Of a stretch of 64,000 nt of DNA, positions 1-64,000 are shown in pieces. The DNA is from Actinomycetes bacterium (GTDB taxonomy: Bacteria > Actinomycetota > Actinomycetes > Streptosporangiales > Streptosporangiaceae): positions 1-64,000 of the forward strand of contig JAJYTD010000002.1 in assembly GCA_021793235.1 (NCBI GenBank). The letters run 5' to 3'. The notes beneath the pieces were generated by a model that was given only the letters and a program-made list of their open reading frames with translations, searched no databases and was not told where the DNA came from. The position numbers were made by a program, and so were the translations under genes. Numbering within the stretch: position 1 is the stretch's first letter; each line of letters opens with the position of its first letter.

Positions 1-67
1 CCGGCGGCCGCTCCGGCAGCAGCGGCTCCACGATCTCCCACAGCCCATCGGGCAACACATCACTCAC
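1..67 (-). mobile_element. IS5/IS4-type transposase, 5' end only (runs off window)
   Basis: Reading leftward from a GTG at 67, 22 codons run to the window edge. They begin VSDVLPDGLWEIVEPLLPE, the usual N-terminus of actinomycete IS5-group DDE transposases (a start, then 'LxDxxWxxxxPLLP'). The rest lies outside the window. The 60 bases upstream (68-127) probably hold one end of the IS, but I cannot fix its terminal repeat from one side. Family assignment rests on this short motif alone. Confidence 0.6.
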
Positions 68-224
68 AGCACGTGATGATGGCAGCTCCCAGTCACCCAC
101 GCAGGCTATTGAGACAAGTTCTTATGGACAGGCTTTTCCGTGTTCATCGCCCGGCTGTGGCGGCTGCCTCCAAAGGGGCAGCTGAGGCGGGCGCCCGGAT
201 CCGCGGATCCGTGCCCCGGCGCTC

Positions 225-461
225 TCACTCCCGCAGCTCGTCCACCGAAGCACCGGAGTGCAGAGCTCCAAACAGGTGGTAGCGGCAGAGCATGAAGCCT
301 TCGGTCTTGGGCGCACCGCAGTAGGTACTACCCGACGGCAGCCCATAGCTGGTCTGCTCATCGCACTGGCCGCTCTCCAGCTCGCTCTTGGCGATATCGC
401 GGCACTGGGAGGCATCAGGAACCGGGCCGCTCAGAAACGCCTGCAGCTCTGCCTCGTCCAT
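225..461 (-). CDS. Small four-cysteine protein, unknown function
   Basis: A 78-residue reading frame. I chose the ATG at 461 over an in-frame upstream start at 488, because the nine extra residues look non-conserved. The protein is acidic and carries four Cys (residues 20, 33, 48, 59), the last in a C-x2-H arrangement (CRYH), so a small zinc-binding or disulfide fold is possible. There is no signal peptide or membrane segment. It stands alone between a transposase fragment and decayed genes, so it may be accessory. I do not recognise a family. Codon usage looks coding, but no second line of evidence is visible. Confidence 0.45.
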   Translation of the reverse strand: MDEAELQAFLSGPVPDASQCRDIAKSELESGQCDEQTSYGLPSGSTYCGAPKTEGFMLCRYHLFGALHSGASVDELRE

Positions 462-719
462 GGCGCTCCTCTTCACGCTCAAGCACACTCACGCCCAGAA
501 TGCACGGAAAACCGGAACGCGAGGTCTTCTCTGTCCACAGCCCTCGCCCCGGCGCGGACACACTCCCCGTGATCTCCAGTCTCACCCCTCACCTCCGTCA
601 CACCAGCACCCCCGCGCCGCTCGACGCCGAGCGGGACGCGAGGCGCCTGACCGGTGCCTTCGTACGGATCACCGCAAAACGGGCCATGAGAGGCCCAGGC
701 GCCGTCTACGGTTGGCCTC

Positions 720-1045
720 ATGCGCGACCGCCTCACCTCCGTGCTCCAGCGTGTGACCCGGCGCCAGCGGTCCACTCCCACGCCACCGCTGTGGCTCGGC
801 CGACTCATCGCGGCGGCCTGGGCGGTGGCCCTCGCGGCCGTCGCGGGCCTGGCGGATCCTGGGTGCCCCAGGCCTAAAACGCCCTCCGGAACTGACACCC
901 GCGGCCCTGGACGTGGTCGTGACCCGCGCCTTCGCTGTCGTGACCGGCCTGGGCGGCACCGCACTGCTGATGATCTCCTACCGCCGCCACCAACAACCGG
1001 AGCAACTTCAAAGTGTGAGCGGGCCAACGGGTGTGCGCCTCGATG
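720..1045 (+). pseudogene. Broken N-terminus of a membrane protein resembling actinobacterial pentapeptide-repeat proteins
   Basis: From the ATG at 720 one frame encodes a basic start and a membrane segment (LGRLIAAAWAVALAAVAGL). Around 860 coding sense moves to another frame, which reads RPPELTPAALDVVVTRAF and then AVVTGLGGTALLMISYRRHQ before it dissolves. Together the pieces match the N-terminal layout of actinomycete proteins with two membrane segments, a 'YRRQR' turn and later pentapeptide repeats. The repeat domain is absent. The frameshift and missing C-terminus make this a relic. The family call is from memory of that layout and is tentative. Confidence 0.4.
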
Positions 1046-1240
1046 AGGGCGGGGTAGGTGCCCAGTTCGCGTCCGCCCCGGCTGACAGATCGGCTGCCCG
1101 CTCTTCGGGGAAAGCCGGGGTGGCGCGTACGTCCACGCTGATCGTCCCCCGGACCACGGAGAGCCCGTTCCCAGCTTCGATCGCGGTCACCTCGTGGAGA
1201 AAGGCTCCATTATGCTTGCGGTCACCGTCCGGGGACGTCC
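1000..1240 (-). pseudogene. Decayed coding fragment, unknown family
   Basis: On the minus strand a frame running down from about 1240 looks coding (for example HEVTAIEAGNGLSVVRGTIS, then RATPAFPEERAADL). Near 1085 the coding sense appears to move to a second frame reading LGTYPALIEAHTRWPAH. There is no plausible start and no full domain. I do not recognise it. It abuts the pentapeptide-type relic and the IS-like end on the left, so this corner looks like decayed accessory DNA. Confidence 0.3.
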
Positions 1241-1322
1241 AGCGGACAGAACATCGGGGCGAACCTTCCGGACTTCCTGGTCCCGACGCGCTCCGCTCAC
1301 CCCATTCGAGGAAGGCCTACAC

Positions 1323-1919
1323 GTGGTCGGGATCCGCCAGCAGCGCCAACAGCGCACCCGCGAGGCGCTGCTCGACGCCGCCGCGTCGGTATTCGCCAGC
1401 CACGGCTACGCTGGCGCATCGGTACCGCAGATCGCTCACGAGGCGGGGGTGTCCACCGGCGCGATCTATGCCAACTTCACCGGCAAGCAGGAGCTGTTCC
1501 TGGCCATGATGCGTCGGGTGGTCGAGGCCGGTGCAGCCGCGCGTCAACGATCCGCCGCGGAGACCACCGACCGTGACGAGCTGCTCAACCGGATGGTCAC
1601 CACCTGGACAGCTACGGTCGACACCGCCCCCGACATCGTGCTCCTGATGGCCGAGTTCTGGCTGTACGCGCTGCGGAATCCGCCGCACAATGAGCTCGTC
1701 GCCGAGCTGCTCGCCGACGTGCGAGCCAACCTCGCCGCCAGCATTGTCGGTGCCGGAGTGGTGCCGGACGCCGACCGGGCCGGGCGAATCGCCGTCGCGG
1801 TGCAGGCGGTGGCCTACGGCTACGCGATGCAGCGGTTGGTCGACGAGGACGCCGTGTCGCCGACGCAGCTGGTCGAAACGGTGGACTGGATCCTGCGGGG
1901 TGCCGTGCCCGCACGTTGA
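1323..1919 (+). CDS. TetR/AcrR-family transcriptional regulator
   Basis: A 198-residue one-component repressor. The N-terminal HTH runs from about residue 8 to 58 (RTREALLDAAASVFASHGYA, then VPQIAHEAGVSTGAIYANF), followed by an all-helical ligand domain of unknown specificity. I start it at GTG 1323, because the open frame upstream to 1194 has no TetR-like sequence. It precedes the hydrolase and OleC-like genes on the same strand, and a 26-bp near-perfect inverted repeat at 1955-1980 sits between it and them. The simplest reading is local repression of the downstream pair. The inducer is unknown. Confidence 0.85.
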   Translation: MVGIRQQRQQRTREALLDAAASVFASHGYAGASVPQIAHEAGVSTGAIYANFTGKQELFLAMMRRVVEAGAAARQRSAAETTDRDELLNRMVTTWTATVDTAPDIVLLMAEFWLYALRNPPHNELVAELLADVRANLAASIVGAGVVPDADRAGRIAVAVQAVAYGYAMQRLVDEDAVSPTQLVETVDWILRGAVPAR

Positions 1920-1954
1920 GGGGTTGTGGCGGCCATCACCTCCAAATAGCATCC

Positions 1955-1980
1955 ATTCGGCGAATGCTCATTCGCTGAAT
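1955..1980. promoter_or_regulatory. Inverted-repeat operator, likely for the TetR regulator
   Basis: Half-sites ATTCGGCGAATG (1955-1966) and CATTCGCTGAAT (1969-1980) flank a 2-base centre and match at 11 of 12 positions as an inverted repeat. Each half is itself nearly palindromic, as is common for TetR dimer-pair sites. It lies 36 bp after the regulator's stop and 20 bp before the hydrolase start, where it would cover that promoter. Confidence 0.7.
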
Positions 1981-2000
1981 TTGTGACATTGGAGGTCACG

Positions 2001-2909
2001 GTGAGCGATAGCGCGCAGCGAACCCCGGGTCCGGGTGACGGGTCGTCGCAGGGTTTGCCGTTGGAACGATTCCAGCACGGCGAGCTGGAACTCGCCGTGC
2101 GTCGGGCCGGGGACCACGGGCCGGGCGTGGTACTGCTCCACAACGGTGGCACCTCACACAGCATCTGGCGCCATCAGCTCGCTGATCTCGCCGACGGCCA
2201 CCGCGCGGTGGCCGTCGACCTGCCAGGCTTCGGCGCCGCTCCCCCGCCGCCGCGGCCGATCGACCTCGCGGCACACATCGAGCTGGTGTCGGCCCTGATC
2301 GAGCACGACGAGCTGGCTCCGGTCACCCTTGTCGGCAACTGCATGGGAGCGGCCATCGCCGCCGGCGTGGCTGCTCGCCGCCCCGGCCAGGTACAGGCGC
2401 TCGTTCTGATCAACCCGCTGACGGACGCGACGTTCCGCGCCGGCGGCCTGGGGCTACTGATGGCTCCCCCCGGGGTGTGGTCGACGGCGACCGCACCGAT
2501 GCGGGCGGCGCTCCGCCGGCTACGCGTCCCCCGCGCGCTCGCCCCGTGGGTGCTCCGCTTCCAGGTGGGCCCCGCCGGTGCACGCGCCGGCATTCATCAC
2601 GACCCGGAGCTGACGGCGTGCCTGCTCCGGGACGAGCAGGCACCGGCCCTGACCGACGTCCTCGCCGACCTGCCCGCCAGCTACCGCATCGTGCGCACTC
2701 CGGACGGGCCTCCCATGTGCACCATCTGGGGCGCTCGGAATCGGGTCCTGTCACCGAACGCAGGCGTCCGCCTCGACGCCTTGCTGCGTTCCGAGCGCCG
2801 CGTGCTCATCCGCGACGCCGGCCACCTGCCGATGCTTGAACGGCCAGACGAGGTGACCAACGCGATCCGTTCCTTCCTGAAGGACGTCGCCGCTTCTGAC
2901 AACGCATGA
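2001..2909 (+). CDS. Alpha/beta-hydrolase with a cysteine nucleophile
   Basis: A 302-residue alpha/beta-hydrolase-fold protein. The GTG at 2001 has GGAGGT four bases upstream, which is why I prefer it to the in-frame GTG at 1983. VVLLHNGG is the oxyanion-hole strand. The nucleophile elbow is GNCMG, with Cys114 where most esterases have Ser and OleB-type enzymes have Asp. His275 in AGHLPMLERPDEV is the expected catalytic His. It ends in an ATGA overlap with the region leading into the OleC-like synthetase, so the two are probably co-transcribed. The gene pairing suggests action on a beta-lactone, thioester or acyl product. The substrate is inferred, not shown. Dienelactone hydrolase is a known precedent for a Cys nucleophile in this fold. 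Confidence 0.85.
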   Translation: MSDSAQRTPGPGDGSSQGLPLERFQHGELELAVRRAGDHGPGVVLLHNGGTSHSIWRHQLADLADGHRAVAVDLPGFGAAPPPPRPIDLAAHIELVSALIEHDELAPVTLVGNCMGAAIAAGVAARRPGQVQALVLINPLTDATFRAGGLGLLMAPPGVWSTATAPMRAALRRLRVPRALAPWVLRFQVGPAGARAGIHHDPELTACLLRDEQAPALTDVLADLPASYRIVRTPDGPPMCTIWGARNRVLSPNAGVRLDALLRSERRVLIRDAGHLPMLERPDEVTNAIRSFLKDVAASDNA

Positions 2910-2938
2910 CCGGCATCGACGACCACGGAGGCAGTCCG

Positions 2939-4666
2939 ATGGCCAACCTGACACCCGATAGCGGGCAGCGGCCCGAAACGACCACCGACGGCAACGAGGC
3001 GACCACCCCCGACCGGATCCGTGTCGCCGACCTGGTCCTGGAGGTGGCGCGCGCCGACCCCGACCGCGTCGCCCTGGCCCAGACCACCAAGCGCCGCGAC
3101 GGCGGCCTGGTCTACCAGGAACGGACCTACGGCGAGCTGTCAGATCGCGCCGAACGGCTGGCCGTCGGCCTCCGCGCGGCCGGCGTCCGCGAGGGCACCC
3201 TCTGCTCGTTCATGGTGCCGCCGAGCTTTGACGCACTCGTGCTCGGGACGGCGCTGTTCCGGATCGGTGCCACGCTGGTGGGTATCGAACCGTTCAGCCA
3301 CGGTTTGCGGCGGGTGACCCGCTGCCTCGACCGGGTCGGTCCCGAGGTATTCTTCGGCACGCCGCGCGCGCACCTGGCCAAGCGGCTCTTCGGCTGGGGG
3401 AAGCGGACGGTGCGTCAGCAGTACGTCGTGGACGGCCGCTGGCCCGGTGTGAGGACGTTGGACGAAGTGCTGGCGGACACGGCTCCAGCCGAGCCGACAC
3501 CGGCGAACGTCGAGCCCGGTGATCCAGCCGTCATCGCCTTCACCACCGGCAGCACCGGAATGCCGAAACCCACGGTGCTCCGCCAGCGCAACTTCGCCGC
3601 CATGATCGAGCTGGTCAGAAACCAGTGGTCGCTCGGAAACGGCAGCGACGTGGTCGACATGCCGACGTTCCCGATGTTCTGGATCATCGCGCTGTCCTCC
3701 GGCGGACAGGTGGTGGTCCCGCCGATGGACTTCACCATGAAGGGGCCCGGCGACGCCGACCCGGCCGCGCTGCTGCGCACCATCGAGGAGCGTGGCGTCC
3801 GGTCGATGTTCGCGTCGCCGGCGCTGATGCAGAACCTGTTGGCGCACGCCCGCCAGAAGTCGATCACGATACCGAGCGTGCGCCGTATCGTCGCCGGGGG
3901 CGCCGAAGTCCGCGGTCCGCTGTACGCGGCGGCCCGGGACATGCTCAGCCCCGACGGCGAGCTGTACTCCAACTACGGCGCTACCGAGTCGCTCCCGCTG
4001 TGCGAGATCGACGGCACGACGGTGCTGAAGGAAACCTGGGAGCGCACCGAACGCGGCGAGGGCCTGTGCGTCGGTCCGGGGCTGCCCGGCGTCGAGCTGC
4101 GGATCGTGCCGGCGACCGAGGCCCCCATCGCGAACATCGGTGACGTCGAAGCGCTGCCACCGGGCGAGGTCGGTGAGGTCGTGGCCCGGAGTCCGCACAT
4201 CAGCGAGGACTACTTCCGTGATCCAGCCGCGACCGCGGCGAACAAGATCGCCGATCCGGACGGGGCGGTGTGGCACCGGTTGGGCGACGTCGGTTCCCTC
4301 GACGAGCAGGGTCGCCTGTGGCTTGGTGGACGGCGTTCGCACCGGGTCATCACCCCCGGCAAGGTCTACCTGCCGTTGCAGGTCGAGCCCGTCATAGCGA
4401 CCCATCCGGCCGTGCGGCGCGCGGCGCTGGTCGCCGTTCCCCGCGCGGGTAGCGTCGTCCCGGTGGTCTGCATCGAGCGCACCGACGACGACCGCCGCAA
4501 CGCCGATACGGTGACCGCCGAGCTGCGGAAGCTGGCGGACCGCTACGCGGCGACCCGGGGCATCACCGAGTTCGTCCAGGTGCGGCGCCTGCCGGTGGAC
4601 CGCCGACACAACGCCAAGATCGACCGGCCGGCGCTGGGCGCCAAGCTGGCCCGCCGTTGGAGGTGA
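2939..4666 (+). CDS. OleC-like AMP-dependent synthetase (putative beta-lactone synthetase)
   Basis: A 575-residue ANL-superfamily enzyme. I use the ATG at 2939, with GGAGG seven bases upstream, rather than the overlapping ATG at 2906. The nucleotide loop TTGSTGMPK lies at about 202-210. Beyond generic ANL features it carries blocks typical of OleC: MPTFPMF, FASPALMQN, YGATESLPL, VEPVIATHPAVRRAALV and LPVDRRHNAKI, with Lys560 as the C-terminal catalytic lysine. OleC converts beta-hydroxy acids to beta-lactones in olefin and beta-lactone pathways. No OleA thiolase or OleD reductase lies in the window, so the hydroxy-acid source is unknown. An ordinary fatty-acyl-CoA ligase is the main alternative, but those blocks argue against it. 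Confidence 0.78.
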   Translation: MANLTPDSGQRPETTTDGNEATTPDRIRVADLVLEVARADPDRVALAQTTKRRDGGLVYQERTYGELSDRAERLAVGLRAAGVREGTLCSFMVPPSFDALVLGTALFRIGATLVGIEPFSHGLRRVTRCLDRVGPEVFFGTPRAHLAKRLFGWGKRTVRQQYVVDGRWPGVRTLDEVLADTAPAEPTPANVEPGDPAVIAFTTGSTGMPKPTVLRQRNFAAMIELVRNQWSLGNGSDVVDMPTFPMFWIIALSSGGQVVVPPMDFTMKGPGDADPAALLRTIEERGVRSMFASPALMQNLLAHARQKSITIPSVRRIVAGGAEVRGPLYAAARDMLSPDGELYSNYGATESLPLCEIDGTTVLKETWERTERGEGLCVGPGLPGVELRIVPATEAPIANIGDVEALPPGEVGEVVARSPHISEDYFRDPAATAANKIADPDGAVWHRLGDVGSLDEQGRLWLGGRRSHRVITPGKVYLPLQVEPVIATHPAVRRAALVAVPRAGSVVPVVCIERTDDDRRNADTVTAELRKLADRYAATRGITEFVQVRRLPVDRRHNAKIDRPALGAKLARRWR

Positions 4667-4795
4667 CGCGAGGTCGTCCCCCGGCACACTGGAGCCCACG
4701 GCGGAGAGGACCATCCGTGACCCTGCCCGGCGGCGGCGAAGGCGGTCACAGTCCAGCCGCCGGTGCGCACGACGGCACGAGCGGAGGCCGTGTCT

Positions 4796-4933
4796 ATGGA
4801 TGTGCTGGACGATGCGGCCCGCGTCGAATTCTTGTCAGTGTTGTCCCGGTTTCGCACTGATCCGCGGGAAAGCCTTCTCAGCCGCACCCTCGGGAGTGCA
4901 CACCCCCGGCCTCCCGGTCCGTACGGCGTTTGA
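4796..4933 (+). pseudogene. Remnant of an IS701-type actinomycete transposase N-terminus
   Basis: A short frame starts MDVLDDAARVEFLSVLSRFR and then degenerates to a stop after 45 codons. That opening matches, from memory, the N-terminus of a common actinomycete transposase family whose full length is several hundred residues. Nothing else of the element is visible before arsR. This would mark the left border of the arsenic island as a former insertion point. Confidence 0.35.
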
Positions 4934-4956
4934 CTCCGCCATACCGGCATGGTGGT

Positions 4957-4972
4957 ATCAATACATGTTGAT
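4957..4972. promoter_or_regulatory. ArsR operator overlapping the arsR start
   Basis: A perfect inverted repeat ATCAA-N6-TTGAT overlaps the ATG codons of arsR at 4965 and 4971. A repressor bound here would block its own expression. The same half-sites and spacing recur at 5948-5963 before acr3. Confidence 0.7.
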
Positions 4973-5282
4973 GTCTCAGAGGGACGCTGTTGCCGAGACG
5001 GCCGTGAACCTCTTCGGTGATCCGCTGCGAGCGCGGATCGTGGGACTGTTGGCGACCGAGCAGATGTGCACGTGCCATCTGATCGAGGAGACCGGCGCGC
5101 GCCAGCCGACCATCAGCCACCATCTGAGGGTGCTGCGCGAGGCCGGGCTGGTGGAGACCGAGCCCCGAGGGCGCTTCACCTACTACCGGCTGCGTCCGGA
5201 GGCGATCGCCGAGCTGGCCGCGGATCTGGGCGAACTCGCTGCTCGCGCGGAGCGGGCGCGGGAGAGCTACCGGCCGTGCTGA
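4965..5282 (+). CDS. arsR: ArsR-family metalloregulatory repressor
   Basis: A 105-residue winged-helix repressor. It starts at ATG 4965, or at 4971 two codons later; the longer frame up to 4800 runs through transposase debris and is not used. The recognition region reads ARQPTISHHLRVLREAGLVE. Cys35-Thr-Cys37 in QMCTCHLIEE is the Cys pair typical of As(III)-sensing ArsR proteins, so release of DNA on arsenite binding is expected. It opens the arsenic island. An ATCAA-N6-TTGAT site covers its own start and another lies in the arsC-acr3 divergent region. No strong ribosome site is visible, so it may be translated leaderless. Confidence 0.88.
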   Translation: MLMSQRDAVAETAVNLFGDPLRARIVGLLATEQMCTCHLIEETGARQPTISHHLRVLREAGLVETEPRGRFTYYRLRPEAIAELAADLGELAARAERARESYRPC

Positions 5283-5405
5283 CCGGTCGGCGGAGTGCGG
5301 TGGGCGCCGCCTCTCCGTGTGTCCTGCAGCACCCATGGCGACGTCCGCCTGTGTGGCGCCGGCCGTCGAGTCGGCCTCCAAGGCGCGGAACCATAGGACT
5401 TGGAT

Positions 5406-5432
5406 GCATCAAACACATGTCTACGTTGATGC
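5406..5432. promoter_or_regulatory. Spaced inverted repeat between arsR and arsC
   Basis: GCATCAA (5406-5412) and TTGATGC (5426-5432) form perfect 7-bp arms separated by 13 bases. The half-sites match those at 4957 and 5948, but the spacing is wider, so a weaker site or a loop element is possible. It lies downstream of both convergent genes, so its role is unclear. Confidence 0.35.
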
Positions 5433-5475
5433 GTGCTGATGTGATTGTTCACGGGCGCTTGAGGCGCCCCGGGGG

Positions 5476-5889
5476 TCAGCCGCGCACCGGGACCCCCAGC
5501 TCGGCCATCAGGACCTCGATACGGCGGCGGATCTCGTCGCGGATGGGGCGCACGGCCTCGACCCCCTGCCCGGCCGGGTCGTCGAGCTCCCAGTCGAGGT
5601 AGCGCTTGCCGGGGAAGACCGGGCAGGTGTCGCCGCACCCCATGGTGATCACGACATCGCTCGCCTCGACCGCGTCGATCGTGAGGAGCTTGGGCTGCTC
5701 ACCGGTGATGTCGATGCCGACCTCGCGCATCGCCTCCACCGCGGCCGGATTGATCGACTCGGCCGGGGCCGATCCGGCGGAGCGTACTTCTACCGCGCCT
5801 GCGGCCAGGCGGCTCAGCCAGCCGGCCGCCATCTGGGAGCGTCCGGCGTTGTGTACGCAGACGAAGAGCACACTGGGCTTGTCCGACAC
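5476..5889 (-). CDS. arsC: Arsenate reductase, low-molecular-weight phosphatase fold
   Basis: A 137-residue cytoplasmic reductase of As(V) to As(III). The phosphate-binding loop CVHNAGRS has catalytic Cys11. Cys85 and Cys89 in MGCGDTCPVFPG are the relay positions of the thioredoxin-coupled type, and YLDWELDDPAG is the typical acid loop. Actinobacterial relatives use either thioredoxin or mycothiol, and the sequence alone does not decide between them. It is transcribed away from acr3 across a region holding a perfect ATCAA-N6-TTGAT palindrome, so detoxified product would go straight to the Acr3 exporter. Confidence 0.92.
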   Translation of the reverse strand: MSDKPSVLFVCVHNAGRSQMAAGWLSRLAAGAVEVRSAGSAPAESINPAAVEAMREVGIDITGEQPKLLTIDAVEASDVVITMGCGDTCPVFPGKRYLDWELDDPAGQGVEAVRPIRDEIRRRIEVLMAELGVPVRG

Positions 5890-5947
5890 GGTGGTGACCC
5901 CTTCTTCTCAGCATGGCGTGGAGCGGCGCCCTGCGCACCCCTTTCTC

Positions 5948-5963
5948 ATCAACTATAGTTGAT
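5948..5963. promoter_or_regulatory. Perfect 16-bp ArsR operator in the arsC/acr3 divergent promoter
   Basis: ATCAACTATAGTTGAT is a perfect palindrome of the form ATCAA-N6-TTGAT, 58 bp from the arsC start and 65 bp from the acr3 start. One bound dimer could control both directions. Confidence 0.75.
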
Positions 5964-6028
5964 ATCAGCTTCTATCAATGTGACGGTGTGGGCGCCCCCA
6001 TGTGCCCGCGCGGTGAAAGGACACGAGG

Positions 6029-7129
6029 ATGGCGCAGGAAGCCCCCGCGGACACGTCGATATCCGGCGGTGCCGCACGGCTATCGACGCTGGACCGGTTC
6101 CTGCCGGTGTGGATCGGGCTGGCGATGGCCGCCGGGCTCGGTCTCGGCAGGCTCGTTCCCGGCCTGCAAGGCGCGCTTGAAGCGGTGCAGGTGGACGGTG
6201 TCTCCTTGCCGATCGCGTTGGGCCTGCTGCTCATGATGTATCCGGTGCTGGCCAAGGTCCGCTACGACCGCCTCGACACCGTCACCCGCGACTCCCGCCT
6301 GCTGGCCTCCTCGCTGGTGCTGAACTGGCTGGTGGGCCCGGCGGTGATGTTCGCGCTGGCCTGGATCTTCCTGGCTGACCTGCCCGAGTACCGTACCGGG
6401 CTGATCATCGTCGGGCTGGCCCGCTGCATCGCGATGGTCATCATCTGGAACGACCTGGCGTGCGGCGACCGCGAAGCCGCCGCTGTTCTCGTGGCACTCA
6501 ACTCCGTCTTCCAGGTCGCCGCGTTCGGCCTGCTCGGCTGGCTCTACCTCGATCTGCTGCCCGGATGGCTGGGCCTGTCCCAGAGCGGCATCGACGTCTC
6601 GGTCTGGCAGATCACCAAGAGCGTACTGATCTTCCTGGGCATCCCGCTGGTCGCGGGCTACCTCACCCGCACGCTGGGCGAGCGCGCACGGGGCCGGACC
6701 TGGTACGAGGAGCGGTTCCTGCCGAAGATCGGGCCGGTGGCGCTGTACGGCCTGCTGTTCACCATCGTGCTCCTGTTCGCCCTCCAGGGCGACGCCATCA
6801 CCTCCCAGCCCCTCGACGTCGCCCGCATCGCCATCCCGCTGCTGGTGTACTTCGCGGCGATGTGGGGGCTGTCCATGCTGCTGGGGCGGGGCATCCGGCT
6901 CTCCTACAAGCGCTCCACCACGCTGGCCTTCACCGCTGCCGGCAACAACTTCGAGCTGGCCATCGCGGTGGCGATCGGCGTGTTCGGCGTCACCTCCGGC
7001 CAGGCCCTGGCCGGGGTCGTCGGCCCCCTCATCGAGGTCCCGATGCTGGTCGCACTGGTCTATGTCTCCTTGTGGGCACGCCGCTTCTTCACCCACCGCA
7101 CCACGGGCCCGGCGGTGACCGGCCGCTGA
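6029..7129 (+). CDS. acr3: Arsenite efflux permease, ACR3 family
   Basis: A 366-residue inner-membrane carrier with about ten hydrophobic segments. It exports As(III), probably driven by proton motive force. Cys133 in GLARCIAMV and Glu309 in AAGNNFELA match the Cys and Glu that are essential in characterised Acr3 proteins. ATG 6029 has GAAAGGA seven bases upstream. It faces arsC across a shared operator region and converges on the ArsO-like gene. It is full length with no anomalies. Confidence 0.95.
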   Translation: MAQEAPADTSISGGAARLSTLDRFLPVWIGLAMAAGLGLGRLVPGLQGALEAVQVDGVSLPIALGLLLMMYPVLAKVRYDRLDTVTRDSRLLASSLVLNWLVGPAVMFALAWIFLADLPEYRTGLIIVGLARCIAMVIIWNDLACGDREAAAVLVALNSVFQVAAFGLLGWLYLDLLPGWLGLSQSGIDVSVWQITKSVLIFLGIPLVAGYLTRTLGERARGRTWYEERFLPKIGPVALYGLLFTIVLLFALQGDAITSQPLDVARIAIPLLVYFAAMWGLSMLLGRGIRLSYKRSTTLAFTAAGNNFELAIAVAIGVFGVTSGQALAGVVGPLIEVPMLVALVYVSLWARRFFTHRTTGPAVTGR

Positions 7130-7174
7130 ACCGGCCGCTGCGCAGCGTGCGAGCGCCCCGACCCGAGCCGGTGT

Positions 7175-8215
7175 TCACCGCACTTTCAGGCGGTTCAGGA
7201 CGTAGCGGGCGTCGCGGCCGACACCGCGCAGGGTGGCCGAGGAGAAGCTGCGCTGGAACTCCAGGCCCACATACCCCAGGCCGGGCACGGTGGTGGAGAC
7301 GCCTCCACGGTGCAACGGGCGGCCGCCGGCATCCAGCGCGCCGGTGCCCTCCAGGTAGTCCAGGACGGGCCGGTAACCGGTGGCCAGGATGACGGTGTCG
7401 ACCTTTTCGACGCCGCCGTCGGCCCACTCCACCTTGTCGGCCTCCAGGCGGGTGAACATCTCCCGCCGGTCGGGGTTACCGGAGGCGAACGCGGCGCGGT
7501 ACCGGCCGTCGTCGTTGACCAGGGTCGGCCCCTTCTGCCAGACCTCGCGCAAGGGAGCGGCGTCCAACCCGCTGCGGACGAACCACCAGTGGATGTCGCG
7601 GCCCAGCGGACACTGGTCGACCCACGCCACCGGTGCGCGGGTGGCCAGGCTCACCCGGGCCACCCGCGCGAGTTCGGCGGCGATCTGCACGCCGGAGTTG
7701 CCGCCGCCCACCACTACGACCCGCTGCCCGGCGAACGGTTCGGGAGCACGGTAGTCGGCGGTGTGCAGGGCGGTTCCGGTGAAGGCCGCCAGCCCGGGCA
7801 GCGCGGGCCGGTGCGGGCGGGAGAAGCCCCCGCTCGCGGCGATCACCGCGCGCCCGCCGATCCGCGCGCCGTCGGCCGTGGTGACGGTGAATCCGCCGCG
7901 GTCGCGCACCACTGAGGTGACCCGTTGTCCATAGCGGATATCGGCATCCAGGTCCGCGGCGTAGGCGCGCAAGTAGGCCACCACCTCATCGCGCAGCGGG
8001 TAGCGGTCCTGGTCCCCGGGCAGCCGCCGTCCGGGCAGGGCGGAGAAGCGGGCCGGTGAGAACAGGACGAGGCTGTCGTAGTAGTGCGGCCAGGATCCGC
8101 CCGCCTGATCGGCGGCATCTAGCACGAGCGTGCGCACGCCGCGCCGGGCGGCGGCGTGGGCGGTGGCCAGCCCGGACTGGCCGGCGCCGATGATGAGCAG
8201 AGGGGAGCCGGACAT
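7175..8215 (-). CDS. arsO: ArsO-like FAD/NAD(P)-dependent flavoprotein monooxygenase
   Basis: A 346-residue two-dinucleotide flavoprotein. The FAD Rossmann motif IIGAGQSGLA is at the N-terminus and the NAD(P) motif VVVGGGNSGVQ near the middle, followed by an ATGYRPV motif. The overall layout is that of YhcS/CzcO-like and ArsO proteins often found in ars operons. ATG 8215 has GAGGAG six bases upstream. It is first in neither direction: it follows the MFS and ArsT genes on the same strand and is probably read with them. The redox substrate is not known, and the ArsO name is by family and context only. Confidence 0.75.
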   Translation of the reverse strand: MSGSPLLIIGAGQSGLATAHAAARRGVRTLVLDAADQAGGSWPHYYDSLVLFSPARFSALPGRRLPGDQDRYPLRDEVVAYLRAYAADLDADIRYGQRVTSVVRDRGGFTVTTADGARIGGRAVIAASGGFSRPHRPALPGLAAFTGTALHTADYRAPEPFAGQRVVVVGGGNSGVQIAAELARVARVSLATRAPVAWVDQCPLGRDIHWWFVRSGLDAAPLREVWQKGPTLVNDDGRYRAAFASGNPDRREMFTRLEADKVEWADGGVEKVDTVILATGYRPVLDYLEGTGALDAGGRPLHRGGVSTTVPGLGYVGLEFQRSFSSATLRGVGRDARYVLNRLKVR

Positions 8216-8299
8216 GGAGAACTCCTCGAAAAGGGGTGTCTGGGCAGGGGAGGCAAGGGAGGGCGCGGCATCGGGGCCGCCGCCCTGCCGGAGGGAGAA

Positions 8300-9550
8300 T
8301 CAGGGTGAGCGGCGGGGGCTACGGGCCGCTGTTCGGGTGAATCCGGCGGCCAGGGCGCCGAGCGCGCCGAGTCCGGCCAGTACGGCGAACGTGGCGGGGT
8401 AGCCGCCCAGCGGTCCGGCCAGTGCGGCGCCGCCCCACGGGGCCAGGGCGATCGCCAGCATGAGCGGGGTGTGCAGGATGCCGTTGAGCGTGGCGTAGCG
8501 TTCGGTTCCCCACCGGTCGGCCACGGCGGTGGCCTGCAGCAGGGTGAAGATGCCGCGCGCCATCCCGGCCAGCAGCGCGACCGCCATGACGAGGGCTACC
8601 GGGGTGGCCACCATTGCGAGCAGCCCGGTCGTGGCGGAGCACGCGGCGAGCACGGCCACCGACCGGGCCACCGGCCCGGCGCGGCGTTCCAGCGGCGCGT
8701 AGGCGAGCCGTCCCAGGACCTGCCCGATCCCGCCGATCCCCAGTGCCCATGCGGCGGTCGCGGCGCTGAATCCCCGGGCGTCCAGCAACGGGACAAGATT
8801 GACCACGACCGCATAGACCCCGAACGCTCCCAGCGTGAGGGCAAGGGTCAAAGCAAGGAACGCCCGGCTGGCGGCGACGGAGCCGACCGCGCCCGCCCTG
8901 GTGGATACGGTGCCGCGCCCGGGATCGGCCGCACGCCGCCAGGGCGGGGTCAGGGCGAGGAGGTGCAGCGGCACCACGATGAGGGCGAAGATGAACGCCA
9001 GGGCCAGGTAGGTGCCGCGCCAGCCCACAGCATGTTCCAGCGCTGCCGTCAAAGGCGCGAAGATCGTGCTGGCCAGCCCTGCGACCAGGGTCAGCGCCGT
9101 CAACGCCCGCACCCTGCCGTGCCCGTACCAGCGGGTGATGGCGGCAAAAGCCGGCGGGTAGAACAGCCCGGCCATTGTCGCCCCGGCCAGCATCCAGGCG
9201 GCCGTGAACCCCCACAGCCCCGGTGCCAGCGCGATCGCCGCCAGTGCCGGGACTGCCGCAACAGCGCCGACGCTCATGACGATGCGCGGACCGGCGGCCT
9301 CCAGCCACCGCCCGACCACCGCCCCGCCGAGCCCCGCCACGACCTGGGAGCCCGAGAACACCGCGGTGACCACTGTCAGCGACCACCCGGTATCGGCGCT
9401 GATCGCCGGGGCCAGCACCGGGAAGGCGTAGAACAGCACCCCGTAGCTGGTGGTCACTGTGATGCACAGTGCTACCAGTGCCCGGTGCGCCCGCGGAGCG
9501 GCCGGTACCGCCGCGGGCGCACCGGGCACCGCTGCCAACCGGTGCCTCAC
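8300..9550 (-). CDS. MFS transporter of the arsenic operon
   Basis: A 416-residue, 12-segment major facilitator. I start it at GTG 9550, where GTGA overlaps the stop of the upstream ArsT gene; the longer frame to 9667 lies inside ArsT. Tight coupling to ArsT and position in the island point to export of an arsenical or of a product of the oxidoreductases. MFS exporters in ars operons include ArsK (trivalent organoarsenicals) and ArsJ (1-arseno-3-phosphoglycerate). No GAPDH gene, the partner of ArsJ, is present, so an ArsK-like role fits better. Substrate is inference. Confidence 0.8.
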   Translation of the reverse strand: MRHRLAAVPGAPAAVPAAPRAHRALVALCITVTTSYGVLFYAFPVLAPAISADTGWSLTVVTAVFSGSQVVAGLGGAVVGRWLEAAGPRIVMSVGAVAAVPALAAIALAPGLWGFTAAWMLAGATMAGLFYPPAFAAITRWYGHGRVRALTALTLVAGLASTIFAPLTAALEHAVGWRGTYLALAFIFALIVVPLHLLALTPPWRRAADPGRGTVSTRAGAVGSVAASRAFLALTLALTLGAFGVYAVVVNLVPLLDARGFSAATAAWALGIGGIGQVLGRLAYAPLERRAGPVARSVAVLAACSATTGLLAMVATPVALVMAVALLAGMARGIFTLLQATAVADRWGTERYATLNGILHTPLMLAIALAPWGGAALAGPLGGYPATFAVLAGLGALGALAAGFTRTAARSPRRSP

Positions 9551-10893
9551 GTCAGGACGGCGGAGGCCGGGCGCGCCGGCTCGACCGGTTCTGGGCCGGT
9601 GCCACAGCACCCGCCCTCGGCCTCCGTTTCCGCCTCCGAGGCAGTGGGGAGCCCCAAGCCCATGCACACCCCGGTCTCGGGCAGGGTCAGTTCCACCTTC
9701 GCGGCGGCCTCGTGGTCGCCCGCGATCGCCGCGGCGATACTGCGCACCTGCTCGAACCCTGTCAGCGCCAGGAACGTCGGGGCGCGGCCGTAGGACTTCA
9801 TCCCGGCCAGGTAGAAGCCGGGCTCGGGGTGGGACAGCTCGGCCGCGCCGTGCGGGTAGACGGTTCCGCAGGAGTGCACGTTCGGGTCGATCAGCGGCGC
9901 CAGCTCCACCGGCGCCTGCAGGGCGGCGTCCAGGCCCAGGCGGATCTCCGACAGCGGCGACAGGTCGGGGCGGAACCCGGTCAGCGCCACGATCTCATCG
10001 ACCGGAGCCAGCTCCCGGCCCTCCTCGTCGGCCAGTACCACACTGGCGTCGGTGGTGCGCGCCTCGGCGGTACGGAACCCGGTGACGACCTCGATGTGCC
10101 CGGCCTCCACGGCCTTCTTCGCCCGCTCCCCCAAGGCTCCGCGCGCCGCGAGCTGATCGGCCGCGCCGCCGCCGAAGGCATCGCCGACCTCGCCCCGGCG
10201 CAGCACCCAGAGCACGCGCGTGCCGGGAACCTCCTCGGCGAGGTCCGCCAAGGCCACCAGGGTGGTCAGCGCCGAGTGCCCGCTCCCTGCCACAGCGGTG
10301 CGCCGGCCGGCGTAGCGGGCACGGACCTCCTCGGTGCCCAGGTCCGGGATCCGGTGGGAGATCCGGTCGGCGGCGGCCGCTTCACCGAGGGCGGGCAGGC
10401 CGTCGCCGCCCAGCGGGTTGGGTGATCCCCAGGTGCCCGAGGCGTCGATGACCGCGCGGGCGAGGACGTGCTCCTCGCCGCCGCCAGCGGTGCGCACGCA
10501 CACGGTGAACGGCTGCTCCTCGCGCCCGGCGTCCACCACCCGGTCGCGGCCCCGGCGGCTCACCCCGACGACCTCCGCGCCAAAGCGCACACGGTCGCCC
10601 AGGGCTTCGGCCAGCGGCTCCAGATAGGAGCCCGCCCACTCCGCTCCCGTGGGGTAGGCGTCGTCGGCCGGACGCTGCCAGCCCGTGGCGGCGAGCAGCT
10701 TCTCCGCTGCCGGATCCACCAGGTCCCGCCACATCGAGAACAACCGCACGTGCCCCCACTCGCGCACCGCGGCACCGGCACGGCTCTCCTTCTCCAGCAC
10801 CACCACCGGCAGAGCCCGCTCGGTGATCTCCGCGGCGGCGGCCAGCCCCACAGGCCCGGCCCCGATCACCACGACCGGAAGTCCTCCTGCCAT
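9547..10893 (-). CDS. arsT: ArsT-like FAD-dependent oxidoreductase
   Basis: A 448-residue flavoprotein with VVVIGAGPVGLAAA at the N-terminus and a second dinucleotide motif AVAGSGHSAL near the centre, then ALTGFRPDLSPL. There is no classic thioredoxin-reductase CxxC, but a C-terminal GGCCGTG holds vicinal cysteines that could bind arsenite. ATG 10893 has an AGGGA six bases upstream; in-frame starts further up run into the operator region. Proteins of this type occur in actinobacterial ars operons under the name ArsT. Its promoter region carries three ATCGA-N6-TCGAT sites shared with the divergent arsR-arsN fusion. Confidence 0.75.
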   Translation of the reverse strand: MAGGLPVVVIGAGPVGLAAAAEITERALPVVVLEKESRAGAAVREWGHVRLFSMWRDLVDPAAEKLLAATGWQRPADDAYPTGAEWAGSYLEPLAEALGDRVRFGAEVVGVSRRGRDRVVDAGREEQPFTVCVRTAGGGEEHVLARAVIDASGTWGSPNPLGGDGLPALGEAAAADRISHRIPDLGTEEVRARYAGRRTAVAGSGHSALTTLVALADLAEEVPGTRVLWVLRRGEVGDAFGGGAADQLAARGALGERAKKAVEAGHIEVVTGFRTAEARTTDASVVLADEEGRELAPVDEIVALTGFRPDLSPLSEIRLGLDAALQAPVELAPLIDPNVHSCGTVYPHGAAELSHPEPGFYLAGMKSYGRAPTFLALTGFEQVRSIAAAIAGDHEAAAKVELTLPETGVCMGLGLPTASEAETEAEGGCCGTGPEPVEPARPASAVLT

Positions 10894-10906
10894 GACGCAT
10901 CCCTTC

Positions 10907-10922
10907 ATCGATTTCCGTCGAT
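10907..10922. promoter_or_regulatory. ArsR-type operator, site 1 of 3
   Basis: ATCGATTTCCGTCGAT, form ATCGA-N6-TCGAT, lies 14 bp upstream of the ArsT start and so within its leader or promoter. Confidence 0.6.
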
Positions 10923-10935
10923 CGAGTGGGACTTT

Positions 10936-10951
10936 ATCGATCAAAATCGAT
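10936..10951. promoter_or_regulatory. ArsR-type operator, site 2 of 3
   Basis: ATCGATCAAAATCGAT, form ATCGA-N6-TCGAT, in the middle of the divergent region between ArsT and the ArsR-ArsN fusion. Confidence 0.65.
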
Positions 10952-10961
10952 GGACGCAACC

Positions 10962-10977
10962 ATCGATCATGGTCGAT
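10962..10977. promoter_or_regulatory. ArsR-type operator, site 3 of 3
   Basis: ATCGATCATGGTCGAT, form ATCGA-N6-TCGAT, ends nine bases before the ATG of the fusion gene and would block its expression when occupied. Confidence 0.65.
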
Positions 10978-10986
10978 AATGAATCC

Positions 10987-11847
10987 ATGACCGCGCCGAT
11001 CCCCGCCCCCGCCCTACCGACACTGGCGCCCGCCGACGCTGAGACCTACGCTTCCTGGTTCGCCTGCCTCGCAGAGCCCACCCGGGTCCGCCTGCTGCAC
11101 ACCATCGCCTCCCGACCGGGAACCGTCAGCGTCGGCGACCTGGCCGACGCGCTCGGGATCGGCCAGCCCACCGTCTCCCACCACCTGCGCAAGCTGGCCG
11201 AGGTCGACTTCATCACCCTCACCAAGGAAGGCACCTCCACCCGGGTGGCGATCAACCCGGCCTGCTGCACCGGGCTGCCGCACGCCGCCGACGCCGTCAT
11301 GGGCCTGCTCGCCTCCCGCCCCTGCTGCCCCACCGACCTGCCCGAAGACGTAACGGTGCGGGCTATGGAAACCGACGACTTCGGCGCCGTGCGCCGCGTC
11401 TACGCCGACGGCATCGCCACCGGAAACGCCACCTTCGAGACCGAGGTCCCCGACATCGAGGCGCTCGACGCGAAGTGGCTGAAAGAGCACCGGTGGGTGG
11501 CCGAGATCGACGGCGAGGTCGTGGGTTGGGCCGCCCTCACCCCCGTCTCGACACGGGAGGTCTACGCCGGTGTCGCCGAGAACTCCCTCTACGTCGGCGA
11601 CGGCGCCCGCGGGCGCGGCGTCGGCAAGGCGCTGATCCACCGGCAGGTCACCGCGGCCGACGCCGGCGGCCTGTGGACCCTGCAGACCTCGATCTTCCCC
11701 GAGAACAAGCCCGCCCTCGCCCTGCACCACAGCGCCGGCTTCCGCACCCTCGGCGTCCGCGAACGCATCGCCCGCCATCACGGGGTCTGGCGCGATACCA
11801 TCATGCTCGAACGCCGCCGCGACGACAGCTGCCAGCCCGCCGATTGA
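10987..11847 (+). CDS. ArsR repressor fused to an ArsN-type GNAT acetyltransferase
   Basis: A 286-residue two-domain protein. Residues 15-105 are an ArsR winged helix (GIGQPTVSHHLRKLAEVDF) with Cys-Cys pairs at NPACCTG and SRPCCPT that could bind As(III). From about residue 118 a GNAT domain follows (VTVRAMETDDFGAVRRVYADG, VAEIDGEVVGWAAL, GDGARGRGVGKALIH), of the phosphinothricin acetyltransferase/ArsN1 type. ArsN1 N-acetylates arsinothricin and phosphinothricin. The gene is divergent from ArsT over three operator sites. The fusion would place a resistance enzyme under its own sensor. Substrate is inferred from family; fused ArsR-ArsN proteins are known but not common. Confidence 0.85.
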   Translation: MTAPIPAPALPTLAPADAETYASWFACLAEPTRVRLLHTIASRPGTVSVGDLADALGIGQPTVSHHLRKLAEVDFITLTKEGTSTRVAINPACCTGLPHAADAVMGLLASRPCCPTDLPEDVTVRAMETDDFGAVRRVYADGIATGNATFETEVPDIEALDAKWLKEHRWVAEIDGEVVGWAALTPVSTREVYAGVAENSLYVGDGARGRGVGKALIHRQVTAADAGGLWTLQTSIFPENKPALALHHSAGFRTLGVRERIARHHGVWRDTIMLERRRDDSCQPAD

Positions 11848-12035
11848 CCGCATTCGGCCCCGGTACGGGCAGCGGGCCGGCTCGGGCCTTGCGACGTTGG
11901 CGAGTCGGCCGCACTGGTAACCGGGTCTGGACGGATCCGCGAATGGCCGGGGAGAGCAGGCCGCGTGGACTACCCTCGGTTCCGCGGGGGTCCTCCGCCC
12001 GGACCCGCCTCGGCCCCACCGGAGAGAACACCCCC

Positions 12036-12740
12036 ATGCGACTTCCCCGACCTTTCCGAACCGCGCGAACGGTGCGCCTGCGCTACGTCCCGCCCCGCAG
12101 GGTGCGCGATTGCGAGTTCCGCTTCGCGACCCTCGTGGGCACCGCGTCGTTCGGCTTCCTCCTCGCCATGCCGCTGTTCACCCTCTTTGTCCCCGATAGC
12201 CTCGCCGAGGGGCACGGCCTGCTCGAGGCGCTATGGCTGCCGAACACCCGGAACCTGACCATCTCCGTAGCGGTGTGCGTCCTGCTCTTCGCGGTGCTCA
12301 GCGTTGTATACACCTTCGGTGTTCCACGCACGCTCACGCGCCGCGCGATCAAGGTGGGCGATGCCGGAATCGTGGTGATCGAGCGCCCGGTATGGCGGTT
12401 CACCGGCCCTTTTCCCCTCATCGGCTGGGAGGACGTGCGGGCGATCGACGCGAGCACGCCCTTCTTCCGGGAGGGGCCCCAACTCCGGTCCGCCATGCGA
12501 GCCGTACTCGACATCCACCTGTTGCGCGACGTGCCCGGCCTTCCCTCCTTCGCCGCCTGCGAACGCGTGGACACCCCCGGGCTCCTAGGCGCCGGCTCCG
12601 CCGCCTACCGCGTACGCATCGGCGGTCCGGGCCAACTCCTGCAGCGCGACGTCCACCGACTGGCCGGCACGCTGCAGAAGGCACGCCCCGACCTCTGGCG
12701 CGGGTTCGACGCCGCCTCCAATGACGCATCGGGAGACTGA
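12036..12740 (+). CDS. Membrane protein with two N-terminal segments, unknown function
   Basis: A 234-residue protein. ATG 12036 follows GGAGAG at a suitable distance; the open frame further upstream overlaps the arsR-arsN gene in another frame and is not used. Two hydrophobic segments lie at about residues 29-50 and 68-90, followed by a cytosolic domain of about 140 residues with a beta-rich, PH-like feel (IKVGDAGIVVIERPVWRF, LIGWEDVRAIDAS). This is a common layout in small actinobacterial membrane proteins. No family recognised. It converges on the M48 peptidase pair. Confidence 0.7.
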   Translation: MRLPRPFRTARTVRLRYVPPRRVRDCEFRFATLVGTASFGFLLAMPLFTLFVPDSLAEGHGLLEALWLPNTRNLTISVAVCVLLFAVLSVVYTFGVPRTLTRRAIKVGDAGIVVIERPVWRFTGPFPLIGWEDVRAIDASTPFFREGPQLRSAMRAVLDIHLLRDVPGLPSFAACERVDTPGLLGAGSAAYRVRIGGPGQLLQRDVHRLAGTLQKARPDLWRGFDAASNDASGD

Positions 12741-12903
12741 CCCGTTCAAGCCCGCGCCCGATGCAAGGCCGCCCATCCCCGCCGTGCCGAATGGCGGATT
12801 CCGCGGTCCAGCGGTTCGGCCCGGAGCCCGGGTACCGAGTGCCGGATACGCCCGGCCGCTGCACGGATCCTCCGGCGCGGCGCCCCTTCGCGGTCGGCCC
12901 TGC

Positions 12904-13983
12904 TCAGCCCCGAGCGCGCGTCGCCATGTCCCGCGCGTCCCCTTCCAGCAGCGCCACGCGCCGGGCGGTGCGGGGATGGGACCGGAATATCCAGTCGATG
13001 AACCGGAGCAGTGCTTCCTCGTCCTTGTCGGGCTTTTGGAACGGAAGGATCGCCAGCGGCACCCCGTGGGCCAGCTCCCGCAGGTCCTTCTTGGGTACCG
13101 CCAGCATCCCGCCCTCGAGTTCTCGCAGAGCGGACGCCAGCCGCGCCGGCGCCCCGGTCAGCTCGGCGGCCCCCCGGTCCGCGGCCAGCTCGCGACGCCG
13201 GGAAAGCCGGTACAGCGCGACATAGCCGGGCAGGCAGACGATGGCCGCCGGTATGCCCAAACTCAGGACCACCACGCACATCAGGGTGATCAGGACCGTC
13301 CGCGCCGTGCCCAGCAGCACCAGGAGCAAAGCCGCGATCAGCAGCGGTGCCCGGCGTTCGGGCGCGGGGGCGCTCTGCCCGTCTTCGCTTTCCTTCTCGA
13401 ACACCGGTGTCCATGGGCGCCCGCACCAGCGCGCCGCCTCGCACAGCAGCGGGTCGAGCTTCTCGACGACGGGGACCAGGCTGACGGGCAGCCACGCCAC
13501 TCCGCCGGCCATCGCTTCAGCGAAGACCATTACCCGTGCGTCCCGATGGGCGATGTGTGCGAACTCGTGGGCGAGCACGGATTCCAGCAGCGGGTTGTCC
13601 AGTTGCTCCAGCAGCCCCCGGCTGACGCACAGGGTCGGACGGCGCTCGCCTTTGGCTACGTACACCAGAGAGTTGGGGGCCTCGGTCTCCATGATCCGCA
13701 GGATCGGCTTCTCCTGCCCGGACAGTGCGCACAACCGGTCCACTACGGCGTGCAGCCGCGGTTCGTCCTCCTCGGCGGCGTCAGTGAGCTTCGCCTTCAC
13801 GGGAGGATCGCTGCTCACCCCGATGATGATCTCCGCCACCACGATCGATACGACCCCGGGGACCACCCCGATCCACCAGGGCAGGCCGAAATACCACGCC
13901 AGGACGCACACCAGGACCGTGTACCCCGCCGTCGTCATCGCGAGCAGCAGCCACGCCCCAAGTACCGGCCACACCGTTCTCAT
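12904..13983 (-). CDS. M48-family membrane zinc metallopeptidase, copy A
   Basis: A 359-residue protein starting MRTVWPVLGAWLLLA at ATG 13983; the frame continues to 14139 without a family match. Two membrane segments come first, then the zinc motif HEFAHIAHRDARV and, after two more hydrophobic segments, RRRELAADRGAAEL, which holds the downstream Glu zinc ligand. This is the HtpX/Ste24-like architecture used in membrane protein quality control. It lies 65 bp after a close paralogue (14049-15155) on the same strand, so the pair is a tandem duplication, probably co-transcribed. Substrate unknown. Confidence 0.85.
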   Translation of the reverse strand: MRTVWPVLGAWLLLAMTTAGYTVLVCVLAWYFGLPWWIGVVPGVVSIVVAEIIIGVSSDPPVKAKLTDAAEEDEPRLHAVVDRLCALSGQEKPILRIMETEAPNSLVYVAKGERRPTLCVSRGLLEQLDNPLLESVLAHEFAHIAHRDARVMVFAEAMAGGVAWLPVSLVPVVEKLDPLLCEAARWCGRPWTPVFEKESEDGQSAPAPERRAPLLIAALLLVLLGTARTVLITLMCVVVLSLGIPAAIVCLPGYVALYRLSRRRELAADRGAAELTGAPARLASALRELEGGMLAVPKKDLRELAHGVPLAILPFQKPDKDEEALLRFIDWIFRSHPRTARRVALLEGDARDMATRARG

Positions 13984-14048
13984 CGCCGCCTCCGCACATC
14001 CATCCCGGCAAAAATAGAGGCCATTCTCCATCCCCCGCAAATACGGCC

Positions 14049-15155
14049 CTACGGCCTTGCCATGCTCCGCGACATCTGCTGCAGCTGCACCATCCGCTTG
14101 CCCATCGGCGGATGTGTCCGGTTCGCCCAGGCCATCCACCGGTCATGGGAGTCCGCGTCTGGAGAAGCGGGGACCTCGAACGCGACGATGGCCTGCGGGA
14201 GCGCGTCCGCCATCAGACGCAGATCCTCTGCCGGCGCACGGTGCATGCCGCCCTCGATCGCCCCCAGCGCGGCAGCCAGCACCGACGGCGCCCCGGTCAC
14301 CTCGGCTGCCGCGCGGTCGGCGGCGAGCTCCCGGCGCCGGGCCAGCCTGCCGGCAGCGGCATAGCCGGGGACCATCATCCAGATCACCCCCAGCCCCAGC
14401 GTCATCATCGTGGTGATGACTATGGTCCACACGGCGCCCCGGAGCAGGCCGGCGAGCACCAGCAGTGGCGGCACCAGCACCCGCGGCACTCTGCGCCGGG
14501 GGGCGGGCGTGTCCTCCTTCTCTTCCCTCTCTTCGGCGACCGCGCTCCACGGACGTCCGCACAGCCGCGCGAGCGCGCACGCCGGGACCTCCAGGTAGAA
14601 CACGCCGATGCTGAAGAAACCGAGCAGTATCGCCCCCAGCCCAGGGAAGGCCAGCGCCACCGCCTGTGCGATCCCCATGACCCGGGTGTCGCGGTGGGCG
14701 ATGTGTGCGAGCTCGTGGGCGGCGACCGCCTCCAGCTGCGGATTGTCCAGCCGCTCCAGCAGCCCCCGGCTGACGTACAACTGGGGCGGCAGGTCATTGG
14801 GAACGCGGACCAGCGCGTTGGGTATGTCGGTCTCAAGGATCCACAGGGTCGGCTTGTCCTGCCCGGACAGCGCGCACGCCCGGTCCACCACGGCATGCAG
14901 GCGCGGCTCGTCCGCCGCATCGGCGATGGTGGCCTCCACCGGTATGGCGCTTCCCTCCCCGGCAGTCCATCCGATGACCCCCATCGCCAGCACCACGACC
15001 AGCGGTGCCAGCCCCAGCCACCAGGGCAACCAGACTACGCCGACCAGCCGCAGCACTGCGCAGCACAGTGCGGTGTAGCCGACCGTCACCGCTGCGAGCA
15101 GCAGCCACGCCCCAAGAACCGGCCAGACCGTTTTCAATTTCCCAAGCGCTCTCAC
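14049..15155 (-). CDS. M48-family membrane zinc metallopeptidase, copy B
   Basis: A 368-residue paralogue of the downstream gene with the same plan: an N-terminal KTVWPVLGAWLLLAAV segment pair, HELAHIAHRDTRV as the zinc motif, two more membrane segments and RRRELAADRAAAEV. The two share long near-identical stretches, including the N-terminus, the VVDRxCALSGQ block and the zinc helices. They differ mainly in loop and tail regions, so the duplication is not recent enough to be identical. It is first of the pair and would be transcribed first. An HtpX-like role is inferred from architecture only. Confidence 0.85.
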   Translation of the reverse strand: MRALGKLKTVWPVLGAWLLLAAVTVGYTALCCAVLRLVGVVWLPWWLGLAPLVVVLAMGVIGWTAGEGSAIPVEATIADAADEPRLHAVVDRACALSGQDKPTLWILETDIPNALVRVPNDLPPQLYVSRGLLERLDNPQLEAVAAHELAHIAHRDTRVMGIAQAVALAFPGLGAILLGFFSIGVFYLEVPACALARLCGRPWSAVAEEREEKEDTPAPRRRVPRVLVPPLLVLAGLLRGAVWTIVITTMMTLGLGVIWMMVPGYAAAGRLARRRELAADRAAAEVTGAPSVLAAALGAIEGGMHRAPAEDLRLMADALPQAIVAFEVPASPDADSHDRWMAWANRTHPPMGKRMVQLQQMSRSMARP

Positions 15156-15227
15156 AGAGAGAATCTAACGGCCGCACCGCTTTGCGGCGCAAGGCTTCTG
15201 CGGCGGCGTCGCGCGGGGCGGGTTCCC

Positions 15228-16073
15228 TCACCGCGACTTGCCGGGCGTGCCGCCCCCTTGTATACGGCCCATCGGCTCTTCCGGGGCACGGCGGCCGATC
15301 CTGCTGTTGTGGTAGGCGAGCTCACGTACCGAGGCCAGCCAGCGGGGCGCCATCGGCAGCTCCGCAGGCCGGTTCAGCATCGGGTCGAACGAGAGCTGAC
15401 CGGCTTCGGCCGGAGAGAGCACGGTGTGCAGGGTCAGCCACGCGGCGGGCTGCCAGTCCCCCCGCACCGGGCCCACCAGCAGAACGAACCGCACCGGCCG
15501 GACCCGCACCCGCCGCTCCAGCCGGTACAGGCAGGCCGGGGCGATAGGGTCGCCGCCTTGCGGTACCGCGAGCAGCCACATCGCCCGCCCACCGCTGCGG
15601 TAGGGGATGATACTGCCGTAGCGGGCCCGCCCCCAGCCGCGGGCGGGCAGCGGGAGCATCCGGGTCAGCCTTCCGATACCCGAAGCCGACAGGGCCAGAT
15701 CCCACGGGCCCGCCAGGCCGCGGCCCGGCGGGATCCGCACCGCCAGCCCCAGCACATCCGTGCCCCCACCGGGGATCCCGGCTCCCTTGGAAAGGCGGGC
15801 GGTCACCGGTGTGGTCCCCTCGGGCAGTGGAAGCACACCGCCGGACCCGGCGGACAGCTCCCCCGAAAACCACACGCCCCGGGGGTGGAACGCACGAGCC
15901 CGACGTACCCGCGCGAGCCCGCGGAAGGCCGCGGCCAGCAGCCGGGAGCCGATCGTCTCTGTCCCCTCCGCGTCCGGAGTGCTCGATCGTTTCCGCACAC
16001 CGACCGACTGCCCCAGCGGCCACGGCGTAACCGCACAGCCCACCGCACCGTGACACCATCCGCCTCCCGGCAA
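15228..16073 (-). CDS. Conserved-looking protein of unknown function
   Basis: A frame of up to 281 residues. The N-terminal 25 residues are weak, and GTG codons at 16004 or 15998 are equally likely starts. The body has RARAFHPRGVWFSGEL, ARLSKGAGIPGGG, TDVLGLAVRIP, RYGSIIPYRSGG and LTLHTVLSPAEAGQLSFDP. This order (HP-G-W, RLSKG, D-LG-A-R, YGSI-PYR) recalls, from memory, actinobacterial proteins distantly related to catalases, but I see no heme-ligand motif and do not assign a function. There is no membrane segment or signal peptide. It is downstream of a four-segment membrane protein on the same strand. Confidence 0.6.
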   Translation of the reverse strand: MPGGGWCHGAVGCAVTPWPLGQSVGVRKRSSTPDAEGTETIGSRLLAAAFRGLARVRRARAFHPRGVWFSGELSAGSGGVLPLPEGTTPVTARLSKGAGIPGGGTDVLGLAVRIPPGRGLAGPWDLALSASGIGRLTRMLPLPARGWGRARYGSIIPYRSGGRAMWLLAVPQGGDPIAPACLYRLERRVRVRPVRFVLLVGPVRGDWQPAAWLTLHTVLSPAEAGQLSFDPMLNRPAELPMAPRWLASVRELAYHNSRIGRRAPEEPMGRIQGGGTPGKSR

Positions 16074-16193
16074 GCCCGCAGCCGCTGTCGGCGCCCGGCG
16101 GACCGGACCGGCGCGCCAAGAGAGGCCTGGCCAACAGCAGCGACCGCGGCCGCGGAGCCGGACGGCTGCGCAGGCTTTGCTGCGGATGCCTGT

Positions 16194-16223
16194 CCGCGGT
16201 TCAGAGGACCGCGGTTCAGAGGA
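16194..16223. repeat. 15-bp perfect tandem duplication at a gene end
   Basis: CCGCGGTTCAGAGGA occurs twice in direct succession (16194-16208 and 16209-16223). The second copy contains the stop codon of the membrane protein gene at 16216-16218. Because 15 bp is five codons, frame is kept, and the first copy lies just past the stop. Confidence 0.8.
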
Positions 16224-16707
16224 GCTTCGAGCGGCTCCGGCGCGCCGCGGCGCGGTCGGCCCAAAGCCGCACGTGCAGCACCCCGTAGGCGATGAGGGAG
16301 ACCAGGGCGTAGGCGAACGGACCGTTGAACACGAACGCCAGTGTCAGTTCCGCGCCGGCCACCAGTGCGAGCAGGCTCATCACCACCAGTCCCGCCACCA
16401 CAATGGTGTAGGTCCACACCAGGCCCACGAGCAGCCCGCGCGGCGGGCGTCCCCACCCGTGCGTCAGCGCCAGCGTGGCAAGGCCCAGCCCCAAGGCACT
16501 GACGGACGGAAGATAGACCCAGGCGAACAGGCCGACGCTCATCGGCAGATCCGCACGGGCAGCGTCCGTCTGGTTGATGACGAGGTGCGCGACCGCGAGC
16601 AGCGCCGTCGAGGCCGCGGCGAGGGCGCCGATCCGCCGGGTTCCTCTCCGGTCGGCCGGTCGCCGCTGAGCCGTTGTCCCCGACCCGGGCAGAGTGTTGC
16701 GGCTCAT
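16216..16707 (-). CDS. Four-segment integral membrane protein, unknown function
   Basis: A 163-residue protein. An Arg-rich N-terminus (about 28 residues) precedes four hydrophobic segments near residues 28-44, 58-82, 92-113 and 118-145, and a basic C-terminus follows. This resembles small actinobacterial membrane proteins placed next to a TetR gene. It is divergent from the EthR-like regulator at 16858 with 150 bp between starts. A CCCGCT-N2-AGCGGG inverted repeat at 16801-16814 could be a shared operator. The regulator may control it, for example as a resistance or permeability protein. That is inference from position only. Confidence 0.7.
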   Translation of the reverse strand: MSRNTLPGSGTTAQRRPADRRGTRRIGALAAASTALLAVAHLVINQTDAARADLPMSVGLFAWVYLPSVSALGLGLATLALTHGWGRPPRGLLVGLVWTYTIVVAGLVVMSLLALVAGAELTLAFVFNGPFAYALVSLIAYGVLHVRLWADRAAARRSRSKLL

Positions 16708-16857
16708 GATCCGCGTCCCTTCGTGTTCACCGTTTGGCGCTGCCTACCAGGATCGCGCCGTATCCCGACCCTTCTCATCCCCCGCAGGAGGGAACACTCC
16801 CCCGCTGAAGCGGGAAAGCGCGACAGGAGCACCGAGCACCAGGGTTAGTCTCGGCAC

Positions 16858-17559
16858 ATGGCCAACCCTTCCCCTTCTCGCCGCACCCGCCGCCGCGCCG
16901 AATCGCCCCACCGGCACGGTGACCAGCGCGAGACGGCCATCCTGGCCAGCTTGGAGAAGCTGCTTGAGATCTCGCCGCTCGCCTCGGTCAGCATCGACGA
17001 CATCGCGAAGGGCGCCGGCATCTCCCGGCCGACCCTGTACTTCTATTTCGCCTCGCGGTCGCAGGTGTTCGAGTCGCTCCTCGCGCGCACCCTCAGCGAG
17101 CTGAGCGGCCCCGCCCAGGACCTGCTGGCCGATCCCGACCAGCATCCCGACGAATTCGTCGACGAGATACTGCGGCATGTGCTGGAGTCCTGGCGTCAGC
17201 ACGGAACCGTGCTACGGCGGGCGGTCGAGGCAAGCGACGATCCGGCGATCAACCGACTGTGGCAGCAGACGATGGCGGCCCACATCAGCGCGCTCGCCAC
17301 CTGGATCCGACGCGGCCGGGAGCGGGGCATCTTCCTGGACACGGGCGAGGATCCGGCCGAGCTCGCCGAGGCGCTCGCCTGGATGGTCGAGCGCGGCTAC
17401 TACCAGTTGTTCCGCGAAGAGCACAGCCCGGCCGAAGAAGAGCGCAAGGTCGTGGTCTTCTCAGCGGTCTTCCAGCGCGCCTGCGGATACCCCGGCCCAG
17501 GTTCCCTCGCGGCGGGGCACGGGACGGCTACGGACCCGCACACGGAAGCCGACCGCTAG
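16858..17559 (+). CDS. TetR-family regulator, EthR-like
   Basis: A 233-residue repressor starting at ATG 16858. The N-terminal 20 residues are Arg-rich, then the HTH runs to about residue 70 (VSIDDIAKGAGISRPTLYFY, FASRSQVF). The C-terminal domain has the EthR-type ending (AEALAWMVERGYYQLFREE). EthR-type regulators sense hydrophobic small molecules. It is divergent from the four-segment membrane gene. The stop codon TAG (17557-17559) is formed by the TA at the edge of a 165-bp MITE plus the element's first G, so the original C-terminus was probably different. Confidence 0.85.
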   Translation: MANPSPSRRTRRRAESPHRHGDQRETAILASLEKLLEISPLASVSIDDIAKGAGISRPTLYFYFASRSQVFESLLARTLSELSGPAQDLLADPDQHPDEFVDEILRHVLESWRQHGTVLRRAVEASDDPAINRLWQQTMAAHISALATWIRRGRERGIFLDTGEDPAELAEALAWMVERGYYQLFREEHSPAEEERKVVVFSAVFQRACGYPGPGSLAAGHGTATDPHTEADR

Positions 17560-17721
17560 GGAGTGTTTGACGAAGGCTTTCGGATGAGCGAGCGGTCGTC
17601 CAGGCAATCTCTCGCAAGACGATTCGCGCAGATCATCCTGGTTGGCTGGGCAAGCGACATCGGCGCAGCGAGAGGCAGCCTGGCGGCCGCGAGCCCGAAA
17701 TGATTCGGCAAACACGCCCTA
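17557..17721. mobile_element. 165-bp MITE with imperfect terminal inverted repeats and TA flanks
   Basis: The left end TAGGGAGTGTTTGACGAA and the right end, read inward, TAGGGCGTGTTTGCCGAA match at 16 of 18 positions as inverted repeats. A TA dinucleotide bounds each side (17557-17558 and 17720-17721), as expected for a TA target duplication. No coding frame lies inside. The right 39 bases recur with a few differences at 36039-36077. It has all the marks of a non-autonomous element moved by a transposase elsewhere in the genome. Confidence 0.75.
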
Positions 17722-18070
17722 AGGCGCCCCGACCGCCCGGAACGGGCTCTCCCGCCGGAACCGGCCCGGTAACCGCCCCCTTCGTCCACGGGGTCAGGGA
17801 ACTCCGCGCGGCGGCCGTGGCCGCTGCCGGGGCCTCGCCTCCTCTGCGATTCCGCGCCCGAGGCCTCGCCCGGAGCCGGGCAGGGCCGTGGCCATGGGAG
17901 TACGCGCCTCACCCGCTGCGCCGGTCCGGCGGTCCGCACCGCTCTCACGACTCCCCGCATCCAATCGACGACGTGTCGAGATATTCTCAACACAGTGTTG
18001 ATCAATGCCATGTTTCACGCCACACTAGAGCCCTCTTTCCCAGCCCTGATGTCTGTGCCGGAGGTTCTCC
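17722..18070. other. Gene-free interval upstream of the amidohydrolase
   Basis: About 350 bp between the MITE and the amidohydrolase start. No coding frame on either strand looks real. It holds the TCAACACAGTGTTGA palindrome at 17987-18001 and a GGAGG ribosome site just before 18071. Confidence 0.6.
17987..18001. promoter_or_regulatory. Perfect palindrome upstream of the amidohydrolase
   Basis: TCAACAC-A-GTGTTGA is a perfect 15-bp inverted repeat 69 bp before the amidohydrolase start. It is in a relatively AT-rich patch suited to a promoter. Likely a repressor site; the cognate regulator is not evident in the window. Confidence 0.5.
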
Positions 18071-19534
18071 ATGGCGGTTTCTCGTTTACTCATTTCAGGT
18101 GGTTCCGTCCTGGTCGGTTCACCGTTGCGGGGTGTGGTCGAGCAGGTCGACGTGCTCGTGGAAGACGGCGTGATCCTCCGGATCGGCCCGGGCCTGGACA
18201 CGGTCGACGCCGAGCGGATCGACGCGAGCGGGTGCTTCGTCCTCCCCGGCTTCGTCGATTCCCACCAGCACCTCTGGCAGACCACGATGCGGGGGCTCAC
18301 CGCCGACTGGGACCTGTCCGAGTACTTCTGGTGCATCCGCAACAACCACTCGGCCGCGCACACGCCCGCCGACATCTTCGCGGGAACCTACGCCGGCGCC
18401 CTTGCCGCGCTCGACAGCGGCACCACCACCACGATCGACTTCTCCCACTGCCTGAACAGCCCCGACCACTCAGACGAGGCGGTCCGGTCGATCAAGGAAT
18501 CCGGGATCCGGGCGGTGTGGTGCTATGGGCTGTTCGCCGTACCGACGGACCGGCCCGCGTTCGCGACCCTCGAACAGCGCTGGGCGGACGCCCGGCGCAT
18601 CCGCGACACCCAATTCACCGGCAGCGCCAAAGACGAACTCGTGACCATGGGCCTTGCGCTGACCGAGGTCGGACTGCAGCCGTGGGAGGCCACGCGCGCG
18701 GAGTTCGCTCTCGCCCGCGAGCTCGGCGTCATGCTCACGACGCACGCCAACGTGATCTGGCGCCCGGACCCGATCCCAGAGATCGAGTGGTACCACCGGG
18801 ACGGGCTGCTCGGACCGAACCAGCTGCACTCCCACGCCAACACCAGCACGGACCGGGAGCTGGCCCTACTCGCCGAGGCCGGAGCGAGCACGTGCAGCAC
18901 CCCCGACACCGAACTGCAGATGGGCATGGGCTTTCCCGTGTTCGCCCGGGCCGCGGCCCTTGGTGTGACGGTGGGCCTCGGCGGCGACATCCAGTCCAAC
19001 AACGGCCAGGACCCCTTCACCCAGATGCGGCTCGCCCTCCAGGCCGAGAACGTCCGCGCCGCGCTTCCCACTCTGGAGGGGGAAGGGCTGCCCGGACTGA
19101 ACGGTTCACCGGCCACCCCCCGCGAGGTCCTGCACTACGCCACCCTCGGCAGCGCCCAGGCGCTCGGCCTCGGCGACGTCACCGGTTCGCTGGAGCCTGG
19201 TAAGGCAGCCGACATCCTCCTGGTGCGCGGCGACGGGCTGCGCCAGCGGCCGGTGGTGGACCCGATCTCGACCATCGTGATGCACTGCGGCATCGGTGAG
19301 GTCGACACGGTCCTCGTGGCCGGGAAAGTCGTCAAACGCGACGGCCGCCTCGTCCACCGGGACCCGGCGGCCGCGGCCGGACTCGTCGACCAGGCCTACG
19401 AACGCCTGACGGCCGCGATCGAGCAGCGCGGCGGGTGGAAGCCGCCCATGCCCGAAGGGTTCATGGAGACGGTCATGCAGGCCATGGCGGCGAACGCGCC
19501 CGACTTCGCCCTGCCGGACAGAGCCTCCTCCTGA
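18071..19534 (+). CDS. Metal-dependent amidohydrolase, cytosine/atrazine deaminase-like
   Basis: A 487-residue member of the amidohydrolase superfamily (ATZ/TrzN, guanine and SAH deaminase group). An N-terminal beta segment precedes [16 protein letters not shown], with metal ligands His65 and His67. Later TTHANV and the glycine-rich [11 protein letters not shown] supply the expected His and Asp, and a C-terminal [13 protein letters not shown] with a composite beta domain closes the fold. GGAGG sits eight bases before ATG 18071. The adjacent 3' gene is a truncated fumarylacetoacetate-hydrolase relic, suggesting a former catabolic pair. The substrate (an aminated heterocycle or similar) cannot be read from sequence. 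Confidence 0.85.
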
Positions 19535-19539
19535 AACTG

Positions 19540-19769
19540 GTGACCTTCTCCCACGGCGGTGCAGACCGGCTCGGCGTGCTCGTCGACACCGACCAGCGCG
19601 TGGTCGACTGCACCGCCCTCTGCCCGACGAGCCCGCGTTGTCCTCGATGCGGGCATTTATGGAGGCGGGCCAACCACACCGAACGGTGCTCTCCATGTTC
19701 GAGACGCGCGATACAGAGCAGTCGTCTCCGCTGATGTCCGCGAAACCGAGCACGGAGGGGAATCCATGA
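19540..19769 (+). pseudogene. Truncated, frameshifted fumarylacetoacetate hydrolase-family gene
   Basis: From GTG 19540 the frame reads VTFSHGGADRLGVLVDTDQR and VVDCTAL, the N-terminal domain of an FAH-family enzyme. At about 19620 one C appears to be missing. In the -1 frame the sequence goes on LPDEPALSSMRAFMEAGQPH and RTVLSMFETRDT, then meets a TGA overlapping the ATG of the hemerythrin gene. Only about 70 of the usual 280 or more residues are present, so the catalytic domain is gone. It follows the amidohydrolase by five bases and was probably its operon partner. Confidence 0.75.
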
Positions 19770-20329
19770 GCGCTGAGAGCTCAACCGACCTCATCGACAT
19801 CATCGTCTCGGACCACCGCGATGTGGAGCGCATTTTCACCGAACTGGAGAAGGGCACGGCATCGCCCGAGCAGCGCAAGCAGATGGTGGACCACGTGATC
19901 GCCGAACTGGTCCGCCACTCGGTGGCCGAAGAGCAGTACATGTATCCGGCCGCGCGCAAGGCACTGGCCGACGGCGACGCGTTGGCCGACCACGAGCTCG
20001 AGGAGCACGCCGAGGCCGAACAGGTCATGAAGGACCTGTCGGAGACGGAGGCTACCGACCCCCGCTTCGAAGAACTTCTACAGAAACTGATGTCTGATAT
20101 CCGCCACCACATCGAGGGCGAGGAGAACGAATTCCTCCCCCGCCTCAAGGCGGCCTGCAGTAAGGCGGAGCTGCAGGACCTCGGCCGCAGGGTGCAGCAG
20201 GCGAAGAAGGTCGCGCCGACCCGGCCGCACCCCATGGCGCCGGACACTCCGCCGGCGAACAGGATCCTCAACCCCGGTGCCGGACTCGTCGACCGGATGC
20301 GCGACGCCCTCACCGGACGCAGTGCTTGA
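19766..20329 (+). CDS. Hemerythrin HHE-domain protein
   Basis: A 187-residue cytosolic protein with ATG 19766 eight bases after GGAGGGG. Residues 8-140 form the HHE cation-binding four-helix bundle. Ligand-type histidines are in SDHRDVERIF, LVRHSVAEEQYMYP, DHELEEHAEAE and DIRHHIEGEENEFLP, the full set for a di-iron site. A basic, Pro-rich tail of about 45 residues follows. Related actinobacterial proteins are linked to oxygen, NO or redox sensing and stress. It overlaps the FAH relic by the ATGA junction, but its own ribosome site suggests independent function. Confidence 0.88.
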   Translation: MSAESSTDLIDIIVSDHRDVERIFTELEKGTASPEQRKQMVDHVIAELVRHSVAEEQYMYPAARKALADGDALADHELEEHAEAEQVMKDLSETEATDPRFEELLQKLMSDIRHHIEGEENEFLPRLKAACSKAELQDLGRRVQQAKKVAPTRPHPMAPDTPPANRILNPGAGLVDRMRDALTGRSA

Positions 20330-20437
20330 CGCTTTCCGCTGGGGCGAAAGATCTGCCGTATCGGCCTGACCGGTCCCATCGCCGACAATGGGGTCGAGTG
20401 GAGCACGGGCACCGGCGGCCGATCGGCAAGGGGGATC

Positions 20438-21043
20438 ATGGGGCCGCAGGGGATCGTGCGGCCGCGGGCACATGACGTGCTGGTGGTCGTCGATATGCAG
20501 AACTGGTTCATGGGCGCGGGCGGAGGGCACATCCTGGCCCCCGTCCTCGCCTTGGTCCGGCGCTGGTCCCAGGCGGGCGGCCGAGTGCTGTTCACTCGGT
20601 ACGTCAACGCACCGGGCAGCCCCCACGAGCGGCTGCTGGGCTGGCGCGAGATGCGCGGCTCCCCCGATGTCGACATCGTCCCCGCCCTCCTCCCCTACAC
20701 ACGCAGTGCTGACGTGCTGGACAAGCACGTCTACACCCTTTTCACCGGCGAAGGCCAGGAGTTGGCCGCCCGGCGGGGCTGGACCGACCTGTACTTCTGC
20801 GGCGTGGACACCGAATGCTGCGTGGCCCAGTCCGCGGTGGGCGCGTTCGAACACGGCTTGACTCCCTGGGTCATCACCGACGCGTGCACCTCGCATGTCG
20901 GTCCCGACGCACACGATGCGGGGATGCTGGTACTGCGCCGCACCATCGGCCGGAGGCAGTTGATCACCGTGGACGGCCTCGGCTTGGGAACGCTGCCTGA
21001 GATGTGCGAACCCGATGTGCGCACCACACGGGAGAACCGGTAG
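20438..21043 (+). CDS. Isochorismatase-family cysteine hydrolase
   Basis: A 201-residue enzyme of the isochorismatase/nicotinamidase fold. The catalytic triad is complete: Asp19 in VVVDMQNWF, Lys96 in VLDKHVYTLF and Cys128 in GVDTECCVAQS, with the cis-peptide VDT before it. This fold hydrolyses amides or vinyl ethers. The family does not reveal the substrate, which may be nicotinamide-, ureido- or isochorismate-like. GGGGGATC lies just upstream of ATG 20438. There is no membrane part, and it is probably monocistronic or read with ppa, 84 bp downstream. Confidence 0.88.
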   Translation: MGPQGIVRPRAHDVLVVVDMQNWFMGAGGGHILAPVLALVRRWSQAGGRVLFTRYVNAPGSPHERLLGWREMRGSPDVDIVPALLPYTRSADVLDKHVYTLFTGEGQELAARRGWTDLYFCGVDTECCVAQSAVGAFEHGLTPWVITDACTSHVGPDAHDAGMLVLRRTIGRRQLITVDGLGLGTLPEMCEPDVRTTRENR

Positions 21044-21127
21044 AAACGGGACCAGCGGGGACGGCTCCGCGGCGTCCGGCCGGAACCGCCCGCGCCATCG
21101 TGCACAGTGCTGCGAAGGGGAGCAGGT

Positions 21128-21622
21128 ATGGACCTGGACATGGTCGTGGAGATCCCGCAGGGGTCGCGGAACAAGTACGAGATGGACCACTCGGTCGGCC
21201 GGATCCGGCTGGACCGGAGCCTGTTCACAGCCACCCAGTACCCGGCCGACTACGGCTACCTTCCGGGCACGCTGGCCGAGGACGGCGACCCGCTGGACGC
21301 GATTGTCCCGCTGGAGAAGCGGTCCTTCCCCGGGTGCGTGGTCCGGGTGCGGCCCGTGGCGGTGTTCTGGATGCGCGACGAGCGCGGCCCCGACGCCAAG
21401 GTCCTGTGCATGCCGTCTGGGGATCCCCGCCTGGAGCACATTCGCGATCTGCGCAACATCCCGGAGTTCCAGCTCCAGGAGATCACCCACTTCTTCGACA
21501 TCTACAAGCGTCTGGAGCCCGGGAAGAGCTCGGAGGTCCGCGGCTGGCAGGACCGTGCGTCGGCTGAGGCGGCCGTCTTGGACGCCCAGCAGCGGGCCGC
21601 GGCACCACCCGCCGGCAACTGA
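21128..21622 (+). CDS. ppa: Inorganic pyrophosphatase, family I
   Basis: A 164-residue soluble enzyme hydrolysing pyrophosphate to phosphate, which pulls biosynthetic reactions forward. The signature YGYLPGTLAEDGDPLDAIV contains the Mg-binding aspartates; KYEMDH and FPADYGY-type blocks are present. The C-terminal KRLEPGKSSEVRGWQDR is typical of actinobacterial Ppa. AAGGGGAG lies six bases before ATG 21128. A slightly unusual feature is VPLEKRSFPGC where relatives have a V-L-x-x-x-P-x-FPGC stretch; this is conservative. Housekeeping function is very likely. Confidence 0.95.
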   Translation: MDLDMVVEIPQGSRNKYEMDHSVGRIRLDRSLFTATQYPADYGYLPGTLAEDGDPLDAIVPLEKRSFPGCVVRVRPVAVFWMRDERGPDAKVLCMPSGDPRLEHIRDLRNIPEFQLQEITHFFDIYKRLEPGKSSEVRGWQDRASAEAAVLDAQQRAAAPPAGN

Positions 21623-21916
21623 GCGCACCGCGGCCCGCACCTCTCAGTCCGGTCCGGCTCTCAAGCCGATCCGGCCAGTCAGTCCTGTAGCCCTTCCGCC
21701 ACGGCCTCCATGCATGCTCCCTGATCGCACTCCTTGTTCCCATCGATCGCCTCATCCCATGGAAACCGCCTGGCCGGCGTCAATACGGGCATTCAACGGT
21801 CCGCCCTTCTCCGCCCGCGCCCGCCTTGCCCCGAGCGATCCGAGGGCGACCGAAGGCCTATCCTCAGTACCGCCGGTATGCGTACTGCTCCTCGACCGAT
21901 CGGATCGGAGCCCCCC

Positions 21917-22798
21917 ATGACCGCTCAGCCCGTCTCTCCCGACCTGGCCCGTGCCGCCTGGGCCGCCGCCGAACCGCTCCACGCGCTCGTCTACTTCGTC
22001 CCGGAGGCAGCGCCCGCCTACGAGGCGATCGGTCTGGAGCCGGTCGCCACGGCCTATTTCGCGTCGCGCTCTGCTGCTCTGGGGGCCGTCGGCGCGGAGA
22101 CGGTCGCCGCGGCGTTCTACGTCTTCAGCCCCGACCTGATCCGCAAGTCGATCCCCAAGGCATGGACCGCGGCTTCGCCCGAGACAGTGCTGGATACCCG
22201 GCTGGGCATCGTCGACCAGGCGCTTCGCCGCATTCTCGGGGAGGATGCCGTCCGGTCCCAAAGCATGGAAGAGGCCGCCGGAATCGCCCGCACGGCCGCG
22301 GAGGAGGCCTCGCGGTACATTCACGGCCGCTCGCTGTTCGCCGGCCACGCCGGACTCCCCTGGCCGGCAGAACCCCATCTCGTGCTCTGGCACGCCGCCA
22401 CCCTGCTGCGCGAGTTCCGCGGCGACGGCCACATCTCCGTGCTGCTGTCGGACGGACTGGACCCGGTGGAGGCTCTGGTCGACCATGCGGCGGCCGAGCC
22501 CCACCTCTTCTCCTTCCTGCGCAAGACCCGCGGATGGTCCCAGGAGGCGTGGGATGCCGCGACCGACCGCCTTGTCCGGCGCGGGCTCGTAGAGACCGGT
22601 GAGGAGGGGGCGCTTTCGCTCACCGGCGAGGGACAGAAGCTGCGTGCGGACAGGGAAGCCCGCACCGACGCGCTCTCCCTGCCTGCGTTCACCTCCACCA
22701 GCCCTGACGACTGCACCCGGCTGATCGAACTCATCACCCCGTTCACCGACGCCCTCAGCGCCGAGGGGGTCCTGCCCCCCGGCACGCGGCACCGCTGA
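21917..22798 (+). CDS. SCO6745-like helix-turn-helix protein
   Basis: A 293-residue protein beginning at ATG 21917. Residues 5-150 are helical (LARAAWAAAEPLHALVYFVP, GAETVAAAFYVFSPDLI), and the C-terminal third is a winged helix (FSFLRKTRGWSQEAWDAATD, RLVRRGLVE, LSLTGEGQKLR). This matches the actinobacterial SCO6745-type family, where a helical ligand-binding-like part precedes a MarR-like wing. The physiological role is unknown. It is flanked by 294 bp upstream and the PP2C-like gene 49 bp downstream on the same strand. Confidence 0.75.
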   Translation: MTAQPVSPDLARAAWAAAEPLHALVYFVPEAAPAYEAIGLEPVATAYFASRSAALGAVGAETVAAAFYVFSPDLIRKSIPKAWTAASPETVLDTRLGIVDQALRRILGEDAVRSQSMEEAAGIARTAAEEASRYIHGRSLFAGHAGLPWPAEPHLVLWHAATLLREFRGDGHISVLLSDGLDPVEALVDHAAAEPHLFSFLRKTRGWSQEAWDAATDRLVRRGLVETGEEGALSLTGEGQKLRADREARTDALSLPAFTSTSPDDCTRLIELITPFTDALSAEGVLPPGTRHR

Positions 22799-22847
22799 GC
22801 CGCTCTTCGGGACCCGGGGCGGCGGATCCAGCCCTTAACCTGCACTG

Positions 22848-23651
22848 GTGCGGATCTGCTACGCGAGTGAACAGGGCTGCGGCGCGGCCAACGAGGACCG
22901 CGCCGCAGCAGGAACAGGCTGGGCGTTCGTCCTCGACGGAGCGACCGCCCCGGCAGGGGTCGACAGCGGGTGTCGGCACGGTGTCTCCTGGATGGTCGAC
23001 CGCCTGGCCGCGGCGCTCGCCGCGGAACTGGGGGCCGGGCACGGGGCGCCGCTTGCGGATGTCCTCGCCGCCGCGATTGAGCGCACCTGCGACGCCCACC
23101 GCGGCACCTGTGACCTCGGCAATCCCGACAGCCCTTCGGCGACCGCCGCGGTGGCGCGCGCGAGCGGCCACGGGGTGGACTACCTCGTGCTCGCCGACTC
23201 CGCTGTGCTCCTCCCGGGCACCGGCGCGTCCGCCACCGCCATCACCGACGACCGCCTGGACCACCTGCCCGGCGGCCGCCCGTACAGCAGGGAACTGGTG
23301 CGGTCTTCGCGCAACACCCCGGGCGGGTTCTGGGTGGCGAGCACGTCGGCCGAGGCCGCCCGCCAAGCGGTCACCGGGACCGTTCGGACCGGTGACCGCC
23401 GGTTCGCGCTCCTCACCGACGGCTGCACGCGGCTGGTCGACTACTACAGCAGCACGTGGAGCGAGGTGTGGTCGCACCTCTGGGAGAAGGGACCGGAATC
23501 GCTCATCGCCCGGGTCCGCGGCCAGGAGGACGAGCGCGGTGTCCCCCACGGCAAGCGCCATGATGACGCGACCGCGCTCGTGGGCGAGTTCGGCCCCGAG
23601 TGCGTCCACGAGCGCCCCCCGCGGTTCCGCGGACCGCCGCCACGCCGCTGA
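22848..23651 (+). CDS. PP2C-like protein phosphatase domain protein
   Basis: A 267-residue protein from GTG 22848. The PP2C layout is visible: ANEDRAAAGTGWAFVLDGAT (metal-binding Asp), ALLTDGCTRLV and RHDDATALVGEF near the C-terminus, the last being the DD pair of the active centre. Some motifs are degenerate relative to classic DGxGG/DGxxD, so activity may be limited to a specific partner. It has no membrane segment. Followed by a strong terminator (23754-23783) and a convergent gene. The target protein is unknown. Confidence 0.75.
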   Translation: MRICYASEQGCGAANEDRAAAGTGWAFVLDGATAPAGVDSGCRHGVSWMVDRLAAALAAELGAGHGAPLADVLAAAIERTCDAHRGTCDLGNPDSPSATAAVARASGHGVDYLVLADSAVLLPGTGASATAITDDRLDHLPGGRPYSRELVRSSRNTPGGFWVASTSAEAARQAVTGTVRTGDRRFALLTDGCTRLVDYYSSTWSEVWSHLWEKGPESLIARVRGQEDERGVPHGKRHDDATALVGEFGPECVHERPPRFRGPPPRR

Positions 23652-23753
23652 ACCCGCCGGCCGAGGGGGCCGGGCCCGCGAGGAGCCGCGTTCCCGGTCA
23701 GCAGCGGGCAAGCTCGCGCTGGACCCGGCGCGTTGATCGCACCGCCCGGCGGA

Positions 23754-23786
23754 GGCGTCCGGAGCAGCACCGCCCCGGACGCCTTT
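23754..23786. terminator. Hairpin terminator between convergent genes
   Basis: GGCGTCCGG (23754-23762) and CCGGACGCC (23775-23783) form a perfect 9-bp stem with a 12-base loop, followed by TTT. It separates the PP2C-like gene from the converging membrane-anchored protein. Confidence 0.75.
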
Positions 23787-23803
23787 GTGCCTTCCGTTGC
23801 GGA

Positions 23804-24754
23804 CTACACCGTTTCGCTGGTTTCGGCGATCTGGCTGTCCAGCCTCTTGGCGAGGCCGATCACGATGTCCAGTTTCTCCGCGGGATCCATGTCGGGATCC
23901 CCTGAGTAGTGGAGGTAGACGAGGACGTTGCGCGTGTAGAAGTAGGCCGCGCTCCAGCCGGGCCCGTCCTCCTCCGACACGTATTCCCCCTCGACGTTGG
24001 TGAGGGAGTAGGCGTATCCGTCCTCGCCCGCGGACAGCTCGCGCAGTTCGACGTCGGCGGTCATGCCGTCGAGGACCTCGATGCCGTTTCCGGTGCTCTC
24101 TCCGTCCAGTCCCCGGTCGAGCCGCCTGCGGTTCCGGTCGAGCTGGCGCTGCAGCTCCGCGTACTCCTTGTCCTCCGTCTCCGCGGGGTACCGCTCCAGG
24201 CTGATGGAGAGGACGGAGTCACTGAATCCGTATCCGCTCTCGGTGCCATCGGGCGCCCCCCAGCAGCCGAGCATGTCCTCGATCTCGTCGTCGTAGTAGA
24301 CGTCCTCACTAGTGTGCTCCTGCCCGTCGATGGTGATGTCCTCCCCCTCGGGGATGTCCGCGATCACCTCGTCCGTCAGCAGCTCATCGCAGGTTCCCAG
24401 AGCGGAGTAGGCGGGGCCGGGACCGGACAGACTCCACACGAGCAGTCCGCTGACCACGAGGACGACCACCAGCCCGCCCGAGATTCCGCCGATGAGCCAC
24501 CCTTTGCGGCTCGGCGGCTGTCCCGGCATGGGCTGCATCGGCCCCCCGGGCGGTCCGGGGAAACCCGGGCCGCCGGGCCCCTGCGGGGGCATCTGTCCCC
24601 CGGGCGGGCCGGGGAACGCAGGGCCTCCCGGCCCCTGCGGGGGCGGTGCTCCTCCGGCGCCGTAGCCGGGCTGGGCGGCGGGGCCCTGCGGCCCGTACGG
24701 CCCCTGCGGCCCCTGCGGCCCGGGAAGCGGAGGGAAAGGGGGCTGACCGGTCAT
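23804..24754 (-). CDS. Pro/Gly-rich membrane-anchored extracytoplasmic protein
   Basis: A 316-residue protein; ATG 24754 follows GAGGAG eight bases upstream. Residues 1-83 are Pro/Gly/Gln-rich cytosolic repeats (PGPQGPQGPYGPQGP type). One membrane segment follows (WLIGGISGGLVVVLVVSGLL), then a mostly acidic outside domain of about 210 residues with two Cys (GTCDELL, MLGCWGAPDG) that may pair. This is the common actinobacterial layout of a Pro-rich N-tail with an extracellular sensor or lipoprotein-like domain. Function unknown. It is divergent from kdpD by about 200 bp. Confidence 0.75.
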   Translation of the reverse strand: MTGQPPFPPLPGPQGPQGPYGPQGPAAQPGYGAGGAPPPQGPGGPAFPGPPGGQMPPQGPGGPGFPGPPGGPMQPMPGQPPSRKGWLIGGISGGLVVVLVVSGLLVWSLSGPGPAYSALGTCDELLTDEVIADIPEGEDITIDGQEHTSEDVYYDDEIEDMLGCWGAPDGTESGYGFSDSVLSISLERYPAETEDKEYAELQRQLDRNRRRLDRGLDGESTGNGIEVLDGMTADVELRELSAGEDGYAYSLTNVEGEYVSEEDGPGWSAAYFYTRNVLVYLHYSGDPDMDPAEKLDIVIGLAKRLDSQIAETSETV

Positions 24755-24961
24755 GGTGAAGGACTCCTCAGGGGCAGGGGGATGTGGTTCAACGTGCGCA
24801 GGCGGCTTCGTCTGCCCACCCCATTTTGCCCCTTCGCGAATCCGCCCGGGATCCTGCCCGCATCCGCCCGCCCCCTCCCCTACGGGAGCGCTGCTGTCGG
24901 CGGCGCACATCCGCCTCTGGCGGCCGGGCCGAAAGTGGCCGGTGGCGCGCACAATAGAGGT

Positions 24962-27535
24962 GTGGGACATGGAAAGCTCCGCATTTATCTGGGCGCGGCC
25001 CCCGGAGTAGGCAAAACCTACGCTGCTCTGAGCGAGGCGCGGCGCCGCAGCGAACGCGGCACCGACATCGTCGTGGGATTCGCCGAGACACACGGTCGGC
25101 GCAGGACCGCCGAGCTGCTCAACGGTCTGGAAGTCCTCCCGTGCAGGACCGTCGACCACCACGGGAGCGCCGGCGCAGAGCTCGACCTCGACGCCCTCCT
25201 GGCCCGCGCTCCCCGGGTCGCGGTCGTCGACGAGCTCGCCCACACCAACCCCCCCGGCACCCGCAACGCCAAGCGCTGGCAGGACGTCGACGAACTGCTG
25301 GAGGCCGGCATCGACGTCATTTCCACGGTCAACATCCAGGACCTGGAGTCGCTCAACGACGTCGTCGAGCAGATCACGGGAGTACGGCAGCATGAGACGA
25401 TCCCCGACGAGGTCGTCCGCCGGGCCGACCAGATCGAACTGTGCGACATGTCACCGCACTCACTGCGGCGGCGCATGTCACACGGGAACATCTACCCGGT
25501 GGAGAAGATCGACGCCGCCCTTTCCAACTACTTCCGTGAAGGCAACCTCACCGCACTGCGCGAACTCGCGTTGCTGTGGGTGGCCGACCGTGTCGATGAA
25601 GGGCTCGCCCGCTACCGCGGCGAACACCAGATCCGGCAGACATGGGAGGCCCGGGAGCGTGTGGTGGTGGCGCTGACCGGCGGCCCCGAGGATGAAACGC
25701 TACTGCGCCGCGCCGCCCGCGTGGCAGCGCGTTCGCGTGGCGGACGGCCCCAGCCCAGCCACCTCATCGCCGTGCACGTCGTCTCGAACAACGCAATGAC
25801 ACAGGCGCTGCCCGATGTGACCGCCCGGCAGCGGCAACTGCTGGCCGAGCTCGGAGGCACCTACCACCAGGTGGTCGGGGACGACATACCGACAGCGCTG
25901 CTGGAGTTCGCGCGCGGTGTCAACGCCACACAGATCGTTCTGGGCTCATCGCGGCGGCGCCATTGGCAGTACATCTTCGGGCCCGGTGTCGGGTCCACCG
26001 TCGCCCGGGAGTCCGGGGACATCGATGTCCACATCGTCACCCACGAGGAAGCCGGGCGCGGCCGCAGGCTGCTGCCGCCGTTGGCCGGGGGGCTGGGCCG
26101 GGCTCGGCGGGTGTGGGGGTGGACCGTCGGGATCTTCGGCCCGGTGCTGATCGCGGGTCTGCTGCAGTTGCCGGCGATGAAGACGCTCGGGTTGACGACC
26201 GACATGCTGGTGTTCCTCACCGCCACGGTCATCGCAGCCATGATCGGTGGATTGTGGCCGGCGCTCGCCTCCGCGGTGTGGGGCAGTCTCTTGCTCAACG
26301 TCCTGTTCACCCCGCCGCCGTACCGGCTGACGATCGGCCATATCGACAACGCCATCGCGCTGATGGTGTTCATCCTGGTGGGCCTGCTCGTCGCGTTCGT
26401 CGTCGATCTGGCCAAGCGTCGCTCCCTGCAGGCGGCGCGGGCCCGTGCCGAGGCCAGCACGCTGAGCCTGCTAGCCGGCAGCGTACTCGACGGTCAGGAA
26501 CCGCTTCCGGCGCTGCTGCGGCGCATACGGGAGACGTTCGACCAGCGCTCGGTGGCGCTGCTGGCCCAGGGCGACAGCGGCCGCTGGGTGCGCCTCGATT
26601 GTGTCGGCAGCAGACCGTGCAACTCCCCGGAGGAGGCCGACGCCCTGGTCTCGGTGAGCGACTCCCTGGCGCTGGCGCTGCGCGGCCACGTGCTGCCCGC
26701 TGCCGACCGTCGGATCCTCGGCGCATTCGCCACGCACATCGGGATCGCCCTGGAGCAGCAGCGGCTGAGCAGGGACGCGGCCGAAGCCAAGCGCCAGGCC
26801 GCAGGCAACAAGATCCGCACGGCACTGCTCGCCGCCGTCTCACACGACCTGCGCACTCCGCTGACCTCGATCAAGGCGAGCGTGTCGAGTCTGCGTTCGG
26901 TCGACATCGAACTGGACGCGGCCGACCGCGCGGAGCTGCTGGAGAATATCGAGGTCTCCACCGACCGGCTGAACGTTCTCGTGGGCAATCTGCTCGACAT
27001 GAGTCGGCTGCAGACCGACACGGTGAGCCCCAAGATCCGCGCCATGGGCCTGGAAGAGGTGGTCCCGGCCGCTCTCATCGGCATCCCACCGCAGACCGTT
27101 TCGGTGGACGTGCCCGACGACCTGCCGCGTGTGCGCGTCGACCCGGGGCTGCTGGAGCGGGCCGTGGCCAATGTCGTACAGAACGCGGCCCGGCACAACC
27201 CCGTTGGGAAGCCCCCCGTCCGGGTGGCCGCCAGCGCCCTGGGCGAGACGGTGGAACTACGGGTGGCAGACCATGGGCCGGGGGTGCCCGACGAGTTCAA
27301 GGAGCGCATCTTCGAGGCGTTCCAGCGGATCGGCGACGCCCCCAGAGGCACCGGGATCGGGCTGGGTCTGGCTGTTGCGCGCGGATTCACCGAGGCTATG
27401 GAAGCCGCCCTGGTCGCGGAGGACACCCCCGGTGGGGGGCTGACCATGGTGTTCACCCTGCGCAGCGCCCCGGCCTCGGACACGGGCCGACCAGCGCTGC
27501 CAGGAGCCGAACCAACAGAAACCGAGGATGGATGA
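24962..27535 (+). CDS. kdpD: Sensor histidine kinase KdpD
   Basis: An 857-residue sensor of K+ or turgor. I start at GTG 24962, directly before HGKLRIYLGAAPGVGKTYA, the KdpD N-terminal nucleotide site. A Usp-like domain lies at about 240-365, the membrane region at about 385-490 (four segments), a GAF-like stretch, then HisKA with phospho-acceptor His628 (AAVSHDLRTPL) and the HATPase with NAARHNP and GTGIGLGLAV. Full length for the family. It overlaps kdpE by one base. No kdpF, A, B or C gene lies within the window on either side, so this pair may be an orphan regulating other genes. Confidence 0.93.
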   Translation: MGHGKLRIYLGAAPGVGKTYAALSEARRRSERGTDIVVGFAETHGRRRTAELLNGLEVLPCRTVDHHGSAGAELDLDALLARAPRVAVVDELAHTNPPGTRNAKRWQDVDELLEAGIDVISTVNIQDLESLNDVVEQITGVRQHETIPDEVVRRADQIELCDMSPHSLRRRMSHGNIYPVEKIDAALSNYFREGNLTALRELALLWVADRVDEGLARYRGEHQIRQTWEARERVVVALTGGPEDETLLRRAARVAARSRGGRPQPSHLIAVHVVSNNAMTQALPDVTARQRQLLAELGGTYHQVVGDDIPTALLEFARGVNATQIVLGSSRRRHWQYIFGPGVGSTVARESGDIDVHIVTHEEAGRGRRLLPPLAGGLGRARRVWGWTVGIFGPVLIAGLLQLPAMKTLGLTTDMLVFLTATVIAAMIGGLWPALASAVWGSLLLNVLFTPPPYRLTIGHIDNAIALMVFILVGLLVAFVVDLAKRRSLQAARARAEASTLSLLAGSVLDGQEPLPALLRRIRETFDQRSVALLAQGDSGRWVRLDCVGSRPCNSPEEADALVSVSDSLALALRGHVLPAADRRILGAFATHIGIALEQQRLSRDAAEAKRQAAGNKIRTALLAAVSHDLRTPLTSIKASVSSLRSVDIELDAADRAELLENIEVSTDRLNVLVGNLLDMSRLQTDTVSPKIRAMGLEEVVPAALIGIPPQTVSVDVPDDLPRVRVDPGLLERAVANVVQNAARHNPVGKPPVRVAASALGETVELRVADHGPGVPDEFKERIFEAFQRIGDAPRGTGIGLGLAVARGFTEAMEAALVAEDTPGGGLTMVFTLRSAPASDTGRPALPGAEPTETEDG

Positions 27536-28212
27536 TGCGGATCCTGGTGGTCGACGACGATGCGCAGATCCTGCGGGCCATGCGCATCAACCTGCGGGCA
27601 CGGGGTTATGAGGTGGACACCGCCTTCGACGGCACCACGGCTCTGCGGGCGGCGGCCCAGAACCAGCCCGATGTCGTGCTGCTCGACCTCGGGCTGCCCG
27701 ACATGGAGGGCGGCGAGGTGATCGAAGGGCTGCGGGGGTGGACGTCGGTTCCGATCATCGTGCTGTCGGCCCGGCACTCGGCGAGCGAGAAGGTCCGGTC
27801 GCTGGACGCCGGCGCCGACGACTACGTCACCAAACCGTTCGGGATGGACGAGCTGCTGGCGCGGATCCGCGCCGCCCAGCGCCGTTCGGTGCACGTCGAG
27901 GAGGCGCCGGTGGTGGCGACCGCGACGTTCGTCGTCGATCTCGGCGCCAAGCGGGTGACCCGGGAAGGCCGCGAGATCCGGCTCACCCCGACCGAGTGGC
28001 ACATCCTGGAGGTGCTGGTCCGCAACGCAGGGCGGTTGGTCAGCCAGCGCCAACTGCTGCATGAGGTGTGGGGTCCGGCCTACCAGAGCGAGACCAACTA
28101 CCTGCGTGTCTACATGGCACAGCTGCGCCGCAAACTGGAGTCCGACCCCGCCCGCCCCGTCCACCTCATCACTGAGGCCGGCATGGGCTACCGCTTCGAC
28201 CCGCACACGTGA
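27535..28212 (+). CDS. kdpE: Response regulator KdpE
   Basis: A 225-residue OmpR-type regulator. The receiver has VVDDDAQ, phospho-acceptor Asp51 (LLDLGLPD) and YVTKPFGMDELL. The winged-helix output ends EAGMGYRFDPHT. ATG 27535 has GAGGA six bases upstream; an in-frame ATG at 27532 is also possible and gives an overlap with kdpD. It is translationally coupled to kdpD and would receive phosphate from its His628. The usual target, the kdpFABC promoter, is not in the window. Confidence 0.93.
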   Translation: MRILVVDDDAQILRAMRINLRARGYEVDTAFDGTTALRAAAQNQPDVVLLDLGLPDMEGGEVIEGLRGWTSVPIIVLSARHSASEKVRSLDAGADDYVTKPFGMDELLARIRAAQRRSVHVEEAPVVATATFVVDLGAKRVTREGREIRLTPTEWHILEVLVRNAGRLVSQRQLLHEVWGPAYQSETNYLRVYMAQLRRKLESDPARPVHLITEAGMGYRFDPHT

Positions 28213-28380
28213 GGGCAGAGCCCCTGGCGGGGCTTCTGGCGCGGGGCCCTGCCGGAGCACCACGGGTGCCGAAAGAGCACGGTCGGTGCGCGGTCGCAGC
28301 GGCAATGCCACGTGGAGCTGAGGGGCACGGGCAGAGGAGCTTTCCGCCGAAATGGCAACGGCGGCGCCCCGCGCCCGGGG

Positions 28381-29301
28381 TCAGCAGGCGGACAGTTCCA
28401 TGAGCAGCCGGAAGTGGTCGGTGTCGACGCGGCCGCGATTGGCGTTCGCGACAGCGAAGATCGGCGCGCTGGCCCGGCACCATTCGAGGAGCCGATCGCG
28501 CGGAACGCCGATGACGGAGGCCAGGGTGTCGGCGCGGCGCTCGACCTCTTCTTTACTGGTCACCTTCCACAGCACCCAGTCGATGGCGTCCGCGGCGGCG
28601 TCGCCGACACATGCCCGCGGGTCGACGGCGACCAAGCCCCGCTCCGGGCCGCCGTCGATGACATTGCCCGGATGCAGGTCGCCGTGGAGGGGGACGAGGT
28701 TGTCCTCGCCCTGGGCGAGGGCCCGCGCGCGAGCGTGGCCGTGGTGCAGCAGCGCCGCCGGGACGTGATCGGCCGCGGCCCCGTCCTGGCGCTGCCGCTC
28801 CCACATGTCGAAGATGAAGTTCATCCGGCTGACGAGCGGATGGAGCTCGCCGAGTTCGTCGCAGGGAACGTCGACGGCGTGCAGGTCGGCGATGAGTGAT
28901 CCGATGTCCTCCATCGGAGGGACCTCACCGATGAGGGCGACCGTACGGCCGTCGCCGATGGCCTCCAAAAGGACCGCGCCGCGCTCGGCGTCGACCTCCC
29001 ACACGGCCGGCACCCGTCCGCTGCTCTCCCAGACCCGCAGGATGCGGGCTTCGGAGGTGCCCAGTCCTGGATCGGGCGAAATCTTGAGAATCCCCGCTTC
29101 GCCGTCTGCCCTGCGGCAGTGCAGCACCACCGACGTCTGCCCGTGTGGAGCAGGCCCCTCGATGGAAAGCTTCCACTCCGAGGCGAGGTCGTCCACGAGG
29201 GCGGGCAGCCCAGTCAGCCAGTCGATCACGCCACTACCGAACCTGCGGATCAGGCGCTTTCGCTGCCTGTCATCGACCAACTGCATTGTGGCGTCACTCA
29301 T
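28381..29301 (-). CDS. Aminoglycoside phosphotransferase-family kinase (streptomycin-6-kinase-like)
   Basis: A 306-residue kinase-fold protein. The catalytic loop is VPLHGDLHPGNVI, and the metal-binding segment is VAVDPRACVGDAAADAID. The N-terminal lobe has TSVVLHCRRADGEAGILKIS. Proportions fit the APH/StrB-like (streptomycin or hydroxyurea phosphotransferase) branch rather than HipA or Fructosamine kinase. Actinomycetes carry many such genes, and resistance is not implied without a test. It converges with kdpE. A second antibiotic-modification-like gene, a nucleotidyltransferase, is at 31187. Confidence 0.82.
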   Translation of the reverse strand: MSDATMQLVDDRQRKRLIRRFGSGVIDWLTGLPALVDDLASEWKLSIEGPAPHGQTSVVLHCRRADGEAGILKISPDPGLGTSEARILRVWESSGRVPAVWEVDAERGAVLLEAIGDGRTVALIGEVPPMEDIGSLIADLHAVDVPCDELGELHPLVSRMNFIFDMWERQRQDGAAADHVPAALLHHGHARARALAQGEDNLVPLHGDLHPGNVIDGGPERGLVAVDPRACVGDAAADAIDWVLWKVTSKEEVERRADTLASVIGVPRDRLLEWCRASAPIFAVANANRGRVDTDHFRLLMELSAC

Positions 29302-29566
29302 GCCCCTACCTTAGAAAATCAGCACGGCCTGCGGCCTGGTGCTCTCGTTGTCACCTATCAGCATCGCGATGACCCATCGATTCGGCATTCGCGTGCAAAG
29401 GCATCGCTGTGGACCTACCCACTTGACGCCGGTTTCTATACCTTCCCGGGCAGGATCGTGGCGGTGCGTCCGCAGCGGCCCGCGGCCCATGGCCGTTTTC
29501 CCATGCGCGGGCCCCGGCCCCTCAGACCGGGGCGCTCTTCCGCGTGCAGCCGTGCCGCCATCGCGG

Positions 29567-30247
29567 TCAGGCCGCCAACCGGGCCTTGGCCGCGCGGTGC
29601 TGGGCGAGCAGGGTGTCGACCACGATGTCCGAAGGCCACAGTGGGGCGGTCAGGGATCTGCCCCCGAGGTCGCGCAGGCGTTCGTAATCGGCCCCATCGA
29701 CCAGGCGCCAAGCGGCGATCGATATCCGGCGCAGCCCATTGCGGCGGAGTCGCTCCATGGCATCCGCGACCGTCGGCGCCCACGTGCTGAGGTAACCGAC
29801 CTGCACAGGGGACTGCAGCCGGCGGCTGAGCATACGCGCCACATCGGTCACCACCTGGCGCTCCTCCTGGTCCGTGCTGCCGTCGGCGGCGAGCACGACG
29901 CCGTCTCCGCGGACCCAGCCCTCATCCTGCAACCGACCGGCCAGGTCTGTGACGATCGACGGCACCGCGCCCAACGGAGCGGTCGGGCAGGCATCGGTAC
30001 GCATGTCCAGGTTCAGTCCGGCGAACAGTCGGGCGCTGGCGAGGTCACCTCCGGCGACGAACGCGGGGACCACCACCATCGGCCCCTCTACTTCACCCAT
30101 GGCGGCCTTCACCTCGGCTCCGGACCCGAAGGCCGGAACCACGGGTGCCTCGCCGCGGTCGGCGACCGCATCGGCGAGTCCGCGCAGGGCCTCTCGCCGA
30201 TGCGTGTCCTGTGAATCGTCTGCTACCAGCACCATCGTCGGGACCAT
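29567..30247 (-). CDS. CbiX-like sirohydrochlorin chelatase-family protein
   Basis: A 226-residue protein with ATG 30247 five bases after AAGGAGG. It has two alpha/beta chelatase-like halves (PMVVVPAFVAGG in the first, ISIAAWRLVDGADY in the second), like actinobacterial CbiX/SirB proteins that insert Co or Fe into sirohydrochlorin. The usual HG(S/T) metal-site histidines of classic CbiX are not obvious: the N-terminus reads LVADDSQDTHRREAL, and VLAADGST occupies the second half. Chelatase activity is therefore doubtful, and a related binding role is possible. There is no tetrapyrrole gene next to it. Confidence 0.65.
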   Translation of the reverse strand: MVPTMVLVADDSQDTHRREALRGLADAVADRGEAPVVPAFGSGAEVKAAMGEVEGPMVVVPAFVAGGDLASARLFAGLNLDMRTDACPTAPLGAVPSIVTDLAGRLQDEGWVRGDGVVLAADGSTDQEERQVVTDVARMLSRRLQSPVQVGYLSTWAPTVADAMERLRRNGLRRISIAAWRLVDGADYERLRDLGGRSLTAPLWPSDIVVDTLLAQHRAAKARLAA

Positions 30248-31186
30248 ATCCGCCTCCTTGTATTCACGCCGGATGTAATGATGAGTGTAGAAACCGGCGG
30301 TTTCACCCGAATGACCTCGTGTTAAGCACGCGATGACAGGTCATGGTCATCTGGCCATCGCCGCACCAAAGAACAGCAAAGATCAGCGATAGGAACGGAT
30401 TTCACGTATGCCCAGAGGGGGGTCGGCACATCTCGCTCCCCGAAAGACCAGGCATCACACCCATATGGAACCACGGTTGTACCGATTTGGTCGGTTTTCC
30501 ACGGAGAACCACTGTTACGGCTACCACTTCCTTCTCGGGTGCCCGTGGATCGCGACGGAGGTTCGGGGATCCGGCCCAGTCGAGACCAATTCCCGACTTC
30601 TCTGCAGAGGACCACGGGCGGGGAATTAATCAGCGTACTTCGGGGGCTCGACTACCACACGAATACCCAGATTTTCCAAGACGATAACCCGAACAGAAAT
30701 CATCCACAATACGAAATTGCAAGCGATCTCGCATATGCAAATGCATTCCCCATGGACCGACCACCGCGCTGCGGGGCCCTCGCCCCGCCCGCGTCTGCTT
30801 CCTTCGTATGGTCGCCGCACCGTCCGCATACCCCTGTCCGCAGCGACGCACAGCAATCATCGGCCTTTCCAATACCACACACAATTGGCCCCAGTCAAGG
30901 GAGTCGCCACCCCGATATGCACCCTCCTCTGCACCTCTGCGACATGGGGGGATAGGGCGCCGATCCGGCGTCATCACTTGCAGTCGGCGATAATGCAGCT
31001 CAGACTGAAGTGGAAGGGAAGGGGAAACCTCTCCCCGAACGATGACCGAACGATGCCGGGCGCGCGCCCGCTCCGGGCGAAGAGCCTCTGGAGCATCCCA
31101 GCGCCCACGAACGTCCCACCGCCCGGCCGGACCGCGCCACCGCTCGACACGGTGCGTGCCCCCGGACGATCCTGACGGGAGACCGC
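30248..31186. other. 939-bp gene-free interval, relatively AT-rich
   Basis: This is the longest gene-free stretch in the window. Short frames exist on both strands but none has a ribosome site with coding-like composition. Stretches around 30640-30760 are much richer in A and T than the flanks. No tRNA, CRISPR or strong inverted repeat was seen. It separates the APH-like and CbiX-like genes from the nucleotidyltransferase. Confidence 0.6.
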
Positions 31187-31996
31187 ATGGTGATCCACCC
31201 ACGGGTGCAGGCCCTCGCCGAAACGTTCCTGCACAACGTGGACGGCGAAGCACCAGGCATGGTCCAAGGGCTGTACCTGACCGGTTCGGTCGCTCTCCAC
31301 GACTTCCGTCTGCACGCCAGCGACGTCGACTTCGTCGTGGTCCTCGCCCACCGTCCCACCAAGTCCGACAATGATGCCCTGCGCCGAGCGCACGCACGCA
31401 CCCGTGCACACACGCCCCGCCCACAGTTCAACGGCATCCATGTCACCTGGGACGACCTCGGCGAGGACCCCGCTTCCTGCGGACCGGTCCCCTCAGTACT
31501 GGGCGGTCGGTTCAAGGCCAAGGCCGCTGCCGACGTCAACCCGGTCACCTGGCATGTACTGGCCGAACGCGGCGTCACCATCCGCGGCCCGCTTCCGGTC
31601 GAACTGGACGTATGGGACGAACCCGAGAGCCTGCGCGCCTGGTCCCTGGGCAACCTCGACGAACATTGGCGCCGCTGGCGGGCCAAGGCGGGGCGCCTGG
31701 TGACACCGCGCGGCCTCGCGGCCCTGGGCTCGTTGGCGCCGTCGTGGAGCGTGCTCAGTGTCAGCCGCCTGCACTTCACTCTGCGCACCTGCGAGATCAC
31801 CTCGAAATCGGGCGCCGGCGCATACGCGCTGCACGCTTTTCCCGAAAAGTGGCACCGGATCGTCAACGAGTGCCTGCGGGTGCGGCGCGGCAGCACACTG
31901 CCGTCGCTGTACGAGAGTGCGCTCGCACGCCGCCGCGCCGCCCTGGACTACATCGAGATGGTGCTCGACGACGCGCTCAGCCCGAGCCTGGCCTGA
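31187..31996 (+). CDS. Nucleotidyltransferase-fold protein with an AadA-type C-terminal domain
   Basis: A 269-residue protein from ATG 31187 with GGGAGA upstream. The N-terminal minimal nucleotidyltransferase motif is YLTGSVALHDFRLHASDVDF, where G-S plus D-x-D supply nucleotide and metal binding. The C-terminal part is helical (DUF4111-like) as in AadA/Ant(9) adenylyltransferases. Many environmental homologues have no proven aminoglycoside activity, so resistance is only possible. It is the second such gene in this area, after the APH-like gene at 28381. No operon partner is evident: def follows 60 bp later with its own start. Confidence 0.8.
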   Translation: MVIHPRVQALAETFLHNVDGEAPGMVQGLYLTGSVALHDFRLHASDVDFVVVLAHRPTKSDNDALRRAHARTRAHTPRPQFNGIHVTWDDLGEDPASCGPVPSVLGGRFKAKAAADVNPVTWHVLAERGVTIRGPLPVELDVWDEPESLRAWSLGNLDEHWRRWRAKAGRLVTPRGLAALGSLAPSWSVLSVSRLHFTLRTCEITSKSGAGAYALHAFPEKWHRIVNECLRVRRGSTLPSLYESALARRRAALDYIEMVLDDALSPSLA

Positions 31997-32056
31997 ATCC
32001 CGCCGGGAGGAGCGTTTTCACGAGCGCGGTCCGGTGCACGGCTAATCTTTGGAGTC

Positions 32057-32611
32057 ATGAGCAAGCGCCCTATCGTCCGTTTCGGCGATCCCGTCCTCGT
32101 GACACCCACGGCCCCTATCACGACCTTCGACCACCACACCGAAGCGCTGGTGCGCGACCTGCTGGACACCGTCGACGAACCCGGCCACGCCGGAGTGGCC
32201 GCTACACAGATCGGCGTCGGACTGCGCGCCTTCAGCTACAACGTCGAAGGACGGATCGGCTATGTGATCAACCCCGAGATCACCGAACTGTCCGAGGAGA
32301 CCCAGGAAGGCGAGGAGGGCTGCCTGTCGGTGCCCGACCTCTGGTATCCCACAAGGCGGGCCCTGCGCGCGGTCGTCACCGGTGTCGACCTCCGCAACGA
32401 GCCGATCACGGTAAGCGGCGAAGGATTGCTGGCCCGATGCCTGCAGCATGAGACCGACCACCTGGACGGTATGGTCTACCTCGACCGGCTCGACCGCGAG
32501 ACCCGGCGTGAAGCGATGCGCGCGGTCCGGCGATCGGCCTGGTTTCTGCAGCAGGACCCGGCCCCGACCAGCATGCCGAAGCTGCCAAGCGGCTTTGGCG
32601 GAATGTCATGA
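32057..32611 (+). CDS. def: Peptide deformylase
   Basis: A 184-residue Fe/Zn enzyme that removes the formyl group from nascent protein N-termini. All three motifs are visible: HAGVAATQIG (motif I, with a slight departure from GxGxAAxQ), EEGCLSVP (motif II, metal Cys) and QHETDHLDG (motif III, two metal His and catalytic Glu). A C-terminal basic tail is present. Actinomycetes usually carry several deformylases, so this may be an accessory copy rather than the main one. Confidence 0.95.
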   Translation: MSKRPIVRFGDPVLVTPTAPITTFDHHTEALVRDLLDTVDEPGHAGVAATQIGVGLRAFSYNVEGRIGYVINPEITELSEETQEGEEGCLSVPDLWYPTRRALRAVVTGVDLRNEPITVSGEGLLARCLQHETDHLDGMVYLDRLDRETRREAMRAVRRSAWFLQQDPAPTSMPKLPSGFGGMS

Positions 32612-32778
32612 TTTAGCCTGGTCTCGCGTTAAATCTCGCACGACCGCTAGGCAGGTAACAAGCCGATCTCGTATCGTCTGCTCCAGCATCGCGTGGACCA
32701 CGGGAACCATCCGCCCCTCCCCGCTCCCTCCAGGCGAGGCCCGACAGGCCCACCACCACCCGACCTCAGGTGACTCGA

Positions 32779-33747
32779 ATGCATAGACCCTCTGTACGCC
32801 GTGTGCGTCCCCGCTCGATCCTGTTTGTCGGCTTCGCCGCCGCGGTGGCTCTCCTCATGCCGACGACCTCCTACGCCGATCCCCAGGAGGAGGAGCTCAG
32901 CCTCGAGGAGCTCAACGAGCGCGCTGATGCTCTGGAGGAGGAGTACGACGCTGAGCTCCGCGAGTACACCGACGCCAAAGACGCGGTCACCAAGGCGGAC
33001 AAGGCGCTGGAGGACGTTGAGGAGGAGCTGGAGAAGGCTCGCGGGAACGTCGCCGAACTCGCCGCAGCCCAGTACAAGGGCACCGGGCTCGACCCCACGG
33101 TCGAGGTCGTCATAAGCAGCGACCCCGAGGAGATGCTCGACAACGCCGCGACAGTCGGCCATCTCTCGCACAGCAACGGTGAGCGTGTCTCCATGCTCAC
33201 CGACCTCAAATCCGACCGTGCGGATGCGGCCGAGAAGGCCGACGCCAAGCTCAAGGACGCCAAGGAGCTCATCGAGGACCTCGAAGAGCAGCGCGACGAG
33301 GTCAAGGAAAAAATCGACAAGTACGAGGCGGAGGAAGTCCCCGAGACCAGCGGTAACGGAACCGTTCCCGAGAGCGCGAAGGGCTGGGGCTTCGGCGGAG
33401 CGACACCGCGCATGGCGGCGATCCGCGACGAGATCATCGGCAAGTTCGGGGCGCCCTACCCGGTCGGCTGCCTGCGTCCCGGCGACTCCGGCGAGCACGG
33501 GTCGGGACGGGCCTGCGACTTCATGATGAGCAACAACGGCGGCCACCCCTCAGCGGAGAACCAGGCGCTGGGCCGGCAGATCGCCGACTACGCGCAGGCG
33601 AACGCCGACCGCCTCGGTGTCATGTACATCATCTGGGAGCAGAAGATCTGGAGCGCCAACAACCCGGGCGCCGGGTGGAAGCCCATGGAGGACCGGGGCA
33701 GTGTGACCCAGAACCACTACGACCATGTGCACATCTCGTCCTACTGA
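32779..33747 (+). CDS. Secreted coiled-coil protein with a C-terminal cell-wall-type domain
   Basis: A 322-residue exported protein. Start ATG 32779, six bases after AGGTG. A signal peptide covers about residues 1-34 (basic start, then ILFVGFAAAVALLMPTTSYA). Residues 38-190 are long charged heptads (ELNERADALEEEYDAELREY), a coiled coil of the RipA/NlpC-P60 leader type. The last 110 residues (WGFGGATPRMAAI to DHVHISSY) resemble the small domain that replaces NlpC/P60 in ARB_07466-like proteins, with HD-like catalytic histidines near RACDFM and DHVHI. Role in peptidoglycan remodelling is inferred. Confidence 0.8.
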   Translation: MHRPSVRRVRPRSILFVGFAAAVALLMPTTSYADPQEEELSLEELNERADALEEEYDAELREYTDAKDAVTKADKALEDVEEELEKARGNVAELAAAQYKGTGLDPTVEVVISSDPEEMLDNAATVGHLSHSNGERVSMLTDLKSDRADAAEKADAKLKDAKELIEDLEEQRDEVKEKIDKYEAEEVPETSGNGTVPESAKGWGFGGATPRMAAIRDEIIGKFGAPYPVGCLRPGDSGEHGSGRACDFMMSNNGGHPSAENQALGRQIADYAQANADRLGVMYIIWEQKIWSANNPGAGWKPMEDRGSVTQNHYDHVHISSY

Positions 33748-33839
33748 TAGTGAGGCGGATCCCGAGCCTTTGGCGCTGTCAGCGGCCGCACAGAGGACTG
33801 GGACATCGCGTGGTGTCCGCGATACACCAGAACCCGTGG

Positions 33840-35105
33840 TCAGGCCGCCTGTCGTGACAACGCGACGGCCGTCGGCAGGCACAGGGCGATGGTCAGACCG
33901 GTCATGGCGAACGCGGGACCATAGCCCAGGTACTGGATGACGATGCCCAGACTCAGCGCGCCGACACCCGTGCCCGCGTCGTAGCCGATGTTCCAGACGG
34001 CGCTGGCTGTTCCGTACCCGGCCGGGCCCGAACGGTGGAACATGAGGATGATGGTGTCGTTCTGCACCATGCCGAACCCCGCACCGAAGAGGGCGACCCC
34101 CGTGATGATCAAAACCGCTCCCACGGCCCCCGGACCGGACCAGCCCGCATCGGCCGGCCAGATCATCCACGTCGCCAGTCCCATTCCCAGCACCGCGCAG
34201 GCTACCGAGGGCACCAGCAGGACCGGGCGCCCGTAGCGGTCGCTGAGCATACCGGCGATCCACCGACCGACCACCGACAGCGCTCCATAGAGCAGCAGCG
34301 CCACCGACACGATCCAGGGGACGCGCTCCAGCGGAATGGCGAGAAAGGTGACGACCGCGCTGGAGGCGATGGCGAGAGCCAGCATGATCACGAGCGGTGC
34401 GGTGAGAGCGGCGTAGAGCCGGAGCCCGGTGGGTGGTGTGCCGCCCTTTGGTGCCATCGGCGCGCCCGAGGCCCCGGGCTGCTGCGCCCCGCTACCATCG
34501 CCTCCGGTGAGCCAGACACCGACGGCGGCCACCGCACCGATCACCGGGCCGATGGCCGCGATCCAGAACACGACTACGAAGCCGACGCTGAGGGCCATCC
34601 CCACACCTGTCGACAGGAACACCATGATCGGCACTCCCACGGAGAACCCGTAGTATGCGGCTGCCCGACCGATCTGCTCGGGCAGCACCAGGCGTGCGGC
34701 CAGCGCGGACCCGACGACAGTGACCATGCCGAATCCGATGCCGCGGACACCCGAGATCGCGATCAGCCCCCCGAGATCCGTCGTCAGGATGAACAACGGT
34801 GCGGGTAGGCCGAGCAGCAGGGACCCCACAGCAAACGTCCAGCGGTAGCCGCCGTGGTCGAGCAGCCATGGCATAACAAGCTGGGTGAGCACCGTTGTCA
34901 GCATGAACACCGACGTGGTGGCACCCGCGCCGAACTCGCCCGCGCCACCGCGCGTGGCCCAGAGCGGAACCAGTGGAAGCAGCAGCACATAGCTGGAGAA
35001 ACTGGTGGCCGTCGCGATGATCAGCAACCGGAACGCCCACCCGCGCAGGCCCAGGTGCGAGCGCCGCGCGCGGGTCTTCATCCGGGGATCGGATATCTTG
35101 CCCAT
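33840..35105 (-). CDS. MFS transporter
   Basis: A 421-residue transporter with 12 hydrophobic segments and a central loop rich in Gly/Pro/Ala (GSGAQQPGASGAPMAPKGG). The conserved MFS loop appears as MLSDRYGRPVLLV between segments 8 and 9. Starts at 35144, 35105 and 35081 are all in frame, and none has a clear ribosome site. It lies downstream of an alpha/beta-hydrolase on the same strand with little spacing, so the two are probably one transcript. Substrate unknown. Confidence 0.82.
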   Translation of the reverse strand: MGKISDPRMKTRARRSHLGLRGWAFRLLIIATATSFSSYVLLLPLVPLWATRGGAGEFGAGATTSVFMLTTVLTQLVMPWLLDHGGYRWTFAVGSLLLGLPAPLFILTTDLGGLIAISGVRGIGFGMVTVVGSALAARLVLPEQIGRAAAYYGFSVGVPIMVFLSTGVGMALSVGFVVVFWIAAIGPVIGAVAAVGVWLTGGDGSGAQQPGASGAPMAPKGGTPPTGLRLYAALTAPLVIMLALAIASSAVVTFLAIPLERVPWIVSVALLLYGALSVVGRWIAGMLSDRYGRPVLLVPSVACAVLGMGLATWMIWPADAGWSGPGAVGAVLIITGVALFGAGFGMVQNDTIILMFHRSGPAGYGTASAVWNIGYDAGTGVGALSLGIVIQYLGYGPAFAMTGLTIALCLPTAVALSRQAA

Positions 35106-35157
35106 CTGATCATTTGTAGCCCAGCCCCGCACCCGAAAAGCCATGGAGGCGGTGCGT

Positions 35158-35949
35158 TCAAGCTGTTTCCGGCGCCAGGTTCCTCGACAGCCAGTCGGCG
35201 ATGCGCCCGGCGCGTTCCGGTGTCATGGCGCGCTCGGCATGGCCCATACCCGGTTCGATCCACAGCTCTTTCGGTTCCCGCGCAGCCTCGTGAATCCGCA
35301 GGGCGTGCTCCACCGGGAAATAGGAGTCGGCGTCACCGTGCACGATCAGCAGCGGGGCCGGAGCGACCTCGGCGGCCAGCTCGGTCGGGTCGGGCGGGAC
35401 CGGATCCCACGGGCGGTCACTGACACGCACCTTGCGCGCCGTACGCAGGAACCAGCGGCCCGCCGCCCGTTCCACCCCGAAGTGCAGCAGGCGCATGCTT
35501 CTCGTTCCGCGGTAGTACCAGCGGCTGGGGCCGCTGACCGCGACCACGGCGGCGACACCGCCGAACGTCCCGGCGTGTCGGACGGCGACGGCCGCGCCCA
35601 TCGAGAAGCCGATGGTGGCGATGCTCGTGTAGCCGAGTCCGCGGAGGTGGCCGACGGCCGCTTCCAGGTCGTGAATCTCCTTGTCGCCGACCGTGCACAG
35701 CCCATCAGACGCGTGGTGGCCGCGGAAGTCGAAGGTCATGACGTCGCCGACCGGCAGCAGTTGTGAGGCGATCATCCGGGTGCCGGGGTTGCGCCAGGAT
35801 CCGGTGAACCCGTTGGCGAGAACGACAGCGGTGGTACCGGGTGTACCGCCCCGCAGCAGAGTGGAATCGAGGCGGACGCCGTCGGATGTGGTCAGCCGCC
35901 TCCGATCGGGCTCGGACTGCGGCATGGAGCGATACAGCGCATCGGACAT
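35158..35949 (-). CDS. Alpha/beta-hydrolase
   Basis: A 263-residue enzyme starting MSDALYRSMPQ at ATG 35949; the longer frame to 36294 has no conserved sequence. The nucleophile elbow is IGFSMGAAVAVRHA (Ser). LIVHGDADSYFPVEHAL carries the Asp and GMGHAERAM the His, a complete triad. The sequence resembles the YqkD/PHB-depolymerase-like carboxylesterase group. Probably co-transcribed with the MFS gene, so hydrolysis and transport of one compound class is possible but not shown. Confidence 0.82.
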   Translation of the reverse strand: MSDALYRSMPQSEPDRRRLTTSDGVRLDSTLLRGGTPGTTAVVLANGFTGSWRNPGTRMIASQLLPVGDVMTFDFRGHHASDGLCTVGDKEIHDLEAAVGHLRGLGYTSIATIGFSMGAAVAVRHAGTFGGVAAVVAVSGPSRWYYRGTRSMRLLHFGVERAAGRWFLRTARKVRVSDRPWDPVPPDPTELAAEVAPAPLLIVHGDADSYFPVEHALRIHEAAREPKELWIEPGMGHAERAMTPERAGRIADWLSRNLAPETA

Positions 35950-36038
35950 TGCACCATCGTCTCTGATCGCCGCGGGGAATGGCAGGCGGGGACGCACACA
36001 TTTCCGGGGTGAGGCCTGCACCACACCCGCGACGCTGA

Positions 36039-36077
36039 GCGGCCGCGAGCCCGAAATGATTCGACAAACACGACCTA
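36039..36077. mobile_element. Relic of the 17557-17721 MITE
   Basis: Thirty-nine bases (GCGGCCGCGAGCCCGAAATG and on to CGACCTA) match the right end of the MITE at 17683-17721 with three substitutions. The left end is not present within 150 bp, so this is a truncated copy. Its end TA supplies the TAG stop of the CPBP gene at 36075-36077. Confidence 0.7.
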
Positions 36078-36887
36078 AAGCGCCCTGGCGCGGTGGCGGC
36101 GGCCGCCGCCGGTGAAGAGCAGCGAGCGCATGTCCAGTGCCATGTGCAGCACGATGGGGATGAGCAAACTGCCGGTCCCCAGGTAGACGACCATGAACAG
36201 GGCACCGAGCAGACCGGGGCCTACCAGGCCCCACCAGCCCTGGTAAAGGTGCGCGAACGCGAACAGCAGGCACGATACGACGGCCGCGACCCACACCGGC
36301 AGCCCGAGGCTCACTCCCAGAGCCACGAACAGGCCCCGGTAGAGCAGCTCCTCACAGATGCCCGCGGTCGCCGCGAGCACTCCCGCAGTGCGGCGCTCTC
36401 GGCGCGACCTCGGCGCGAGCACGGCAAGGACGTGCCCGCCGGGGTCCGAGGCGGGAGGGAGCACCGGCCCCTGTTTCCGGCCCGCCCCCGGCCCATCGCT
36501 CTTTCCCTGCCGGTCCCGGGTGAGAACCCACACCACGAGCAGCGCGAGACAGAAGCCGATGACCGCCGCCAACAGCGGCCCCCACGCCTGTGGAGCGCGC
36601 AGCCCCAGGTGGGCGGCTGTGAGGCCGGGAGACAGCACCAGTATCGCGGCGATGACCGCGGTCCAGCCCCATTGGGTGCCGATCGCCACCCGGTAGAAGG
36701 TGACCAGGGCCATGGGATCGGTGCCGCGGCGGCGTTCCAGCCGGGTAAAGAAGCGGCGGCCCAGCAGCGGCTCGCCGATCGCGGCGTAGAGGAGGAGGGC
36801 GATCCCGAGGATCGTCGCGACCGGACTGAACTGAGGGATGTTTTCGGACCACGGCACGGGGCTCAGCCTATGAGATCCGGACGGCAT
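36075..36887 (-). CDS. CPBP-family intramembrane metalloprotease
   Basis: A 270-residue membrane protein with about eight segments. ATG 36887 and the later in-frame GTG of VPWSENIPQF are both possible starts. The CPBP/Rce1-like catalytic elements are GICEELLYRGLFVALG, CLLFAFAHLYQG and a C-terminal LLIPIVLHMALD. Bacterial members are linked to bacteriocin or surface-protein processing and to prenyl-CAAX-like proteolysis. The stop TAG is formed at the junction with a MITE relic, so the C-terminus RRHRARAL may be a replacement. It is divergent from the EF-G-like gene with about 270 bp between. Confidence 0.85.
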   Translation of the reverse strand: MPSGSHRLSPVPWSENIPQFSPVATILGIALLLYAAIGEPLLGRRFFTRLERRRGTDPMALVTFYRVAIGTQWGWTAVIAAILVLSPGLTAAHLGLRAPQAWGPLLAAVIGFCLALLVVWVLTRDRQGKSDGPGAGRKQGPVLPPASDPGGHVLAVLAPRSRRERRTAGVLAATAGICEELLYRGLFVALGVSLGLPVWVAAVVSCLLFAFAHLYQGWWGLVGPGLLGALFMVVYLGTGSLLIPIVLHMALDMRSLLFTGGGRRHRARAL

Positions 36888-37155
36888 CGCCGCACATTCC
36901 GGCCTTCCCATACCGCGCCGTTTCGGTGGTGGCCCAATCGCCGCCGCGCCTTCCGGATCCCACCCCGGCGTGTCGACGTACCACCCCTTGTGATATCGAC
37001 CGCCGCGGGTGACTGTAGAGAGTGTCCCGTGTCACACAGGCGGGGCACCGGCGTCAACCGCGCGGGACCCGGACACACCCTGGCCCGGTCCTTTCCAGGC
37101 CGTTCCGGAATCGGGCCGCTGTCCGACCCTGGCGGAGGAAGAAAGGTTGGCAAGC

Positions 37156-39312
37156 GTGACGGACAGAACCGGTCCAGCGACCGCCGGCAGGGTACCCAAG
37201 GCCGATCGCCCAGCGAACATTCGCAACGTGGTGTTGGTCGGCCCTTCCGGCGCGGGAAAAACGACTCTGCTGGAGGCGCTTCTGCACGCCTCCGGTGCCA
37301 CGGCCCGCCCCGGACGGGTCGAGGAGGGCACCACGGTCAGCGACTACGACGACGTGGAGATCCGGCAGAAGCGCTCGGTGAACCTCACCGTCGCTCCGGT
37401 CGTGTCGGACGGGGTGAAGGTGAACCTGCTGGACACTCCTTGCTACGCCGACTTCGTCGGTGACCTCCGTGCCGGGCTGCGCGCCGCTGATGCCGCACTG
37501 TTCGTGGTGTCGGCCCTCGACGGGGTCGACGGCCGCACGCGGCTGCTCTGGGACGAGTGCGCAGCGATCGGTATGCCGCGCGCCGTCGCGGTGACCAGGA
37601 TCGACCACCACCGCGCCGACTTCGCCGACGTCGTCGAGCAGTGCCAGGTCGCCTTCGGAGAGGGGGTCCTGCCCGCCTACTTTCCCGTGACCGCAGGCGA
37701 GGGCGAGGAGCGAACGGCGCAGGGCCTTATCGGGCTGCTCTCCCAGCGCTACTACGACTACTCCGGTGCGGCCCGGGTCGAGGCCGACCCTCCCGATGGC
37801 CTGGCCGCCAGGATCGAGTCCATGCGCAACGCGCTCATCGAGGGGGTGATACAGGAGAGCGAGGACGAGGTCCTCATGGACCGCTACATGGAGGGCGAGG
37901 ACCTCGACCCTGCCATGCTCATCGCCGACCTGGAGGCCGCGGTCGCCCGGGCCGGCTTCTACCCGGTCCTCCCGGTCTCTGCCACCCGCGGCATCGGCGT
38001 CCGGGAACTGCTGGAAGAGCTCCCCCGCGCCACCCCCTCCCCGGCAGAGCGGCCCATCCCCGAGGTCACCACCATGGACGGCCGGCCGGTCAACGGCATC
38101 ACCTGCGATCCGGACGGGCCGCTGCTGGCCGAGGTCGTCAAGACCGTCAGCGACCCCTACGTCGGCCGGGTGAGCATGGTCCGGGTGTTCTCCGGGACGC
38201 TGCGACCCGATAGCGTCGTGCACATCTGCGGACACGGCCCCGCCGACCGCGGACATGAGGACCGCGATGTCGACGAACGCATCGGTGCACTGTCGGCCCC
38301 CATCGGCAAGACCGCGGAACCGATCAGCACGGCCATCGCCGGTGACATCTGCGCGGTGGCCAAGCTGACCCGGGCCCAGGCCGGCGACACACTCTCCGAC
38401 AAGGAGCGTCCGCTGCGCGTACCGCCGTGGACTTTTCCCGATCCGCTGCTGCCGGTCGCACTGCGCTCGGCTTCGAAGTCCGACGAGGACAAGCTCGCGC
38501 AGGCCGTCTCCCGGCTCTCCTCCGAGGATGTGACACTGAAAGTCGAGGTCTCCCCCGAGACCCACCAGATGGTGCTCTGGTGCATGGGTGAGGCCCATCT
38601 GGACGTGGCCCTGGACCGACTGGCCGGCCGCTACGGCGTCAACGTCGAGACCGAAGAGGTCCGCATCCCCCTGCGGGAGACCTTTGCTGTACCCGCGCAG
38701 GGCACAGGGCGCAATGTCAAGCAGAGCGGAGGCCATGGGGAGTACGGGATCTGCCGCATCCAGGTCGAGCCGCTGCCGTCGGGCACGGGACTGGAGTTCG
38801 TTGACAAGATCGTCGGCGGGGTGGTCCCGCGCCAGTTCATCCCCTCCGTGGAGAAGGGCATCCGCGCCCAGATGGAGCACGGTGTGGAGTCGGGCTACCC
38901 GCTGGTCGACATCCGCGTGACGCTGTGCGACGGCAAGGCTCACTCCGTGGACTCATCCGACATGGCGTTCCAGAAGGCCGGCAGGCTTGCTCTCAAGGAT
39001 GCGGCCGAGCACGGCCGGCTGTCGATGCTGGAACCGGTGGACGAGCTTTCCGTGCTGATCCCTGACGAGTTCATGGGAGCGGTGATGAGCGATCTGTCGG
39101 CGCGCCGCGGGCGGGTGATCGGCACCGAGACCCTGGAGGGAGGCCGCACCCTGATCCGGGCCGAGGCACCACAGCTTGAGATCACCCGCTACGCCATCGA
39201 CCTGCGGTCGATCTCACACGGTACGGGGACGTTCAGTCGGCGCTATCTGCGCCACGAGCCGCTGCCGTCCCAAGCAGCGGACAGGTACGTGAAAGCGGGG
39301 GCGACGACCTGA
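37156..39312 (+). CDS. EF-G-like translational GTPase (FusA2-type)
   Basis: A 718-residue protein with EF-G architecture. GTG 37156 is chosen; a TTG at 37147 nine bases after GGAGG is also possible. G1 is VLVGPSGAGKTTLLE. G3 reads LLDTPCYADFVG, with Cys96 where translational GTPases have the invariant Gly of DTPG, and Tyr97 where EF-G has the catalytic His. G4 is AVTRIDH rather than NKxD. Domains II-V follow to RRYLRHEPLP. These changes place it in the actinobacterial FusA2-like group, which is not the canonical translocase. Hydrolysis may be slow or altered. Function unknown. Confidence 0.85.
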   Translation: MTDRTGPATAGRVPKADRPANIRNVVLVGPSGAGKTTLLEALLHASGATARPGRVEEGTTVSDYDDVEIRQKRSVNLTVAPVVSDGVKVNLLDTPCYADFVGDLRAGLRAADAALFVVSALDGVDGRTRLLWDECAAIGMPRAVAVTRIDHHRADFADVVEQCQVAFGEGVLPAYFPVTAGEGEERTAQGLIGLLSQRYYDYSGAARVEADPPDGLAARIESMRNALIEGVIQESEDEVLMDRYMEGEDLDPAMLIADLEAAVARAGFYPVLPVSATRGIGVRELLEELPRATPSPAERPIPEVTTMDGRPVNGITCDPDGPLLAEVVKTVSDPYVGRVSMVRVFSGTLRPDSVVHICGHGPADRGHEDRDVDERIGALSAPIGKTAEPISTAIAGDICAVAKLTRAQAGDTLSDKERPLRVPPWTFPDPLLPVALRSASKSDEDKLAQAVSRLSSEDVTLKVEVSPETHQMVLWCMGEAHLDVALDRLAGRYGVNVETEEVRIPLRETFAVPAQGTGRNVKQSGGHGEYGICRIQVEPLPSGTGLEFVDKIVGGVVPRQFIPSVEKGIRAQMEHGVESGYPLVDIRVTLCDGKAHSVDSSDMAFQKAGRLALKDAAEHGRLSMLEPVDELSVLIPDEFMGAVMSDLSARRGRVIGTETLEGGRTLIRAEAPQLEITRYAIDLRSISHGTGTFSRRYLRHEPLPSQAADRYVKAGATT

Positions 39313-39335
39313 GGAGGATGGCCGACCGCCCGGTT

Positions 39336-39377
39336 GAGCATGTGCGGATCCGCAGGGGCGCGGACCCGCACATGCTC
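39336..39377. terminator. Strong bidirectional hairpin terminator
   Basis: GAGCATGTGCGG (39336-39347) and CCGCACATGCTC (39366-39377) are a perfect 12-bp inverted repeat. An inner TCCGC/GCGGA stem extends it to 17 pairs with one mismatch and a 6-base loop. It lies between the EF-G-like gene and the converging M48 gene. There is no clear T-tract. Confidence 0.7.
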
Positions 39378-39519
39378 ACGGACCGTTCCGGCGCGGCCGC
39401 CGGGTCGGCGTTTCAGGCACTGTAGCGGCCACAGCCTCTGTCTCGATCCGGCCCGCGTCCAGAGATCCGATCGACATGTGCACATATCAGGGTCGGCCAT
39501 ACCGGCCCGTCGGGCCCCA

Positions 39520-40317
39520 TCACAGCACCCGGCCCGGGCGGGAGCGGTCGGCAAGAGCGTGGAACCGCCACGTGTTGATGGGGTGGCTGGAGAGCAGGTT
39601 CACCAGCATGACGAAGAGGCCCTGATCGGTGAGGGCGCGCGCGGCGATGTCGCCGAAGTCGACCTCGGGGTAGAGGTACTTCCCCGCTGCCAGGACGCGC
39701 AACCCCTGGACGCCTTCTGGGCAGAACTCGTAGGCGTGGTTGTCCGCGGTGTACTCCTGCGCCCGGTTCAGGGTCGCCCCGATCCCCGGAATGATGTTCG
39801 CGATGGAGATCCCGAACTGCCGCCAATAGGAGGTGTGGCCGGCGGCGATGTGGCCGACCTCGTGGCCGATGACGAACCGCAGCGCGTCCGGATCGGCGAG
39901 ACGGCCGCCGACCTCGAACAGATCGCTGTGGATCGCCACGAAGCGGCGGAACCCGTGCCCGGAGGCGAAGGCGTTGATCTGCCCATTGCCAAGGACCACA
40001 TAGGCATCCGGAACCTGCCGCATGCCGAACGCGCGCGCCGCGTCGACCACCATGCGGTAGGCCTCGGGGAACTGTGTCGGTGAGATGCGCACTCCGTTGA
40101 CCCGCTGGCGCGCGTACAACTGCCCCCTGGTGAAGAACACCAGAGCAGGAATGCTGAGCAGCAGCAGCGGCTGGCCCGAGTCACCGCCGACCGCTCTGCT
40201 CACCGCACCCACCACCGCGAGAACCGTGACGGCCACACAGCCCGCCAGGATCACGTTCTCCTTCGGATGGCGAAGAGCGCGCCGATGGTGGCGGTCACCC
40301 CACCTCACGAACACCAT
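39520..40317 (-). CDS. M48-family metallopeptidase, short form
   Basis: A 265-residue protein. Two N-terminal membrane segments are followed by the zinc motif RFVIGHEVGHIAAGHTS and RAQEYTADNHAYEF with the third ligand. It is about 100 residues shorter than the tandem pair at 12.9-15.2 kb and not close to them in sequence. It resembles stand-alone actinobacterial HtpX/BepA-like peptidases, which are often secreted or membrane-anchored. The substrate is unknown. It is the last gene of a minus-strand pair with the M20 amidohydrolase and converges on a strong terminator. Confidence 0.85.
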   Translation of the reverse strand: MVFVRWGDRHHRRALRHPKENVILAGCVAVTVLAVVGAVSRAVGGDSGQPLLLLSIPALVFFTRGQLYARQRVNGVRISPTQFPEAYRMVVDAARAFGMRQVPDAYVVLGNGQINAFASGHGFRRFVAIHSDLFEVGGRLADPDALRFVIGHEVGHIAAGHTSYWRQFGISIANIIPGIGATLNRAQEYTADNHAYEFCPEGVQGLRVLAAGKYLYPEVDFGDIAARALTDQGLFVMLVNLLSSHPINTWRFHALADRSRPGRVL

Positions 40318-40443
40318 GGACCCATTCTCTGGCGAGTGGCCCGTGCTCTTTTGCGAAACGCCGCTTCCATCCGGCCGCCGCGCGGATCGGGCAACGCCGG
40401 ACCCGTCCCAGAGCCGGGCCCGACAGAACCCTGGCTGCCCGGG

Positions 40444-42231
40444 TCACAGCCGGTACGGCGGCTCCTGGGCGGAGTCGTAGGGGGCGTAGGGCGGTTCGTC
40501 CAGTGGCTCGGGATCGTCCGGGTGGTACTCCGTCGAGTAGGGCTCGGCCCCCGGAGGCGGGGGTGGCGCCGCGATGGGCGGTCCCTGGGGCGGGGGCGCG
40601 GCGATCGGGGGGCCCTGAGGCGGTGCGGGTGGCACGGGCATGTCGCCGTCATCGTTGAGCAATGCGTCCATGTCCGTGTACGCGGTGGATTCGGCCGGCT
40701 GGTCGTCCTCGTCCGGGGGCGCGGCCGTACCGGTGCTTCCTGCGGGCACGGGCACCGGTCCGGAACCGGTGTAGGGCTCGGGCACCGGTGCGGGAACGGC
40801 CTCGGTGGGCGCCGGCCCGGGGTAGGGCTCGGCGAACGGCCCGGGGGCCGGTGCCGACGGTTCCACCGGTGCGCCGTAAGGCATGGCCGCCTGCGCGCCG
40901 GTGGGTGCGATGCCCTCTGTTCGTCCCAAATAGGTGAGGGCGCCGATGGTCAATGCCGCGATCCCCACACGCAGCGTGGGTTCCCGCTCCGGCGCGAAGT
41001 AGGGAGAGTGGCCGTTGGGGACCTCGGAGAGCCTCTCGTAGGGGGTCTCCCCCGGCGCCGCCTCCCACACATCGTGCGGTGTGGCGCCGATGAACCAGTA
41101 GACGTAGGGAATCGGGGCGCGGTCCCCGGGCAGCCCCAGTAGGCCGAAGTCTTCGCTGGACGTGAACGGCTCCGGAAACTCGACAACGTAGGCGTCACCG
41201 AAGTAGGCGCGGTGCGCCGAGGCGACCTCCCGGGTCGCGCCGGGGTCGTTGCGGGTCGCCCCGGTCTCCTTGACCACGGTGATCTCCGGCTCACGCGGCG
41301 CGCCCGACGCGGCGGCCTCCGCCCGGACGATGCGGTCGATGGCGCTGTGCAGGCGCACTGCGACGGCCTCGCTGAGCGCCCGAGTATGGACCTCCAGGAA
41401 GGCGTCCTCGGGAATGAGGCTCCCCGTGCCCCCGGCGCGCACCATGCCCACCGTCACCACGGCCATCTCACTCGGGTTGATCTCGCGCGCGACGATGGCC
41501 TGCAACCGGGTGATGATGTTCGCGGTGATCAATACAGGATCGATAGCGGTGTGCGGCTGGGAGGCGTCGCCTCCGGTGCCGAAGACGCGGATCCTGATGG
41601 TGGCGGCGGTACCGAGGATGGTACCGGCCCGGTGCGCGACCATACCGGCCGGCTGCGGGCCCACGTGCTGGGCCAGAGCGACATCAGGCCGCCCGAACCG
41701 GGTGTAGAGGCCGTCGTTGAGCATCGCGGCGGCGCCGTCGAGTGTCTCCTCGGCGGGCTGCGCGACGATGATCAGCGTCCCGTTCCATCGGTCGCGGGCA
41801 TCGGCCAGCAGATCGGCCGCACCCACCAGGCACGCGGTGTGCACATCGTGGCCGCACGCGTGCATGACGGGCACGTCGTTGCCGTCGTCGTCGGTACCGC
41901 GGGCGGTGCTCGCGTAGGGCAGCCCGGTCTTCTCCGCCAACGGCAGCGCGTCCATGTCGCCGCGCAGCAGCACGGTCGGCCCTTCGCCATTGCGCAGCAC
42001 ACCGACAACGCCGGTGCCACCGATGCCCGTCTCGACTTCGAAGCCGGCCCGCATCAGCCATTCCGCGACGGCTCCGGCCGTACGGTGCTCCTGGTGTGAA
42101 AGCTCGGGGTTCTTGTGCAGGTCCACATAGAACCCCTCGACGAGCGGAAATATCTCGTCGACGAGCCGCATCACCGCGCCACCGTGCTGGGCGACACGCT
42201 GTGGATCGACCGCGTGCGGCACTGCTTCCAC
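40444..42231 (-). CDS. M20D-type amidohydrolase with a long Pro-rich C-terminal tail
   Basis: A 595-residue protein. GTG 42231 is eight bases after GGAG, so it is preferred to ATG 42258. Residues 20-420 form a complete M20 zinc amidohydrolase (RGDMDALPLAE, MHACGHDVHTA, AQPAEETLDGA, AQHVGPQPAG, SSEDFGLLG), as in hippurate hydrolases and IAA-amino-acid hydrolases. After a hydrophobic TLRVGIAALTIGALTYLG block come about 160 residues rich in Pro, Glu, Ala and Tyr with imperfect repeats (PPQGPPIAAPP). Ordinary M20D enzymes stop before that. The tail may be disordered and mediate protein or wall contacts. Confidence 0.85.
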   Translation of the reverse strand: MEAVPHAVDPQRVAQHGGAVMRLVDEIFPLVEGFYVDLHKNPELSHQEHRTAGAVAEWLMRAGFEVETGIGGTGVVGVLRNGEGPTVLLRGDMDALPLAEKTGLPYASTARGTDDDGNDVPVMHACGHDVHTACLVGAADLLADARDRWNGTLIIVAQPAEETLDGAAAMLNDGLYTRFGRPDVALAQHVGPQPAGMVAHRAGTILGTAATIRIRVFGTGGDASQPHTAIDPVLITANIITRLQAIVAREINPSEMAVVTVGMVRAGGTGSLIPEDAFLEVHTRALSEAVAVRLHSAIDRIVRAEAAASGAPREPEITVVKETGATRNDPGATREVASAHRAYFGDAYVVEFPEPFTSSEDFGLLGLPGDRAPIPYVYWFIGATPHDVWEAAPGETPYERLSEVPNGHSPYFAPEREPTLRVGIAALTIGALTYLGRTEGIAPTGAQAAMPYGAPVEPSAPAPGPFAEPYPGPAPTEAVPAPVPEPYTGSGPVPVPAGSTGTAAPPDEDDQPAESTAYTDMDALLNDDGDMPVPPAPPQGPPIAAPPPQGPPIAAPPPPPGAEPYSTEYHPDDPEPLDEPPYAPYDSAQEPPYRL

Positions 42232-42768
42232 CGCCTTCTCTCCTGGTACGGGGAGCACCGGCCTTCATGCTCAGCACCGGCGCACGGAGCCGCGCCGATT
42301 GTCTCGCTCGCGGTGGTGAATCTCAACCGAGAACTTCCGAACCACGGGTCGAACCACCGGTCCCGGCCCCAGCGGAGCCTATCCGGGGCTGCACTTCCGG
42401 TCCGCGTCGGCATCCCGTTGTCTTCCTGTGGAAAGCCTGAGCAATCACCCAGGTTGGCGGCGGGCAACAAAGCGATGCGCTACCGTCCCGAATTCGCGCC
42501 GTCCTCGCACACCCCTGTTCTAAAAACGTGCCGCACCCACTCCCACCTGGCATTAATTACGAAGAGTAGGTAATTTGGCACGATAAGAAATCGCTCGATT
42601 TGGACATGGAAGGTAGGGTGCGTTCTCAGGGTTCTCAGCGAACTCCCAGCCTGGTCAGGCAGATGTCGGCTTTCTCGCGCCTCTCGCCTCCCATGTCGAC
42701 GGGCCCTCGCCGACCAAATCCCGTGCCTTAACGTCCCCACAGCCCCGAGCAGCTGATCTGGAGACCTC
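42232..42768. other. Gene-free interval before the acyltransferase
   Basis: About 540 bp between divergent genes. No plausible coding frame. A 6-bp inverted repeat AATTAC-N9-GTAATT at 42555-42575 lies in an AT-rich patch about 200 bp before the acyltransferase start and could be a promoter or operator. Confidence 0.5.
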
Positions 42769-43887
42769 GTGGCCACAACCACCACACATTCTCATGACGA
42801 GCGCGGCGGCGCCGTGCGAGACGGCGCGCCCGCCGCCTCCGGCACTCCGCCGCAGAAGAAACGCGACGCGCTGCTGGACAACGCGAAGTTCCTGTTGATC
42901 ATCCTGGTAGTCATCGGGCACGCGATCGAACCGGTGACCGACACCCGGCTCGCCAACGCGGTCTACTTCTGGATCTACCTGTTCCATATGCCCGCGTTCG
43001 TTCTGATCAGCGGGTATCTGTCGCGTTCCTTCGACGGTTCGGGGCGGCGCATCGACAAGCTGCTGACCACAGTCGCGGCCCCCTACCTCATCTTCTGGGG
43101 GATCTACGCTCTGCAGTCGCTGAGCGTGGACCGCAATCTTCCGGACGGCCCCTTGGAGCCGCTCTGGCTGACCTGGTTCCTCGCAGCGCTGTTCGTGTGG
43201 CGGCTCACCGTGCCTCTGTGGACGCGGATCCGCTGGCCGTTCGCCGTGTCGGTGGGCGTCTCCCTGGCCGGAGGCTTTGTGGTCACAGGTGATGCGCTTG
43301 GCGTGTCGCGGATCATCAGCCTGATGCCGTTCTTCGTCGCCGGTCTGCTCCTGGAGCAGCGGCACTTCGACTTCCTCAAGAACACCTGGGTACGGGTGTG
43401 GAGCGCGGGAGTCGTGCTGGTGACCGCCGCCATGTCCTACATCTACCTGGAGCAGATGAGCCGGGAATGGGTGTACTGGCGGGAGAGCCTGATCGACCGG
43501 GACGTCGAGATCCTGCCCGTGGGGATCCCCGGACGCATCATCTTCCTGGCCCTCGCCTTCGCGCTGACCGCCGCGTTCCTGTCGCTGGCCCCGCGCCGGA
43601 CGACCTGGTTCACCCGGTTCGGCGCACTCACCATGTACGTGTTCCTGCTGCACGGACTGGTCATCCGGATCGCCGAGCAGTTCGGCTGGTATGAGTTCAC
43701 CGACGACGTCCTCGGCGGTTACGGGGCTTTCGCGCTGAACACGGTCCTCGCCGCCGCCTTCGCCTTCATCCTCTGCTCGCCCTGGGTACGCAAGGCCACC
43801 GCGTGGGCGGTGGAGCCCAGGATCGACTGGATCCTGCGCCGGGATCGGGACTCGGCTCCGCCCGTGTTCACCGCGCCGCGGTCCTGA
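42769..43887 (+). CDS. Membrane acyltransferase, fucose-4-O-acetylase-like
   Basis: A 372-residue protein from GTG 42769. After an unstructured, polar N-terminus of about 30 residues come about ten membrane segments. The catalytic-type opening KFLLIILVVIGHAIEP contains the conserved His, and GALTMYVFLLHGLV is the typical late segment. This family O-acetylates exported sugars or glycans on the inner membrane. The substrate is not evident. It is not adjacent to the dpr locus at 55-58 kb but may serve the same envelope. Confidence 0.82.
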   Translation: MATTTTHSHDERGGAVRDGAPAASGTPPQKKRDALLDNAKFLLIILVVIGHAIEPVTDTRLANAVYFWIYLFHMPAFVLISGYLSRSFDGSGRRIDKLLTTVAAPYLIFWGIYALQSLSVDRNLPDGPLEPLWLTWFLAALFVWRLTVPLWTRIRWPFAVSVGVSLAGGFVVTGDALGVSRIISLMPFFVAGLLLEQRHFDFLKNTWVRVWSAGVVLVTAAMSYIYLEQMSREWVYWRESLIDRDVEILPVGIPGRIIFLALAFALTAAFLSLAPRRTTWFTRFGALTMYVFLLHGLVIRIAEQFGWYEFTDDVLGGYGAFALNTVLAAAFAFILCSPWVRKATAWAVEPRIDWILRRDRDSAPPVFTAPRS

Positions 43888-44014
43888 CCCCCACAACGGG
43901 GCCACCCCGTCTCGCAGCCCCGGCGAGTCCGTACCGACAGCATCGGCCGCGTACCACTACGCGGCCGATGCCTCTTCTTCTGAACGTCCCGATCGCCTCG
44001 CGCCGGGGTCCCCG

Positions 44015-45010
44015 TCACTGCTGCAGCCGGGCCAGCTCCCTGGTGAAGTCGCGGGTGGAGAGCCACAGCTTGTAGACGATGACCACCTCGAACGCCGCCA
44101 GCGCCGCGCAGGACAGCACCACCACCGGGACGATGAGGCTGCTCAATGGCGTCACCAGGGAGATGAGCGCGGTGAGCGGGGCAACGACGCACACGAACAT
44201 CTCGAATTCGATGCCGCTGAACAGGTGAGGGCGCACCCGGCTGCGCAGCAGGCTGTTGCGGAACCGCTCGTACCAGCCGAACTTGGCGCTGAACCCCTGG
44301 TGCACATCGACGACTCGGGCGCCCGCGGGATGGGACCCGGTCCGCACCTGCTGAGCGTCGAGATCGGGGTTGTTCCGCAGGACCTCCTCCAAGAACACGA
44401 CCGATGCGTCATCATCGGCGTCGGTCTCACGGCCGGAGGATTCCCCAGTGGTCTCGGTGCTCTCCGGATCGTCCCCTGTTGTATCCATCTCACCGCCCTG
44501 AGCGGCGGCGCGTAGTTTCTCGCGCATGCTCTGCCGCGTCTTGGCGACCTGGGAGCCGTTGAGGTAGCGCAGCAGATCCAGGAACGTCACGACCGGCATC
44601 AGCAGCAGAAAGACCACCTCGCCGGTCGCTGCCCACTGACCGGCCAGCAGTGCCATCATGCAGCCGAAGAAGCGGATGCGGTCGAAGACGAAGTCCACCC
44701 ACGCCCCGAAGACCGATCCATTGTTCTTAAGCCGCGCGATTTTGCCGTCCATGCAGTCGAGCACGAAGCTCAGGTGGAACAGCAGCGCCCCCGCCACCAG
44801 CCACGGCCAGTCGCCCAGCGCAAAGCACACGGCCGAGCCCACCCCCAGCACGCCGGCGCCGAACGTGATCTGGTTCGGTGTGATGTTCGTGCGGTTGGCG
44901 GTCCACACGACCAGCCGAGCGGCGAGCGGGTCAACGAGGAACACCGTCCACCACGCGTCGCGGCTCTTGTAGGTGCGCTCACGGACATCCGCGAGTGTGA
45001 AACTCGTCAT
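44015..45010 (-). CDS. CDP-alcohol phosphatidyltransferase-family enzyme
   Basis: A 331-residue membrane enzyme, ATG 45010 with AGGAG five bases upstream. The full signature D-x2-DG-x2-AR-x8-G-x3-D-x3-D is seen as DCMDGKIARLKNNGS and GAWVDFVFD. It transfers a phospho-alcohol group from a CDP-activated donor, as in phospholipid or phospho-sugar synthesis. A long acidic insert (about 45 residues, EMDTTGDDPESTE and on) interrupts the membrane region and is not usual for the family. The acceptor alcohol is unknown. Divergent from guaB1. Confidence 0.85.
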   Translation of the reverse strand: MTSFTLADVRERTYKSRDAWWTVFLVDPLAARLVVWTANRTNITPNQITFGAGVLGVGSAVCFALGDWPWLVAGALLFHLSFVLDCMDGKIARLKNNGSVFGAWVDFVFDRIRFFGCMMALLAGQWAATGEVVFLLLMPVVTFLDLLRYLNGSQVAKTRQSMREKLRAAAQGGEMDTTGDDPESTETTGESSGRETDADDDASVVFLEEVLRNNPDLDAQQVRTGSHPAGARVVDVHQGFSAKFGWYERFRNSLLRSRVRPHLFSGIEFEMFVCVVAPLTALISLVTPLSSLIVPVVVLSCAALAAFEVVIVYKLWLSTRDFTRELARLQQ

Positions 45011-45160
45011 CTCATCTCCTGGGGGATTCCCGATGTGCGGCGTGTCGGGCTTCGGCACCCCGGGACGGTCGTTGCCGAACGGGAGGAAGGGGGTGGATAT
45101 CAGCCGAGTGATCATTGCAGACGGAACGTCCGGTGAGCTAATCGGCGCGGCCATAATTGA

Positions 45161-46678
<1,518 letters not shown>

Positions 46679-47114
46679 CCATGGAGCGGCCGGCGGGCGA
46701 GAAGCGGCGGAGGGCATGACCGCGGTCCCCGCGCCCCGCGGCGGGTCCGGGCGCAAGCGCCCGGACCCGCCGATCGCCGAGAGGTCTGGAGCGCGCCCTG
46801 CCCAGCCTCACTGCCCGGCCGACCGATGCACCCCCGTATGTGCTCTGCCGACCGTGCTCCACAGACTAGGCCCGGGCGGATGCCGTGGGCATCGGTCCGC
46901 TGGCGTATTCTGCTCTACCCCTTAGGGGGGTCACGGCGTCATACCCACGGCGGACGCGCTCCCGGCCGGGCTCGTACTCAGCGGCGATCCTCCCCGCGGC
47001 CGCTGCCGACCGAAGAGCTTTCCATCGGAAAACGTGATCTCGGCGCGACCGACATTCCCTAATCTCCATCTAAGACAGAGAACAAGCAGCTCAAAGGCGG
47101 GGGCACGGGACATA
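46679..47114. other. Gene-free interval between guaB1 and the VWA gene
   Basis: About 436 bp. It holds the guaB1 terminator (46740-46771) and an AT-richer patch before 47115. No coding frame is convincing. Confidence 0.5.
46740..46771 (+). terminator. Hairpin terminator after guaB1
   Basis: GGCGGGTCCGGGCG and CGCCCGGACCCGCC form a perfect 14-bp stem with the 4-base loop CAAG, about 60 bases after the guaB1 stop. No T-tract follows, as is common in high-GC actinomycetes. Confidence 0.75.
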
Positions 47115-48935
47115 ATGACGTATAGCACCACACACAAGCGGCGACGTGTCCTCGCCTATGTCTCCGTCGGGGTCATCGCGCTCGTGCTCATCGCGGTGGT
47201 CCGATGGGTCGCCGTGGGAGCCCCCATCCCCTTCTTCGGCGCCGGCTGCGGTGGGGACGGCATCAAGCTCACCGTCGCCTCCTCCCCCGAGAAGGCCGGG
47301 CTCATGCGGCAGTTCGCCGAGGAGTACACCGGTACCGACATCGACGAAGGATGCGTCGAAGTCGAGATCATCGAGCAGGCGTCCGGGGCGACCATGGAGG
47401 CGCTCGGATCGGGCGAGTGGGACGAGTCGGAACTCGGTCCGATGCCCGATGTCTGGTCACCGGCCAGCTCCACCTGGGTCCAATTGGCCCGCGACCGGAT
47501 GGAGGCCGCTGACCAGGCCGGAACGCTCCCCGAGGGGTCGGTCTCCATCGCGAACTCACCGCTGGTGATCGCGATGCCGCGGCCCATGGCCGAGACTCTG
47601 GGCTGGCCCGACGAGAAGCTGGGCTGGCAGGACATCCTCGACCTGGCCGATAACGAGGAGGGGTGGGCAAGCCTCGACAAGGCCGAATGGGGCGACTTCC
47701 GCCTGGGCAAGACCAACCCCAATTACTCGACCTCCGGCCTGAACGCCACCATCGGCACCTACTTCGCGGCGACCGGCCTCACCTCCGACCTGACGGCCGA
47801 CGACCTCAAGGACAGCGACACCCGCGCCTTCGTCTCGGGGGTGGAGCGCTCCATCGTCCACTACGGCGACACGACCCTGACGTTCCTGTCGAACCTGCAG
47901 CGCGCCGATGCCGAAGGCCGAGGCATGTCCTACATCTCCGCGGTGGCCGTCGAGGAGATGTCGGTACTCCACTACAACCGCGGCAACCCGACCGGCGACC
48001 CTGAGGCCGCCGATGAGGCACAGCCGCCCGAGGTTCCGCTGGCCGCGATCTACCCCGAAGAGGGCACCCTGATGTCGGACCACCCCTACGTGGTTCTCGA
48101 CTCCGCCGCCGAGGAGGCCAAGGCCGCCGCCGCCGGATTCCAGGAGTACCTGCTCTCCGACGACGCGCAGGACGCCTTCAAGGAGAGCGGCTTCCGCGAC
48201 CACGAGCAGAAGCCGGGCGAGGACCTGACACCGGAGAACGGACTGCTGCCGAAGGAACCGTCGCAACTGCTCACCACACCGGCCTCCGGTGCCCTCGACG
48301 AGATGCTGACGAACTGGGCAGACCTGCGCAAGCCGGCCAACGTGCTGCTGGTCATGGACACCTCCGGCTCGATGCAGGAGGCTGTCTCCGGCACTGGACA
48401 GAACAAGCTGGGCCTGGCCAAGGAAGCGGCTGCGCGTTCGCTGGAGCAGTTCTCCGACAACGACCACCTCGGCCTGTGGATGTTCAGCACCGAACTGGAG
48501 AACGAACAGGACTGGCGGGAACTCGTCCCGGTCGGACCCATGGACGGCGACGTGGACGGTACGGCCCGCAGAGACGCGCTGACCACGGCGATCGACGGAC
48601 TGCCCCCGGAAGGCGGCACCGGCCTGCACGACACCGCACTGGCCGCACACGAGGAGATCACCGAAAACCACCGCGACGACGCGATCAATGCCGTCGTGTT
48701 CCTGACCGACGGGAAGAACGAGGACACCAACGGCATCGCGCTGGACACACTGCTCGAATCGATCTCGACGGAAGACGGCGAGCAGGGCGTGCGGATCTTC
48801 ACGATCGGCTACGGCGACGACTCCGACATGGAGACGATGACGCAGATCTCCGAAGCGACCAACGCCGCCGCCTACGACGCCTCCGACCCCGAGAGCATTG
48901 ACGAGATCTTCGAAGCGGTGATCTCGAACTTCTAA
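47115..48935 (+). CDS. Membrane-anchored substrate-binding and von Willebrand A domain protein
   Basis: A 606-residue protein. One membrane segment lies at about residues 14-34, followed by an extracytoplasmic solute-binding-like domain (about 50-370: KLTVASSPEKAGLMRQFAEE, SIANSPLVIAMPRPMAE) and a VWA domain (about 400-600) with an intact MIDAS (VLLVMDTSGSMQEA, VFLTDGKNED). This two-part architecture is known in actinobacteria, but the function is not established. ATG 47115 is chosen; the frame is open further up to 47034. It is followed after 20 bp by a coiled-coil membrane protein, so the two may act together at the membrane. Confidence 0.82.
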   Translation: MTYSTTHKRRRVLAYVSVGVIALVLIAVVRWVAVGAPIPFFGAGCGGDGIKLTVASSPEKAGLMRQFAEEYTGTDIDEGCVEVEIIEQASGATMEALGSGEWDESELGPMPDVWSPASSTWVQLARDRMEAADQAGTLPEGSVSIANSPLVIAMPRPMAETLGWPDEKLGWQDILDLADNEEGWASLDKAEWGDFRLGKTNPNYSTSGLNATIGTYFAATGLTSDLTADDLKDSDTRAFVSGVERSIVHYGDTTLTFLSNLQRADAEGRGMSYISAVAVEEMSVLHYNRGNPTGDPEAADEAQPPEVPLAAIYPEEGTLMSDHPYVVLDSAAEEAKAAAAGFQEYLLSDDAQDAFKESGFRDHEQKPGEDLTPENGLLPKEPSQLLTTPASGALDEMLTNWADLRKPANVLLVMDTSGSMQEAVSGTGQNKLGLAKEAAARSLEQFSDNDHLGLWMFSTELENEQDWRELVPVGPMDGDVDGTARRDALTTAIDGLPPEGGTGLHDTALAAHEEITENHRDDAINAVVFLTDGKNEDTNGIALDTLLESISTEDGEQGVRIFTIGYGDDSDMETMTQISEATNAAAYDASDPESIDEIFEAVISNF

Positions 48936-48955
48936 CTCGACCGGCGAAGATCGGG

Positions 48956-49663
48956 ATGCGATGGACCGGGAGAAAGGACGGCGATTTGAGGAGCATTCGG
49001 TGGCGGCGGCTCGCGAATCCGTGGTGGATGCTCACCGGCGCCATCGCGGGCGGTCTCTCCTGGGCCGTCGGACTCCCGGTCCCCGCCTCGATCGGGATCG
49101 GTGTGATCATCTGGCTGACCGCGATCGTGGTCGTGGGCTATGTGTTCGGCGGCCTGTCCGGCGGAGTCGCCGGCGAAGCGCCCACCGATGCCGACGGAGG
49201 AGCCGGATGCGGGCAGCGCGCCCAGGACGCCTACGCCGCGTTCACCGGCATCGCCGATGAGGTCCGGTCGGGGCCGGAGGTGCCCGTGGTGGAACGGATG
49301 CTCTGGCGGTTCAGCGATACCGTTGAGGCCATCGTGTGGCTGGAGGAGCACATCGCGCTGCTCGCCCGCTATAAGGACCGGCTCGCGGCCCGCCCGGACC
49401 AGAAAGCGGAGTATCGCAGGATCGTCAGGATCCTCGGCGAGGTCGAGCACCGTATGCACGCGGGAACACGCGACCTGGAGCAGAAGGTCGCCCATTTCGC
49501 CAAGGAAGCGGAATCCCTCACCGGATCCGGCAGCCGCAACGGCCTGAACGCGGTTGCGCGGCGGCTGGAGAACGTGGGCTACGGTGTGGCCATCGCGGAG
49601 CGGATGACCGCCGAGGCCCTGGACATCGGCGAGCCCCCCGACCACTTCAGGAGACGGCGCTAA
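48956..49663 (+). CDS. Membrane protein with a C-terminal helical domain, unknown function
   Basis: A 235-residue protein. Two hydrophobic segments at about residues 23-70 (LTGAIAGGLSWAVGLPV, SIGIGVIIWLTAIVVVGYVF) precede about 150 mostly helical, charged residues (VEAIVWLEEHIALLARYKDR). ATG 48956 or TTG 48986 (with AAAGGA) may start it. It sits just downstream of the VWA fusion protein and is probably in the same transcript. The layout resembles small actinobacterial partners of VWA or toxic-anion-resistance-like proteins, but I do not recognise a family. Confidence 0.65.
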   Translation: MRWTGRKDGDLRSIRWRRLANPWWMLTGAIAGGLSWAVGLPVPASIGIGVIIWLTAIVVVGYVFGGLSGGVAGEAPTDADGGAGCGQRAQDAYAAFTGIADEVRSGPEVPVVERMLWRFSDTVEAIVWLEEHIALLARYKDRLAARPDQKAEYRRIVRILGEVEHRMHAGTRDLEQKVAHFAKEAESLTGSGSRNGLNAVARRLENVGYGVAIAERMTAEALDIGEPPDHFRRRR

Positions 49664-49776
49664 AAGAGCGAGGAAAGTCACGTGGTCTTGTTCTTCTGCG
49701 CGGCGCCGGCACGCTCCGCTACAGGGGCAGCGCCGTATCCGCGAGCACACCCGGTACCGGATACGTCGAGGTGAAC

Positions 49777-50169
49777 ATGGCCTACATTTATCCGCTGCTG
49801 CCCATCGGCGCCGGTGTGCTGATGCTCGTGCTGCTCGCACGTCATCTGCGGCTCTCCGCGTTCCTGGCGGTTTATGGGCAGCGCACGGAAGGCGAGATCG
49901 TCGGTTACCAGGAGACCAGCACGGCGGCCAAGATGATCGTCCGCTTCCGCACCGAGGACGGCCGTGAGATACACGCCACCCACACCAGCACCGGGTGGAC
50001 CGCTTCCCGCAGCGGAGACACGGTCACCGTCTCCTACCACCCGGGCCGCCCAGAGACCGCCCGCATCGTCGCCGCCCCGTGGCTGAGCAACTGGGTCGAC
50101 GTGATGTTCGGCGTCGTGGGCCTGGCCCTGATCGTCATCGGCTGTGTTCTGGCCTACCTGGAATGGTGA
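49777..50169 (+). CDS. DUF3592-like two-segment membrane protein
   Basis: A 130-residue protein. ATG 49777 lies five bases after GAGG, which is why I prefer it to the GTG at 49771. One membrane segment at the N-terminus and one at the C-terminus enclose a beta-rich loop (EGEIVGYQETSTAAKMIVRF, TVTVSYHPGRPETA), the usual DUF3592 plan. Function unknown. Monocistronic. Confidence 0.75.
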   Translation: MAYIYPLLPIGAGVLMLVLLARHLRLSAFLAVYGQRTEGEIVGYQETSTAAKMIVRFRTEDGREIHATHTSTGWTASRSGDTVTVSYHPGRPETARIVAAPWLSNWVDVMFGVVGLALIVIGCVLAYLEW

Positions 50170-50587
50170 TCGACCACCGCCTGGATAGGGGCCTCGGGGC
50201 GTCGCGGGAACCGCACACCCGTGGACGCGGTGCATCGCCGATGGAATCTCCACCGAAACCACCGCCCACCACGGTAACTATTTGATAATTTTTACGCCGT
50301 CAGCACTCGCCCAGCATTTCATGACATAACGGTCAATTTGGAACAAAAGGCAGTTGAGGTCTGAAGTCCCTCCACCTTCCCCGCCGGTCACCGGACCGCG
50401 CATCCCTCGCGGCTCTGTACAACAGCGCAGATTCCGGCAGGATACGATCCCAGACGCTGTGGCCCCGCCCCATATCGGGTATTGGCGGTCCCTCCCCTCC
50501 GGTTTTCCGGTTTTGCAGTCATAGCCACGTCCGTCCCGTAGTCCGATGGATCCGGCCCAGTGCGCGAGCGTGGGCCTGAGGAGAGCA
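50170..50587. other. Gene-free interval before the conservon
   Basis: About 418 bp with a distinctly AT-rich stretch around 50275-50350 (AACTATTTGATAATTTTTAC), suited to the conservon promoter. No coding frame or strong inverted repeat was seen. Confidence 0.5.
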
Positions 50588-53356
50588 GTGCAGTCAGCAA
50601 AGAAGCGGCGAGCGCGCAGTATCAACTCTCGCCTTCGCAGGATCGTCCTGGTCCCGACCGCGGCGCTCGTGGTGCTGTGGCTGGTGTTGAGTGGATACCT
50701 CTTCAGCGTGGCCGGAACACAGAAACTGCAGGGCAACGCGATGGAGGAGACCCTTGCCCCGGCAGCAGCGGGATTCGCCGACGTGATGGACGAACGCACT
50801 GCGGCGATCTCCTACGTGGCGCGGAGCGAGGAGAACGAAAAAGAGCTGCGGCAGCAGTTCGAGAAGACCCAAGAGGCATCCGATGAGTCGATGGGCAGGG
50901 TCATCGACAGCCTCGCCGAGTTCTCGAACTATGCCCCCGGCGCCACCGAAGAGCTCATCCGCGAACTCGGCGAGCAGTTCGAGGGCATCTCAGACATCCG
51001 CGCCCGCGTGGAGGCCAGGACCGCGAGCCGCACGGAGGTCTTGGACTACTACAACACCCTCATGCAGACCGCTGCGGACATCTTCGAGGAACAGGCGCGC
51101 TCGAACAGCGGCACGGAGGTCAGCGGTGCGGCGCTGAGCACCTCCTACATATTCCGTACCGTGGACCTGCTCTCCCAAACCGACGCCCAGCTCGCCCGCG
51201 CGTTCACCAGCGGTGAACTGTCGGCCGAGGAGCAGGCGGAGTTCACCCGCCTCATGGGCTCTTACCAGATCCTTATAACCAGGGCCGGCAAGAACCTGGG
51301 ACCCGAGGAGAGCGAGCGAATGGCGGCGCTGCTGGAGAGCGAGAAGTACGCCGCTCTGCTGGAGGCACAGGAGCAGATCTCCGATCGGGAGGCCCCCCAC
51401 CAGCTCGACGAGGTCACCGGCGAGGTCGTCCCCGACCTGTCGGTCCCCGTCAGCCAGGAGGAGTGGCACCATTCCCACCACCCGGTGTGCGATGAACTCA
51501 TCGAGATCGGCACCTCGCAGGCGGCCTACACCAACACCGTCCAGCAGAGTGAAGCCAACCGCTCGCTGCTCATCGCAATCCTGGGAAGTGTCGGCATCGG
51601 CGCGCTGTCCGCCTTCATCTTCGTGCTCGCCCATCGCTCCGCCATAACCCTGGTCGCCCGCCTGAACCGGCTGCGCGACGACGCCCAGGAGCTCACCGAC
51701 CGGCACCTGCCGAGCATCATGGAGCGGCTGCGTCACCAGGAGCCCGTGGACGTCGACACTGAGATCCCCGACATCGTCTCCCGCCAGGATGAAGACGAGA
51801 TCGGGCAGGTGGCCCGTTCATTCGACAGTGCCCAGCGTGCCGCCATCGACGCCATGGTCCGCCAGGCTGAGCTGCGCCAAGGTGTCAATCGTGTCTTCCT
51901 CAACATCGCCCACCGGAGCCAGACACTGATCCACCGGCAACTGCGTCTGCTGGACCGGATGGAGCGTGCTCAGGAGGACCCGGAACAGCTCACCGAACTG
52001 TTCAAGCTGGACCACCTGGCCACCCGCTCCCGCCGCAACGCCGAGAACCTGCTGATCCTGGGCGGCGAGACCCCGGGCCGTACCTGGAACCGGCCGATGC
52101 CGCTCATCGACGTGCTGCGCGGAGCGATCTCGGAGTCCGGCGACTACACGCGTGTTGAGCGGCAGCACGTGGCGCGCGTAGCGCTCAAGGGTCCGGCGGT
52201 CGCCGACGTCATCCACCTCGTCGCGGAACTCGTCGACAACGCCACCACGTTCTCCCCGCCGCACAGCAAGGTGCGGCTCAGCGGCGAGCAGGTGCCTAAC
52301 GGGGTGACGATCGACATCGAGGACCGCGGACTCGGTATGAGCGAGGAGGAGCTCACCGCGGCCAACGAGGTCTTGGCGAACCCGCCCGAGTTCGATGTGA
52401 TGCGGCTCAACGACAAGATGCGTCTGGGCCTGTTCGTGGTCTCGCGGCTCGCGCGTCGACACGGCATCAAGGTCTCGCTGCGCACGTCCCCCTACGGTGG
52501 CGTACAGGCGATCGTCCTGCTGCCCATGAACATCATCGCGGACCGGGCCACCCTTCCCCCGGCGCCTGAGGCCGGCAGTGACCAGCCCGCGGCGGAGGCC
52601 GCCGAGAAGCCGGTGCCTGCGGCCGAAAGCGCGGCGGAGGCCAAAGGCGGCACCGGTTCCGCCTCCGGCGAGGATTCCGCCTCCGGCGGAGCAGACCTCC
52701 TTGGCGGAAGCACGAACGAGGACGGCAGCGGATCCGGGGAAGGCCGCGGCATCTCGGCCGAGACCTTCGGGCATACCCCCGGCACCGGTGACATGCTCGC
52801 CGGATCCTCGGCTTCGCCGCCCACCTCCGCGGCTGAGGACCCCCAGACGCTCCCCCGGCGCATGCCGATCCGGTCCGACTCGGTGCACGCATCGACCGAT
52901 TCGGGCCTGCCTCGCCGGAGCGGTCCCCGGAGCAACGGCTCTGGTCCGGCCGGAGGCAACGGAACAGGTCTTCACGGGTCGAACTCGAATGGAGCAGACG
53001 GAAACCATGCTGTGGAAAGGAAGGCGGACGGAACGGTAGCGGAGAGCGCCGGAGGCAACGGTGTCGGCACAACCGCACCAGGGGCCATGCGCACCGATGC
53101 GCCACCCGCAGCAGAATCGTCGCCCGCGCAGAGCGGTGCGCAGCGCCCCGCTCTGCCCAGGCGTATCCCCCAGGCGAACCTGGCTCCCCAGCTCTACGAT
53201 GAACCACCGGCGCCAACGTCCGCGAGTGCCCCTGCAGCGGAAGAGGAGGACCGCTCGGAGCGGTTGCGCCACACCATGGCCGCTTTCCAACAGGGCACAC
53301 GCCGTGGGCGTGTTGAGGGTCAGCAGCGCTGGAACGACACTGAGAAGGATTCCTGA
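50588..53356 (+). CDS. cvnA: Conservon histidine-kinase-like sensor CvnA
   Basis: A 922-residue sensor from GTG 50588 with GAGGAG just upstream. Layout: membrane segment at about 18-38, a periplasmic NIT-type (nitrate/nitrite-sensing-like) helical domain to about 325, a second membrane segment (LLIAILGSVGIGALSAFIFV), HAMP, the conservon motif LDHLATRSRRNAENLL, HATPase (LVAELVDNATTFSPPHSK, DRGLGMSEEEL) and a 210-residue disordered Gly/Ser/Pro-rich tail. Canonical HisKA phospho-acceptor context is absent, as in other CvnA proteins. It heads the cvnABCD operon. Confidence 0.9.
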   Translation: MQSAKKRRARSINSRLRRIVLVPTAALVVLWLVLSGYLFSVAGTQKLQGNAMEETLAPAAAGFADVMDERTAAISYVARSEENEKELRQQFEKTQEASDESMGRVIDSLAEFSNYAPGATEELIRELGEQFEGISDIRARVEARTASRTEVLDYYNTLMQTAADIFEEQARSNSGTEVSGAALSTSYIFRTVDLLSQTDAQLARAFTSGELSAEEQAEFTRLMGSYQILITRAGKNLGPEESERMAALLESEKYAALLEAQEQISDREAPHQLDEVTGEVVPDLSVPVSQEEWHHSHHPVCDELIEIGTSQAAYTNTVQQSEANRSLLIAILGSVGIGALSAFIFVLAHRSAITLVARLNRLRDDAQELTDRHLPSIMERLRHQEPVDVDTEIPDIVSRQDEDEIGQVARSFDSAQRAAIDAMVRQAELRQGVNRVFLNIAHRSQTLIHRQLRLLDRMERAQEDPEQLTELFKLDHLATRSRRNAENLLILGGETPGRTWNRPMPLIDVLRGAISESGDYTRVERQHVARVALKGPAVADVIHLVAELVDNATTFSPPHSKVRLSGEQVPNGVTIDIEDRGLGMSEEELTAANEVLANPPEFDVMRLNDKMRLGLFVVSRLARRHGIKVSLRTSPYGGVQAIVLLPMNIIADRATLPPAPEAGSDQPAAEAAEKPVPAAESAAEAKGGTGSASGEDSASGGADLLGGSTNEDGSGSGEGRGISAETFGHTPGTGDMLAGSSASPPTSAAEDPQTLPRRMPIRSDSVHASTDSGLPRRSGPRSNGSGPAGGNGTGLHGSNSNGADGNHAVERKADGTVAESAGGNGVGTTAPGAMRTDAPPAAESSPAQSGAQRPALPRRIPQANLAPQLYDEPPAPTSASAPAAEEEDRSERLRHTMAAFQQGTRRGRVEGQQRWNDTEKDS

Positions 53357-53358
53357 CC

Positions 53359-53784
53359 GTGACGAACAATGCCGCACAGGACTTGAACTGGCTCTTGGAC
53401 GAGCTCGTTGAGCGCGCCGTCGGCGCGAAGTACGCCATCGTCCTCTCCGCTGACGGCCTCCTCATCGGCAGATCCGAAGGACTGGAGAAGGATGACGCCG
53501 AGCACCTGTCGGCCGTCGCCTCCGCGTTCCAGAGCCTGGCGCGCGGCACCGGCCACCGGTTCGGCGGCGGGCAGGTCCTGCAGACCGTCGTAGAGATGGA
53601 GCAGGCCTACCTGTTCGTTACCGGCGCGGGCAATGGGGCCTGCCTCGCCGTGATCGCCGAAGAGAGCTCCGATGTCGGCCTCATCGCCTATGAGATGAAC
53701 GTTCTCGTCCAGCAGGTCGGCCGGTTCCTGGATGCCGCGCCGCGCAGCAGGTCGGCGGTTTCCTCCAATGACCAGGCCCGGTAG
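53359..53784 (+). CDS. cvnB: Conservon roadblock/LC7 protein CvnB
   Basis: A 141-residue roadblock/LC7-fold protein from GTG 53359, two bases after cvnA. It starts LNWLLDELVERAVGAKYAIV and contains GLLIGRSEGLEKDDAEHLSA, the family core. Roadblock proteins act as GTPase-regulating or scaffolding partners, here of CvnD. Full length, no anomalies. Confidence 0.92.
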   Translation: MTNNAAQDLNWLLDELVERAVGAKYAIVLSADGLLIGRSEGLEKDDAEHLSAVASAFQSLARGTGHRFGGGQVLQTVVEMEQAYLFVTGAGNGACLAVIAEESSDVGLIAYEMNVLVQQVGRFLDAAPRSRSAVSSNDQAR

Positions 53785-53808
53785 CACAGCCGGATAAGAG
53801 AGGTGGAC

Positions 53809-54183
53809 ATGCCAGGGCAAGACGAACCAGGGCTCGGCTCCGATGCGGCCGATCCCCTGGTCCGGCCCTATGTCATAACCCAGGGGCGACAGAACTCCGG
53901 CACCGTCCGGCTCGACATGATCAGCGTGGTCATCGCGGCCCGTGCCGAGGTCGATGAAATGGCCTTGGAACCGGAGCAGATCCGGATCCTGGAACTGTGC
54001 CGCCGACCGCAGTCAGTGGCGGAGGTCTCAGCGCACCTGGACATTCCTGTCGCGGTCGCCAAGGTCCTGCTCGGCGACCTCATCGGCCGGGGCTATGTCC
54101 TGGCCCGCGCCCCCTATACGACACAGAGCCCGGTCAGCCGGGACGTACTCCAGGCGGTACTCGATGGCATCCAACGACTCTGA
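53809..54183 (+). CDS. cvnC: Conservon DUF742 protein CvnC
   Basis: A 124-residue protein from ATG 53809; GTG 53803 is also in frame. It matches DUF742: VRPYVITQGRQNSGTVRLD, then a winged-helix-like part (EQIRILELCRRPQSVAEVSA, LLGDLIGRGYVLAR). It overlaps cvnD by 20 bases, indicating translational coupling. Function within conservons is a partner of the GTPase module, not established in detail. Confidence 0.9.
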   Translation: MPGQDEPGLGSDAADPLVRPYVITQGRQNSGTVRLDMISVVIAARAEVDEMALEPEQIRILELCRRPQSVAEVSAHLDIPVAVAKVLLGDLIGRGYVLARAPYTTQSPVSRDVLQAVLDGIQRL

Positions 54184-54748
54184 GCCCGGGGAGCACATCC
54201 CCGCCGCGATCAAGATCCTCATCGCGGGCGGTTTCGGGGCCGGCAAGACGACGCTCGTCGGCGCGGTCAGTGAGATCACTCCGCTCAGCACCGAGGAGGT
54301 GATGACCGAGGCCAGCCTGGGCGTCGACGACCTCTCGGGGGTGGAGCAGAAGACCACGACGACGGTCGCCCTGGACTTCGGCCGCATCACCATCAACGAT
54401 GATCTCGTGCTGTACCTGTTCGGCACTCCGGGACAGGACCGGTTCTGGTTCATGTGGGAGGAGTTGTCCCTCGGGGCGCTGGGCGCGGTGGTCATCGCCG
54501 ACACCCGGCGGCTGGAGGCCTGTTTTCCTTCGGTGGACTTCTTCGAGCGGCGTGGGATCCCCTTCGTCGTCGCCGTGAACTGCTTCGACGGAGCCCACCG
54601 GTATGCCGAGCACGAGGTCCGTGAGGCGCTCAACCTCACCGGGCAGATCCCGATCCTGCTCTCCGACGCGCGCAGCAGGGATTCCGCCAAGCAGGTCCTG
54701 ATCACCCTCGTCCGGCACGTCGCCGACACGATGGCGGCGCCTGTCTAG
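54164..54748 (+). CDS. cvnD: Conservon small GTPase CvnD
   Basis: A 194-residue Ras-like/MglA-type GTPase. The P-loop AGGFGAGKTTLV is at about 21-32. G3 is YLFGTPGQDRFWF, and the G4 position reads VAVNCFD instead of NKxD, as in this family. ATG 54164 lies inside cvnC. Full complement A-B-C-D is present and in the standard order. No cytochrome P450 gene follows, unlike some streptomycete conservons. A 20-bp inverted repeat ends the operon. Confidence 0.92.
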   Translation: MASNDSEPGEHIPAAIKILIAGGFGAGKTTLVGAVSEITPLSTEEVMTEASLGVDDLSGVEQKTTTTVALDFGRITINDDLVLYLFGTPGQDRFWFMWEELSLGALGAVVIADTRRLEACFPSVDFFERRGIPFVVAVNCFDGAHRYAEHEVREALNLTGQIPILLSDARSRDSAKQVLITLVRHVADTMAAPV

Positions 54749-54838
54749 AGAAGCCGGCCACCGCCTCCTCTTGCCCCCATCCCTTCCCACGCCGGCGCTT
54801 CTCTGTCGGCGGGGCGGTTGTGGTGGATGATCACCAAT

Positions 54839-54895
54839 CGATCGTGACGTTGTGCACCTCTCACGCGCGCTTTTGGGTGCACAACGTCACGATCG
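54839..54895. terminator. 20-bp perfect inverted repeat between cvnD and dprE2
   Basis: Arms CGATCGTGACGTTGTGCACC (54839-54858) and its exact complement (54876-54895) enclose a 17-base loop containing TTTT. The site lies between convergent genes, so a bidirectional terminator is likely. The arms are unusually long and perfect for that role. Confidence 0.7.
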
Positions 54896-54903
54896 GCGGC
54901 AGC

Positions 54904-55674
54904 CTACCGGGGCATTCGGCGCCACACCGCTCGGGGGAGCAGGCGCAGGCCGGCGAAGACGAATCGCAGCTTGCGCGGTACCCACACGATCTCGGAACCG
55001 GTGCGCAGGCCGGCGGCGACCGCGTCAGCGACCTGTTCCGCGGTCGCCGGAAAGGGCGCGGCGGAGACGTGCGCCGACATCTGGGTGGGTACGTAGCCGG
55101 GGCGGACGATCATCACCCGGGCGCCGGTCTCGTGCAGCGCGTCTCCGAGCCCTTGGGCGAACCCGTCCAGCCCGGCCTTCGCCGCCCCGTACACGAAGTT
55201 GGCGCGGCGCACCCGGACTCCGGCCACCGATGACAGGACCACGAGAATTCCATGGCCCTGCTCTTTCAGTCGGGCGGCGACGGCCAGCCCTGCAGAGACG
55301 TGCCCGGTGAAGGTGGCCGTGGCCGCGTCGGCGGCGGCCACCGGGTCGGCTTCGAAGACGGTCTGCTCTCCGAGGACTCCGAACGCGTCGATGACGATGT
55401 CCAGGTCGCCGACCAGCTTCGCCGCCGCGTCGATGACGTCGGCGTGCGTGCCGGGTCGGGCGGCGTCGAAGTCGAGCGGACGGACCTCGGCCGCACCCGC
55501 AGCGCGCAGCCGCTCGGCGGAAGCGGTGATCCGGTCCGGTTCCTCGGCTCCGCGCGCCGCCAGCACGACCTTCCGGGCCCCGTCGCGGACCAGCCGCTCG
55601 ACGATGGCCAGCCCGATCTCACTCCGTCCGCCGAGAAGGAGCACCGAGTCCACCGCGCCCACCGCGTTTCGCAT
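54904..55674 (-). CDS. dprE2: DprE2-like decaprenylphospho-2-keto-ribose reductase
   Basis: A 256-residue short-chain dehydrogenase, ATG 55674 with AGGAGA six bases upstream. The NAD(P) motif is LLGGRSEIGLAIVERL, and the catalytic Ser-Tyr-Lys are in LSSVAGVRVRRANFVYGAAKAG. It would reduce the 2-keto intermediate to decaprenyl-phospho-arabinose (DPA), following DprE1. It is 90 bp from dprE1 on the same strand, followed upstream by the ubiA-type transferase. Full length. Confidence 0.88.
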   Translation of the reverse strand: MRNAVGAVDSVLLLGGRSEIGLAIVERLVRDGARKVVLAARGAEEPDRITASAERLRAAGAAEVRPLDFDAARPGTHADVIDAAAKLVGDLDIVIDAFGVLGEQTVFEADPVAAADAATATFTGHVSAGLAVAARLKEQGHGILVVLSSVAGVRVRRANFVYGAAKAGLDGFAQGLGDALHETGARVMIVRPGYVPTQMSAHVSAAPFPATAEQVADAVAAGLRTGSEIVWVPRKLRFVFAGLRLLPRAVWRRMPR

Positions 55675-55764
55675 TCGACTCTCCTGGTTCAGGTGTCAAG
55701 GTGTACTTCTGCTGCGCGCCTGCCGGATACCCGGTGCTGGGAGAAGCACGGTTTCCGGCACACG

Positions 55765-57138
55765 TCAAAGCTCCAGCCTGCGCGCGAGATCGGAGACGAG
55801 GACGCCTTCGGGGTCGACGCTTTGGCGTACCCGGCGCCACTCGCCGAGCCGGGGGTACATGGCGTGCACCACCGCGGGCTCGGCCCTGCTGTCCTTGGCC
55901 AGGTAGAGACGCCCGCCCGCAGCGAGCACCTGTTCATCGAAGGAGCGCAGCAGCCGTGCCAGTCCGGGCAGATCGGCCGGGAGGTCGAGGGCGAGCGTCC
56001 ACCCCGGGCAGGGGAACGACAGCGGCGCGGGGGTTCCTTCCCCGAAGCGTTTGAGTACCGCGAGGAACGAGGGGGCGCCGGCCGACGCCAGGCGCGCCAC
56101 GATCCGGCGCAGCGTCGGCTCCTCTCCGAACGGCACCACGAACTGGTACTGCACCAGCCCGTGCGGGCCATACATCCGGTTCCAGTCGCGAACGGCGTCG
56201 AGGGGGTGGAAGAACGAGCTCAATTCGTGGATCTGGCCGCGTGCGCGCTTGGGGGCGCGTGCGTAGTAGGCGGTGTTGAATGCCCGGACGCTCCAGGTGT
56301 TCAGCAGCCGTGGCGGTACCCGGAGCGGAGCGCCGGCCACTGTTCTGGGCGTGTAGCGCAAAGGAGCGCGCCGTCGACGGGGCGGGAGATCAGTCACCTG
56401 GGCGTGGTGTGCCCGGGTGAGCACGCCGCGTCCCATGGCTCTTCCGCGGGCCAGCAGGTCGATCCAGCAGACGGTGTAGTGGTAGTGGTCGTCGGTCTCG
56501 CTCATGACTGCGAGGGTCGAGTCGAGATCGGGGGTGCGATCTGTGTCCACCCGGACGCCGGCCGTCTCGACGGGGATGATCCCGAATGTCGCCTCTGTGA
56601 TGACTCCGGTCATCCCCATGCCGCCGACCGTCGCCCAGAACAGGTCCGGGTCGCGGTCCGGGCCGATCCGGCGCTCTGCTCCATCGGGCGTGACCAGTGT
56701 CAGCGACCGCACGTGCGCACCGAAGGAAGAGTCGACATGGTGGTTTTTTCCGTGGATGTCGGCACTGATCGCACCGCCGACGGTGACGTGCCGGGTGCCC
56801 GGCGTCACCGGAACGAAGTAGCCGTGCTCCACGAGGTGTTCCATGAGGTCGGCCAGGCTCGTCCCGGAGGAGGCGGTGACCGTCGACGATTCCGGATCGA
56901 TCCGATAGCCCGGAGCCAGGTCCGCGCAGTCGACCACCAGTCCTCCGGCGCACTGGGCGGCGTCTCCGTAGGAGCGGCCCAGACCTCGGGCGATCGCCCC
57001 CCGCCGCCGCGTTCCTTCGCGGCGGCCGGCCTCGCGCAGTAGGAGCGCGACCTCCTCGGTCGTGCGCGGGCGCGCGACCGTCGCGGCCGTGGGCGCGGTA
57101 CGCCCCCAGCCGGTGAGCAGCCGTCGTTGTCGGCGCAC
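55765..57138 (-). CDS. dprE1: DprE1-like FAD-dependent decaprenylphospho-ribose oxidase
   Basis: A 457-residue oxidase from GTG 57138. The FAD domain includes GLGRSYGDAAQ and AISADIHGKNHHVDSS with the His of the family. Lys415 in YLAKDSR corresponds to the mycobacterial active-site Lys. In FPCPGWTLALD the residue aligned with Cys387 of the mycobacterial enzyme, the covalent target of benzothiazinones, is Ala383. It oxidises decaprenyl-phospho-ribose, and DprE2 completes epimerisation to DPA. It is followed by dprE2 and preceded by ubiA on the same strand. Full length and otherwise typical. Confidence 0.9.
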   Translation of the reverse strand: MRRQRRLLTGWGRTAPTAATVARPRTTEEVALLLREAGRREGTRRRGAIARGLGRSYGDAAQCAGGLVVDCADLAPGYRIDPESSTVTASSGTSLADLMEHLVEHGYFVPVTPGTRHVTVGGAISADIHGKNHHVDSSFGAHVRSLTLVTPDGAERRIGPDRDPDLFWATVGGMGMTGVITEATFGIIPVETAGVRVDTDRTPDLDSTLAVMSETDDHYHYTVCWIDLLARGRAMGRGVLTRAHHAQVTDLPPRRRRAPLRYTPRTVAGAPLRVPPRLLNTWSVRAFNTAYYARAPKRARGQIHELSSFFHPLDAVRDWNRMYGPHGLVQYQFVVPFGEEPTLRRIVARLASAGAPSFLAVLKRFGEGTPAPLSFPCPGWTLALDLPADLPGLARLLRSFDEQVLAAGGRLYLAKDSRAEPAVVHAMYPRLGEWRRVRQSVDPEGVLVSDLARRLEL

Positions 57139-57223
57139 GTGCCCCCCTTTCCCTGGTCGGCGGTGCTGAGCGGCGCGTCGGCCTACCGCCTCGGCGTCTG
57201 GCGCACGTCGTCTCGGCGGCTTC

Positions 57224-58165
57224 TCAACCTGCGTAGATTCCGAGTCCGATCAAGGCGATCAACGCGGCAAGGCACAGTTGCAGCGGCCGGTCGCGCAGTG
57301 CGATCTCCTCGGGCTCCTCGCCGACACCGCGGTCCACCAGCAGGTGGTAGCGGAGGACGACGATGATGAAAGGAACGATACTGGCGGCCTGGAACACCGA
57401 GGACTCTCCGGCGGGGCGGCTTTCCAATGCCCACAGGCAGTAGGTGACGATCATCGCCGCGGAGGCCATGGTCCGCACCTGGGTGAGGTAACTGAGCGTG
57501 TACCCGGCCAGTGTTGCGCGGGCGCCTCCGTTTCCGGGGCTGCGAAGCTCGGCCTCGCGCTTGCCGGTGACGACCAGCAGTGCCCCCAGGGAGACCACGA
57601 TCAAGAACCAACTGGTGATGGGGACACCGATGGCGATGCCGCCGGCGAGTGCCCTCAGCACGTGGCAGCCTGCCACGGCCACGATGTCCCCGATGATCAC
57701 GTTTTTCAGCCACAGCGTGTAGGAGCCGGTGAGCAGCAGGTACCCCGAGAGGACGGCCAGCAGGGGCCAGTTGCCGGTGGGGACCACGGCGAGCGGTGCG
57801 GCCAGGACGAACGCGGTGCCCGTGGCGGCGGCCAGGCCTACTGGAACCGTTCCCGCGGCGATCGGGCGGTGCCGTTTGCGGTCGTGGAGCCGGTCGCGGT
57901 CGACATCGCGGACGTCGTTGAGCAGGTAGGTGCCGCTGGCGGCGACGCAGAAGAGCGCGAACAGCGCGACAGAGCGGCCGAGGACCCCCGGATCGAGGAG
58001 CAGCCCGGCGGTGCCGGGGGCAGCGAAGACCAGGAGGTTCTTCAGCCACTGCTTGGGGCGGCAGGCCCGCAGTAGCCCCGCTGCACGCGTCCCGCGACGT
58101 TGCGGCGCCTCCGGCTCTTCCGGAGGCGCCGCAACGGTCGAAGCGAGCGGAACGGGGTCACCCAT
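57224..58165 (-). CDS. ubiA: UbiA-type decaprenyl-phosphate phosphoribosyltransferase
   Basis: A 313-residue membrane prenyltransferase with about eight segments. Both Asp-rich motifs are present: NDVRDVDRDRLHDRKRHRPI, typical of the UbiA superfamily and shared with the mycobacterial DPPR synthase, and the second near VDRGVGEEPEEI. RPKQWLKNLLVFAAP opens the domain. It would join phosphoribose diphosphate to decaprenyl phosphate, the first step towards DPA. It lies directly upstream of dprE1 and dprE2, so the DPA module is complete. Confidence 0.88.
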   Translation of the reverse strand: MGDPVPLASTVAAPPEEPEAPQRRGTRAAGLLRACRPKQWLKNLLVFAAPGTAGLLLDPGVLGRSVALFALFCVAASGTYLLNDVRDVDRDRLHDRKRHRPIAAGTVPVGLAAATGTAFVLAAPLAVVPTGNWPLLAVLSGYLLLTGSYTLWLKNVIIGDIVAVAGCHVLRALAGGIAIGVPITSWFLIVVSLGALLVVTGKREAELRSPGNGGARATLAGYTLSYLTQVRTMASAAMIVTYCLWALESRPAGESSVFQAASIVPFIIVVLRYHLLVDRGVGEEPEEIALRDRPLQLCLAALIALIGLGIYAG

Positions 58166-58182
58166 GCAGGATTATCCGTTCC

Positions 58183-59109
58183 TCAGTACTGTTCGCGCGT
58201 TGACGAGCGGGTGCTGACCATCAGGAGCGCCCCGAGGACGAGGAGCCCGCCCCCGATGACGACCAGCACGATCGGCAGCGTGGTGCGCAGCAGCGGCAGC
58301 GTCGTCATGCCCTGCTCGGCACCCTCGATACTTTTCTGGATCGTCTCATCGTCGAACCGCAGGTCGCCGTCGAACAGCACCAGTTTCTCCTCACCATCGA
58401 CGTAGGCGCCGCGGTACTGCTCCTCTTTCAGGTCGATGGGGGAGCCGGTGGTCGGTTCGATCCAGTAGGTGCGGGTGAGGCTGAACATCTCGTCGGCAGT
58501 GACGTCGCCCTTGCCCTCCATGTCCAGCAGCGACTTCGGAAGGGTCCGCTCACCGGTCTTGGTCAGCTCGATCTCCTGAACGAACTTGTAGGCCTCGACG
58601 CCCTGGACCGTTTCCGTCCCCTCGTAGGTGATGGGGTAGGCCTCCTTGGTGGTGGTGTCGAAGAACTCGTAGTCCCGCTGTTCGGTCATGAACGGGAACT
58701 TGAACACCTGTCCGCTGTGCTTTTTCGACTCGTCGTTGACGGAGGCGTCGCAGCAGTCCACCGCCTCTCCGGTGACCCTGTCGTGGCCGGCGCGGCGGGT
58801 GGTCGACAGGATCGCGAAATCGCGTTCGACGTCCTGGACCCAGGTGAACTGGTCCCAGACCACCGTGTCATCGTCGCTGGCGGCCACATCCGCGCGGAGT
58901 GTCGAATACGCTTCGACCGTCGCGCCCTCGATCAGTTCTCTTTCTTCGGCGCTGAAGTAGGTGACGTTCTCCCCACGGTTCACCTTCTGCGCGTAATAGT
59001 CCATGGGGGTTTTCATCAGGGCGCTGGCCATCCAGAATCGCAGCATGGGCGCCAGCACCAGACTGAAGACCCCCAGCGCGATGCAGACAACTGCAATGGT
59101 ACGGCGCAT
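58183..59109 (-). CDS. DUF3068-family membrane protein
   Basis: A 308-residue protein, ATG 59109 with GGAGG five bases upstream. An N-terminal membrane segment (VVCIALGVFSLVLAPMLRFW), a large outside domain of about 220 residues with a vicinal Cys pair (AVDCCDAS), and a C-terminal segment (TLPIVLVVIGGGLLVLGALL) match the DUF3068 (PorA-like) layout of actinobacteria. Function unknown, but members often sit with cell-envelope genes, here just before the DPA set. Probably the first gene of that operon. Confidence 0.82.
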   Translation of the reverse strand: MRRTIAVVCIALGVFSLVLAPMLRFWMASALMKTPMDYYAQKVNRGENVTYFSAEERELIEGATVEAYSTLRADVAASDDDTVVWDQFTWVQDVERDFAILSTTRRAGHDRVTGEAVDCCDASVNDESKKHSGQVFKFPFMTEQRDYEFFDTTTKEAYPITYEGTETVQGVEAYKFVQEIELTKTGERTLPKSLLDMEGKGDVTADEMFSLTRTYWIEPTTGSPIDLKEEQYRGAYVDGEEKLVLFDGDLRFDDETIQKSIEGAEQGMTTLPLLRTTLPIVLVVIGGGLLVLGALLMVSTRSSTREQY

Positions 59110-59353
59110 TAGCCCTCCAGGGCGGAACGATCTGGATCTGGAACTTGCTTCATTTTGAGGTAGAGTACTGCCCAGTAGCGGGCGGCGCCACCAGGCGTGT
59201 CTGAATTTTTATAACGGGTTCTAGTCTGACACAGATCCGATATGTTGCGCCTGATCAGGCGCCCCGTTTCCGCCCGGGGCCTCCTGTCGGTCGGCGTAAC
59301 TCTTAGCACCCGCCCCCTCTTCGACCTGAGGGATGTTCCGCCGAAGGGGACCT

Positions 59354-60658
59354 GTGACCGCACCACTTGCCGACCAGCACGCACAACGCGATCCCCGGTT
59401 CCTGCCGCAGGTCCGCGGGCATCTGGAAGCACTCGACGGCATCCGCGCCATCGCAGCGCTGATGGTGCTGGTGTTCCACGTGGCGGTCGAGACCGGGATC
59501 GCGTTGGCTCCCGGCGCCCTCGGCGCCGTGCTGTCCAGGGGCGAACTCGGGGTTCCCCTGTTCTTCGCCCTGTCCGGCCTGCTGCTGTACCGGCCCTGGG
59601 CGCGGGCGGCCCTGGACGGCACTGCGGGTCCCGAGGCACTGCCCTACCTGTGGCGGCGCGGACTGCGCGTACTCCCGGCCTACTGGATCGTGGCGGTAGT
59701 GGCACTGCTGCTGTGGTCGCGAGAACACCTGGGTTCGGTGCGCGCGTGGGTCGAAGTGCTCACCCTGACGTTCACCTACAACCACGACCCGTGGTGGGTC
59801 GGAACCGGCCCCTACGGGCTGGGCCAGATGTGGAGTCTGTGCGTCGAGGCCGCCTTCTACGTACTCCTCCCCCTGTTCGCCCTCGTGCTCGCGCGTCTCG
59901 CCGCCCGCGGCGGCAACGACGTGAACGCGCGTGCCCGGCGGCTGCTCTTCGGTCTGGGCGTGCTGGCCGCTCTGGGCGCGCTGGCGCTCATCCCGCAGTT
60001 CTATCCGGAGCCGCGCACCTACATGCACACCTGGCTGCCCCGCACCCTGGGCATGTTCGCCGTCGGGATGGCACTGGCCGTGGTGTCGGAATGGGCGTGG
60101 CGCGAGCCTGGAGCCGACGGCCCCGTACGGCGCTTCTGCCGCACTCTGCCCCGCGCCGCGACGCTATGCTGGTCGCTCGCCGCGGTCATCTACCTGTTGG
60201 CGTCCACCCCCGCCGCGGGGCCCCGGTTCGTCGGCGTGGACGGCTTGTGGATCTCCCTGTTCAACTCGCTGACCTCAATGGGGTTCGCCTTCTTCGTTGT
60301 CGCCCCGGTCGCCCTGATGCCGCGCCGGTCCGCGGGGAAACCACCGCACCGCTGGCGGAACGGGGCGTGGCTGGGGACTCTTCTGGGCCACCGGGTGAGC
60401 CGGTTCTTGGGCCGGATCTCCTATGGGATCTTCCTCTGGCAATTCGTCGTCCTCTACCTGTGGCGCGACTTCACCGAGCAGGAGATCTTCACCGGCTCGT
60501 TCTGGCTCGACTTCGTCCCCGTCACGGCCGGGACCATCCTGCTGGCCGCCGCCACCCACCGATGGGTGGAGGAGCCGAGCCGCCGCTGGTACAACGCGGT
60601 CAGACCGCGGCAGGAAAGACGGGAGCGGCGGCGCGCCCAGCGGGCGGTCCGCGGCTGA
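59354..60658 (+). CDS. OafA-like membrane acyltransferase
   Basis: A 434-residue acyltransferase-3 protein from GTG 59354, four bases after GAAGGGGA. DGIRAIAALMVLVFHVAV carries the catalytic His, and FFALSGLLLYRPW follows. About ten segments, then a basic tail (RQERRERRRAQRA). It would acylate an exported envelope glycan. It is divergent from the DUF3068/dpr operon across 244 bp and convergent with the GT-C-like gene, consistent with an envelope-polysaccharide locus. The glycan is not identified. Confidence 0.82.
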   Translation: MTAPLADQHAQRDPRFLPQVRGHLEALDGIRAIAALMVLVFHVAVETGIALAPGALGAVLSRGELGVPLFFALSGLLLYRPWARAALDGTAGPEALPYLWRRGLRVLPAYWIVAVVALLLWSREHLGSVRAWVEVLTLTFTYNHDPWWVGTGPYGLGQMWSLCVEAAFYVLLPLFALVLARLAARGGNDVNARARRLLFGLGVLAALGALALIPQFYPEPRTYMHTWLPRTLGMFAVGMALAVVSEWAWREPGADGPVRRFCRTLPRAATLCWSLAAVIYLLASTPAAGPRFVGVDGLWISLFNSLTSMGFAFFVVAPVALMPRRSAGKPPHRWRNGAWLGTLLGHRVSRFLGRISYGIFLWQFVVLYLWRDFTEQEIFTGSFWLDFVPVTAGTILLAAATHRWVEEPSRRWYNAVRPRQERRERRRAQRAVRG

Positions 60659-60673
60659 GCCGGGCCGAAGCAG

Positions 60674-62680
60674 TCAGTCCTCCGCGTCCCCGTCCGCGGA
60701 AGCCCCGCCACCGTCCTCATCGGACTTGCCGTCCCCGTCTTCCTGATCGGCCCAGGGGTCGCCCTGTGTCACCGGCTCCAGTTCGCCGAAGGTCACCCAC
60801 TGCATGCACAGCTCCTCCTCATTGGTGTGCAGCAGCAGCTGGTCCCCCGCGCCTGCGAGCGGGACATACCAGGCCCCTCCGTCGGGGGCGGCCGGCAGTT
60901 CGGTGGTCACCCACGTGTCCCCCACCACGGCGCTCACCTCGGTCGCGGTCTCGGAGGTGTAGACGATGCCCAGCACGAGCGTGGCGCCGCCCAGGGATTC
61001 CACCTCCCACATCGCCTGGCCGCCGAAGGTGAGAATGCACTCCTCGTCCTCGGGCGGGCCGAAGAAGGCGCTGCCCTCCGCGGGTTCGGCTCCGACGAGA
61101 TGACCCGCGTCGTTGAACACCATCGCGGAGTTCGCCGGCTCCGGGTTCCTGATGCGCTCTGCCACACCTTCGTCCGCGAGCGGACTGAGCACGAGCGAAC
61201 TGAGGCGGCGCGGGCCGTTCCACGGCAGCACGATGTCCTCGGGCACCGGGCGCGGGTAGATGCCCGCCTCCGCCGGAATCACTTCCATCGAGCCGCGGAC
61301 GGTATCGAGGTACCAGCGCACGCGGTCGCCGCTGAGAGTGTCGGCGAAGGTGTAGGTGGAGTAGCCGGCGGCCAACACGAAGACCGCGGTCGCGGCGGCG
61401 GTGACATCGCGCACCCGCTTCACCGGCAGCCTCCGCCGATAGACGCCGGTCTCCTCATCGCGCGCGGGCAGGAACGCCAGTGCCAGGCAGAGCGCGAAGA
61501 CCAGCGCGGCGTCGGCGACGTAGCGCGGGTCATAGCCCACCAAGCCCTCGTATCGGCCGCGGGCGATGAGAGTGGGCAGAACATCCACGACGATCAGGTA
61601 GCCGGCGAGGATCGCCCAGGCCCGCCACGCCCTGCGCCGCGTCAGCAGGCTTACCAGGACGAGCACGCCCAACACCGACCATGCGGCGATCACCATGGCC
61701 GTGGCCGGGTTCAGCAGTCCGCCCGCGGGCGTCACCGGGGCCCATTCGAGGGGGCCGCCGACCGCCCCGGCGGGGAAGGCCTCGCCGAGCAGCCGGAGGG
61801 CCATGGTCAGCGCGTTCTTCCCATCGGGCATTCCCGCGCCCTCGCCCTCGGCGGTGTCCTGCTTGGAGAGGTAGACCAGGCCGTGCCCGATGGACAGCAG
61901 CGCCATCCCGATCCAGAACGGCAGGTCCCGGTCCAGCGCCGTCCGGATAACGCGCGGGAATCGGCCCGGGGTCAAAAACGCGGCGGAGAACACGAACAGC
62001 AACGGGGGCAGGAACATCGCCTTGACGGAGAAGGCCATGCCGAGCACGACCGCGCCCGCCGCCAGCCACCCGTACCGGCCCTCGCCGGTGCGCAGGTAGC
62101 GCACCGTCCACAGGAGCGCCAGCGCGATGGCCAACTGGAACGGGACCGCGTTGAGGGCGGCCGACCACCAGGCGAGGACCGGCATGGTCAACGGGGCGAA
62201 GGCATAGACGGCAAGGGGGGCGATGATGGCCCAGCGGCGCCCGAAAAGCTCCCACAGCAGGCAGAACACCGCCACGGCGGCGCCGGCCTGGAACGCCAGC
62301 ATGACACCGGCGGTCAGCCCCCAGTTGTACGGCGCAATGGCGGTCTGGATATAGGTCAGCAGCATCGCGCCGGGCATGAAGTGGCCCTTGTGCAGGTCGG
62401 TCAGGTATTCCACGCTGAGAGTGGAGGCAGCGGCGTTGCCGACGAAGAGGAAGTCGTCCTCGATGAAGTACGCGGAGCGCAGTACGTGGATCTTGAGGGC
62501 GAGCGATGCGATGACCAGTGCCGAGCCGAGCAGGAGCACCGGGTCGCGCATCCCCCGGTTCAGCACGTGGGAGAGTGCGCCTGTTCGGAGGCGCCCATCC
62601 CGGCCGGGAGCAGACTCGGAGGTTTCGCCATGCTCCTTTGGCTGTCCGACCGCCGATGTCGAGTCGTTGGAATCGGGCAT
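60674..62680 (-). CDS. GT-C-like polytopic membrane protein, putative glycosyltransferase
   Basis: A 668-residue protein, ATG 62680 preferred; GTG 62689 is an alternative. After a polar N-tail of about 40 residues and the first membrane segment comes YFIEDDFLFVGNAAAS, an acidic motif in the first outside loop as in GT-C lipid-linked sugar transferases. About eleven further segments follow, then a large C-terminal outside domain of about 200 residues with an acidic, Asp/Gly-rich end. No exact family assignment is possible from memory, so glycosyl transfer is inference. Position next to the DPA module fits envelope glycan assembly. Confidence 0.72.
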   Translation of the reverse strand: MPDSNDSTSAVGQPKEHGETSESAPGRDGRLRTGALSHVLNRGMRDPVLLLGSALVIASLALKIHVLRSAYFIEDDFLFVGNAAASTLSVEYLTDLHKGHFMPGAMLLTYIQTAIAPYNWGLTAGVMLAFQAGAAVAVFCLLWELFGRRWAIIAPLAVYAFAPLTMPVLAWWSAALNAVPFQLAIALALLWTVRYLRTGEGRYGWLAAGAVVLGMAFSVKAMFLPPLLFVFSAAFLTPGRFPRVIRTALDRDLPFWIGMALLSIGHGLVYLSKQDTAEGEGAGMPDGKNALTMALRLLGEAFPAGAVGGPLEWAPVTPAGGLLNPATAMVIAAWSVLGVLVLVSLLTRRRAWRAWAILAGYLIVVDVLPTLIARGRYEGLVGYDPRYVADAALVFALCLALAFLPARDEETGVYRRRLPVKRVRDVTAAATAVFVLAAGYSTYTFADTLSGDRVRWYLDTVRGSMEVIPAEAGIYPRPVPEDIVLPWNGPRRLSSLVLSPLADEGVAERIRNPEPANSAMVFNDAGHLVGAEPAEGSAFFGPPEDEECILTFGGQAMWEVESLGGATLVLGIVYTSETATEVSAVVGDTWVTTELPAAPDGGAWYVPLAGAGDQLLLHTNEEELCMQWVTFGELEPVTQGDPWADQEDGDGKSDEDGGGASADGDAED

Positions 62681-62758
62681 GCCGCTCACTTTCCCACCCC
62701 GGCTCCGGGCCGGTTGACGCCACCGCATAGAAAGGTGCCAGAATATAACATGTTCTAC

Positions 62759-62788
62759 ATGGACCTGCGGTTGTCACCGCAGGTCCAT
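62759..62788. promoter_or_regulatory. 12-bp perfect inverted repeat in a divergent promoter region
   Basis: ATGGACCTGCGG (62759-62770) and CCGCAGGTCCAT (62777-62788) with a 6-base loop lie between the GT-C-like gene and the methyltransferase, both of which point away. A terminator is not expected here, so an operator or an mRNA leader hairpin is more likely. An AACATGTT palindrome at 62747-62754 is beside it. Confidence 0.55.
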
Positions 62789-62855
62789 ACCATTGGCTGA
62801 TTCAAGACAAGAACTCGGTCCCCCGGGTTCTCCGGTACCGCCAGGGAGTGGGAAC

Positions 62856-63599
62856 TTGGGCCTCGACGAGGTGCGGGACGACTGGACACGGCTCGGCTCT
62901 GCCGAGCCGCTCTGGGCCGTGTGCGTCGATCCGGACAAGCGCGGCGGCGGCTGGGACGACAACGAGTTCCTGGCGTCGGGCGCCGCGGAGATCGACGGGG
63001 CGCTGCGCCGCCTGACCGAACTCGGCATCCGCCCCGAGGGCGGGCGGGCACTGGACTTCGGCTGCGGGGCGGGACGGCTGTCCAACGCGCTCGCCGCGCA
63101 CTTCGAGACGGTCGTCGGGGTGGACATCTCCGCGCCCATGCTTGCGGAGGCCCGGCGGTTGGACCGCAGCGGGGGCCGGATCGATTTCCGGCTCAACGAC
63201 GCCCCCGACCTTGCCGCCTTCGACGACGGCTCCTTCGACCTCGTCTACACCGATCTGGTGCTGCAGCACCTGCCGCCCGCTCTGGCAGCCGGTTACCTGC
63301 GCGAGTTCACCCGCGTCGTGCGGCCAGGGGGCGCCATGGTGATCGGCGTTCCCGAACGTGAGAAACCCACCTTCAAAGGCCTGGTCTTCCGCTACGCCCC
63401 GTGGCCGCTGATCCGCATCGCCCAGCGCGTGGTCCTGCGCTATCCGGCTCCGATGCGGATGCACGTGTGGCCGACCCGGCAGCTGTCCGCGGTGCTGGCG
63501 GCCGGAGGCGCCCGAATCGCGGCCTCCGACGACTACTGGGGCGGCGACCACTGGCGGCACCTGCGGCACTACGTCGAGGTCCGCGGGGAGTCCCGATGA
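62856..63599 (+). CDS. SAM-dependent class I methyltransferase
   Basis: A 247-residue enzyme. I start at TTG 62856, seven bases after GGGAG; the frame is open to 62793. The SAM motif I is ALDFGCGAGRLSNAL, the acidic residue follows in VVGVDIS, and DLVYTDLVLQHLP and VRPGGAMVIG complete the fold. Substrate unknown. ATGA overlap with the next methyltransferase shows translational coupling. Both lie by the envelope locus, so methylation of a sugar or lipid is possible. Confidence 0.8.
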   Translation: MGLDEVRDDWTRLGSAEPLWAVCVDPDKRGGGWDDNEFLASGAAEIDGALRRLTELGIRPEGGRALDFGCGAGRLSNALAAHFETVVGVDISAPMLAEARRLDRSGGRIDFRLNDAPDLAAFDDGSFDLVYTDLVLQHLPPALAAGYLREFTRVVRPGGAMVIGVPEREKPTFKGLVFRYAPWPLIRIAQRVVLRYPAPMRMHVWPTRQLSAVLAAGGARIAASDDYWGGDHWRHLRHYVEVRGESR

Positions 63600-64000
63600 G
63601 CACAGCGAACCCGCCGTTCCGCGCCACGCTGGGCCGGTCCGTCGCGCTGTTCTCCGCCTTCCGCGCGGAGCAGACCGACCCCGACCGCTTCTACGGCACG
63701 CTGGCCCGCGACACCGTCGCCCAGCTCCGCTCCTACACTCCGCTGGACGGCAAGGTCGTCGTGGACGTCGGCGGCGGGCCCGGCTACTTCGCCGACGCCC
63801 TGCGCGCGGCCGGCGCCCGCTGCGTCTGCGTGGACGCCGACACCGGTGAACTGCGTCTGCGCGGCGGCGAGCTGCCCGACACCGCCGTCCTCGGCAGTGC
63901 CCTGGACATGCCGATGCGCTCGGATTCGGTGGACATCTGCTTCTCGTCGAATGTGCTGGAGCATGTCCCGGACCCGCCGCGCATGGCCGAGGAGATGGTC
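63596..64000 (+). CDS. SAM-dependent methyltransferase, 3' end beyond the window
   Basis: Starts at ATG 63596 overlapping the previous stop (ATGA) and stays open to the window end, so at least 135 residues. The SAM motif is VVVDVGGGPGYFADALRAAG, then CVDADTGEL and VDICFSSNVLEHVPDPP. The rest of the gene is outside the window. It pairs with the upstream methyltransferase but is not its close paralogue. Confidence 0.75.
   Translation, partial: MSTANPPFRATLGRSVALFSAFRAEQTDPDRFYGTLARDTVAQLRSYTPLDGKVVVDVGGGPGYFADALRAAGARCVCVDADTGELRLRGGELPDTAVLGSALDMPMRSDSVDICFSSNVLEHVPDPPRMAEEMV

Follow-up and report, generated by a model that had tools for sequence, protein, structure and literature searches.

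A separate clade of OleC-family synthetases paired with a Cys-Asn-His alpha/beta hydrolase, away from OleA and OleD

Does an OleC-like synthetase encoded beside an alpha/beta hydrolase and a TetR gene, with neither OleA nor OleD nearby, belong to a stripped-down Ole pathway or to a module of another kind? The question is raised by a locus in the 64,000-nucleotide stretch of actinomycete DNA analyzed here (the window), which begins at base 1 of its contig and comes from a genome of 4.82 Mb that is 99.97% complete. An earlier note on this DNA had read the locus as a minimal Ole-like unit. The three open reading frames that it listed gave the corresponding Pfam matches (TetR, alpha/beta hydrolase [ABH], and AMP-binding) at the positions claimed, and the OleC-like blocks that it quoted are present in the synthetase (Table 1).

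Table 1. Features of the TetR-ABH-synthetase locus (positions in the window)
Feature	Position	Strand	Evidence or remark
TetR-family regulator, BetI-type C-terminal domain	1323..1919	+	PF00440 9e-17, PF13977 3e-9
Palindromic predicted operator, 24 bp, TTCGGCGAATGCTCATTCGCTGAA	1956..1979		Upstream of the ABH ribosome-binding site
Alpha/beta hydrolase (ABH), fold plus Cys120/Asn253/His281	1983..2909	+	PF00561 4e-23, PF12697
OleC-family ATP-dependent synthetase, ANL superfamily, separate clade	2906..4666	+	PF00501 2e-50, PRK09274 533.6 bits

Comparison with relatives allowed the starts of both enzyme genes to be refined. The start of ABH is probably the GTG at 2001, preceded by GGAGG at 1991 (this motif and the start-codon region align in seven species), and that of the synthetase is probably the ATG at 2939, where GGAGGCAGTCCG-ATG matches the ribosome-binding site and start of the relatives. 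With these starts the two genes do not overlap but lie 29 nt apart.

The synthetase passes the broad PRK09274 model (cut-off of 478 bits); on the OleC equivalog models from Xanthomonas and Shewanella, its scores are 421 and 388 bits, respectively. The curated cut-offs of these two models (900 and 850) are also above the canonical actinobacterial OleCs found beside OleA/OleD, which reach 497 to 561 bits on the Xanthomonas model and 372 to 440 bits on the Shewanella model; other members of the clade described below score 416 to 426 and 367 to 370 bits, respectively. No second protein of the host genome reached 1e-30 on the Xanthomonas OleC model. In a tree of 47 rows that included OleC homologues and CoA ligases, the OleC family split from the CoA ligases with a support of 100/99, and the window synthetase fell within a clade of 14 rows with the same support (100/99). 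These rows are the window, six Nocardiopsis, five Acidimicrobiia (identified to class, order, or family as Acidimicrobiia, Acidimicrobiales, and Microthrixaceae), one genome of the host's family (G024) and one of the host's phylum (G284). A further member from the Acidimicrobiia (G589) was found after the tree was built, so that the clade now comprises 15 loci spanning Nocardiopsis, a related host, Acidimicrobiia, and one anaerobe. The remaining groups corresponded to lipstatin/nocardiolactone-like, polyketide synthase (PKS)-linked ole, and oleABCD clusters. A second tree with most long branches left out recovered the clade and repeated the OleC/CoA-ligase separation, and there each of these three groups occupied one side of a branch. 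Nocardiopsis contains the nearest relatives of the unit, with synthetase identities of 80 to 83%, and the OleC-type motifs HRxGD and PVDxRHN(A/S)K are retained in the clade and absent from five CoA ligases of the host genome. Phylogeny and signature residues thus place the protein in the OleC family of adenylating enzymes, as part of a separate clade, in agreement with the OleC-like identity proposed in the earlier note, which had named grouping with ordinary CoA ligases as the outcome that would contradict it.

The lack of OleA and OleD, noted earlier for the window, could be extended to the whole genome by profile searches. Scores with a profile built from seven OleAs did not exceed 143 bits across the 14 clade-bearing genomes searched, compared to 370 to 522 bits in three control genomes. 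With a profile built from seven OleDs, run against all 15 clade genomes and three controls, nothing was found at 1e-25 in the genome of the window, and the other clade genomes gave at most 155 bits versus 320 to 520 in the controls. These weaker matches presumably represent FabH-type and generic SDR proteins. The tree contained 25 OleC homologues from outside the clade, and all of them adjoin OleA and/or OleD homologues, whereas no member of the clade does.

What accompanies the synthetase instead is ABH, the constant partner throughout the clade, which bears out the pairing with an alpha/beta hydrolase that had been pointed out before. In 14 of the 15 loci ABH immediately precedes the synthetase and shares its strand, including G284, where the pair straddles the ends of two contigs (just past the ABH stop comes the N-terminal part of the synthetase, which continues on the other contig). 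In G024, ABH is divergent from the synthetase, with a small gene between them, and both are within approximately 1 kb. The unit was present in only 6 of 40 Nocardiopsis species, and no gene besides the unit was common to all the Nocardiopsis loci, although three of them, from three species (L026, L027, and L028), have several flanking genes in common. A larger conserved cluster was ruled out, as the flanks vary across most Nocardiopsis loci and are different again in Acidimicrobiia. Given this patchy presence and the lack of constant flanking genes, the unit behaves as a self-contained module. The co-directional gene run that the pair of G284 closes also encodes an acyl ligase, a glycyl-radical enzyme (best model PFL2-3, 568 bits, below its cut-off), and two (R)-2-hydroxyacyl-CoA dehydratase-like subunits, whose 222 and 126 bits fall well short of the respective cut-offs. 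These neighbors, the one metabolic context seen for the pair, suggest small-acid rather than long-chain chemistry, for one divergent member with 42% identity.

Alpha/beta hydrolases usually carry a Ser/Cys/Asp-His-Asp triad. In the family alignment, ABH has a nucleophile elbow GNCMG (Cys120), an Asn at the usual acid position (Asn253), and His281 as the base, and all three residues are invariant in the 12 full-length members and also in G284, while true OleBs in the same alignment show HDWGG, Asp, and His. An OleB identity of ABH was discarded, since Cys and Asn replace the Asp nucleophile and the Asp acid throughout. Another candidate for the triad acid, the position after strand 6, was also rejected because it is not conserved (D, E, A, or R). 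A profile alignment to the Protein Data Bank (PDB) structure 6i8w matched Cys120 to the Ser in GNSMG and Asn253 to the Asp in WGDRDRVL, and in an AlphaFold model (pLDDT of 84.5) the candidate triad residues follow the expected strands. Among solved structures, those closest in fold and sequence comprise esterases, a phospholipase, and the enol-lactonase PcaD. From general enzymology, a Cys with Asn would fit acyl transfer, and the Cys-Asn-His set suggests thioester chemistry, either acyl transfer or thioester cleavage. The set is not confined to the pair, as an ABH relative located away from any synthetase (in G374, beside a divergent TetR) keeps it; in another such relative (G315) the His is lost.

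Differences were also found in the synthetase. At the A4 position, 13 of the 14 clade rows have Trp (Trp259 in the window) and one has Leu (G284), while the aligned place in other OleCs is occupied by Ala or Gly, with Val in one. In the alignment, Trp259 takes the place of the A4 His of CoA ligases, which in the host genome read P(L/M)FH or PLAH at this motif. The P-loop has KP in the clade versus KG or KA in other OleCs. If a small A4 residue (Ala or Gly) defines the OleC family, as we infer, the clade departs from the family in this feature. As the structure model of the synthetase is moderate (pLDDT of 74.8), this description of the pocket is based on the alignment instead. The conserved PVDxRHN(A/S)K, together with Trp259 and the KP P-loop, suggests that OleC-type catalysis is kept but acts on a different substrate, probably one that lacks the second long alkyl chain contributed by OleA. 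Hence, the reading as a minimal Ole unit held only in part: the OleC family, the hydrolase, the TetR with its predicted operator, and the lack of OleA/OleD stood, but not the minimal character of the unit, as the synthetase belongs to a separate clade, the partner is not OleB, and the pocket is altered. The Cys-Asn-His partner and the A4 Trp point to a distinct module of an OleC-type enzyme plus a Cys-hydrolase rather than to a stripped-down Ole pathway.

As for regulation, the predicted operator adjoins the TetR gene, as expected for a TetR autoregulatory unit. The near-perfect operator claimed ahead of the gene pair pairs at 10 of 12 dyad positions in the window and is conserved in Nocardiopsis. 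Its homologue in N. listeri (TTCAGAGAATGATCATTCTCTGAA) pairs at 12/12, and those of N. alkaliphila and strain JB363 pair at 11/12; in these better-paired versions both halves have changed together. Symmetry is lower in N. kunsanensis and strain ATB16-24. The operator was a single site in the 4.8-Mb genome with up to three mismatches allowed (the reversed control gave no matches), with a chance expectation of 0.04 in the window. As the genome has no further copy, the ABH-synthetase unit is most likely the only target that the TetR controls through this predicted site; the single occurrence also ruled out the use of a wider regulon as a clue to the substrate. A sigma-70 promoter scan found no promoter. 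The TetR is orthologous across seven Nocardiopsis-type loci, and in the six Nocardiopsis species it is 73 to 83% identical and located in the same place. Elsewhere, an unrelated TetR stands directly upstream at locus L029, a 55% relative of it lies approximately 2 kb off at L032, and L090 has a TetR with a similar N-terminal sequence approximately 1.7 kb off.

The explanation that we prefer, in which we place roughly even confidence, is that of a stand-alone, ligand-regulated module of two enzymes, in which OleC-type activation of a small or unbranched acid is coupled to a Cys-thioester partner. The TetR would repress the pair from its one operator until binding of substrate or product frees the site. 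The synthetase would adenylate an acid in free form, for which a beta-hydroxy acid lacking the second long alkyl chain of the OleC substrate is the likeliest candidate (Trp259 gating the pocket), and would then either close the activated acid to a beta-lactone or hold it as acyl-AMP; beta-lactone formation would be plausible. The Cys enzyme would handle the same acyl group via a Cys-thioester: it might act ahead of activation, cleaving a thioester with CoA or a carrier to release the acid in place of the release step of OleA, or it might accept the activated acyl group and then transfer or hydrolyze it. We infer the substrate class, the lactone, the order of the steps, and the TetR ligand of such a module. 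More tentatively, the pair could represent an undescribed two-enzyme chemistry, an OleC-type synthetase activating or lactonizing a small non-Ole substrate plus a Cys-His-Asn acyltransferase of the alpha/beta-hydrolase fold, used both aerobically (with the TetR) and in an anaerobic glycyl-radical operon.

Among the alternatives, the synthetase might have lost lactone formation and make acyl-AMP, the Cys enzyme being an acyltransferase from AMP to a small molecule or protein. A Cys with Asn suits acyl transfer in general enzymology, and the KP P-loop, the Trp replacing a small pocket residue, and the constant ABH partner all fit, but the OleC-specific C-terminal residues are fully retained, so that lactone-type chemistry may persist, and we consider this alternative rather unlikely. 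A shortened olefin pathway, with a beta-lactone made by the synthetase and decarboxylated by ABH in the fashion of OleB, would account for an alpha/beta hydrolase next to an OleC-type gene, as OleB is. However, the Asp nucleophile and Asp acid of OleB are Cys and Asn in all members, ABH matches OleB weakly, and the genomes are without OleA, the source of the branched acid, all of which makes this pathway very improbable.

The unit could also make a beta-lactone signal or inhibitor, with the TetR as receptor and ABH as a self-protection or turnover enzyme. The OleC relatives found beside OleA, OleD, and nonribosomal peptide synthetase (NRPS) genes do resemble described beta-lactone clusters (PMC7064751), and the top NCBIfam match of the TetR is the ScbR autoregulator-binding family, although at 66 bits, far below the cut-off of 150. 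Such a match is weak, and cross-matching among TetR domains is widespread; besides, no conserved exporter or tailoring gene adjoins the unit, and the regulators differ in Acidimicrobiia. We regard such a signaling role as improbable. Finally, the broad family name given by NCBI, "fatty acid CoA ligase family protein," would agree with an ordinary fatty-acid CoA ligase next to an unrelated esterase, but the tree separation (100/99) and the missing CoA-ligase motifs rule out that identity for the synthetase, and the hydrolase partner is kept over large distances, leaving this combination with very little probability.

The preferred two-enzyme module suggests that OleC chemistry has been recruited outside the Ole pathway, next to a partner with catalytic residues other than those found in OleB and the aligned classical esterases. 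Interest in beta-lactone synthetases comes from the ability of their products to inhibit proteases and lipases, and searches for these enzymes rely on neighboring OleA/OleD genes. With neither adjoining it, the clade would escape such neighbor-based rules. Moreover, the unit is a compact set of three genes open to direct testing. Both protein folds and the OleC family are already known; for the combination of OleC with a Cys-hydrolase, the clade, the Cys-Asn-His partner, and the genome-wide lack of OleA/OleD, no match was found in the literature searched, whose coverage was incomplete.

Compared to the OleC of oleABCD clusters, the window synthetase belongs to the same tree family, shares the HRxGD and RHN(A/S)K signatures, and is likewise adjoined by an alpha/beta-hydrolase gene. 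It differs in forming part of its own clade, in being only ca. 33 to 39% identical to the OleCs located beside OleA/OleD, in scoring ca. 80 to 140 bits lower on the Xanthomonas model, and in having Trp at A4 versus Ala/Gly, in a genome without OleA/OleD and with a partner other than OleB. Lipstatin/nocardiolactone-type clusters (L073 and L074) have a synthetase of the same OleC family and, like the window unit, no OleB Asp hydrolase, but they contain OleA-like, OleD, and NRPS genes, all three of which the unit lacks. The beta-lactone decarboxylase OleB shares with ABH the alpha/beta-hydrolase fold and an OleC-type neighbor, although sequence similarity is weak and Asp-Asp-His stands against Cys-Asn-His. 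The proteins nearest to ABH are phospholipase A (PDB 6i8w), a 4uhc-type esterase, and the enol-lactonase PcaD, with a TM score of approximately 0.7 and 20 to 25% identity, and the aligned 6i8w and 1j1i have Ser/Asp/His where the ABH family has Cys/Asn/His.

Relatives of the Cys-Asn-His hydrolase were also found away from synthetase genes. Genome G374 encodes one that itself has Cys-Asn-His, together with a divergent TetR gene (L098:6032-7685), with no synthetase beside the hydrolase gene and a lipstatin-type OleC located ~70 kb from it on the same contig. The relative in genome G315 (L099:7070-8011) retains the Cys and Asn positions and presents GCGYAAP at the place of the expected catalytic His. 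In G284, which carries a divergent member of the synthetase clade, a single co-directional gene run divided between two contig ends (L100:1-8482 and L061:1-1480) includes a glycyl-radical enzyme, an acyl ligase, two 2-hydroxyacyl-CoA-dehydratase-like subunits, a Cys-Asn-His hydrolase and an OleC-like synthetase.

Immediately 3' of the TetR-hydrolase-synthetase unit lies an arsenic-resistance block.

Features of the arsenic-resistance block (window positions 4800-9667)
Feature	Position	Strand	Remark
ArsR-type regulator	within 4800-9667		block member
ArsC-type reductase	5476-5889	-	block member
ACR3 efflux pump	6029-7129		match over cut-off
ArsO-like flavin monooxygenase	7175-8215	-	match under its cut-off
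ArsK-like MFS transporter	8300-9667	-	match under its cut-off

Loci L041, L042, L043, L044 and L047, all from genomes in the host's family, contain OleA-like, OleC, OleD and OleB genes (at ~11400-19500 or in the first 8 kb) adjoining an ORF of ~2500-2700 residues, presumably a PKS. Their OleCs form a separate OleC clade in the tree, and these loci possibly represent a PKS-linked type of ole cluster.
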